From the NCBI GenBank assembly GCA_030524545.1, contig JAUNGM010000026.1, positions 14,232-50,044 of the forward strand: a DNA stretch of 35,813 nucleotides, given 5' to 3'. The notes beneath the pieces were generated by a model. That model ran no database searches. It worked only from the letters and a program-made list of their open reading frames with translations, and was not told the origin of the DNA. The number at the start of each line of letters is the position of its first letter. The stretch's first letter is position 1. Below, piece by piece: positions 1-35,813 of this stretch. The translations under genes were made by a program, and so were the position numbers. The stretch is from Eubacteriales bacterium. Its GTDB lineage: Bacteria > Bacillota > Clostridia > Lachnospirales > Lachnospiraceae.

Positions 1-1
1 A

Positions 2-154
2 GTAGCTTCGTTGTAATTCTGATATGATGAGGTGTCATAAGTAGTCGGATCATACTTTGACTGATGTTCATACGACGTCTCTTCCGATGACGGTTCATAT
101 GACGACGGCTCATATGATGATACCTATTACGATGATGAGGAGGAATATTACTAA
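2..154 (+). pseudogene. Decayed 3' end of an Asp/Tyr/Ser-rich gene
   Basis: One frame reads as a low-complexity Ser-Tyr-Asp-Asp-Gly tail that ends in a run of Asp, Glu and Tyr and a TAA at 152-154. The same frame further left still has this flavour (YDEVS, GSYFD) but is broken by stops at 14-16, 20-22, 38-40 and 62-64. There is no start codon between 65 and 154. Some stops look like single-base changes of TAT or GAT codons. The tail resembles in composition the C-terminus of the secreted SH3 protein at 13376-14380. The gene body lies left of the window, so it could instead be a live gene ending in another frame. Function unknown. Confidence 0.35.
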
Positions 155-250
155 ATATTAATCCGGTTTTCTTCAAAACTACCCGCGTTTTTCTTAAAAG
201 AATGCCTTCTATGGCTTCCCTGATGTCTCATCTCTTATACAGTACACGAA

Positions 251-289
251 ATGCTCCGGCACAGTTGATCTGTCCGGAGCATTTTTTTT
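251..289 (+). terminator. Intrinsic terminator
   Basis: A stem ATGCTCCGG(C)ACAG pairs with CTGTCCGGAGCAT around a short loop, with one bulged C, and is followed by seven T on the plus strand. It would end transcription of the decayed or upstream plus-strand gene. Read on the minus strand only three T follow, so it may act weakly as the tatD-operon terminator too. The rest of 155-315 shows nothing else recognisable. Confidence 0.8.
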
Positions 290-315
290 AATTATATTGC
301 TTATCTCAATAATCG

Positions 316-1089
316 CTAAAGTCTCAGCAGCTTCTTTGCATTTTTCTCAGTGACTGCTATAACCTCCTCCGGCGTCACATGTTTCAGCTCAGCAATGGCT
401 GCAGCCACATAAGGCAGGTTCAGAGAAGAATTGCGTTTCCCCCGGTTGGGTTCAGGTGCTAAATATGGGCTGTCTGTCTCCAGAACAAGCTGGTCAAGCG
501 GTGCGTATTCCACTACTTCCTTCAGCCTGCGGGCATTTTTAAAAGTAACCACGCCTCCGATTCCCAGATACAGACCCATGCTGAGGTATTCCCTGGCAAT
601 TTCCTTTCCATATGAAAAGCAGTGGATAATTCCGCCGTACATGCCGCCTTTTACATATTCCCGCACAATATTCAGCGTATCCTCCGCCGCTTCCCTGCTG
701 TGGATCATAAAAGGAAGCTTTTCCTCACGGGCAATGTCCATCTGGGCACGGAACATCTTCTGCTGGATGAGCTGCTCTTCTTTTGTTTTGTGCCAGTAAT
801 AGTCAAGACCGATTTCGCCGATGGCTGCAGCTTTCTCATGCCGGGAAAGCCGCCGGACAGTATCTAAGGTTTCCGGGGTCATCCGGTCTGCATCATCCGG
901 GTGTACGCCAACCGCACCATAGACAAAAGGATATTTGTCCATCAAAGCTATGGTGTCCATAAGTCCGTCAATGGACGCGCAGGCATTTACAATCGTTCCG
1001 ATACCTGCTGCCGCCATGGAAGCAAGAATCTCTTCCCTGTCTGCATCAAACGCTTCGTCATCATAATGTGCATGTGTTTCAAAAATCAT
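316..1089 (-). CDS. tatD: TatD family metal-dependent hydrolase (DNase)
   Basis: The product is a 257-residue cytoplasmic TIM-barrel hydrolase of the TatD/YcfH family, enzymes reported as Mg2+-dependent 3'-5' DNases. The metal-binding signature is visible in order: HAHYDD near the N-terminus, EIGLDYYW around residue 92, IHSREA, HCFSYG, and ETDSPYLAPEPNRG near the C-terminus. The length is normal for the family. It is the last gene of the molybdenum cofactor operon, with a 16-bp gap after the MOSC gene. TatD genes are commonly found beside unrelated housekeeping genes (often metG, which is also nearby here), so the neighbours say little about its job. Confidence 0.93.
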   Translation of the reverse strand: MIFETHAHYDDEAFDADREEILASMAAAGIGTIVNACASIDGLMDTIALMDKYPFVYGAVGVHPDDADRMTPETLDTVRRLSRHEKAAAIGEIGLDYYWHKTKEEQLIQQKMFRAQMDIAREEKLPFMIHSREAAEDTLNIVREYVKGGMYGGIIHCFSYGKEIAREYLSMGLYLGIGGVVTFKNARRLKEVVEYAPLDQLVLETDSPYLAPEPNRGKRNSSLNLPYVAAAIAELKHVTPEEVIAVTEKNAKKLLRL

Positions 1090-1105
1090 CTGTCCTGCTC
1101 TCCTG

Positions 1106-1555
1106 TCATCTTTCTATTGCCTTATATTCTTCAATTGTCAATTCATCCCCCTCACGGATAACTCCCCCGTGAAGAACTTTTGTAAAGACGCCTTCCCTTG
1201 GCATGATACATTCCCCCATTTTCCGGAAGATCGCACATCCGCTGTGGCATTCTTTTCCAATCTGGGTCAGCTCCAGAACCACATCATTGCACCGGAAAAC
1301 CGTCCCTACCGGCAGCGCGGCAAAATCAATTCCCTCTACTACCAGGTTTTCTCCAAAAGCCCCGTCCTCTACTTCTGCGCCTCTGGCGCGGAATGCCTCA
1401 ATCTTATCATAAGAAAGAAGGCTCACCTGGCGGTGCCATTTGCCTGCATGGGCATCATTTTTGATTCCCCAGTCCTCAATAAGTTCCGCTTCATGTACAT
1501 TCTGTTTCTGCGTGCCTTTCGCCTCGCTGATACATACTGCAATGACTTTTCCCAT
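1106..1555 (-). CDS. Stand-alone MOSC domain protein
   Basis: This 149-residue protein consists almost entirely of a MOSC (molybdenum cofactor sulfurase C-terminal) domain. Visible family features are the early KGxxK-like segment (SEAKGTQKQ), the WHRQVSLLS strand, GAFGENLVVEG, and the conserved cysteine in the segment KECHSGCAIF (Cys103). MOSC proteins bind molybdopterin or carry a sulfur on the conserved cysteine. Bacterial stand-alone forms are often encoded with moaC, moaA and mogA, as here. The start codon has a purine-rich AAAGGGA upstream. A 65-bp gap separates it from mogA. Its precise role (cofactor sulfuration or carrier) cannot be read from sequence. Confidence 0.88.
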   Translation of the reverse strand: MGKVIAVCISEAKGTQKQNVHEAELIEDWGIKNDAHAGKWHRQVSLLSYDKIEAFRARGAEVEDGAFGENLVVEGIDFAALPVGTVFRCNDVVLELTQIGKECHSGCAIFRKMGECIMPREGVFTKVLHGGVIREGDELTIEEYKAIER

Positions 1556-1620
1556 AACTTTTTCCCTTTCTTCTTCCGAAACGGACAGAATTTTCTCTGC
1601 AGTCCGTTTTTGTTCCTTCT

Positions 1621-2112
1621 CTATTTTCTTGCGCAGTCCCCGGCCTCTCCTGTCAGGATTTCAATTCCATGGGCAAGGGAATCTACGATATATTCCAGGC
1701 TTTCCCGCACTGCCTTAGGGCTTCCCGGAAGATTGATGATCAGAGTCTTTCTCCGAATCCCGGCCGCGGCGCGGCTCAGCATAGCGCGCTTCGTAATCGT
1801 CATGCTGTACGCACGGATTGCCTCGGGAATACCGGGAACTCTCCGTTCGATCACGTCCTCCGTTGCTTCCGGCATTACATCCCTCTGTGAAAATCCCGTT
1901 CCTCCTGTGGTAAGAATCAGCTCTGCCGCATTTGCGTCTGCGATCTCTGCCATACGATCGGCAAGCATCTCACGGTCATCCGGAAGGATATCCATAGACA
2001 CCACTTCATATCCTTCTCTTTCCAGAATTTCTTTGATAGCCGGACCGCTTAAGTCCTCCCGCTCTCCTCTGTAACCTGTATCACTGGATGTAATAATTGC
2101 TGCTCTTTTCAA
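1621..2112 (-). CDS. mogA: MogA/MoaB family molybdopterin adenylyltransferase
   Basis: The protein belongs to the MogA/MoaB family that activates molybdopterin by adenylylation before molybdate insertion. It shows the N-terminal strand AAIITSSDTGYRGEREDLSG, the nucleotide/MPT loop TTGGTGFSQRDVMPEAT, and INLPGSPKAVRESL near the C-terminus, all expected of the family. I chose the TTG at 2110-2112, giving about 163 residues beginning (M)KRAAIITS, because homologues usually start there and a GGGGG stretch sits 8 nt upstream. A second TTG at 2125-2127 would add five residues (MGEKD) but has poorer ribosome-binding context. It lies between moaA and the MOSC gene in the same operon. Confidence 0.9.
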   Translation of the reverse strand: MKRAAIITSSDTGYRGEREDLSGPAIKEILEREGYEVVSMDILPDDREMLADRMAEIADANAAELILTTGGTGFSQRDVMPEATEDVIERRVPGIPEAIRAYSMTITKRAMLSRAAAGIRRKTLIINLPGSPKAVRESLEYIVDSLAHGIEILTGEAGDCARK

Positions 2113-2187
2113 ATCCTTTTCCCCCAATCAATTCTCTCAACAAATCTCCGTAATATTTTCAGCCATACAGCGTTCTGCGTATTTTTC

Positions 2188-2249
2188 AGCCGCCAGTCTG
2201 CGGCGTACACAGTTTCTCAGCCGCCGATCTGTGACATACACAGTTTCTC
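2188..2249 (-). repeat. Imperfect 31-bp tandem duplication at the moaA 3' end
   Basis: The last ten codons of moaA plus the first T of its stop (2219-2249) are repeated immediately downstream (2188-2218). The outside copy, read in its own frame, would encode EKLCTPQTGG and a TGA, against EKLCMSQIGG in the gene. Because 31 is not a multiple of three, the outer copy is out of frame with moaA and is not translated as its tail. The two copies differ at four positions within the central part. Confidence 0.85.
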
Positions 2250-3197
2250 CGTAGCATCCTCCGGCGCTTTTTCCAGGAAAGCATGGCCTTCCGGCTTTTC
2301 CGCAAGCGCCTCCAAAATAATGCATTTCAGTTCTTCATCCGTACCGCCTGTACGGATCACCTCCCGCAGGTCACGGCCCGCAGTATATTGAAGACACGTT
2401 TTCAGATATCCCTGCGACGTAAGCCTGATTCTGTTGCATTCTCTGCAGAATTTATGGCTGATGGCACTGATAAACCCAATCTTACCGCAAAATCCTCCAA
2501 TTGTATAGTAGCGGCATGGCCCGCTGCCAAGCCGCTCCCCCTGGTAGGGGACAAGCGTTCCAAAACGATCCTCCAAAAGTTCTATGACCTCTTCTTCGGA
2601 CATTCCCCGGAAATCTTTGCCATATCCGATCGGCATCATTTCTATAAAACGCACATGTATTGGATAATCCCTTGCCAGCACTGCGACCCGGCACAAATCC
2701 TGCTCCGGGATTCCAAGGGGAACACAGTTAATCTTCAAAGAAACTTCCGGATATTTCATTGCCTCCTGAATTCCCTCCATGGTTTCCCGAAGATAATCCC
2801 TTCTTGCAATTTTTTTATAACAATTCTCATTTAATGTATCAAGGCTGATGTTCAGACCGTCAAGCCCTGCATCTGCCAGCCCCTTCATCTGGCTCTTCAG
2901 AAGAATCCCGTTGGTTGTCAGCGTAACCTTCTCGATGCCCGGAATCCTCTTTAGCTGCCTGACCAGCGGCGCCATTCCCGGCCTTACCAGAGGTTCTCCT
3001 CCTGTAAGCTTGATTTTTCCGATTCCAAGCTCTGCCATGATCCTGCAGACACGAAGAATCTCCTGTTCCTGCAGGATGCAGGAACGGTCAACCATCTTCA
3101 CACCTTCCTCAGGCATGCAGTAAATACAGCGCAGGTTACAGCGGTCTGTCACCGAGATCCGCAGATAATCGATTTTTCTTCCGCAGCGGTCAATCAT
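2217..3197 (-). CDS. moaA: GTP 3',8-cyclase MoaA (radical SAM)
   Basis: MoaA converts GTP to 3',8-cyclo-dihydro-GTP, the first step of molybdopterin synthesis, using two Fe-S clusters. The N-terminal radical SAM motif CNLRCIYC (Cys20, Cys24, Cys27) is present. So are the SAM-binding GGEPL, the LTTNG strand and the C-terminal second-cluster cysteines (FCRECNRIRL, then LKTC). The 326-residue length is typical, and the protein ends in the Gly-Gly that MoaA needs at its C-terminus. The start overlaps the moaC stop by four bases (ATGA), showing translational coupling. A duplicated copy of the tail follows the stop codon. Confidence 0.97.
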   Translation of the reverse strand: MIDRCGRKIDYLRISVTDRCNLRCIYCMPEEGVKMVDRSCILQEQEILRVCRIMAELGIGKIKLTGGEPLVRPGMAPLVRQLKRIPGIEKVTLTTNGILLKSQMKGLADAGLDGLNISLDTLNENCYKKIARRDYLRETMEGIQEAMKYPEVSLKINCVPLGIPEQDLCRVAVLARDYPIHVRFIEMMPIGYGKDFRGMSEEEVIELLEDRFGTLVPYQGERLGSGPCRYYTIGGFCGKIGFISAISHKFCRECNRIRLTSQGYLKTCLQYTAGRDLREVIRTGGTDEELKCIILEALAEKPEGHAFLEKAPEDATEKLCMSQIGG

Positions 3198-3679
3198 ATT
3201 TCGTCAAAGCGGAACGTTCCGCTCTTTCCCCCTGTCTTTTCTATAAGATGAATGTCTGACATGACCATATGTTTATCAATGGCCTTACACATATCATAGA
3301 TCGTCAGCAGAGTCACCTGTACTCCTGTCAGAGCCTCCATCTCCACGCCGGTCTTTCCCTCTGTCTTCACAGTACAAAATACGCGGATCACACTTTTCTC
3401 TTCATCCAGCTCATAATCGACAGCGCACTTTTGAACAGGAAGGGGATGACACATGGGAACAAGGTCAGAGGTCCTTTTTACTCCCATGATTCCAGCCACT
3501 CTGGCCACCCCAAGAACATCTCCTTTTTTTACATTTCCACCCTTAACTGCCGCCATGATCTCAGGCCCCACATGGATGCTGCCCGCAGCAACGGCCGTCC
3601 GGAAAGTTGCATCCTTCCCGGAAACATCCACCATGACTGCATTTCCGTTCCCATCGAAATGAGTAAATCCCTTCTCCAT
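3194..3679 (-). CDS. moaC: Cyclic pyranopterin monophosphate synthase MoaC
   Basis: MoaC turns 3',8-cyclo-dihydro-GTP into cyclic pyranopterin monophosphate. The 161-residue product carries the family blocks TSDLVPMCHPLP, VKTEGKTGVEMEALTGV and the catalytic-region segment AIDKHMVMSDIHL, ending with a GGKSG-type C-terminus. I start it at the ATG 3677-3679 (MEKGFTHFD), which has AGAGGGAG 7 nt upstream. The open frame extends 26 residues further up but without a ribosome binding site or homology. It is the first gene of the cofactor operon and overlaps moaA by 4 bp. Confidence 0.96.
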   Translation of the reverse strand: MEKGFTHFDGNGNAVMVDVSGKDATFRTAVAAGSIHVGPEIMAAVKGGNVKKGDVLGVARVAGIMGVKRTSDLVPMCHPLPVQKCAVDYELDEEKSVIRVFCTVKTEGKTGVEMEALTGVQVTLLTIYDMCKAIDKHMVMSDIHLIEKTGGKSGTFRFDEI

Positions 3680-3921
3680 ATATTTCTCTCCCTCTGACAT
3701 GCTTTTTTTCAAACATTTTACTCCCACTATCCTTTGTACCAAGGGTGTGGTTGACAAAAGAAATCATTTCTCCTTTCCAAAGCAATTACAAGATCTCTTT
3801 TATTTCACAAGCGCATTCTTTTATTCTGTTTTCATCTTACCATGAGAACGGTAAATTAGCAAGTTCGGCACTTCGCACAGAGCGTGCCGAATTCCCGGTA
3901 ATTTTCAAAGATTATTTTCTT
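3680..3921 (-). other. Gap between the ATPase and the moaC operon, with a hairpin
   Basis: This 240-bp gap follows the cation ATPase stop and precedes moaC. It holds an inverted repeat TTCGGCAC/GTGCCGAA at 3864-3891 with a 12-nt loop. Matching AAATTA blocks lie outside it, so the imperfect repeat spans about 3853-3907. No T tract follows on either strand, so it is not a textbook terminator, though it is well placed to end the ATPase transcript. The moaC operon promoter should lie at about 3720-3770 (TTGTCA can be seen on the minus strand), but I could not fix a convincing -10. No gene is visible. Confidence 0.4.
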
Positions 3922-6519
3922 TTATTGATGAAGCAGTTTCACAAACTGAATCGCCAGAAGGCTCAAAAAGGACAAGCTATATACCATAAGCAGCTGCACC
4001 CAATTCAGTGTCTGTACCGCAAACATTCCCTGCAGCGCGGGGATCGTCAGGACAGCGGTCAGCAGAATAAAGCCTGCCAGAAACGCCCACTGCATATATT
4101 TGTTGTTAAAAAACTGCCCTGTAAAAAGAACGGGCCTTTTTCCCTTACAGTTATATCCGTGCATCAGCCTTGAAAGGCACAGGACACCGAATGCCATCGT
4201 GCCCGCCAGCCTTACATTACCATCCTGATAACCGATCAAAAATGCTGCGAGCGTAATCAGCCCGATGATTCCCCCTTCTATTCCTACTCTTGCAAGAAAG
4301 GTTCTGGTAAGGATCGTCTCATTCATGGGGCGCGGTTTTTCCTTCATCACCGTGTGCTTATGGGGTTCCAGCCCAAGGGCGATTGCCGGAAGGCTATCTG
4401 TTACCAGATTGATAAACAGCAGATGGACAGGTGCAAACGGAACCGGCAGCCCGCATAAAGATGCAATGAGTACCACCAGAATCCCTGCAAAATTACCGGA
4501 AAGAAGAAACTGGATGGAGCGCTTGATATTGGCATATACATTTCTGCCGTTTTCCACAGCTTTTACGATTGTTGCAAAATTATCATCTGTCAGAATCATG
4601 GAAGAAGCATCCTTTGATACCTCTGTGCCTGTAATTCCCATGGCTACACCGATATCCGCCTGTTTCAAAGCAGGTGCATCATTGACACCGTCCCCGGTCA
4701 TGGATACGATGTTTCCCTTTTCCTGCCATGCACGGACAATTCGAATCTTATGCTCCGGTGAAACACGGGCATATACGGAAATGTGCTCTACAAATTCTTT
4801 CAGCTCTTCATCGCTGAGATTATCAATCTCCGCACCCTCACATGCTTCTGACATCTCATTCAGAATGCCGATTCTTCTGGCAATCGCAGCTGCAGTAACT
4901 TTGTGGTCACCGGTAATCATAACCGGCCGGATACCTGCACTGATACAATCCGCAACTGCCGCCGCACTCTCCGGGCGGGGCGGATCCATCATTGCGATCA
5001 GCCCAAGGAAAACAAGTTCCTCCTCATCTTCCGGAGACAGTCTCTTTTCATATGCCAGACTGCGGTACCCCACCCCCAGAACACGCAGGCCTTCTTTCGA
5101 ATAATTCTCATTTGCCGATTCTATCTCTCTGATATCCTTCCGGGTAATTGCTTTTACCTCTCCGTTTTTCTGGATATACCTCACACGTCCAAGCATCACA
5201 TCTACTGCACCTTTGGTCACCATGGTATAACCATCCTTCAGCTTATGAAGAGTGGTCATCAGTTTTCGGCCGCTGTCAAACGGAATTTCACTGAGCCTTG
5301 GGTAAGCAGTACGCACTCGCTGTGCCGGAACACCTTTCTGATCTCCCAGATTGATCAGCGCCGTTTCCGTCGGGTCACCGATTTCCTGTCCGTCTATGTT
5401 AGTGGAATCGTTGCACAGGATACTCAGCCGCATCATCTGCTTATGCAGGGGATGCAACGGGTCGATTTCCTCCGCCGGAATGTCTTTTCCCTCTATAAAG
5501 TAATGCTCTACGGTCATCTTATTCCGGGTCAGGGTTCCTGTCTTATCAGAGCAGATGACAGAAACGCTTCCCAGGCCTTCCACAGCCTGGAGTTTGCGGA
5601 TAATTGCCCCTTCCCTCGCCATTTTCTGCGTACCAAATGCAAGGACAATGGTGACGATCGAGCTTAGAGCCTCCGGAATTGCCGCAACAGCCAGCGCAAC
5701 GGCAAACAAAAAGGCATCCGCCGCATTTCCTCCTCTTACCACCTGAAGCCCGAAAAGTACGGCACAAAGAGCCAGAATAATAATAGATAATTTACGTCCG
5801 AACTGATCCAGGCTGATCTGAAGAGGGGTCTTCTTTTCAGACGTGTTTTTCAAAAGACCCGCAATCTTGCCTACTTCGGTTTCCATACCAACCTCTGTAA
5901 CCAGATACACCCCGCGTCCATAGGTAACAAAACTTCCGGAATAGACCATATTCCGCCGGTCGCCAAGCGGCAGCACGCCATCCAGTGCCTCACTTGTTTT
6001 TTCTACGCCGAGACTTTCTCCTGTAAGAGCGCTTTCATCAACCTTAAGGCTGGCACTTTCCAGAATTCTGCCATCCGCAGGAATGTAGTCCCCTGCTTCC
6101 AGATGAACCTCATCTCCCACCGTTACTTCGCGGCTTGGGATTTCCACTACCACGCCTTCCCGAAAAACCTTTGCATTCGGTGAGGCCAGTTCCTTCAGGC
6201 TGTTCAGGGAATTTTCCGCTTTCTTTGTCTGTACGGTTCCAAGAATTGCGTTCATAGTGATCACTGCAAGAATAACAACAGCGCTCTCCGTTTCCCCAAG
6301 AAACAATGAGATCACCGCGGAACAGATCAGGATGATCACAAGAAAATCTTTCCATTGATCCAGAAAAATCTGCCACGTATTTTTTTTCGTGCCCTCTGTC
6401 AGTTCGTTCCGGCCGTATTTTTCCTGGTTTGCTTTTACCTGTGAAGCAGTCAGTGGCTGCAGGCTTCCGTTCAGTTCCTGCCGGACTTCACCGGCACTTT
6501 GATTGTAATACGCTTTCAT
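3922..6519 (-). CDS. P2-type cation-transporting ATPase, probable Mn2+ (or Ca2+) exporter
   Basis: The product is an 865-residue membrane pump of the SERCA/SPCA type. It has an N-terminal cation ATPase domain, the actuator TGES loop (166-169), PEAL in M4 (282-285), the phosphorylated Asp325 in DKTGTLT, the hinge TGDGVNDAP, and NLVTDSLPAIALG in M6. The M4 motif is PEAL rather than SERCA's PEGL. The M5 position of SERCA's site-I glutamate appears to be glycine (segment SGNFAGIL), leaving a single SPCA-like ion site. The gene stands alone behind a yybP-ykoY riboswitch, a Mn2+ sensor. Mn2+ efflux is therefore my preferred reading; Ca2+ transport is the usual annotation and is not excluded. Confidence 0.92.
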   Translation of the reverse strand: MKAYYNQSAGEVRQELNGSLQPLTASQVKANQEKYGRNELTEGTKKNTWQIFLDQWKDFLVIILICSAVISLFLGETESAVVILAVITMNAILGTVQTKKAENSLNSLKELASPNAKVFREGVVVEIPSREVTVGDEVHLEAGDYIPADGRILESASLKVDESALTGESLGVEKTSEALDGVLPLGDRRNMVYSGSFVTYGRGVYLVTEVGMETEVGKIAGLLKNTSEKKTPLQISLDQFGRKLSIIILALCAVLFGLQVVRGGNAADAFLFAVALAVAAIPEALSSIVTIVLAFGTQKMAREGAIIRKLQAVEGLGSVSVICSDKTGTLTRNKMTVEHYFIEGKDIPAEEIDPLHPLHKQMMRLSILCNDSTNIDGQEIGDPTETALINLGDQKGVPAQRVRTAYPRLSEIPFDSGRKLMTTLHKLKDGYTMVTKGAVDVMLGRVRYIQKNGEVKAITRKDIREIESANENYSKEGLRVLGVGYRSLAYEKRLSPEDEEELVFLGLIAMMDPPRPESAAAVADCISAGIRPVMITGDHKVTAAAIARRIGILNEMSEACEGAEIDNLSDEELKEFVEHISVYARVSPEHKIRIVRAWQEKGNIVSMTGDGVNDAPALKQADIGVAMGITGTEVSKDASSMILTDDNFATIVKAVENGRNVYANIKRSIQFLLSGNFAGILVVLIASLCGLPVPFAPVHLLFINLVTDSLPAIALGLEPHKHTVMKEKPRPMNETILTRTFLARVGIEGGIIGLITLAAFLIGYQDGNVRLAGTMAFGVLCLSRLMHGYNCKGKRPVLFTGQFFNNKYMQWAFLAGFILLTAVLTIPALQGMFAVQTLNWVQLLMVYSLSFLSLLAIQFVKLLHQ

Positions 6520-6669
6520 AGAAACACCCTTTCTTGTCTGTATTGGATTTGTTTGTTCTATCTGCCTACATTACAGGTTTTCCTTACAATCACTGTCGTA
6601 TACCGCATACGGGAGTATCTGAAAAAAATTTCCTCCGCAATTCAGGCTTCTTCCGGCTGCAGGGCAACA

Positions 6670-6806
6670 ATAAAAGCGAGGCTTCTACTGCATGCAGACA
6701 TGCAATAAAAGTCTCGCTGTTTCATCACGATACGGACAGAAAGACCGTCTTTCTGTCGAGATTGACGACATCGCAAACACTGACGTGCCAGCTACTCCCT
6801 CTTATT
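6670..6806 (-). ncRNA. yybP-ykoY manganese riboswitch
   Basis: The untranslated leader of the ATPase gene contains the family's two hallmark elements on the minus strand. GGGAGTAGC lies near the 5' end (6791-6799). A stem starting AGCGAGACTTTTA and closing with CTCGCT (6675-6718) supplies the GAGAC loop that meets the first element at the metal site. CGTCA and GTCGTCAA segments and a strong internal hairpin (GACAGAAAGAC with its complement) lie between them, as expected of the four-way junction. In characterised members Mn2+ binding turns on exporters. I could not identify the expression platform: about 150 nt separate the aptamer from the start codon, with only weak hairpins. Confidence 0.82.
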
Positions 6807-6813
6807 TCCATAT

Positions 6814-6843
6814 ACTATAATATTCAAGGAAGGGCTTTGTCAA
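6814..6843 (-). promoter_or_regulatory. Sigma-70 type promoter of the riboswitch/ATPase transcript
   Basis: TTGACA (6838-6843) and TATAGT (6814-6819) are spaced 18 bp apart on the minus strand. Transcription would begin near 6807, just before the riboswitch aptamer. Confidence 0.75.
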
Positions 6844-6915
6844 CCCTGAAAATATGAACTTTGGTTGCTGCTGTTCACTCCCAAGACTTGCACCGGCTGC
6901 AAGGCTATGGTGGAC

Positions 6916-8874
6916 TTAGCAGATTTCCGCTCCTGCCGGCATATCCTTCTCCGGTGTTACCAACGCAAGATTGCCGTCTGCATCCTCCGCACAGAGAATC
7001 ATTCCCTCACTCATGATTCCGGCAAGTTTGGCAGGTTTCAGATTCGTAAGAACCATAACTTTTTTGCCGACCATTTCTTCAGGTGTATAGTGGGCTTTAA
7101 TTCCGGATACGATCTGACGTACCTGGCTGCCGATTTTTACCTGGGAACAAAGAAGTTTGCGGGATTTCTTCACAGCTTCACAGGCAATGATCTCACCTAC
7201 CTGGAACTGCATTTTTTCGAAATCATCGAAAGTAATCTCCGGCTTTGCTTCAATGTCAATAACATTTTCTTCTTCAGGCTGTTCTTCCTTATCCTCTACA
7301 GGCGGGTGCAGCTCTGCTACTTTTGCCATTACCTCATCCAGCTTCAGACGGGCAAAAAGAATCTCCGGTGTCTCTGTAACTTTGGTTTCTGAAGGATACA
7401 GGCCGAAGGATGCCAGGTCTTCCAGAGTTCTTTTCTGTGCATTTAACTGTACAAGGATTTTTTCGGTAGTTTCCGGCATAAAGGATTCCAGAAGGGTTGC
7501 TCCAATGCAGATGCTTTCTACAAGGTTGTAAAGAACCGTTGCAAGGCGGTCCTGCTTTGTTTCATCTTTAGCCAGTGCCCACGGCATAGTCTCATCAATA
7601 TATTTGTTGCAGCGCTTGAACAGGGAGAAGACCTCTGTCATGGCATCTGCCACACGGAGTTTTTCCATCTTGGCAGCTACCTTGCCCGGTACTTCCAGAA
7701 CAAAAGCTTTCAGATCATCGTCTACAGGCTCTGCTGCGCCTTTGTTCTCCACAACGCCTCCGAAATATTTGTTGGACATGGAGATGGTACGGTTCACCAG
7801 GTTTCCAAGTGTGTTTGCAAGCTCGGAATTGAGACGTTCTACCATCAGTTCCCAGGTGATCACACCATCGTTCTCAAACGGCATTTCGTGAAGTACAAAA
7901 TAACGGACAGCATCTACTCCAAAGAAGTCAACCAGTTCATCTGCATAGAGTACGTTTCCTTTGGATTTGCTCATCTTTCCATCTCCCTGAAGGAGCCACG
8001 GATGTCCGAATACCTGTTTCGGAAGAGGAAGGTCTAAAGACATCAGGAAGATCGGCCAGTAAATCGTATGGAAACGGATGATATCTTTACCAATCAGATG
8101 CAGGTCTGCAGGCCAGTTCTTCGCAAACTGCTCCGTACTTTCACCATCGCAGTCGTAACCGATTCCGGTGATATAGTTGGTCAGAGCATCCAGCCATACA
8201 TAGACTACATGGTTCGGATCAAAGTCTACCGGAATCCCCCATTTGAAGGAGGTTCTGGATACACACAGATCCTGAAGGCCCGGAAGAAGGAAGTTATTCA
8301 TCATCTCGTTCTTGCGGGACTCCGGCTGGATAAATTCCGGATGGGTGTTGATATGCTCAATCAGGCGGTCTGCATATTTGCTCATTTTGAAGAAATATGC
8401 CTCTTCCTTTGCCGGAACACAGGGACGTCCGCAGTCCGGGCACTTGCCGTCTACAAGCTGGGATTCCGTAAAAAAGGATTCACACGGAGTACAATACATT
8501 CCCTCGTAGTGTCCTTTGTAAATATCCCCTTTTGCATACATTTTTTTGAAGATCTTCTGTACCTGTTTCTCATGGGCTTCATCTGTAGTACGAATGAATT
8601 TGTCATAGGATGTGTTCATCAGATCCCAGATTTCTTTGATTTTTCCAGCCACATTGTCTACAAATTCTTTTGGGGTGATGCCCTGTTCAGCGGCTTTTAA
8701 TTCAATTTTCTGTCCGTGCTCATCGGTTCCGGTCTGGAAAAATACATCATAGCCCTGCTGTCTCTTATAACGGGCAATCGCATCTGCCAGCACGATCTCG
8801 TAGGTATTCCCAATATGGGGTTTGCCGGATGTGTAGGCGATGGCAGTGGTAATATAATACTTCTGCTTTTCCAT
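6916..8874 (-). CDS. metG: Methionyl-tRNA synthetase
   Basis: The 652-residue cytoplasmic enzyme charges tRNA-Met. It shows the class I signature HIGN near residue 20, a zinc knuckle (CTPCESFF and CPDCGRP), the KMSKSKGN loop of the catalytic core, an anticodon-binding helical domain, and a C-terminal EMAP/Trbp111-type tRNA-binding domain after an acidic linker (FEKMQFQVGEI to the end). The start has a perfect AAAGGAGG 10 nt upstream. The gene is preceded by a long T-box leader and its own promoter. It is followed after a gap by the ATPase promoter on the same strand, so it seems to be transcribed alone. Confidence 0.97.
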   Translation of the reverse strand: MEKQKYYITTAIAYTSGKPHIGNTYEIVLADAIARYKRQQGYDVFFQTGTDEHGQKIELKAAEQGITPKEFVDNVAGKIKEIWDLMNTSYDKFIRTTDEAHEKQVQKIFKKMYAKGDIYKGHYEGMYCTPCESFFTESQLVDGKCPDCGRPCVPAKEEAYFFKMSKYADRLIEHINTHPEFIQPESRKNEMMNNFLLPGLQDLCVSRTSFKWGIPVDFDPNHVVYVWLDALTNYITGIGYDCDGESTEQFAKNWPADLHLIGKDIIRFHTIYWPIFLMSLDLPLPKQVFGHPWLLQGDGKMSKSKGNVLYADELVDFFGVDAVRYFVLHEMPFENDGVITWELMVERLNSELANTLGNLVNRTISMSNKYFGGVVENKGAAEPVDDDLKAFVLEVPGKVAAKMEKLRVADAMTEVFSLFKRCNKYIDETMPWALAKDETKQDRLATVLYNLVESICIGATLLESFMPETTEKILVQLNAQKRTLEDLASFGLYPSETKVTETPEILFARLKLDEVMAKVAELHPPVEDKEEQPEEENVIDIEAKPEITFDDFEKMQFQVGEIIACEAVKKSRKLLCSQVKIGSQVRQIVSGIKAHYTPEEMVGKKVMVLTNLKPAKLAGIMSEGMILCAEDADGNLALVTPEKDMPAGAEIC

Positions 8875-8900
8875 TTTTTCAGTTCCTCCTTTAAATTAGA

Positions 8901-8929
8901 TCAGAAAAACCCGGGATATCCTGGTTTTT
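8901..8929 (-). terminator. Second hairpin between the T-box terminator and metG
   Basis: GAAAAACC at one side pairs with GGTTTTTC at the other, closing around the palindromic GGATATCC with a one-base bulge. On the minus strand the 3' arm ends GGGTTTTTCTG, so it resembles an intrinsic terminator placed after the T-box terminator and just before the ribosome binding site. It may be an additional attenuator or an mRNA-stabilising stem. Confidence 0.4.
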
Positions 8930-8933
8930 CAGA

Positions 8934-9310
8934 TAAAAAAACGCCCTCTCTGGATTTAATCAGAGAAGACGAGCAAAACCCGTGTTACCACTTCTGTTCA
9001 TTCCTGCCTCACGGTCAGGAACCTCATCAGGTACGAATCACCCGGCATTCTCTGTTCCGCCAGTACGGGAACATATTCAAATACACTCAGGTTCTTGATA
9101 CCCTTCCGCTGTAACAGGCGGTCCTGTCGCGGCCTACTCCTTCTTTCAGCAGCGCCTCTCCGAAGCCATCTTCCATCTGCTCCATACATATCCCTCTCAG
9201 CCTGGGAATCCAGCAGGATTCCGCCGGGGATTTCTCTGTAATGCGGTACGCATATGTACTCTCTTCTTCCACGAGTTTTTCCTTTTTCTGACAGGTTATA
9301 CCTGTCACAT
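8934..9310 (-). promoter_or_regulatory. T-box leader of metG with intrinsic terminator
   Basis: The leader carries the T-box core AAGTGGTAACACGGG (about 8978-8993 on the minus strand), whose UGGU bulge can pair with the ACCA end of uncharged tRNA. It is followed by the competing terminator, CGTCTTCTCTG paired with CAGAGAGGGCG plus seven T (8934-8971). Upstream, an AGAGAG motif, a GAATCC/GGATTC hairpin and a GGAGTAGG segment fit Stem I and following stems. Several ATG triplets lie where the Met specifier should be (for instance GGATATGTATGG near 9190), but I could not fix which one is used. Uncharged tRNA-Met should favour read-through into metG. Confidence 0.9.
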
Positions 9311-9316
9311 GATGAA

Positions 9317-9345
9317 ATAGTAGCATATTTTTCCGGTTTTGTAAA
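9317..9345 (-). promoter_or_regulatory. metG promoter
   Basis: TTTACA (9340-9345) and TACTAT (9317-9322) are 17 bp apart on the minus strand. The first transcribed bases would include a perfect hairpin, GACAGG/CCTGTC around TATAA (9290-9306), ahead of the T-box. Confidence 0.7.
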
Positions 9346-9409
9346 CCCGCAGTTTTTGTTTGTGCTTTTTGTTTGTTGTATCTGTTTGTATGGTGTAAAC
9401 CGGATATTT

Positions 9410-9449
9410 TTAAGCCTGCCCGTACCGCATCAGTACAGGGCAGGCTTAA
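9410..9449. terminator. Strong hairpin at the end of the surface operon
   Basis: TTAAGCCTGCCC (9410-9421) and GGGCAGGCTTAA (9438-9449) form a perfect 12-bp stem, with an inner GTAC/GTAC pair. It sits 46 bp past the last operon gene. Neither side has a clean T tract, so it could be a stabilising 3' end rather than a classical terminator. Nothing else is recognisable in 9346-9495. Confidence 0.45.
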
Positions 9450-9495
9450 GCTTTATATCTCTATTTACCGCTATCTGCCACACACCAGCATGGTT

Positions 9496-10410
9496 TTATC
9501 TGCTCATTACCCCAAGCACAATTTCTTTGCCATTTTTATCTTTAAACAGGCTGACAATAAAACGAGAATAATACAGAAGAAGGTCTTTTCCATCTCCATA
9601 GCAGCTGTCGGACGTGATGGTCTTTTGAGGCTTACCAAGCAGCTTTCGAAGGGTCGATGCATTTGCTTTTTCCTTGGCTGCGGCACGCAGTTTATTGGTC
9701 GTTGTCATGTTCAGTCTCCCGTTGGAAGCAAATGCATAAAATTTATCATTGATGACATAGATACCGTTAATCATTCTCGCAGATGCATTAAACCCATAGT
9801 AATAAGAACCAATTTTTTTCACAGTCGGAACGTTGGTTCCGAACATATCGTACTTACCCTGATAAGCTGCACCGCTCTTTCCAAAATAGTATTTAATGCT
9901 GTACACTTTTTTTCCGGAACCTTGTATTTTTACGGTTTTAAACGTATTTACCGCCTTTTTGGCGCCTACATAATAATAATATTTCCCGTTTTCTTTTACA
10001 AGCCCGGTCATCTTACCTGTAGAAGAAGAAAATGTACGATAAACGCCATTGACCACATACGTCCCTTTCATCATCCTTCCAAGAGAATCGAATGCGTAAT
10101 AGGAACCGGAAATTTTCTTTAAAGCCGGTTTTGTAACGCCATTTACCTTTTTGCCTGCATAAGCTGCCCCATCTTTTCCAAAGTAATATCTGTATGTAAT
10201 TTTCTTTCCATTACTGGTCTTATTTACAGATTTCCATACATTTTTTACTTTTTTCCCTTTTACGTAATAGTAATATTTTCCGTTCTCTTTCTTTAGCCCG
10301 GTTTTCACAGCCGCAGCCTGTACCTGCACGGTACCGGTTTCCGAAATCACAGGTACCTGCACACACAGGAGGCACAAAATGACTGCCAGGATCCTTTTCC
10401 ACTTTTTCAT
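9496..10410 (-). CDS. Secreted protein with two binding-repeat units
   Basis: This 304-residue protein starts at the ATG 10408-10410 (MKKWKRILAV), which has GAGAGG 6 nt upstream; the frame opens 13 codons earlier without a good site. It has a signal peptide to about residue 33. Two long repeats follow (about 36-134 and 135-233), each beginning GL(K/V)KENGKYYYYV and containing YYFGK.GAAY, a choline/glucan-binding-like aromatic pattern. A conserved C-terminal block (234-304) contains LRKLLGKP and SCYGDGKD. No catalytic domain is visible. It is the last gene of the surface operon, 28 bp after a transglutaminase-like gene with the same repeat type. A cell-wall or polymer-binding role is inferred. 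Confidence 0.8.
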   Translation of the reverse strand: MKKWKRILAVILCLLCVQVPVISETGTVQVQAAAVKTGLKKENGKYYYYVKGKKVKNVWKSVNKTSNGKKITYRYYFGKDGAAYAGKKVNGVTKPALKKISGSYYAFDSLGRMMKGTYVVNGVYRTFSSSTGKMTGLVKENGKYYYYVGAKKAVNTFKTVKIQGSGKKVYSIKYYFGKSGAAYQGKYDMFGTNVPTVKKIGSYYYGFNASARMINGIYVINDKFYAFASNGRLNMTTTNKLRAAAKEKANASTLRKLLGKPQKTITSDSCYGDGKDLLLYYSRFIVSLFKDKNGKEIVLGVMSR

Positions 10411-10438
10411 ACTTACCTCTCTGATATGATCATCGTAT

Positions 10439-11233
10439 TTATAATTCAATATTTACAATTTTCTGAGTCTTGTAAATTTTTCCTTCCATTGCAGACCGTT
10501 TCTGCATATACCATTTCCCTTTGCGTAAAGTAGAAAATCTGGCTGCATTCGCATCAAAAGTATACCAGGTGCCGTTAATTTTGATTTCTACCCATCCGTG
10601 TGGCTGCCACTTCCTGGTATTAAAAGCATTGCTCGTTCCCCAGCAGATTCGTACCGGATAGCCGGTAACACGTTTTGCAAGAACGGCAAATGCTGCTGCA
10701 TAATGGTAGCAACTTCCCTTTTTCTTTACCAGCATCTGCTTGGCATAAGTATATTCCCAGCCCTTCTGGCCTTTAAATCCGATTACCCTGGCATAATTGC
10801 ATTTTTTCTGTACATAAGTAAACAGTTTTTTCAATGCTGCAGACTTACCGTCTTTTGCACTGACATTATTCTTGATGATTGCATCCATTTTATTCAGAAG
10901 GGTTTTGTCCATGGTTTTGGACTTTTTGTATACACCCTTAGAATCAAAATAGTAGGATTTACTTCCAATAGAATACCAGCCGGTCTTTGCTGCTCCGTCT
11001 GATCCAAAATAATATTTCTTTTTGCTGATTGTTTTCCAGCAATTTATCTGTTTCTTGCCTTTTACATAGTAGTATCTTTTTCCGTTCTTGGTTACCCATC
11101 CGGTTTTCTTTGCCGCTGCTGTTTTTGTTTCTGCAGTTATTTTCTTCCCTGCTGCCTGAACATTCTGTCCCCCGATACAGAAACAGAAAAGTAAAAGCAG
11201 CATCCCAAACAAAAACCCTTTTCTCTTTTTCAT
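10439..11233 (-). CDS. Secreted transglutaminase-like protein with binding repeats
   Basis: The 264-residue product has a signal peptide (to about 27). Short aromatic repeats follow at about 44-100 (GWVTKNGKRYYYVKGKK, YYFGSDGAAKTGW, YYFDSKG) resembling choline- or glucan-binding repeats. The C-terminal half is a transglutaminase-core domain with a complete triad: Cys175 in KGSCYHYAAAFAVLAKR, His212 in HGWVEI, and Asp227 in TFDANA. Such domains in bacteria act as crosslinking enzymes or as cysteine peptidases; substrate unknown. It sits 30 bp after a larger FN3/transglutaminase gene and 28 bp before the repeat protein, so it is probably cotranscribed. Confidence 0.85.
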   Translation of the reverse strand: MKKRKGFLFGMLLLLFCFCIGGQNVQAAGKKITAETKTAAAKKTGWVTKNGKRYYYVKGKKQINCWKTISKKKYYFGSDGAAKTGWYSIGSKSYYFDSKGVYKKSKTMDKTLLNKMDAIIKNNVSAKDGKSAALKKLFTYVQKKCNYARVIGFKGQKGWEYTYAKQMLVKKKGSCYHYAAAFAVLAKRVTGYPVRICWGTSNAFNTRKWQPHGWVEIKINGTWYTFDANAARFSTLRKGKWYMQKRSAMEGKIYKTQKIVNIEL

Positions 11234-11263
11234 ATAACGCTTTCCCCTTTCTTTAGTTTTGGC

Positions 11264-13273
11264 CTACTTAAACGGAACCGTTTTCTGTATCGTATGTTCA
11301 ATATCGTAACTTCCGTTTCCGTAAACTCCGCTGTACCAGCCTGCATATTGTGCTTCCGGATCATAATAGCCTCCGCCGATTCTTACCCAGCAATGGCGCG
11401 TCAGCCCGTCACTTGCACCGTCTCTGCTGCCGCTGACTCTTCCGCAGACAACCGATGGGGTGTATCCCACCTCGCTTGCCAGAGCTGCAAATGCACAGGC
11501 AAAACTATAGCAGTTCCCCCTTCCGGTAGCCAGCATATCCAACGCACATTCTTTCTGCCAGCCTGTTTTATCCAGATCCGGATACTTCGGCCAGTATTTG
11601 AAATTACTTTTTGATGTGACATATCTCCAGCATGCATAAAGCTTCTGAGAATTTGTCATGTTCTTGGTTGTAATACCCGCAAGAATACTCCTGGTCTTTT
11701 CTCTCAGTTTTGCATCCAGTACATCTGCTTCTGAAGGCCCCTGGATGTTCTTTCCTTTGGTATCATATAGACCTTTCGTCTTTCCAACAGTGGTGTAGGA
11801 GCGTACTGTATAGGTGTAAATCTTACCTGTAACAATGGGATAGCTCTTGGAAGATACATGGGTATAGCTCAGTGTATTCGCCCCTTTTACATTTGCAATC
11901 TGCTTCCAGTTTCCTTTTGCATCTTTTCTGTAAATAAGGTAGTTCGTTGCACCTGCTGCCTTCTTCCAGTTGATTTTAATCTTCCCAACAGTATCACCGC
12001 ATTCCACACTTACCAGTACAGGTTTGTTGGGAACTGCCTTCCCTTTGATTCCTGTATTGTTATAAGTGCCCTGTACCACACCGTTTCCGCTTTTCCGGTA
12101 TGCTTTGACCGTATATGTATAGGTAGTTCCTGTTTTTACCGGATACTTGGATGAGCCAGTATGAGTGAAAGAAGTTCCCGCAGCAGAACCAACCTTCTGC
12201 CACGACGATCCTGATTTCCTGTAAATATAATATCCGCTGGCTCCGGCCACCTTACTCCAGGTAATCTTCAGCTTATTATAAGCTACGGATGATACCTTCC
12301 CAAGTTTTGGAGCCGAGGGAACCGGGGCTGCAATTTTCCCTGTTTTATCACATCCGCTGACATAGCTTCCTTTGACTGCTTTTACAGTATAGGAATATTT
12401 TTTCCCGGTTACCAACGGGAATGTTTTCGAGGAGGTGTGTACTAAGCTGGTTCCCTTAATGCCGGATTTCAGCCTTTTCCATGATTTAATCGTATTCTCT
12501 TTATAATAGACAATATAAGACGTTGCACCCGGCACTGCCGTCCAGGTCACCTTAACGGAATTATAACCTGTGGAAGCTGCAGATTTCAGCTTCGGAGCAG
12601 CCGGAAGAATCTTATATTTCTTTTTAACCGTCCCCTCATACTCTCCGATACCTGTAATCTTTGCAGTTGCCATACCGATGCCGGAATTATTCAAATACTT
12701 CAGCGTATAATCCCGGTTCTCTACCAATGCCTGTGTACCGTTCTTTACTGCAACATTGGGCTTAACAGCCTTTCCTGCATAGGTTACGGAAGTTTTCATT
12801 GTAACCGTGCATTTCGATATATCCGTCTTCTCCTGCTGGTTTTCCTGATTATCATCCGGGTTTCCCTCATCCGTATCTTCCATGTCCGTCTCTTCTCCGC
12901 CGGCCTGGAATACTTCCATTTCCTCCGCATCAATCGGTCCTGCTGAATCATCCTCTATCTTCCCATGATCTTCTGTCTCTTCCTCAAGAATATCCATCTC
13001 TGGTTCATCCGGTAAAAATACTTCCGAATACGGCATTTCAGACATTTCCATCTCTGGTATTACCGTCTCAGTTTTCTCCGTATCCTGTACTGCAAAAACA
13101 GGTTCCTCAGCTTCCGGTTCTTCACATGCATCATCACTGCTGAAAAGAGCATCCTCTGGCATTACACTGACACCGAAGTCAGTTTCACCGCTGGAAAATT
13201 CTGCTCCGTAAGTTGTATTAACAGGTGTCAAGGCCATCAATGCACATAGTAATATTGCAATTCTTCTTTTCAT
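11264..13273 (-). CDS. Secreted FN3-transglutaminase-like protein
   Basis: I start this 669-residue protein at the ATG 13271-13273 (MKRRIAILLC), with AGGGAG 8 nt upstream. Order of parts: signal peptide (to about 23), acidic Glu/Asp-rich region (40-150), an Ig-like unit of the NRDYTLKY...GTVKKKYKI type (152-222), three fibronectin type III domains (225-316, 321-412, 416-509), and a C-terminal transglutaminase-like domain with Cys588 (GRGNCYSFACAF), His627 (RHCWVRI) and Asp638 (YYDPEA). It is a paralogue of the two upstream genes at 17219 and 19627 but lacks their leucine-rich region and is clearly diverged. A surface or extracellular crosslinking/peptidase role is inferred. Confidence 0.87.
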   Translation of the reverse strand: MKRRIAILLCALMALTPVNTTYGAEFSSGETDFGVSVMPEDALFSSDDACEEPEAEEPVFAVQDTEKTETVIPEMEMSEMPYSEVFLPDEPEMDILEEETEDHGKIEDDSAGPIDAEEMEVFQAGGEETDMEDTDEGNPDDNQENQQEKTDISKCTVTMKTSVTYAGKAVKPNVAVKNGTQALVENRDYTLKYLNNSGIGMATAKITGIGEYEGTVKKKYKILPAAPKLKSAASTGYNSVKVTWTAVPGATSYIVYYKENTIKSWKRLKSGIKGTSLVHTSSKTFPLVTGKKYSYTVKAVKGSYVSGCDKTGKIAAPVPSAPKLGKVSSVAYNKLKITWSKVAGASGYYIYRKSGSSWQKVGSAAGTSFTHTGSSKYPVKTGTTYTYTVKAYRKSGNGVVQGTYNNTGIKGKAVPNKPVLVSVECGDTVGKIKINWKKAAGATNYLIYRKDAKGNWKQIANVKGANTLSYTHVSSKSYPIVTGKIYTYTVRSYTTVGKTKGLYDTKGKNIQGPSEADVLDAKLREKTRSILAGITTKNMTNSQKLYACWRYVTSKSNFKYWPKYPDLDKTGWQKECALDMLATGRGNCYSFACAFAALASEVGYTPSVVCGRVSGSRDGASDGLTRHCWVRIGGGYYDPEAQYAGWYSGVYGNGSYDIEHTIQKTVPFK

Positions 13274-13294
13274 AAGCTTTCTCCCTATCTGCCG

Positions 13295-13328
13295 CAAAAG
13301 CCCGTCTCAACGCCGCCGCATAAGGGCT
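13295..13328 (-). terminator. Possible intra-operon hairpin/attenuator
   Basis: In the 102-bp gap between the SH3 gene and the FN3-transglutaminase gene, AGCCC pairs with GGGCT around a GC-rich 20-nt loop and is followed by TTTT on the minus strand. A second small hairpin, GGCTT/AAGCC, lies just upstream at 13341-13354. The stem is only five base pairs, so this is tentative; it may reduce transcription of the downstream genes. Confidence 0.3.
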
Positions 13329-13375
13329 GAAGTATCCATTGGCTTTTACAAGCCGTAATTGATTCGTATCTGATA

Positions 13376-14380
13376 TTAATATTCCTCGTATGCGACGCTT
13401 CCGTCAGAATATGTAATTTCATAATAACCGTGGCCGGAACCATCACAGTCATCATATGCCTGCCGGCTTACTTCTACCGGTTCGGTTGACTCCACCGGCT
13501 GCTCTGCCGGCTGCTCGGCCGGTTGTTCCGCCGGCTCCTCCTCTGGCTGTTCCGCTCGCAGCTCTGATGGCTCCTCTGTCTGTCCAGCCGGCTGTACCGG
13601 CTCCTGATATACAGGCTCTTCATAATAGGTCTGTGCCTGCGCTGCCTGTGCTGCTGCCTGAGCCGCTGCCGCTTCTGCAGCCGCTTTCTTTTCCTGTACA
13701 AGAGCATCCACTTTTGCTTTATCTTCTGTGATGTAGCTGTGGAATACATATCCGCTGATTCCGTCAGCTTCTACTTTAATCCATCCAGGAATGCTTGCAA
13801 CAGCTTTCCATTCTGCGCCAAGAGAAGTCACCTTCAAAGACTGGGATTCTTTGGAAGCTTCTTTTCTGACATTTACATCCGTTGTCACATACATGGTAAT
13901 TTCCTGTTCAAATGCTTTCTCTTCTGCTTTTTCAAGAGCTTCCTGCTCTTTGCCGTCAGCATCTTTGTATTTCACATAGAGGAAACCATATTCCTCTGCA
14001 ACAGATGGCTCTGTCCATTTATCCGGTGAGACATTTTCAAAGGTATGAACATTTCCCTCTTCATCTGTCAGCGCCAGATTCCAGATTTCCTCTGCTGCAT
14101 CGCCTTCCTGCTTTTCTGCTGCTTCCTGTTTTTTATACTCTGCGGAGAAATTTTTCTCTGTTTCATTTTTAATCGTGACTTCTCCTGATTCCAGGGTAAT
14201 CTTCACATCTTCGATTACTTTTTCTTCCTGTTCCGTACCTTCTGCAGTCTGCTCTGCCGGTACCTCTGTCACTGTTGCTTCTGCAGCAGACGCATCTGCT
14301 GCCCAAACTGCTGATGTGCTCATTCCTGCCGCAGACATTACGGTCATTGCCAATAAAATACTTACCATTTTTTTCTTCAT
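13376..14380 (-). CDS. Secreted SH3-domain protein with Pro/Glu/Gln tail
   Basis: The 334-residue product has a signal peptide cut near AVWA-AD (about 28) and a Glu/Lys-rich N-terminal domain of unknown type (50-155). A bacterial SH3 domain follows (about 160-217, with VTTDVNVRKEAS and GWIKVEADGISGYVF), a fold that usually binds peptidoglycan. After an Ala-rich helix (230-250) comes a tail with repeated EQPAEQPAEQP units and a C-terminal block DCDGSGHGYYEITYSDGS. Its start overlaps the stop of the AlgX-like gene by four bases, so it is translated with the acetylation genes. No enzyme motif is seen; a wall-anchoring or accessory role is inferred. Confidence 0.82.
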   Translation of the reverse strand: MKKKMVSILLAMTVMSAAGMSTSAVWAADASAAEATVTEVPAEQTAEGTEQEEKVIEDVKITLESGEVTIKNETEKNFSAEYKKQEAAEKQEGDAAEEIWNLALTDEEGNVHTFENVSPDKWTEPSVAEEYGFLYVKYKDADGKEQEALEKAEEKAFEQEITMYVTTDVNVRKEASKESQSLKVTSLGAEWKAVASIPGWIKVEADGISGYVFHSYITEDKAKVDALVQEKKAAAEAAAAQAAAQAAQAQTYYEEPVYQEPVQPAGQTEEPSELRAEQPEEEPAEQPAEQPAEQPVESTEPVEVSRQAYDDCDGSGHGYYEITYSDGSVAYEEY

Positions 14381-15795
14381 TTGATTACTTCCTCCTGAAT
14401 CTGTTGATTTGATATAATTTTCATGGTTGTACCATCTCTTACCATTACTTCTGCCGTTACCGGCCCCTCCTGAAGCTTCTCTGCTCCCAGATACAGGCAG
14501 AATCCTCCATCATCTGCCGTATCCTCTGACTCTACATTCATAGGAAATGCCTCATACACAGAGGTACCATTTATACGCAAATAAATTTCTGAATCTGTTT
14601 CCAGATACTCTGGCAGCACTGCACCTGTAATCTGAATCAGCATTCCCTGGCTCTTCATTTCTATATGTGAGATACCGTTATCTGCTGTTTCCGTAATCTC
14701 ACCATCCCAGACAATAGTGCTTCCCTGAAGAACCGGCGGCGCCTCTGCCATTTCCGGCAAAAAGCGCTCTGCTCTTTCTATTACAACCGCATCTGCCTGA
14801 TAAGTTTCCACATCGCTGAGCTGATACGGAACTCCTCTGGAGAAATAAGCGCTTCCATAGGCTTCCGCCATAAATGGAAGAAGCGTATTTCCGAAAGAAT
14901 CCCGATACATCACAAGACTTCCGTCTTTTTCTGCACTTGCAGTGTTGATGCGTGGGTCAAAATTACTTTCTACTTCCTGAACATAGGTAAAGTCCGGCTC
15001 TCTTTCATAATAAATTTCGTCTTCCAGGGTCAGCGCCTCCGGATAAAGCATCTTGTCCAGATCCCCTGCAAAATCTTTCCGCACTTCAAAAGCTTCTTCT
15101 TCATAAGAAACATGTTCTTTACCCAATGCAGTCAATATCTGATCACTCGCCAATGCCGCACCTTTATTATTCCAATGCGAATCCCTGCTATGATACAGAA
15201 CTTCCGTCTGATTCCGGAATGTCTCATAAAGATCCGTATAATTCACACCTTCCTCTTCAAGATATGGCTGCAATCTTTTCAGATTGTTTTCATCTGTAAT
15301 TCTGACGCTGTCATAATACGGCATATGTTCTCCGTATAATGAATTTTTATTAGGGGCTATCGTAAAGACAAAATCCACACCCCGCTGCTCCAGATTTCTC
15401 TGCGTCATGCCAAGTGTATGAGCAATATTAAAAAGGCTTCTTTCTGACAAAAGGTCTGTTCCAAGATAGTCAGCAAGGGAGTCTTTATAGTAGAGCCAGC
15501 CATCGCTGCCCTGTATCACTCCCGAGGCTGTCGATACTCCGAGAATCTTCCCCTGTACCAGGGCATTCGCTGTTACCAGCTTACTTCGGAATGCAAAATG
15601 ATCCTGAAAATAGTCTCCCGCTTGGGAAAGCCATTCTGTGTTAAATTCCCCTTCTTCCGTACGAAGTACAGGAAATTCCGCAAGCCTGCGGTTCTCTGCA
15701 GTCGTATCCTCTTCCTGACTCTGAAGCATTCCGGCAAACGGACACAGGCAGACCGCAAAAAAGCAGGCACAATAAAGTAAACTCCATTTTTTCAT
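14377..15795 (-). CDS. AlgX/AlgJ-like (DHHW family) SGNH O-acetyltransferase-like protein
   Basis: This 472-residue protein has an N-terminal signal/anchor (1-24) and an extracellular SGNH-fold domain of the AlgX/DHHW group. The likely catalytic set is visible: Asp205 and His207 in RDSHWNNKG, and Ser300 in MYRDSFGN. The N-terminal ENRRLAEFP and DYFQDHFAFR segments are typical. The last 110 residues form a probable beta-rich domain. Together with the MBOAT protein encoded 14 bp upstream it forms the known AlgI-AlgX type pair, in which the MBOAT passes acetyl groups across the membrane and the SGNH protein transfers them to a polymer. The acceptor here is unknown. Confidence 0.88.
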   Translation of the reverse strand: MKKWSLLYCACFFAVCLCPFAGMLQSQEEDTTAENRRLAEFPVLRTEEGEFNTEWLSQAGDYFQDHFAFRSKLVTANALVQGKILGVSTASGVIQGSDGWLYYKDSLADYLGTDLLSERSLFNIAHTLGMTQRNLEQRGVDFVFTIAPNKNSLYGEHMPYYDSVRITDENNLKRLQPYLEEEGVNYTDLYETFRNQTEVLYHSRDSHWNNKGAALASDQILTALGKEHVSYEEEAFEVRKDFAGDLDKMLYPEALTLEDEIYYEREPDFTYVQEVESNFDPRINTASAEKDGSLVMYRDSFGNTLLPFMAEAYGSAYFSRGVPYQLSDVETYQADAVVIERAERFLPEMAEAPPVLQGSTIVWDGEITETADNGISHIEMKSQGMLIQITGAVLPEYLETDSEIYLRINGTSVYEAFPMNVESEDTADDGGFCLYLGAEKLQEGPVTAEVMVRDGTTMKIISNQQIQEEVIK

Positions 15796-15809
15796 GCGAT
15801 AAGTCCCCC

Positions 15810-17204
15810 TTAAAACCGGAAATAAATAAATGGATTATATGTACCGCCTGCAAGATACAAAATGCAAAGTATCAGTCCTGCAAAACTCAGAATATAGGAT
15901 ACCGGCTCATATCCCCGTCTATTCTTCCATACATCTTTTACCGGTACTGAGGCAATCATCGCTGCCGCAAGTGTCAGCAGATACAGCGGAGTAAGCTGCT
16001 GTACCGCAAGGCTCATGGCTGCCGGATGCTTCCCAAAGCCCGTAAACATCATTTTCAGCCAGAAAACGCCTCTGGACATGGTTTCTGTCCGGAAAAAGAC
16101 AAAGCCCACAGCTACCACCAACAGTGCATAAATCCTCTGCATACAGCCTTTCAGACGTCCGCCTTTACGGCCGATCGCCGGTATGTATTCCTCCAGAAGC
16201 AGGAAACAGCCATGGTAAACACCCCAGAATACAAAATTCCAGGAAGCCCCATGCCAAATGCCTGTGCAGAGGAAAACAATCATTTTATTTACAACGGTCC
16301 GAAGTTTTCCTTTACGGTTGCCTCCAAGCGGAATATAGAGATATTCCCGAAACCACCCGGAAAGAGACATATGCCATCTTCGCCAAAATTCCTTAATGCT
16401 TCCGGATATGTATGGGTAATTAAAGTTCTCTTTAAAATGGAACCCAAACATCCATCCAATCCCGATCGCCATATCACTGTATCCGCTGAAATCAAAATAA
16501 ATCTGCAGCACATAAGAAATAATGGCAATCCACGCCACAACCCAGTTGACCTCCGACTCTTTGGCCGCAAATAAAATATCTGCCGTAAGGCCAAGGGTGT
16601 TGGCCAACAATACTTTTTTACTCAATCCGGCAATAAAACGCCGGATTCCATGTGTAACTCCTTCCAGGGTCTGGGCCCTCTGATTAATTTCCATCTCCAC
16701 ATCATGATATTTAACGATAGGACCCGCAATCAACTGAGGGAAGAAGGATATATACAGCAAAACTTTCCAAAAACTCTTCTGCCGCTCCGTAACTTCACGG
16801 TAAACGTCAACTACATAGGACATTGCCTGGAACGTAAAGAACGAAATTCCGATCGGCATCCGGATATCCGGTACAGGAACAGTCATCCCCGCCAGGGAAT
16901 TCCATGATTCCACGAGAAAACCGGCATATTTATAAAGAATCAGGACTCCCAGATTTCCCGCTATGGTGATGAACAGCGTTATCTTTTTATACTGATGCCA
17001 GCGGCTGATAGCACCTGCACACATATAATTAAAGAACGCCGATGCGATCAGCAGGAGTACATATACCGGCTCACCATACGCATAAAAGATCAGGCTTGCC
17101 AAAATCAGCAATGCATTTTTTGCCCTGATTCCCGGCAAAATACAATGAAGTCCAAAAACCACGGGCAGAAAAACACATAAAAATATCATTGAACTGAAAA
17201 CCAT
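15810..17204 (-). CDS. AlgI-type MBOAT O-acyltransferase
   Basis: The product is a 464-residue multi-pass membrane protein of the AlgI/PatA MBOAT group. Seen in the sequence are SLIFYAYGEP near residue 38, MPIGISFFTFQAMSYVVDVYR (116-136), FFPQLIAGPIV (154-164), YFDFSGYSDMAIG (236-248), FWRRWHMSLS and the catalytic His318 in TGIWHGASWNF. It should move acetyl groups from the cytoplasm to the outside for an SGNH partner, encoded next. The start follows the upstream stop by 14 bp, and the stop codon's TGAGG serves in its ribosome binding site, so it is coupled to the surface-protein genes. Target polymer unknown. Confidence 0.93.
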   Translation of the reverse strand: MVFSSMIFLCVFLPVVFGLHCILPGIRAKNALLILASLIFYAYGEPVYVLLLIASAFFNYMCAGAISRWHQYKKITLFITIAGNLGVLILYKYAGFLVESWNSLAGMTVPVPDIRMPIGISFFTFQAMSYVVDVYREVTERQKSFWKVLLYISFFPQLIAGPIVKYHDVEMEINQRAQTLEGVTHGIRRFIAGLSKKVLLANTLGLTADILFAAKESEVNWVVAWIAIISYVLQIYFDFSGYSDMAIGIGWMFGFHFKENFNYPYISGSIKEFWRRWHMSLSGWFREYLYIPLGGNRKGKLRTVVNKMIVFLCTGIWHGASWNFVFWGVYHGCFLLLEEYIPAIGRKGGRLKGCMQRIYALLVVAVGFVFFRTETMSRGVFWLKMMFTGFGKHPAAMSLAVQQLTPLYLLTLAAAMIASVPVKDVWKNRRGYEPVSYILSFAGLILCILYLAGGTYNPFIYFRF

Positions 17205-17218
17205 ATTTCACTCAAACC

Positions 17219-19558
17219 TCAAAATTTTGTTATTTGGCTGGAAGTATAAGACATCGGAGATCTTGCTACTCCCATTTTATTTCCCATGTTGTCCCAATAT
17301 CCTCCGTTTATCCGCACAAAGCAATGAACCTTCGGAATTTCAATTACATACGGCTCATAGCCCAGCTCCCTGGCAAGCGCAGCAAAGCCATGGGCAAAAC
17401 CATAACAATTTCCTGCCTCTGTTGTCAGGATATCCATTGCGCATTTCGTTCTCCAGCCCTCTTTGGTTGTATCAGGGAACGCCCACGGATGAAAATCTGT
17501 TGCCATAATAAAATACCAGCAGGCCCGTAATTTCTGATCCTGAGTCATACCAGGCGTTGTTACCCTGTTAATCACTTCCTGTGCTTTTTTTCTCAGTTGT
17601 GCGTCCGCTACGGCGGCTGCAGTCACAGCTTTCACAGTTTTTCCCTTTGTATCATAAAGTCCTTTGGTTTTTCCGGTCGTTGTATAAGAACGAACCGTAT
17701 ACGTATAGGTCTTTCCTTCGACGATCGGGAATTTTTTCGATGATACATGAGTATAGCCTATCATCTTGGCACCTTTTACATTGGCAACCTGTTCCCAGTT
17801 TCCTTTGGAATTTTTCCGGTAGATCAGATAATTCGTTGCGCCTGCCGCCTTTTTCCAGCGTATTGTGATCTTCCCTACATCCGTACATTCCGCACTGATC
17901 AGAACAGGCTTATCAGGGACTGTCTTTCCCTTGATGCCGGTTCTGCTGCAGCTGCCTGTAGCAACCGTTTTTCCGGTCTTTCGGTATGCCTTGACCGTAT
18001 AGGTATAAGTAGTTCCTGTCTTTATAGGGAATTTGCTGCTGCCCGTGTGGGTAAAAGACGTTCCCGTTGTACTTCCCACTTTTTTCCAGGTATTCCCGGA
18101 TTTTCTGTAGACATAATAACCGCTGGCGCCTGCTGCCTTGCTCCAGGTGATCTTCAGCTTATTATAGGCTGCTGATTTCACTGTTCCAAGCTTTACGGCC
18201 GTAAGCGACGGGATTGCACTTTTTCCGGTCTTATCACAACTGCTGATTGTTTTGCCGTTGACTGCCTTTACCGTATAGGCATATTTCTTTCCCGTCACAA
18301 GAGGAAAAGAGGTTGATGAGGTATGCTTATAGCTCGTTCCCGTAATTCCGGATTTCAGTTTTTTCCACGACTTGGCCGTGTTTCCTTTATAATAGATCGT
18401 ATACGACTTCGCACCCGGCACCTTCTTCCAGGTCACCTTTACGGAACGGTAGCTTGCTGATGCTGCTGAGACCAGCTTAGGTGCCGCCAGGGTGATTTTG
18501 AATGCCTTACTGACAGTCCCTTCATAATTTCCCTTGCCTGTAACTGTCACTGTCGCTGTTCCGGGATCCACATTATTCTTATACTTCACCGTATAATCCC
18601 GGCCGGATACGAGCACCTGTTTCCCCTTGCTCACTTTCACTGCCGGTTTCAGCGCTTTGCCTGTACACGTCTTGGAAGCTGCTACGCTCACACTGCAGGA
18701 AGCGATATCTGTTTTCTTTATCTCAGGCTCCAGTAATTCATATGGAAGCTTCTGTTCTTCCGCATACTGCTGTGCATAAGTTCCGGCATAACAGTAAAGG
18801 ACAAGCTGCGGGCAGGATGCAAACGCATTTTCGCCGATCTCTGACACTGCAGCAGGCAATTCTATTTTTTTAAGAGCGGCGCATCCGGAAAACGCCTCTG
18901 CTCCAATAGATTTCAAACCTGCCGGAAGCGTGATCCCGCTGAGATCACTCCCCATAAATGCCTTCTCACAGATTCCTGTTACCGTGTATTCTCCTATCCG
19001 CTCCGGTATTACTACTGTCTCCGCACTCCCCAGATAACTAACGATCACAGCTTCTGTCCCATTGACCATATACCGGAAGGTCTCCGTGGTGAAAATCCCG
19101 GAAGCCTGCTCACCTGCGGTAAAGATATCCGCTTCTTCTATCTCCATTTCTGTATAATCGCCATAATCTGTCTCATCTGAAAAAATATCAATATCTGCTG
19201 CTTCGTCCGGCTGTTCTTCCGGTAACCGCTCTTCCGGCGATTGCTCTTCCGGCGGTTCTTCCGGTAACTGCTCTTCCGGTGATTGTTCTTCCGGCGGTTC
19301 TGTCTCCTCTCCGATGTTATTCGGGATTTCTTCTTCATCAGGAAACAGGGTTACTTCCGGATTCACACTCTCTGAATATTCACCGGACACCGGAATCTCA
19401 TCCATCACCGCATCTTCACTGCTGAAAAAAACATTTTCCATTGCTTCGCCGGCCGCAGACTCCTGCTGCCCGCTGGAAAAATCCGCGCCATAAACTATCG
19501 GCAAAGGTTCCGCTGCCATAAAAAAAACGAGGGCCATTGCCAAAGTCTTCTTTTTCAT
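17219..19558 (-). CDS. Secreted BspA-LRR/FN3/transglutaminase-like protein, copy A
   Basis: The 779-residue protein has a signal peptide (to about 24) and an acidic region with PEEQSPEEQLPEE-type repeats (75-150). A BspA-type leucine-rich region follows (165-275), then an Ig-like unit (284-357), three FN3 domains (359-448, 455-545, 549-640) and a C-terminal transglutaminase-like domain with Cys718 (AGNCYGFAHGF), His745 (VHCFVRI) and Asp756 (YWDNMG). Residues 37-602 are identical by eye to the upstream copy B, while the catalytic domains are unrelated beyond the fold. AAGGAG lies 11 nt before the start. It is second in the operon, 68 bp behind copy B and 14 bp before the MBOAT gene. Confidence 0.87.
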   Translation of the reverse strand: MKKKTLAMALVFFMAAEPLPIVYGADFSSGQQESAAGEAMENVFFSSEDAVMDEIPVSGEYSESVNPEVTLFPDEEEIPNNIGEETEPPEEQSPEEQLPEEPPEEQSPEERLPEEQPDEAADIDIFSDETDYGDYTEMEIEEADIFTAGEQASGIFTTETFRYMVNGTEAVIVSYLGSAETVVIPERIGEYTVTGICEKAFMGSDLSGITLPAGLKSIGAEAFSGCAALKKIELPAAVSEIGENAFASCPQLVLYCYAGTYAQQYAEEQKLPYELLEPEIKKTDIASCSVSVAASKTCTGKALKPAVKVSKGKQVLVSGRDYTVKYKNNVDPGTATVTVTGKGNYEGTVSKAFKITLAAPKLVSAASASYRSVKVTWKKVPGAKSYTIYYKGNTAKSWKKLKSGITGTSYKHTSSTSFPLVTGKKYAYTVKAVNGKTISSCDKTGKSAIPSLTAVKLGTVKSAAYNKLKITWSKAAGASGYYVYRKSGNTWKKVGSTTGTSFTHTGSSKFPIKTGTTYTYTVKAYRKTGKTVATGSCSRTGIKGKTVPDKPVLISAECTDVGKITIRWKKAAGATNYLIYRKNSKGNWEQVANVKGAKMIGYTHVSSKKFPIVEGKTYTYTVRSYTTTGKTKGLYDTKGKTVKAVTAAAVADAQLRKKAQEVINRVTTPGMTQDQKLRACWYFIMATDFHPWAFPDTTKEGWRTKCAMDILTTEAGNCYGFAHGFAALARELGYEPYVIEIPKVHCFVRINGGYWDNMGNKMGVARSPMSYTSSQITKF

Positions 19559-19560
19559 AA
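17645..19560. repeat. Near-identical duplication, copy A
   Basis: This segment matches 20089-22004 at a constant offset of 2444 bp with no indels that I can see. Nearly all differences are at the two ends, in the signal-peptide codons and in the linker after the third FN3 domain. Confidence 0.9.
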
Positions 19561-19626
19561 TTACGCCTACTCCTTTTTTCTATATGATTGTATTTCAAAA
19601 ATTTTATCTCTTAACCCTATAAATTC

Positions 19627-22002
19627 TTATATTGCAATATGAAGTATTGCTGTAAGTTCATAGCTTCTATAAGATACACCATAATACCTATAATAGTTCT
19701 TTGCTTCTGCAAAAAGAGGATCATATACCAAACCGTCAATTTCCGCCCAGCTATGTGCCGTTCCCCATGTTCCGTCGGAATCTGCACAAACATATACGTT
19801 CTTGTATCCCAAAGCTTTAGCTAAATATGCAAATGCCGCTGCATCTGCCTGGCAGTTTCCTCCTCCCAATACAAAATGGTCGTTTGCATATACAGCAGGC
19901 CATCCGGGCGTGTTGACAAATTTCCTTCTTGTTATGTACGGTTTGGAAATTACCCAGTCAAAGCACGCTTTCAACTTCTGACTGCTGCTCATACCCGCAT
20001 TTGTAATTTGGGCCACAGTCTGTTTTGCACGCTCCAGTGTAGCTGCAGCTTCTGCCTCCGTTGCAGTTTGTGCCTTCACCTGTTTTCCCTGTGTATCATA
20101 AAGTCCTTTGGCTTTTCCGGTCGTTGTATAAGAACGAACCGTATACGTATAGGTCTTTCCTTCGACAATCGGGAATTTTTTCGATGATACATGAATATAG
20201 CCTATCATCTTGGCACCTTTTACATTGGCAACCTGTTCCCAGTTTCCTTTGGAATTTTTCCGGTAGATCAGATAATTCGTTGCGCCTGCCGCCTTTTTCC
20301 AGCGTATTGTGATCTTCCCTACATCCGTACATTCCGCACTGATCAGAACAGGCTTATCAGGGACTGTCTTTCCCTTGATGCCGGTTCTGCTGCAGCTGCC
20401 TGTAGCAACCGTTTTTCCGGTCTTTCGGTATGCCTTGACCGTATAGGTATAAGTAGTTCCTGTCTTTATAGGGAATTTGCTGCTGCCCGTGTGGGTAAAA
20501 GACGTTCCCGTTGTACTTCCCACTTTTTTCCAGGTATTCCCGGATTTTCTGTAGACATAATAACCGCTGGCGCCTGCTGCCTTGCTCCAGGTGATCTTCA
20601 GCTTATTATAGGCTGCTGATTTCACTGTTCCAAGCTTTACGGCCGTAAGCGACGGGATTGCACTTTTTCCGGTCTTATCACAACTGCTGATTGTTTTGCC
20701 GTTGACTGCCTTTACCGTATAGGCATATTTCTTTCCCGTCACAAGAGGAAAAGAGGTTGATGAGGTATGCTTATAGCTCGTTCCCGTAATTCCGGATTTC
20801 AGTTTTTTCCACGACTTGGCCGTGTTTCCTTTATAATAGATCGTATACGACTTCGCACCCGGCACCTTCTTCCAGGTCACCTTTACGGAACGGTAGCTTG
20901 CTGATGCTGCTGAGACCAGCTTAGGTGCCGCCAGGGTGATTTTGAATGCCTTACTGACAGTCCCTTCATAATTTCCCTTGCCTGTAACTGTCACTGTCGC
21001 TGTTCCGGGATCCACATTATTCTTATACTTCACCGTATAATCCCGGCCGGATACGAGCACCTGTTTCCCCTTGCTCACTTTCACTGCCGGTTTCAGCGCT
21101 TTGCCTGTACACGTCTTGGAAGCTGCTACGCTCACACTGCAGGAAGCGATATCTGTTTTCTTTATCTCAGGCTCCAGTAATTCATATGGAAGCTTCTGTT
21201 CTTCCGCATACTGCTGTGCATAAGTTCCGGCATAACAGTAAAGGACAAGCTGCGGGCAGGATGCAAACGCATTTTCGCCGATCTCTGACACTGCAGCAGG
21301 CAATTCTATTTTTTTAAGAGCGGCGCATCCGGAAAACGCCTCTGCTCCAATAGATTTCAAACCTGCCGGAAGCGTGATCCCGCTGAGATCACTCCCCATA
21401 AATGCCTTCTCACAGATTCCTGTTACCGTGTATTCTCCTATCCGCTCCGGTATTACTACTGTCTCCGCACTCCCCAGATAACTAACGATCACAGCTTCTG
21501 TCCCATTGACCATATACCGGAAGGTCTCCGTGGTGAAAATCCCGGAAGCCTGCTCACCTGCGGTAAAGATATCCGCTTCTTCTATCTCCATTTCTGTATA
21601 ATCGCCATAATCTGTCTCATCTGAAAAAATATCAATATCTGCTGCTTCGTCCGGCTGTTCTTCCGGTAACCGCTCTTCCGGCGATTGCTCTTCCGGCGGT
21701 TCTTCCGGTAACTGCTCTTCCGGTGATTGTTCTTCCGGCGGTTCTGTCTCCTCTCCGATGTTATTCGGGATTTCTTCTTCATCAGGAAACAGGGTTACTT
21801 CCGGATTCACACTCTCTGAATATTCACCGGACACCGGAATCTCATCCATCACCGCATCTTCACTGCTGAAAAAAACATTTTCCATTGCTTCGCCGGTCGC
21901 AGACTCCTGCTGCCCGCTGGAAAAATCCGCGCCATGAACTACCGACACAGATTCCGCTGCCATAAAAAAAACGAGGGCCATTGCCAAAGTCTTCTTCCTC
22001 AT
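19627..22002 (-). CDS. Secreted BspA-LRR/FN3/transglutaminase-like protein, copy B
   Basis: The start is the ATG 22000-22002 (MRKKTLAMAL, 791 residues) with GGAGG 5 nt upstream; the frame opens 11 codons earlier without a good site. The architecture equals copy A up to about residue 640: signal peptide, acidic PEEQ repeats, BspA-type leucine-rich region, Ig-like unit and three FN3 domains. The C-terminal domain is a different transglutaminase-like domain, with Cys717 in GGNCQADAAAFAYLAKALGY, His750 in AHSWAEI and Asp761 in VYDPLF. It is the first gene of the surface operon, about 60 nt behind a strong promoter with an adjoining palindrome and divergent from an XRE regulator. Confidence 0.87.
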   Translation of the reverse strand: MRKKTLAMALVFFMAAESVSVVHGADFSSGQQESATGEAMENVFFSSEDAVMDEIPVSGEYSESVNPEVTLFPDEEEIPNNIGEETEPPEEQSPEEQLPEEPPEEQSPEERLPEEQPDEAADIDIFSDETDYGDYTEMEIEEADIFTAGEQASGIFTTETFRYMVNGTEAVIVSYLGSAETVVIPERIGEYTVTGICEKAFMGSDLSGITLPAGLKSIGAEAFSGCAALKKIELPAAVSEIGENAFASCPQLVLYCYAGTYAQQYAEEQKLPYELLEPEIKKTDIASCSVSVAASKTCTGKALKPAVKVSKGKQVLVSGRDYTVKYKNNVDPGTATVTVTGKGNYEGTVSKAFKITLAAPKLVSAASASYRSVKVTWKKVPGAKSYTIYYKGNTAKSWKKLKSGITGTSYKHTSSTSFPLVTGKKYAYTVKAVNGKTISSCDKTGKSAIPSLTAVKLGTVKSAAYNKLKITWSKAAGASGYYVYRKSGNTWKKVGSTTGTSFTHTGSSKFPIKTGTTYTYTVKAYRKTGKTVATGSCSRTGIKGKTVPDKPVLISAECTDVGKITIRWKKAAGATNYLIYRKNSKGNWEQVANVKGAKMIGYIHVSSKKFPIVEGKTYTYTVRSYTTTGKAKGLYDTQGKQVKAQTATEAEAAATLERAKQTVAQITNAGMSSSQKLKACFDWVISKPYITRRKFVNTPGWPAVYANDHFVLGGGNCQADAAAFAYLAKALGYKNVYVCADSDGTWGTAHSWAEIDGLVYDPLFAEAKNYYRYYGVSYRSYELTAILHIAI

Positions 22003-22004
22003 AA
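20089..22004. repeat. Near-identical duplication, copy B
   Basis: Partner of 17645-19560. The encoded proteins differ at only 11 of the first 641 positions: 2, 18-21, 23, 36, 603, 631, 638 and 641. The stretch in between is unchanged. Downstream of each copy the sequences diverge completely into different catalytic domains. Confidence 0.9.
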
Positions 22005-22067
22005 TCTCCTCCATATCTTCCCGTACTTTCCTCAAAAATGCGATATTCCGGGCATTATCATCTATTA

Positions 22068-22096
22068 ATTATAGTTCTCCCAAAAGCAAAAGTCAA
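22068..22096 (-). promoter_or_regulatory. Promoter of the surface operon
   Basis: TTGACT (22091-22096) and TATAAT (22068-22073) lie exactly 17 bp apart on the minus strand, an almost ideal housekeeping promoter. Its -35 touches the palindrome at 22096-22107. Confidence 0.8.
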
Positions 22097-22148
22097 CTCT
22101 ATAGAGTATATCGTTTGATTCTATGGAACATTTTTAACATATCGATAT
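22096..22148. promoter_or_regulatory. Candidate operators between the XRE gene and the surface operon
   Basis: A perfect 12-bp palindrome ACTCTATAGAGT (22096-22107) abuts the operon -35. A related, imperfect site ATTCTATGGAAC (22118-22129) has its centre 22 bp away, about two helical turns. A third palindrome, ATATCGATAT (22139-22148), lies between the likely -35 and -10 of the regulator's own promoter, its centre a further 20 bp along. The layout suits a dimeric XRE repressor acting on both genes; binding itself is inference. Confidence 0.5.
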
Positions 22149-22158
22149 TTGCTACACT
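22130..22158 (+). promoter_or_regulatory. Likely promoter of the XRE regulator
   Basis: TGCTACACT (22150-22158) is an extended -10 element on the plus strand. The -35 region is poor (a T run near 22131), as often seen with extended -10 promoters. The palindrome ATATCGATAT lies inside the spacer. Confidence 0.45.
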
Positions 22159-22195
22159 TAAAGCACACTACAAATAAAAAAGAAAGGATGGTTCC

Positions 22196-22561
22196 ATGGA
22201 ATTAGATAAAGATTATAATTTAATAGTAGGCTTACGAATAAGAGAAGTCCGGGAAGTCCTAAACATGACAAGAGAACAGTTCAGTGAAAAATGTGATATT
22301 TCCAGTAGTTTTCTATCCGCCGTTGAAAGCGGCAAAAAAGCGGTCACCTCTAAAACCCTATATAAAATCTGCAGCTCTATAGGCATCTCCGCTGACTACC
22401 TCATACGTGGAAAAAGCAAAAATTTTGAAACTGACATGGTAATTGAAATGATAGATTCCATGGATTCCAAATCCAAAAAACACGCTGTCCAGATTCTGCG
22501 GGAGTATATCGAAGCTGTCAATGATTTGAAAAATCCTGATGACAATCATATAATCTGCTGA
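22196..22561 (+). CDS. XRE-family helix-turn-helix regulator
   Basis: This 121-residue protein has a standard XRE/HTH_3 domain at about residues 9-66: LRIREVREVLNMTREQFSEK, then SSSFLSAVESGKKAVTSKTL, then ICSSIGISADYL. It ends with a short helical tail (EMIDSMDSKSKKHAVQILREYIEAV) that could make dimers. There is an AAAGGATGG ribosome binding site. It is transcribed away from the eight-gene surface operon, and the 193 bp between the two start codons hold both promoters and several palindromes. Control of the surface operon and of itself is therefore likely. Codon use looks more AT-rich than in the neighbouring genes. The ligand or partner is unknown. Confidence 0.88.
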   Translation: MELDKDYNLIVGLRIREVREVLNMTREQFSEKCDISSSFLSAVESGKKAVTSKTLYKICSSIGISADYLIRGKSKNFETDMVIEMIDSMDSKSKKHAVQILREYIEAVNDLKNPDDNHIIC

Positions 22562-22581
22562 AATAAATCACTCTTAAAGCC

Positions 22582-22632
22582 AAAAAAAAAGAGACGGACA
22601 TAAGATAATCTCATGCCCTCTCTTTCTTTTTG
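22582..22632. terminator. Bidirectional terminator
   Basis: AAAGAGACGG pairs with CCCTCTCTTT (one mismatch), with CAT/ATG pairing further in. Eight or more T follow on the minus strand and a TTTCTTTTT run on the plus strand. It lies between the convergent XRE and histidine kinase genes and can end both transcripts. Confidence 0.8.
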
Positions 22633-22699
22633 TATTGTACTTATTCTGCTTACCGCAGTCTTTTTTGGATACTCACTGCTTCAGACCTGTACAGCATCC

Positions 22700-25288
22700 T
22701 TAACAGTTCTTCAGAGGAAAAGTGATGATCACTTTAAACAGGTCTCCATCCAGGTACAGGCGGAACTCGCCTCCCTGAAGCTCCGTAAGGCTCTTCGCTA
22801 TGGAGAGTCCCAGGCCGCTGCCTTCAGTATTTCTGGAAACATCCCCCCTGATAAATCGTTCGGTAAGCTCGTCTGCGGAGATATTCAGCGGCTGCGCGGA
22901 AATATTTTTCAGGGAAAATACAACTCTGCCCTTTTCCGGTGTTGTCTGTACATACACTCTGGTTCCTTCCAGTGCATATTTCACAACATTTCCGAAGATA
23001 TTCTCAAGAACACGCCAAAGTCTCTGCCCATCGGCATGGACGATCATCGGCTCATCAGCAAAATGCACCATCAAAGTCAGATTCTTTTCTTCAAATCTTT
23101 CTTCAAACTCTCCCATTACCTGATGCAGCAGCTCTGAAAAATTCAGATCCGTCATTTCCAGTGTAAGGGTACCGGAGCTGGCTTTGGATGCTTCTACCAC
23201 ATCTTCTGTCAGAACCTTCAGGCGCTGGGCTTTTGCTTCAAGAATGTCCAGGTAGCCGCAGATCTTCGGGTCTGTAAAGTTCTCCCGCTTCAGCAGATCC
23301 ACATAATTGATAATGGAAGTCAGGGGAGTCTTGATGTCATGTGATACATTGGTGATCAGCTCCGTCTTCATACGCTCGTTTTTCAGGCTGTTTTCTACAG
23401 CCGCATCAAGGCCTTCTCCGATGTGGTTGATATATTCTGCCATAGTCTTCTGATCACCTGTGAGCTTATCCACCGGAATCTTGTACTGCAATTCTCCGCC
23501 GGAAATGCGTTTCAGCCCTCCCAGAATCCTGTCCCTGCCGTCAGCCTTCCGGATCAGGTATAAAAATGCCGCGCAGTCCGCAATTGTCAGAACAAGGAAG
23601 AATACCGCACCGCCGCTGAAGATGATTCCATTGACAACAAACTGGAACAGCAGGAATCCGCCTGCAAGCAGGGCAATCTTTAATTTGCCCGGTGTATTGC
23701 GAGAAAAGAGTTCCAGCACATTCCCAGCCTTCTTCAGCATCTTTTTGGCAAGTTTCAGCAGCCAGCGCAGCAGGCTGTTTTTCCAGATGGTTCTCGCTTT
23801 GATTCTTCTGACAAGGCTCAGATATCCAACAAGGAACATTGCTGCCGTATAAATTGCCGCAATCTCCGCTGTGATCAGGACCGCATTGAAGTTGGCATCA
23901 AAATCCATCCTAAAATTCTCATCCAGAAGTGTAAAAAATATGCTCAGCCCCGCTGCCCAGATACCGAACACGCCCACTGCTGCGATTTCCGTAAATATCC
24001 TGTCAAACCCTATGACATGAACTTCTTCGTCTCCCGCACGCCTTCCGGCAATAACAGTCAGCCACACAAAGCTTACCAGGAGAAGAACCACCGCCAGAAT
24101 CAGGGCCTGGCCAAAAGGAATACGAAGTCCCGCATATTGCCTGTAGACCCCGGCGGACTCTGCCATGGAATCTGCCACAGGAAACGCGCCGTCAACAGAT
24201 AATGCCAAAATATAATTTTCGGAGATTCCCTCATTATCCGCCATATGCTGCCACATCTGCAGGGTTCTACTTCCGCTGAAGTTCAGGTTTGACTCACATT
24301 CGGAAAGCTTTGGCCGAACGATCACGTAAGCATCTTCTTCTGCCATTTCCTTTAAAGCAGTTTCATATCCTGCATACCGAGAATAGCTGCTTTTGTTGGT
24401 ATAGACCTTGTTTTCATCCAGATCCACATACATATAGGTAAGATTGGTGTTTCCTTCCTTATACTGCTTCAGCGTTTCTGCTTTTTGTTTATTTACGGTT
24501 ATCATATTTAATGCCTGATCCAATGCTTTATAGGCTGCGGCCAGCCCGCCTTCCCAATTGGGATTCTCATTAACTGCATCCAGGAGATTCTCCGCACCTG
24601 CGGGGGCATATTTTTCTTCCACAGTAAGGCCCATAAAACCTTTGACTTCCTTATACTCTACATTTCTGGCCTTGTCTTCTACCGAAACGAGAGCCTCTTC
24701 ATATACATCGTCCTGACCATAGGACAAACCATCCAGGAACTCGGCCACTGCTTCTTCTTTTGACGTTGCATAAAGCTCCTGCAGGCCCTCAAAGTTGAAT
24801 ATCATGGTTCCGTCTTCTGTCATTTGCCTGAAATCTTTGTAATAGTAGTAGTATTGCTCTCCATTTTCTGCAGTACAGATCACCACATTTTTTCCATCGT
24901 AAAAGTCCGCTTCGCCCCAGGAAGATTTCGCCCAGTCGTTCAGGTCTGCCACAGAATACGCCAGGCCGGAATGATTTTCATAGGTCAGCTCCTGACCCTC
25001 ATAAACTTCCTGAAGATCTATGACTTTGGATTCCGCATCCGAGTCTTCTTCCAAAAGCGCATCTTCCACATCCAGGCCGGAGAGTATCTCATTGGAAGAA
25101 TTGTATAATGTATCCGTAAATCCGCCGGACTCAATATACCTGTCCCCCTCATCGCCCCAGATACGGATCCCATGGCTGACCATTGCCGCCAAAAAGACCC
25201 CGCAGGCCGCTGCCAACACCAGGGCCCCGTGGAATGCCGCGATCAAAATCACTTTAATATAATTACTTCTGTACCATTTCTTATTCAT
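22700..25288 (-). CDS. Sensor histidine kinase
   Basis: The 862-residue membrane kinase has an N-terminal membrane segment (about 12-37) and a large extracellular sensor region of unknown type (about 38-395). About six further membrane segments follow, then a HAMP-like linker, a HisKA domain with the phospho-accepting His near residue 650 (NVSHDIKTPLTSIINY) and an HATPase domain (ENIFGNVVKYALEG as N box, GSGLGLSIAKSL as G2 box). The stop is followed by a strong terminator. The partner response regulator is encoded 50 bp upstream and is probably cotranscribed. The signal is unknown; the big extracytoplasmic domain suggests an envelope or extracellular cue. Confidence 0.93.
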   Translation of the reverse strand: MNKKWYRSNYIKVILIAAFHGALVLAAACGVFLAAMVSHGIRIWGDEGDRYIESGGFTDTLYNSSNEILSGLDVEDALLEEDSDAESKVIDLQEVYEGQELTYENHSGLAYSVADLNDWAKSSWGEADFYDGKNVVICTAENGEQYYYYYKDFRQMTEDGTMIFNFEGLQELYATSKEEAVAEFLDGLSYGQDDVYEEALVSVEDKARNVEYKEVKGFMGLTVEEKYAPAGAENLLDAVNENPNWEGGLAAAYKALDQALNMITVNKQKAETLKQYKEGNTNLTYMYVDLDENKVYTNKSSYSRYAGYETALKEMAEEDAYVIVRPKLSECESNLNFSGSRTLQMWQHMADNEGISENYILALSVDGAFPVADSMAESAGVYRQYAGLRIPFGQALILAVVLLLVSFVWLTVIAGRRAGDEEVHVIGFDRIFTEIAAVGVFGIWAAGLSIFFTLLDENFRMDFDANFNAVLITAEIAAIYTAAMFLVGYLSLVRRIKARTIWKNSLLRWLLKLAKKMLKKAGNVLELFSRNTPGKLKIALLAGGFLLFQFVVNGIIFSGGAVFFLVLTIADCAAFLYLIRKADGRDRILGGLKRISGGELQYKIPVDKLTGDQKTMAEYINHIGEGLDAAVENSLKNERMKTELITNVSHDIKTPLTSIINYVDLLKRENFTDPKICGYLDILEAKAQRLKVLTEDVVEASKASSGTLTLEMTDLNFSELLHQVMGEFEERFEEKNLTLMVHFADEPMIVHADGQRLWRVLENIFGNVVKYALEGTRVYVQTTPEKGRVVFSLKNISAQPLNISADELTERFIRGDVSRNTEGSGLGLSIAKSLTELQGGEFRLYLDGDLFKVIITFPLKNC

Positions 25289-25338
25289 CTTTTTCCCCTT
25301 TCTTCTGCCCGTTTCCGTGCATCTCTTATTTCAGTTTC

Positions 25339-26037
25339 TTATCTCTTTTCAATCTTATATCCAAGTCCCCACACAACCTTCAGATAGCGTGGATCCTTGG
25401 GATTGATCTCAATCTTTTCCCGGATATGCCGGATGTGTACGGCCACGGTATTGTCTGCAGCGATTGCTTCCTCATTCCAGATACTTTCATAAATCTGGTT
25501 GATTGAAAATACCCTGCCCTGATTTTTTACCAGAAGAAGCAGAATGTTGTATTCAATCGGAGTCAGCTTTACAGGCTCACCATCGACACGAACCTCTTTC
25601 AGATCATCATTCACCGAAAGGCCGCCTGTTTCGTAAATGTGTTCCTGTCCCCCGTGCTGTACGGCTGCGCCAAGCCTCGTGTATCTGCGAAGCTGGGACT
25701 TCACCCTGGCTACCAGTTCCAGTGGGTTAAACGGCTTGGTCACATAATCATCCGCACCTACATTCAATCCAAGAATCTTATCCGCATCTTCCGACTTGGC
25801 CGAAAGAATAATAATGGGCAGCGGATTCTCCTCACGAATCTTCAGTGTTGCCCGAATGCCGTCAAGCTTCGGCATCATCACATCAATGATCAGAAGATCT
25901 ACCGAATTGTTCCGCAAGATCCGTAAGGCTTCCTCGCCGTCATAGGCTTTCAGGATATGATAACCCTCCTGGGTCAGATAGATGTCAATAGCCTCCACGA
26001 TGTCTTTATCATCATCACAAACCAGAATATTGGCCAT
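25339..26037 (-). CDS. OmpR-family response regulator
   Basis: I start at the ATG 26035-26037 (MANILVCDDDKD, 232 residues), 8 nt after GGGAGG; a GTG three codons earlier is too close to that site. The receiver domain (1-118) has the acidic pair in CDDD, phospho-acceptor Asp52 in LIIDVMMPKLDG, and the lysine in VTKPF. The C-terminal winged helix (about 133-230) shows LTPIEYNILLLLVKNQGRVFS and VAVHIRHIREKI, typical of OmpR/PhoB regulators. It precedes its histidine kinase gene by 50 bp. The upstream region carries an AAGAAAT/ATTTCTT inverted repeat that might be an autoregulatory site. Confidence 0.95.
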   Translation of the reverse strand: MANILVCDDDKDIVEAIDIYLTQEGYHILKAYDGEEALRILRNNSVDLLIIDVMMPKLDGIRATLKIREENPLPIIILSAKSEDADKILGLNVGADDYVTKPFNPLELVARVKSQLRRYTRLGAAVQHGGQEHIYETGGLSVNDDLKEVRVDGEPVKLTPIEYNILLLLVKNQGRVFSINQIYESIWNEEAIAADNTVAVHIRHIREKIEINPKDPRYLKVVWGLGYKIEKR

Positions 26038-26312
26038 CTCACTCACCTCCCTCTTGATGGTCTCAGGATAACAAAGAAATTTTAAAATGAAAGGGGTAAA
26101 ATCTTAAGAATTTCTTATTTTGTTCATCCTGCACCAGCTATCATAATACAAAACCCTTGTTTCAGGCAACTGTTTGATACTGTTTCTTACAAAACTGCCT
26201 TCCGTTCACAGCAGAAAAAATGCTGTACAAAGGGTTCTGTCTGAGAATCCTCCGCACAGCATCTTCTTATTACAGCATTTTTTTATTCTTATTATATGGA
26301 TAAAAACTCCTG
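26038..26312 (-). other. Gap upstream of the two-component operon
   Basis: The gap holds the unidentified promoter of the regulator/kinase pair, an imperfect inverted repeat (AAGAAAT at about 26074 and ATTTCTT at about 26112), and the terminator of the GGDEF/EAL gene at 26214-26262. No gene is visible. Confidence 0.4.
26214..26262 (-). terminator. Terminator of the GGDEF/EAL gene
   Basis: ATGCTGT and ACAGCAT close a hairpin with a partly paired interior (CGGAGG, CCCTTTG) and are followed by TTTTT on the minus strand. It lies about 50 bp past the stop codon. A further copy of TACAGCATTTTTTT at 26271-26284 reads in the opposite sense. Confidence 0.65.
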
Positions 26313-29300
26313 CTAAATTTCACAGGGCTTTACAAACTGTTCCGTAAATGTTTCGTAGGAACACGGTTTTCCCCAGAAATATCCCTGGCTGTAATCCGGA
26401 AGAAGCTCCCTGATCCGCGCCCACTCCGCTTCACTTTCTACGCCCTCAATACAGAGCTTCAGCTTCAGATTGTGGGTCATAGAGCTGAGAAGGAACAGCA
26501 GGTAGTATTCTTCTTCATTCTCCAAAGCTTTTGTTACAAAGGAACGGTCTATTTTAATGATATCCGGCTTCAGCTCACTCAGATAATGAAAGTTCGAATA
26601 CCCTGTCCCAAAATCATCCAGCGCCAGCTTAATCCCCAGATCATGAAGATCCATCCACAGCATTTTGGCATTCCGGCTTGCTTCCAAAAGTCCGCTTTCC
26701 GTAAGTTCCACGATCAATGCTGAAGTGGGGACTCCGGCATCCCGGACCGCTGAAACGATCTCCAAAAGCATATTAGTCTTGGAAACCTGCACATGGGAAA
26801 CATTCACGCTGATTTCAAAATCCGGAACGGTCTCCCGGATCTTCCTGCAGGCAGCAAGTGCCTCCCTGAGTATCCACCGCCCTGCTGGAATAATCAGGCC
26901 GGTTTCCTCCAGAATGGGGATAAATTCACCGGGAGATACTCTTCCGCATTCCTCTGAATCAAAACGCATCAGTGCCTCTGCTCCGTAAAGGGAATTGTCC
27001 GAAGCCCTGAACAGCGGCTGGTAATACACCTGAAATCCCTCAAAGCCCTGGTTAATGGATTTCCGCAAAATCCTTGACAGCTCCCGCCTGTGCAGGAATG
27101 CTTCATACTCTTCCTTTCGGAATAAATGGCAGCGGTTCTTTCCATGGGATTTTGCCCCATTCAGGGAAAACTCCGTAAATTTCATGGCATTGGAATAGGT
27201 ATGCTCTACCATGCTGTCACAAGTAAGAATTCCTCCTGAAATCGTAAAGATCACAGCATATCCATTGTCCTCCACAAACTGTGCAAGCGCCTCACGTATC
27301 CTGTCAAACATCGCTTCCGCATCTGCCCGGCTGCTGCCTGTAAAATCCAGCACCATAAATTCATCTGCCACCAGCTTATAAATTTTCTGGTTCTGAGAAA
27401 TGCAGCGGGAAATACAGATCGCAGTTTCATGGAGAATCATATCCCCATATTCGATACCGAATTTTTCGTTGATTTCTTTAAAATTATCAATTCCCAGACG
27501 CATCAGATATCCGTCAGGAAACTGCGGTTCCATACTTTCCAGGTAAGCCTGCAGACTGGATTCTCCAAGCAATCCGCTGACGTTGTCCGCCTTCTGCTTG
27601 ATTCCGATTTCATTAATGCAGCCAACCATATACATGGCTTTACCGTCATCATCTCTGACTATGCACCCTCTGCAATTGATCCAGACCGGTTTCCCGTCAA
27701 TATCAAGCCAGCGGTATTCCATATTGTGCATACATCGATCCGAACTCAGCAGACTTTCGAATTCCTCCTTCAGCAGTCCGAAATCTTCCGCATATACAAA
27801 GCGTTTATGATGCTCCATGACCTCATGGAATGCATTTTCGTCCAGGAGAAATCTCTGCAGCGCATGAGGCGCTATATAATAAAAGTCCTTCCTGAAATCC
27901 AAAACATACAGGTAGTCATCCGTACTTGGGTTCAGCAGATTGATAAATTCACACAGATCCTCTATGGAGATCTCCTGGTATTTCTTCTGATGGAGAAGCA
28001 GCTCTTCCTGCGATGCTTTCATCAGATCTTTCTTTATATAATCCAGTATCTCTTCTGTCCCGTCTGCTTTCATTAGCTTCTTCCTTCGTTTCTTCCGGTA
28101 CATCATTGTATCACTGCGCCGGACAATATCCTGAAAGTCCATATCTGTATCCGGGTTATAGCACGCATATCCCACTGCCACACTAAACGGATACGGCAGG
28201 TTTTTCCCGGTTTCATCCACCAGCTTTTCAAATGCCGCAATTTCCCTTTCTATATCCGGTTTCTCGTTCTTGTGAAATACATAAGCAAATTCATCCCCTC
28301 CGATGCGAAAACAACGATCTTCCGCCCCGAAACACCTGCAGATGCATTGATAACAGTATTTTAAAGCTTCGTCGCCTTTTTCATGCCCGAAATTGTCATT
28401 GATGTATTTCATCTCGTTCACATCCACGAGTATAACACCTGTTGTCTGCAGTTCAATTTCTTTTTCTTCCAGGTATTTCACCGTATTTTCGTAAGCATTG
28501 CGGTTCAGCGCCTCTGTCAGCATATCGATATTTGCCAGTTTTTTAAAATAGGAAAGCTTCTCCTCCTCTATAACCTTTCCGTAATACCGAATAACCTGAA
28601 TCCAGATCAGCATGACGATAAAGCAGATCGTTCCAAGCGGCAGAAAAACCGAGGTCTCCCGGAAGCCGCGGATATAATACATCACCAGCTCAGCCGCCGC
28701 AAATATCATCACGATATATAAGGGAAAACGGAATCTCCCTGCATCCTTATTGCTGTTCTTCTGTGCCTCATTGCGTACAAGCAGGATGACATACAGTACA
28801 TTTACAGCCATCAGCAAATGAGTCACAGGCAATACACGAAAAATATCAATCAGCCCTGCGCACTGGACTGCCAGTGCCCCTGCCATATTGGCCAGATATC
28901 CTCCAGCCATCCACAGCAGGCCTTTGCGGTACTTTGTCCGTGTAATATCATATACAAAAAGATTAAACGGCACAGGAAACAGATAAAAACTGAAAAAATC
29001 CACAAAATACAGCGTCCTGCCGTCCGGTATCAAAAACTGCAGAAATCCGCACTGGCACAGCGACCACACCGCGATCATCAGGGAAAAAACTCCTACATTT
29101 AAAAATGTTCCGATTTCTTCTTTCCCCCTGTGGCGGCTTGTGGCAATATGCAGGAAAATACTCAGCACTCCCGCAAATACAATAATACAATTGATGATCA
29201 AAACCGGCAGAAAACTTACAAACAGCTCCATCACACAGGCTGCCCTGGTTCCCAGATGAAAGACTCCCGTATTTCCATAAAATCCTTCATAAACAGGATA

Positions 29301-29678
29301 TATCCGGACTTCCAGCGTTTTTCCGGCGCTTTTCTCCGGTATATCCACAAGATGCCATGGAGAACCGGGTGATTTCATAAACTTCGGCGCATTCTCTTCT
29401 CTTCCGTACTGATAGATCAGCATTCCGTCCAATCTCACCTCTGTCATCGTATGAGTGGTCTTAAATAAAACAGCTCCTGCCTCAGAAAAGTCATCAGGAA
29501 TCTCCATCGTATGAATCCGTATGCCATCTTCCATTGTCTCTATACTTTCCAGATTTGCAGTATTGCGCATCGGCAGAGGGCTTCCGGCAGTCCCTCCATG
29601 AAAAATCCATAATAAAAAAAGCAGTGCCACTCCAACAAAAACCACAAATGCCGCACTTAATCTTTTTCCGGTATTCAA
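26313..29678 (-). CDS. 7TM-GGDEF-PAS-(degenerate GGDEF)-EAL cyclic-di-GMP enzyme
   Basis: The 1121-residue membrane protein has an N-terminal membrane segment (8-27) and an extracellular beta domain (45-140). A 7TM-DISM-like block follows (about 150-365), then a GGDEF domain with an intact GGDEF motif at 460-464 and no RxxD inhibitory site. Next come a PAS-like domain (about 590-690) and a second GGDEF-type domain whose motif has become VADEF. The C-terminal EAL domain has its key residues: EALMR, NVS, ELTES, LALDDFGTG, IKIDRSFV, EGVES and QGYFWGKP. It could both make and break cyclic-di-GMP. The start is a TTG with AAAGGAG 10 nt upstream. It is monocistronic. Confidence 0.92.
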   Translation of the reverse strand: MNTGKRLSAAFVVFVGVALLFLLWIFHGGTAGSPLPMRNTANLESIETMEDGIRIHTMEIPDDFSEAGAVLFKTTHTMTEVRLDGMLIYQYGREENAPKFMKSPGSPWHLVDIPEKSAGKTLEVRIYPVYEGFYGNTGVFHLGTRAACVMELFVSFLPVLIINCIIVFAGVLSIFLHIATSRHRGKEEIGTFLNVGVFSLMIAVWSLCQCGFLQFLIPDGRTLYFVDFFSFYLFPVPFNLFVYDITRTKYRKGLLWMAGGYLANMAGALAVQCAGLIDIFRVLPVTHLLMAVNVLYVILLVRNEAQKNSNKDAGRFRFPLYIVMIFAAAELVMYYIRGFRETSVFLPLGTICFIVMLIWIQVIRYYGKVIEEEKLSYFKKLANIDMLTEALNRNAYENTVKYLEEKEIELQTTGVILVDVNEMKYINDNFGHEKGDEALKYCYQCICRCFGAEDRCFRIGGDEFAYVFHKNEKPDIEREIAAFEKLVDETGKNLPYPFSVAVGYACYNPDTDMDFQDIVRRSDTMMYRKKRRKKLMKADGTEEILDYIKKDLMKASQEELLLHQKKYQEISIEDLCEFINLLNPSTDDYLYVLDFRKDFYYIAPHALQRFLLDENAFHEVMEHHKRFVYAEDFGLLKEEFESLLSSDRCMHNMEYRWLDIDGKPVWINCRGCIVRDDDGKAMYMVGCINEIGIKQKADNVSGLLGESSLQAYLESMEPQFPDGYLMRLGIDNFKEINEKFGIEYGDMILHETAICISRCISQNQKIYKLVADEFMVLDFTGSSRADAEAMFDRIREALAQFVEDNGYAVIFTISGGILTCDSMVEHTYSNAMKFTEFSLNGAKSHGKNRCHLFRKEEYEAFLHRRELSRILRKSINQGFEGFQVYYQPLFRASDNSLYGAEALMRFDSEECGRVSPGEFIPILEETGLIIPAGRWILREALAACRKIRETVPDFEISVNVSHVQVSKTNMLLEIVSAVRDAGVPTSALIVELTESGLLEASRNAKMLWMDLHDLGIKLALDDFGTGYSNFHYLSELKPDIIKIDRSFVTKALENEEEYYLLFLLSSMTHNLKLKLCIEGVESEAEWARIRELLPDYSQGYFWGKPCSYETFTEQFVKPCEI

Positions 29679-29725
29679 GATTCTTCTCCTTTCGCCTATT
29701 CCATCATTTTCTTCCGCATATATTC

Positions 29726-29754
29726 AGTATAACTTAAAATCCTGCAAATGAAAA
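29726..29754 (-). promoter_or_regulatory. Promoter of the GGDEF/EAL gene
   Basis: TTTTCA (29749-29754) and TATACT (29726-29731) are 17 bp apart on the minus strand, about 50 nt before the TTG start. Confidence 0.5.
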
Positions 29755-29807
29755 TAGATTTCTCTTGCTTTCCATATATAAGATTTCTCCTGCCTGCAAA
29801 ATATTAC

Positions 29808-29836
29808 TTGACAATTTAAGGTCAGTATTATATAAT
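29808..29836 (+). promoter_or_regulatory. perR promoter
   Basis: A consensus TTGACA (29808-29813) and TATAAT (29831-29836) are separated by 17 bp, immediately before the palindromic operator. Confidence 0.85.
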
Positions 29837-29844
29837 TTCAATAT

Positions 29845-29859
29845 CAGTAATCATTACTG
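29845..29859 (+). promoter_or_regulatory. PerR/Fur-type operator in front of perR
   Basis: CAGTAATCATTACTG is a perfect 7-1-7 palindrome covering the transcription start, the form expected of a Fur-family box. Position and symmetry indicate autorepression. Confidence 0.75.
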
Positions 29860-29884
29860 TTACTAAGGAGAAAGGAGGAGTGTC

Positions 29885-30280
29885 ATGGCTGCACTGAAGT
29901 ATAGCCGTCAGCGAGAATCTATTAAAGAATTCCTGATGACACAGACTACACATCCAACGGCAGATATCGTTTATGACAACATGAAGCAGATTTATCCAAA
30001 CATCAGCCTGGGAACCGTATACCGCAACCTCTCCCTCCTCACAGATCTTGGGGAAATCCAGAAATTATCCTGCTTTGGCGGCGCAGACCGTTATGATGCC
30101 CGCACAAGTCCGCATTGCCACTTTATGTGTACCAGCTGCGGCAGTGTTATGGATTTGGATATTGATGCTGCAGGCACCCTGGTAAAGGAAGCGGAAGAAC
30201 AATTCAGCGGAAAAATCACAGGCTACAGCGCCAGATTTTTTGGACTTTGTGAAGAATGTATAAAAAAGCAGGCAAAGTAA
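29885..30280 (+). CDS. perR: Fur-family peroxide regulator PerR
   Basis: This 131-residue Fur-family repressor has the winged helix in its first half (TADIVYDNMKQIYPNISLGTVYRNLSLL). PerR-type regulatory-site residues follow: a His in THPTAD, Asp and two His in RYDARTSPHCHF, and an Asp in VMDLD. Two structural-zinc CxxC pairs are present (CTSC and CEEC). In PerR these residues bind Fe or Mn, and a His is oxidised by peroxide, releasing DNA. GGAGG lies 6 nt before the start. Its neighbour is reverse rubrerythrin, a peroxide reductase, and both genes carry the same operator, which supports PerR over Fur or Zur. Confidence 0.92.
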   Translation: MAALKYSRQRESIKEFLMTQTTHPTADIVYDNMKQIYPNISLGTVYRNLSLLTDLGEIQKLSCFGGADRYDARTSPHCHFMCTSCGSVMDLDIDAAGTLVKEAEEQFSGKITGYSARFFGLCEECIKKQAK

Positions 30281-30289
30281 AAAATGCCC

Positions 30290-30318
30290 TTGACAAGTCT
30301 ACATTTATATGTTAACTT
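30290..30318 (+). promoter_or_regulatory. Rubrerythrin promoter
   Basis: TTGACA (30290-30295) with a weak TAACTT (30313-30318) at 17 bp spacing lies just before the operator. Confidence 0.55.
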
Positions 30319-30322
30319 AAAA

Positions 30323-30337
30323 CAGTAATCATTACTA
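30323..30337 (+). promoter_or_regulatory. PerR operator in front of rubrerythrin
   Basis: CAGTAATCATTACTA differs from the perR operator at only its last base and sits in the same place relative to the promoter. Confidence 0.75.
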
Positions 30338-30383
30338 TTATTAAAAAATACAAAAAATATTATAAAGAAAAGGAGATACAACT

Positions 30384-30926
30384 ATGGCAAAATGGGTATG
30401 TAATGTATGTGGTTATGTTTATGAAGGAGAAGCAGCACCGGAAGTATGTCCAATCTGTAAGGCACCGGCTGAGAAATTCTCCAAACAGGATTCCGAAATG
30501 AGCTGGGCTGCAGAGCATGTTGTAGGCGTTGCTCAGGGCGTTAGCGAAGACATCCTTGCAGACTTAAGAGCAAACTTCGAAGGAGAATGCTCTGAGGTTG
30601 GTATGTACCTTGCAATGGCAAGAGTAGCTCACAGAGAAGGATATCCGGAAATCGGCTTATACTGGGAAAAAGCTGCTTACGAAGAAGCAGAACATGCAGC
30701 TAAATTTGCTGAACTCCTTGGCGAAGTTGTTACAGACAGCACCAAGAAAAACCTTGAAATGCGTGTTGCAGCAGAAAACGGCGCTACCGCTGGTAAATTC
30801 GACCTTGCAAAACGTGCAAAAGCTGCTAACCTTGACGCTATCCATGACACCGTTCATGAAATGGCAAGAGACGAGGCTCGTCACGGCAAAGCATTCGCTG
30901 GTCTTCTGAAGAGATACTTCGGCTAA
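30384..30926 (+). CDS. rbr: Reverse rubrerythrin
   Basis: The 180-residue cytoplasmic protein has the rubredoxin-type domain first (Cys6, Cys9, Cys22, Cys25 in [12 protein letters not shown] and VCPICKAP). A ferritin-like four-helix domain follows with diiron ligands in [25 protein letters not shown] and [11 protein letters not shown]. This order, opposite to classical rubrerythrin, defines reverse rubrerythrins, which reduce peroxide and support oxygen tolerance in clostridia. It follows perR by 103 bp with its own promoter and operator. AAAGGAG precedes the start. The codons look like those of a highly expressed gene. A terminator follows. Confidence 0.95.
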
Positions 30927-30979
30927 GAAGAAGCCTTGATTGTTTATCAAATCTTGACTCTTTCATAATAAATACTACA

Positions 30980-31011
30980 GGGATCTGGGAGAAACCTCAG
31001 ATCCCTTTTTA
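30980..31011 (+). terminator. Terminator after rubrerythrin
   Basis: GGGATCTG and CAGATCCC form a perfect 8-bp stem followed by TTTTT. Confidence 0.88.
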
Positions 31012-31038
31012 AAATACAATTCATAAGGAGGCAGAAAC

Positions 31039-31066
31039 ATGTCAAAATACACAGGAACAAAAACCG
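31039..31066 (+). pseudogene. Nine-codon remnant of a second rubrerythrin gene
   Basis: After an intact AAGGAGG site an ATG opens the reading MSKYTGTKT, the usual first residues of classical (ferritin domain first) rubrerythrin. The next codons no longer fit: the frame runs into the antisense of the carboxypeptidase gene and stops at 31159-31161. The break lies at about 31066, only 13 bp from that gene's stop. The rest of the rubrerythrin gene is absent. The short match could be chance, but the combination with the ribosome binding site and the neighbouring rubrerythrin argues for a deletion junction. Confidence 0.6.
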
Positions 31067-31078
31067 TTTCCAGCTTCC

Positions 31079-32050
31079 TTATTCTCCAAGCGCCTGTGCC
31101 GCAGACCCAAGCCGGTTATAAACCGTCACCGCGTCATACACATGCAGCGGTTCCCCTGTAGTTCCCGGTGCTCCGGCAGTCACAAGAATATATTCCCTGC
31201 TTTCAATCTCTGCAAAGCTTGCCAGACAAAGACCCGCCTCATTGGTAAACCCTGTCTTTCCGCCCAGGATTTTTCCTCCGGTAACACCTGGATCATTCAG
31301 ATTCTTAAACATAGTGCTATAGTATGTAATCCCATCCGGATGCACATTCGTAATTCCGGTGGAATGCCTTGCACTCTCAATAATCTCCCGGAACGTATCA
31401 TTTCTTATCGCATATTTCAAAAGTACCGCCATATCCATCGCCGTACTGTAATGCTCCGGATCATGCAGGCCTGTCGTATCACAAAAATGTGTCCCATCCA
31501 TCCCCAGCTTCTGCGCTTTCTTATTCATCATTTCCACAAACGCCTCTTCCGAGCCCGCAATCTCATTTGCCAGACCAATACAGCACTCCGCTCCCGAAGG
31601 CAGAATCACTCCATACAGCAGGTCAATCGCCCTTACCCTCTCTCCCGCCTGGAAGCCCGCCTGTGTCGCATCTCCCGCATACAGCTCCGGGAAGATCTCC
31701 TCATCCAACGTAATTCCCTGCTCCAGATCATCCAGCTCCTCAATCGCTACAATCGCCGTCATAATCTTCGTCAAAGACGCCGGATACATTCTCTCCTCCC
31801 CATTTATCTCTCCAATCACCTTTCCTCCCTGTGCCTGCATCAAAACCGCATGAGAGCTATTGATTCCGCTCAGATCCAATTCCTTCACCACAGGTCTGGT
31901 AATCTCCGTCAGCCACTCTTCTACCCCATACTTCCATCCAATCATGACCGCCAAAGCCAGAATAACAATCATCTCCACCATAAGGCAAAGCACCAGCTTC
32001 GTCTTATTCACTCTTTTCTTTTTCCTCTTTCTGCTATTTCCTGTCGCCAT
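31079..32050 (-). CDS. D-alanyl-D-alanine carboxypeptidase (S11 family)
   Basis: I start at the ATG 32048-32050 (323 residues) with GAGGG 6 nt upstream. The protein has a basic N-terminus and one membrane segment (about 18-42), then an extracellular S11 penicillin-binding domain with SLTK as the SxxK active site, SGAE at the usual SxN position, and GGKTGFTNEAG as the KTG motif. It should trim the terminal D-Ala from peptidoglycan stem peptides. It lacks the long C-terminal PBP5 domain of larger family members. It lies alone between the rubrerythrin remnant and the rplA terminator, with its own promoter. Confidence 0.9.
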   Translation of the reverse strand: MATGNSRKRKKKRVNKTKLVLCLMVEMIVILALAVMIGWKYGVEEWLTEITRPVVKELDLSGINSSHAVLMQAQGGKVIGEINGEERMYPASLTKIMTAIVAIEELDDLEQGITLDEEIFPELYAGDATQAGFQAGERVRAIDLLYGVILPSGAECCIGLANEIAGSEEAFVEMMNKKAQKLGMDGTHFCDTTGLHDPEHYSTAMDMAVLLKYAIRNDTFREIIESARHSTGITNVHPDGITYYSTMFKNLNDPGVTGGKILGGKTGFTNEAGLCLASFAEIESREYILVTAGAPGTTGEPLHVYDAVTVYNRLGSAAQALGE

Positions 32051-32098
32051 CTTCATCCCTCATTTCTGTCACCAAACAATTTCCCAATTTATCTCTAT

Positions 32099-32127
32099 AC
32101 TATACCACACCCCTCCCTCTCATGTAA
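32099..32127 (-). promoter_or_regulatory. Promoter of the carboxypeptidase gene
   Basis: TTACAT (32122-32127) and TATAGT (32099-32104) lie 17 bp apart with a TGG extension before the -10, on the minus strand. A purine-rich stretch lies just upstream. Confidence 0.6.
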
Positions 32128-32171
32128 CCCTCTTTCTCTCTCTTCTCCCCTCCGGCAGCAATTAAGGAAAA

Positions 32172-32206
32172 TAAAAAAGGACACCCACAAAGAATGTCCT
32201 TTTTCT
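32172..32206 (-). terminator. Terminator after rplA
   Basis: AAAAAGGACA and TGTCCTTTTT form a 10-bp stem followed by T-rich sequence on the minus strand, 10 bp after the rplA stop. It closes the ribosomal protein operon here. Confidence 0.88.
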
Positions 32207-32216
32207 TATAATCTAT

Positions 32217-32909
32217 TTAAGCCAATTTCATCGGATTGATCTTCACACCAGGTCCCATTGTCGGCGCAATAACTACGCTTCTTAAGAACTGACCCTTTAA
32301 GGTGCTCGGTCTTGCCTTGATGATAGCTTCGATCAGCGTCTGGAAGTTGTCGCTTAACTGTTCCTCAGTAAAGGATGCTTTACCGATCGGAACATGGATA
32401 ATGTTGGTTTTATCAAGACGGTATTCAATCTTACCAGCTTTGATGTCATGAACCGCTTTTGTAACGTCCATAGTTACGGTACCAGCTTTCGGGTTTGGCA
32501 TTAAACCTTTCGGTCCAAGTACACGACCCAGACGGCCTACAACACCCATCATATCAGGAGTTGCAACAACAACGTCGAAATCCAGCCATCCTTCGTTCTG
32601 GATTCTCGGGATCAATTCCTCTGCTCCAACGAATTCAGCACCTGCTGCCTTTGCTTCTTCAGCTTTTGCGTCTCTTGCGAATACTAAAACGCGAACGCTC
32701 TTACCGGTTCCATGAGGCAGTACAACTGCACCACGGATCTGCTGGTCTGCATGACGTCCATCGCAGCCTGTACGGATATGAACTTCGATGGTCTCATCAA
32801 ATTTAGCAACTGCAGTCTTTTTTACTAAGCTGATTGCTTCTGCGGTATCATATAATGTTGCGCGGTCTACTGCTTTTGCAGCTTCCACGTATTTCTTTCC
32901 TCGTTTCAT
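32217..32909 (-). CDS. rplA: 50S ribosomal protein L1
   Basis: The start is the ATG 32907-32909 ([16 protein letters not shown], 230 residues, the normal length) with a consensus GGAGG 9 nt upstream; the frame is open further up but only through the leader. The L1 signature region ([27 protein letters not shown] nearby) and the C-terminal [10 protein letters not shown] are clear. L1 forms the mobile stalk at the E site and is often an autogenous translational repressor. It is the last gene of the cluster. The gap from rplK contains a leader element also found before rplK. Confidence 0.97.
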
Positions 32910-32916
32910 TTCTATA

Positions 32917-32952
32917 ACCTCCTGTGGTATTGGCGGGGATTTCCCTCCCACT
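32917..32952 (-). repeat. Duplicated leader element before rplA
   Basis: On the minus strand AGTGGGAGGGAAAT, CCCCGCCAATACCACA and GGAGGT run straight into the ribosome binding site. The same string with three extra bases stands before rplK at 33397-33436. GTGG/CCAC and GGG/CCC can pair, giving a hairpin just upstream of the Shine-Dalgarno. Confidence 0.8.
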
Positions 32953-32963
32953 TCCTATTTGTA

Positions 32964-33389
32964 TTAGTCTACTACTTCGATTCCCATGCTTCTTGCAGTA
33001 CCTGCGATCATGCTTGTAGCTGCTTCGATAGATGCTGCATTCAGGTCTTTCATCTTCAGTTCTGCGATTTCCTGAACCTGAGCTCTGGTCACTTTTGCAA
33101 CCTTTGTTTTGTTCGGAACGCCGGAACCGGATTTGATGTTAGCGGCTTTCTTCAGAAGAACGGCTGCTGGCGGAGTCTTGGTTATGAAGCTGAAACTTCT
33201 GTCTGCATAAACAGTGATAACAACCGGAATGATCATACCATCCTGATCTGCTGTTCTTGCATTGAACTCTTTGGTAAACTGAACAATGTTTACACCATGC
33301 TGTCCAAGAGCCGGACCAACTGGCGGTGCTGGAGTTGCTTTACCAGCCGGAATCTGTAATTTGATATATCCTGTTACTTTCTTTGCCAT
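32964..33389 (-). CDS. rplK: 50S ribosomal protein L11
   Basis: The start is the ATG 33387-33389 ([16 protein letters not shown]), giving 141 residues, the standard L11 length. AGGAGG lies 10 nt upstream, while a GTG three codons earlier overlaps that site. The N-terminal domain shows [18 protein letters not shown] and the rRNA-binding C-terminal domain ends [11 protein letters not shown]11 sits in the GTPase-associated centre. It lies between nusG and rplA in the usual order. Confidence 0.98.
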
Positions 33390-33396
33390 TTTCGGC

Positions 33397-33436
33397 ACCT
33401 CCTATGTGGTATTGGCGGGGGTATTTCCCTCCCACT
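33397..33436 (-). repeat. Duplicated leader element before rplK
   Basis: Partner of 32917-32952, differing by one inserted base in the C run and a TA before GGAGGT. It fills the gap between the nusG stop and the rplK ribosome binding site. Confidence 0.8.
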
Positions 33437-33450
33437 ATAATGATTACCTG

Positions 33451-33966
33451 TTATAATTTCTTAACTTCTGCGAAACTTATTTCAACCGGCGTCTCGCGGC
33501 CGAAAAGCTCAACATTAATGGTAACAACCTGTTTCTGCATGTTGATTGCTGTAATAACGCCTGCGGTATCCTTCCAGACTCCGCCGGTTACGACTACCTG
33601 GTCGCCCTCTGCGAAATCTACGGCAACCGGCTCGTCCTTGATGCCCAGCGGAAGCATTTCTTCCTCCGTCAGCGGCACCGGCTTGGATCCCGGTCCTACA
33701 AATCCTGTAACACCTCTGGTATTACGGACCACATACCATGTATCGTCATTCATAATCATGTTGAGCAGCACATATCCCGGAAACAATTTCTTCTGAACCT
33801 GCTTGGCCGTTCCGTTCTTCATTTCTACAACGTCCTGAAGAGGAACACGGACTTCCAGGATCTGATCTTCCAGGTGTCGGTTTTCGATTGTCTTTTCAAT
33901 GTTGGCTTTCACCTTGTTCTCATACCCGGAATAGGTATGGACAACGTACCATTTTGCTTCTGACAT
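33451..33966 (-). CDS. nusG: Transcription elongation/antitermination factor NusG
   Basis: The 171-residue protein has the NGN domain (WYVVHTYSGYENKVKANIEK, MMNDDTWYVVRNTRGVTGFVG) and a C-terminal KOW domain (FAEGDQVVVTGGVWKDTAGVI). It binds RNA polymerase and couples it to ribosomes or Rho. AAGGTG lies before the start, and the gap from secE is 16 bp. Confidence 0.98.
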   Translation of the reverse strand: MSEAKWYVVHTYSGYENKVKANIEKTIENRHLEDQILEVRVPLQDVVEMKNGTAKQVQKKLFPGYVLLNMIMNDDTWYVVRNTRGVTGFVGPGSKPVPLTEEEMLPLGIKDEPVAVDFAEGDQVVVTGGVWKDTAGVITAINMQKQVVTINVELFGRETPVEISFAEVKKL

Positions 33967-33982
33967 ACAATCACCTTTATCC

Positions 33983-34192
33983 TTATTTCATTAAAAGATT
34001 AATGACTTCCAGAATACCCGCGTCCATAACGCTGATGATAACACCCAGAATCACAGTAATCACAACTACTGCTACTGTCTGTTTCGCCAGTGTCTCACGG
34101 TCTGTCCATACAATCTTTCTGAATTCTGATTGAAGTCCCTGAAACCAACTCTTCTTCTGGCCTTTGCCAGCAGATTTTTCCTTTTCTTGCAT
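33983..34192 (-). CDS. secE: Preprotein translocase subunit SecE
   Basis: This short 69-residue form is typical of Firmicutes: a Lys-rich N-terminus, the conserved amphipathic FQGLQSEFRKIVWTDRETL and one membrane helix (VAVVVITVILGVIISVMDAG). It forms the SecYEG channel with SecY and SecG. The ribosome binding site GTGAGG lies within the 3' arm of a small hairpin (CTCACAA/TTGTGAG), which might limit translation. Confidence 0.95.
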   Translation of the reverse strand: MQEKEKSAGKGQKKSWFQGLQSEFRKIVWTDRETLAKQTVAVVVITVILGVIISVMDAGILEVINLLMK

Positions 34193-34199
34193 AGCGTGA

Positions 34200-34245
34200 C
34201 CTCACAATTCTTGTGAGTAACTATCCGATCATAGTTACCTTGTGA
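34200..34245 (-). other. Two hairpins between rpmG and secE
   Basis: On the minus strand GTAACTAT and ATAGTTAC pair around GATCGG. They are followed directly by CTCACAA/TTGTGAG around GAA; the second stem includes the secE Shine-Dalgarno. TCACAAG occurs on both sides of the first hairpin. No tRNA gene is present in this gap. Confidence 0.5.
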
Positions 34246-34395
34246 TTATTTTGTTTCCTTGTGCATTGTGTGTCTGTGACAGAACTTACAATATTTCTTG
34301 GTTTCCAATCTCTCAGGATGGTTTTTCTTTTCCTTAGTCATATTGTAGTTACGCTGCTTGCACTCGGTGCATGCTAATGTAATTTTAACGCGCAC
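34246..34395 (-). CDS. rpmG: 50S ribosomal protein L33
   Basis: The product is a 49-residue L33 of the zinc-binding type, with CTEC and CKFC pairs ([15 protein letters not shown] and [17 protein letters not shown]). I use the GTG at 34393-34395, preceded by GGAGG at 8 nt; the frame is open 25 codons further up but that part is the untranslated leader. It heads the rpmG-secE-nusG-rplK-rplA transcript. The zinc form is normally used when zinc is sufficient. Confidence 0.95.
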
Positions 34396-34503
34396 AACTT
34401 CCACCTCCAGTGTTTTCATTTGCATGGTCTTCTCATCTGCTGAAAATGTATCCGTCTCATTTTCGGGCATAAAAAAAAGACCTAACTTCCATGTCGCTTG
34501 TTC

Positions 34504-34533
34504 ATTCTACCATAGGAACTATAGATAAGTCAA
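34504..34533 (-). promoter_or_regulatory. Promoter of the rpmG-rplA cluster
   Basis: TTGACT (34528-34533) and TAGAAT (34504-34509) are 18 bp apart, with a TGG extension before the -10, on the minus strand. The leader to rpmG is about 100 nt. Confidence 0.75.
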
Positions 34534-34697
34534 GCACTTTCCTTGAAAATCCGCTGTTTCCTGCATATTTTCCTGAATATTTTTTCAGCACAATGATCTG
34601 CACCTTCTATGCTTTGTGATAATTCTTCGAAATTGGAGTTTTGTCTTCTTTACAAATGCAATCGGCTTCTGTTATCTGTCCGTTTCAGAAGCCGAGT
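34534..34697. other. Spacer with a hairpin
   Basis: Apart from a perfect 10-bp hairpin TCGGCTTCTG/CAGAAGCCGA at 34662-34695, possibly a backup terminator for the surface gene, I see no gene or other element. Confidence 0.5.
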
Positions 34698-34734
34698 TTC
34701 AAAATCAGCCGCCTCCCATTAAGGGAAGCGGCTG
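34698..34734 (-). terminator. Terminator of the Cna-B-like surface gene
   Basis: CAGCCGC and GCGGCTG pair, with an inner CCC/GGG, and are followed by ATTTTG on the minus strand, about 30 bp past the stop codon. The T tract is modest. Confidence 0.65.
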
Positions 34735-34764
34735 CCTTAGTATTATGTGTGATTCAGTTTTTGA

Positions 34765-35813
34765 TTACTTATTGTTTCTGCGGCGTCTTCTGTAGCCAAC
34801 GGTACCGATCAATGCACAAGATACTGCAAGAAGTGCAAGATAAAGTCCTATCGGTGTATCATCACCGGTCTTTACGCCTGTCTTCGTCGTAGTTCCTCCG
34901 CTTGGGGTCACTGTCGGGCCTGGGGTCACTGTGGGGCCTGGGGTAGTTGTAGGTGCAGGCGTTACTGTTGTGGTCGTTTCAGTGTTGATGATCTCTACGC
35001 TTGCGTAGGTATTTTCTCTGTTGATCGCCACTTCTGTCTTATCCTGACTTACGGTATACATAAAGCCTTCTGCGCCTTTTACAGGAACACCGTTCTCATC
35101 GACCTCTGTTACATAGAGGACTGTGTCTCCTCCTACTTCCGGAATCGCTACGGTTGTGCTTGCTGTAACGGAAGATCCGCCGCCCATTTCCAGAGCAAGG
35201 ATATTCTCTCCTACATTTACGGATGGAACTGTGTATGCTGCATCATCAAAGATACCTGCATAGAATGTTTCATCACTGTTTACATCTTTTCCGTCTACTC
35301 CAATAACACGTTTTGTAACATCCAGCTTACCGCCGATGTAGAATCCATCCGGTATGGTCATGAACTCGTTCTCAAAGTAGATTGTTACGGAACCGTCTTC
35401 TTCTTCAATAACGGCTTCATTTCCTTCTGCAAAGTTTGCAATGAAAGTATCTCCGCTTTCTACTTCTCCGACTTCGATCACATTGCCGTCTGCATCACAT
35501 TCTCCTACATAGTAGGTTCTGCCAACCTCCAGATTACTGAAGACTGCGGAAGAAGCAGATGCATTTTTGAATACGATCGGCTGGATATCTCCTGCCGGAA
35601 TCGTGCACTCCTCATCCAGGTACAAACCAACATAGAATGTCTGGTCTACTGCACTCATCGGATCGCCGTTTACGGTCAGTGTCTTAGTGACTGTGACAGA
35701 TGCACTTTCGGAAACAGGAGTGTTCGTAATGGTTGTTCCTTCAATCGCAGTTTCATAGCCTTCCACTTCGTCTTCAGCTATAGTATAAACGATCTTCTCG
35801 GTTCCCTTGTACT
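34765..35813 (-). CDS. Cna-B-type surface protein with sorting-like C-terminus (5' part missing)
   Basis: The frame is open to the right edge of the window, so only the last 349 or so residues are visible. Each of the repeated units resembles a Cna-B (prealbumin-like) domain: one ends EGYETAIEGTTITNT, the next starts SVTVTKTLTVNGDP, and another starts KLDVTKRVIGVDGKD. A Thr/Pro stalk with TPGPTVTPGPTVTP repeats follows. The C-terminus has VKTGDDTP, a hydrophobic helix (IGLYLALLAVSCALIGTVGY) and RRRRRNNK, a layout like sortase substrates though without a classical LPXTG. It could be a pilin or adhesin subunit. A sortase gene is not in the window. Confidence 0.82.
   Translation of the reverse strand, partial: YKGTEKIVYTIAEDEVEGYETAIEGTTITNTPVSESASVTVTKTLTVNGDPMSAVDQTFYVGLYLDEECTIPAGDIQPIVFKNASASSAVFSNLEVGRTYYVGECDADGNVIEVGEVESGDTFIANFAEGNEAVIEEEDGSVTIYFENEFMTIPDGFYIGGKLDVTKRVIGVDGKDVNSDETFYAGIFDDAAYTVPSVNVGENILALEMGGGSSVTASTTVAIPEVGGDTVLYVTEVDENGVPVKGAEGFMYTVSQDKTEVAINRENTYASVEIINTETTTTVTPAPTTTPGPTVTPGPTVTPSGGTTTKTGVKTGDDTPIGLYLALLAVSCALIGTVGYRRRRRNNK

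Follow-up and report, generated by a model that had tools for sequence, protein, structure and literature searches.

What could bring a pair of acetylation genes and four genes for secreted transglutaminase-like proteins together is the question raised by an eight-gene block (A to H, 9496..22002) in the window studied here, that is, the whole 35,813-nt stretch of DNA analysed from a Eubacteriales bacterium of the Lachnospiraceae, a gut organism that probably belongs to Blautia. A preliminary description had read the block as an operon in which acetylation and transglutaminase-type crosslinking or cleavage act on a common target, an interpretation that our analysis partly supports. The eight genes do lie on one strand (minus) and are tightly spaced, the gaps from A to H being 68, 14, 14, -4, 102, 30 and 28 bp when gene starts are taken as those fitting that description. 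The single strong promoter proposed for the block, a TTGACT-17-TATAAT site upstream of A (22068..22096, minus strand), matches 11 of 12 positions and scores at the top of the window scan, but it shares that rank with a second site, and since the scan found 45 sites where shuffled sequence would lead one to expect 24.9, the score by itself is weak evidence. The block is bracketed by terminator-like minus-strand hairpins, one upstream of it after a histidine kinase gene (22596..22618) and one downstream of H (8942..8971, 11 pairs and a T run). A minus-strand hairpin scan found no such site inside any A-H intergenic gap, in agreement with the view that no terminator splits the acetylation genes from the others, and the A-B gap holds a 9-of-12 promoter-like site. 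A divergent helix-turn-helix gene (22196..22561, plus strand; Pfam) is a possible regulator. The block sits in a variable interval between the histidine kinase gene and metG, which is nearly empty in one genome (G009) and holds other genes elsewhere.

Gene C (15810..17204) encodes an MBOAT acyltransferase (PF03062, 1e-31) that is DltB-like by sequence, with a score of 165.6 where the DltB cut-off is 375. Its last six residues, FIYFRF (codons 15813-15830), fit FXYXXF, which is presented as the acyl-shuttle motif in PMC12148441, and 61 of 62 MBOAT ORFs carry this end. The adjoining gene D (14377..15795) encodes a protein with a hydrophobic N-terminus whose best Pfam family is ALGX (3e-21), with an additional DHHW match (9e-9), and whose nearest solved structure is B. 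cereus PatB1 (5v8d, E 4e-12). A Ser-Asp-His triad is predicted at S300, D205 and H207, accompanied by R320, and the corresponding columns are conserved across 63 aligned rows of the D family (Ser 61, Asp 62, His 62, Arg 60). With the domains, the shuttle end and the triad all present, C and D are predicted to form an MBOAT-SGNH envelope O-acyltransferase pair of the PatA/PatB or AlgI/AlgX type. Matches to D on plasmids were weak only (8 records, all below 60% identity).

The closest comparison is with PatA1/PatB1 of B. cereus, which O-acetylates the secondary cell wall polysaccharide, belongs to the DHHW family and likewise combines an MBOAT protein with a permuted SGNH enzyme. PatB1, as described in PMC9487903, shares with D the Ser, an Asp-x-His-Trp motif and an Arg located some 20 residues beyond the Ser. 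D differs in having DSHW and RDS where the DHHW signature has TDHHW and KDS, so that this signature is not matched; moreover, a Pfam scan of 26 window ORFs turned up neither an S-layer gene nor csaB, and the present locus adds transglutaminase-fold genes and a tail protein. The alginate system of Pseudomonas (AlgI/AlgJ/AlgX with AlgF) similarly joins an MBOAT protein and an AlgX-family enzyme to a further exported protein, as PMC9487903 describes. Unlike that system, the 26 scanned ORFs include no alginate genes, gene E matches SH3_3 only and transglutaminase-fold enzymes are present. As to teichoic acid D-alanylation by DltB/DltD/DltX, the likeness lies in C, which nevertheless carries its own shuttle, and none of DltA, DltC and DltX was found among the 26 ORFs, very short ORFs falling outside that scan. 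The same scan revealed no polymer synthase.

The four transglutaminase-fold proteins are all predicted to be exported, as judged by eye, here and for E and H, from the N-termini. A (19627..22002) combines LRR_5 and fn3 modules with a catalytic domain (TG1, about 19630-20025); B (17219..19558) has the same front part and a different domain (TG2, about 17222-17605); F (11264..13273) carries fn3 and TG3 (about 11267-11716); and G (10439..11233) has choline-binding-type repeats and TG4 (about 10442-10921). Their Transglut_core E-values are 6e-5 (A), 8e-5 (B), 1e-8 (F) and 2e-15 (G), A and B lying barely above the curated cut-off. The full Cys-His-Asp triads claimed for them are borne out by an alignment of 48 chosen domains including all four from the window (A10), in which the three columns are invariant. 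When full-length proteins were aligned (A8; the four from the window and 88 of 95 named frames), Cys and His were present in 92/92 rows and Asp in only 57/92, a low count that is probably due to misalignment. The classes are conserved in sequence, and 57 of the 92 proteins contain Choline_bind_3. Like other bacterial Transglut_core proteins (PF01841), they show the triad and match solved structures by profile (9crn, 8e-8; 6g49, 5e-4), a literature search on 9crn having given nothing; they differ in being tied to an acetylation pair and to wall-binding modules, and their chemistry is putative. The last gene, H (9496..10410), encodes an exported wall-binding-repeat protein that matches the choline-binding-type repeats just below the cut-off (26.4 vs 27 bits); this apart, Pfam agrees with the gene content originally proposed for the block. 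The conserved C-terminal domain of H (HC, 9499-9732) has no convincing relative among solved structures (best E 0.15). A feature of A and B that had been overlooked is a run of 1,701 bp (20196..21896 in A) repeated without change in B, the copies being 2,444 bp apart, although the catalytic domains differ.

Also overlooked was the end of E (13376..14380), an exported protein in which an SH3 domain (SH3_3, the sole Pfam match, present in 43 of 46 E proteins) is followed by an Ala/Glu-rich linker and a conserved C-terminal tail (13379..13480; 34 residues, PVEVSRQAYDDCDGSGHGYYEITYSDGSVAYEEY). In an alignment of the window protein with 45 of the 46 named E proteins (A7; L089, at a contig end, was left out), column identity is 0.69 in the tail vs 0.31 in the rest, and about 30 residues are near-invariant (consensus EVSRQxxDDCDGSGHGYYEITYSDGSxxYEEY). 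The tail occurs at the extreme C-terminus of several kinds of protein (SH3, DUF348/G5-like, lipoprotein-like and AlgX), several of which appear lipid- or membrane-anchored; the smallest is short and anchored (L248, a 92-residue frame). Of 50 tails in named loci, 33 adjoin ALGX, 10 adjoin MBOAT and 4 are fused to the C-terminus of the AlgX-like D protein itself (L111, L113, L114, L130); because these four loci are similar, the fusions may represent a single event. As a rule there is one tail gene per genome, with two in the source genome, where the second lies far from both enzyme sets, and in G024; the idea of a sorting tag that serves many clients in each genome is thus unsupported. Identification of the tail with a known domain was rejected, since matches in Pfam and NCBIfam are weak, with no model above its cut-off, and nothing in the PDB scores below E 0.08. 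The NCBIfam model motif_MiiA (NF053582, cut-off 24 bits) matches 5 of 30 tails at E up to 0.1, at best with 19.1 bits (L098); it does not match the window tail, and no genome of 21 exceeds the cut-off. That the tail stands in for the acyl shuttle of the MBOAT protein was likewise dismissed as the leading interpretation, since this protein already ends in FXYXXF. Sorting signals of the LPXTG kind are also conserved at the C-terminus of exported proteins; E, however, contains no LPXTG motif, no following membrane helix and no basic end, and stops with the tail itself.

The association of acetylation and transglutaminase-fold genes is recurrent and specific, and is supported by several surveys. 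Among 61 named loci with an AlgX-like D at least 41% identical, MBOAT was present in all 61, the tail in 51 and a transglutaminase-fold gene in 51, with tail and transglutaminase together in 44 and neither in 3; in the 24 loci with 10 kb on both sides, the tail was found in 22 and a transglutaminase-fold gene in 21. As a control, weaker D matches of the source's genus were inspected (20 of 33 taken), and these had MBOAT beside them in 20/20 cases and a transglutaminase-fold gene or tail in none. Within that genus the tail (E <1e-10) occurs in 15/15 genomes with a strong D and in 1/45 without, counts that are not independent of the named loci, which share contigs with them. G031, a second genome lacking a strong D, gave a weak, partial tail match (E 4e-4); this and a match in an ABC transporter region (G107) were dropped before counting. 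A search with the tail alone through 397 genomes of the family returned 19 genes in 18 genomes, and on the same fetched stretch were acetylation genes for 15 of them (counting L243, where AlgX alone precedes the contig end), transglutaminase-fold genes for 16, both for 13 and neither for 1. The association recurs across genera with changing gene order and flanks, and the neighbourhood is conserved in related genomes. Exceptions exist: three loci (L107, L109, L112) have the tail and the pair with no transglutaminase-fold gene within 10 kb, and two with full flanks (L090 and L117, the latter a broken copy) have a transglutaminase-fold gene without the tail. In one genus the tail lies beside a transglutaminase-fold gene without the pair in 5/5 genomes fetched, a search for D giving no match in three and weak ones in two (E 1e-6, 3e-27); protein P1, which adjoins the transglutaminase there, is not a detectable relative of it (probability 0.3%). 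Distant D relatives (33-37% identity, n=19) have no tail (0/19), and 9 of the 19 have transglutaminase matches at E up to 0.01, indicating a transglutaminase link that is independent of the tail. The papers and family libraries searched contained no description of this combination or of the tail, in line with the initial impression that the system had not been described.

On balance we favour a reading in which the locus has an accessory role in modifying the cell envelope and the tail protein serves as a tethered hub; what the two enzyme sets have in common is more plausibly the tail of E than one polymer acted on by both. By analogy with the chemistry of known families, C would draw on cytoplasmic acetyl-CoA and load the acetyl group onto the Tyr of its FIYFRF shuttle, and D would take it on Ser300 and pass it to wall glycan as the presumed acceptor. 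The SH3 domain would tether E in the wall, the flexible linker displaying the tail so that the acetyltransferase and the co-secreted cysteine enzymes could dock on it or be drawn to it as a bait. Repeat, fn3 or LRR modules would keep A, B, F and G at the wall, where they may cut or join peptide bonds. Support for this reading as a whole comes from the FXYXXF ends, the likeness of D to PatB1 and its conserved residues, the locus counts with their control, the tail-only search, the tail-D fusions, the conservation of the tail and the SH3_3 and Choline_bind_3 modules. Counting against it are tails without transglutaminase-fold genes, tails with them but without the pair, transglutaminase-fold genes without a tail, the distant D relatives, the lone second tail gene, the Glu/Gln split at tail position 7, the weak G031 match and the possibly single fusion event.

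It could also be that the tail is a third component of an acetyl relay, like DltX or AlgF, which passes acetyl from the MBOAT protein to the SGNH enzyme or clamps both, the transglutaminase-fold proteins remodelling the wall independently under the same promoter. Such a role would fit the position of most tails next to ALGX or MBOAT, the fusions to ALGX and the three loci with tail and pair alone. The smallest tail protein, moreover, resembles in layout DltX, a microprotein of the membrane whose C-terminal motif is conserved (PMC12148441); the tail motif is unlike FXYXXF. The MBOAT protein nevertheless retains its FXYXXF shuttle, so that no relay peptide is missing, and one genus, as noted, has a tail beside a transglutaminase-fold gene and no pair nearby; we consider a relay rather unlikely.

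That same genus, together with the proximity of transglutaminase-fold genes to 16 of the 19 tail genes found without bias and the terminal position of the tail on several kinds of protein, would suit a C-terminal attachment or recognition signal, through which transglutaminase-fold transpeptidases would link proteins that carry the tail to the acetylated polymer of the wall, as sortases do with a different enzyme and signal. This seems improbable given the scarcity of clients in each genome, the lipid or membrane anchors that several tail proteins seem to possess already and the loci without a transglutaminase-fold gene. Position 7 of the tail, Glu in 17/32 and Gln in 14/32, argues in addition against a simple Gln substrate, and the tail Gln was dismissed as a crosslinking donor. 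The transglutaminase fold also includes proteases, and the four proteins might instead be proteases secreted to obtain nutrients or to attack other cells, standing beside acetylation genes only as accessory surface genes in one variable chromosomal site. The variable interval agrees with this, as do the identical fronts and different catalytic ends of A and B, a pattern known also from toxin families. We nevertheless find it quite improbable, considering that the association recurs across genera despite changing order and flanks, that the classes are conserved in sequence, that modules binding the wall suggest the cell's own surface as the place of action and that the block's eight genes include no further small gene between the transglutaminase-fold genes as an immunity candidate.

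Blautia and its relatives among the Lachnospiraceae are widespread commensals of the gut, and to our knowledge little has been learned of their surface chemistry. The present work provides a concrete, recurrent locus that links predicted wall O-acetylation to secreted cysteine enzymes, with the likely acetyl route named residue by residue, and a near-invariant tail of about 30 residues, to which no Pfam or NCBIfam model applies above its cut-off and which is testable as a peptide. If the tail were a recognition or attachment signal, it would be a novel means by which Gram-positive bacteria handle proteins on their surface, and in the case of attachment, a transglutaminase-based counterpart of sortase anchoring that is coupled to O-acetylation.

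The preliminary description had placed O-acetylation genes among genes for transglutaminase-fold (TG) proteins in a single gene block, and this association proved to be real and conserved: it recurs in the genus, in named genomes and in a search that used only the 34-residue C-terminal tail of the SH3 protein E. The block itself, eight genes on the minus strand from A (start at 22002) down to H (end at 9496), was confirmed by translation and Pfam scans, with intergenic gaps of 68, 14, 14, -4, 102, 30 and 28 bp in order. Terminator-like sites stand on both sides of the block, and a search for internal terminators found none in the gaps on the coding strand. The columns of the full Cys-His-Asp triads ascribed to A, B, F and G are carried by all four TG domains of the window; signal peptides of the block proteins were assessed by eye. 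The site proposed as a strong promoter upstream of A is among the two best, but 45 sites were found where 24.9 were expected, so that its position says more than its score. A divergent helix-turn-helix gene (22196-22561) adjoins it, and blast detected no homologue of this gene in the other clusters of the genus. Upstream of a two-component pair, a large GGDEF-PAS-EAL protein is encoded (26313-29678), for which a c-di-GMP link to the surface genes is possible. At the other end, the wall-binding-repeat protein H (9496-10410) has a longer repeat part than most of its orthologues; its C-terminal domain is conserved, with the motif SCYGxGKD, and a search for relatives of this domain found none.

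Strong homologues of D, the PatB1/AlgX-type SGNH enzyme (E < 1e-100), occur in 15 of 60 genomes of the genus, the genome under study included. In the 14 fetched besides the latter, an MBOAT gene adjoins D in every case, the tail is found in all (in G002 by a separate tail search) and a TG gene in 13; flanks and gene order vary from genome to genome. The tail (E < 1e-10) is present in 15/15 genomes with strong D versus 1/45 others, the latter being G042, where its frame appears broken; this count leaves out G031, which has only a partial match (E 4e-4). At 20 control loci, drawn from the 33 weaker hits that D gave in the genus, MBOAT was found 20 times and a TG gene or the tail never, in fetched stretches of 5 to 20 kb.

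When the D alignment was used to scan 84,980 species genomes, 104 relatives were found and the 80 best retained; these named loci partly repeat contigs of the genus search. Of these 80, 61 reach 41% identity or more to D in their best segment; among them MBOAT is present in 61, the tail in 51 and a TG gene (E < 1e-10) in 51, with tail and TG together in 44 and neither in 3. Where 10 kb of flank was available on both sides, the tail was found in 22 and TG in 21 of 24 loci. All TG locus counts rely on models made from this system, which could miss distant TG genes. In the remaining 19 loci (<41% identity), MBOAT occurs in 18, the tail in none, TG in 2 at E < 1e-10 and 9 at E up to 0.01, and proteins resembling the C-terminal domain of H in 6. 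Because TG hits occur in these tail-less distant loci, the link of TG with the acetylation pair may predate the tail. Several distant MBOAT-AlgX loci of other Clostridia (L124-L129, L133, L137) show weak TG hits without the tail, and most encode small proteins resembling the C-terminal domain of H; they are possibly an older form of the system.

The tail profile was also run on 397 family genomes, free of bias from the acetylation genes, and each neighbourhood was inspected. It matched in 18 genomes at 20 sites, corresponding to 19 genes, as one gene is divided between two contigs. Of these, 15 share their stretch with acetylation genes, 16 with TG genes and 13 with both, where L243 is counted on AlgX only since its contig ends there. 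Acetylation genes without TG were seen in G971 (short contigs) and G981, and TG without the acetylation pair in G267, G086 and G251; in the last two the tail gene stands at the start of its contig, and a different contig bears a strong D homologue at its edge. In 15 of 16 cases the tail has TG or AlgX no farther than about 3 kb away (for G927 the distances are 2.8 kb to TG and 5 kb to AlgX). The only tail gene near neither enzyme set is an orphan in the genome under study (contig C47, locus L153, 8308-9423), in which the tail Cys is replaced by Ser and around which the 20 kb fetched hold no MBOAT or TG gene. Similarly placed tail genes exist in G024 (L182) and G042 (L180, frame apparently broken).

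At wider range, the tail was matched in 10 of 295 genomes of the order, three from another family (gene order MBOAT, AlgX, tail in the two loci fetched), and in 4 of 291 of the class, one from another order-level group (tail, TG, MBOAT, AlgX); in a phylum sample of 299 genomes only the genome under study and one of the same family had it. In one genus of the family the tail is a variant that lacks the His and the terminal aromatic residue. In 5/5 fetched genomes, which are close relatives and count as one event, it lies directly 3' of a TG gene, and no acetylation pair stands nearby. A D search in these five matched nothing in three and gave weak hits in two (E 1e-6 and 3e-27), and in at least two further genomes of the genus the tail was not found. 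These five loci (L222-L226) carry in a row genes for a secreted protein with a YGKHxNEGG motif, for the TG protein and for a tail protein with a membrane anchor, followed in three by a periplasmic-binding-protein gene. The reverse arrangement, tail with acetylation pair but without TG, is seen in L107, L109 and L112.

For the acetylation pair, the closest solved relatives of the MBOAT protein C are DltB proteins, and those of D are B. cereus PatB1 and an AlgJ. C ends in FIYFRF; the 61 close named loci contain 62 MBOAT ORFs, 61 of which terminate in FXYXXF and one of which, in L117, is a broken frame without it. The C-terminal FXYXXF of PatA has been shown to bear acetyl on its Tyr and to feed the SGNH partner (PMC12148441). 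PatB1 is described as having a catalytic triad plus an oxyanion Arg 22 residues past the Ser (PMC9487903); the residues in D are Ser300 and Arg320. Ser300, Arg320, Asp205 and His207 are kept in 61, 60, 62 and 62 of 63 aligned rows. C and D would provide an acetyl route, as judged from known families and conserved residues, and the closest precedent for the acceptor polymer is secondary wall polysaccharide.

A and B (within 17219-22002) have an identical run of 1,701 bp in common and front parts 98% identical, while their TG domains are only 27% identical, that of B being closer to F (43%). The pattern suggests that a recent duplication or gene conversion kept the front and swapped the catalytic end, although the identical run is possibly an assembly artefact; a second such pair, in L090, has fronts 94% and TG domains 47% identical. 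Recombination between A and B would remove one gene. The block sits between a histidine kinase gene and metG (8874-22700). This interval measures 548 bp in G009 and holds other genes in G053, G040, G020 and G021 (L204-L209); in G024 some 10 kb of other genes separate the kinase gene from the block behind it. The site is variable across the genus, and the block is therefore accessory.

It is possible, as proposed earlier, that acetylation and TG enzymes act on a common target. The TG fold includes proteases as well as transglutaminases, and the nearest solved chains to these TG domains are 9crn and 6g49. Orthologues of E vary in linker and length but end alike: the tail has a column identity of 0.69, compared with 0.31 elsewhere in E, where the best 34-column window reaches 0.40. 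In 32 chosen tails His17, Gly18, Ser25, Asp26 and Gly27 are invariant; 31 of these tails have Cys12, and all end in Tyr or Phe. SH3_3 was found in 43 of 46 tail proteins scanned; that of L221 carries DUF348, similar stretches were seen by eye in L219 and several loci of the tail-only search, and that of L248 is hardly more than a lipoprotein-like start plus linker. At four loci, alike enough that they may represent one event, the tail is placed at the end of D itself, behind a flexible linker. Because the tail is present with either enzyme set, and because of these fusions to D, we infer that E would serve as a hub for the acetylation pair and the TG enzymes. The tail is the new lead to come from this locus.
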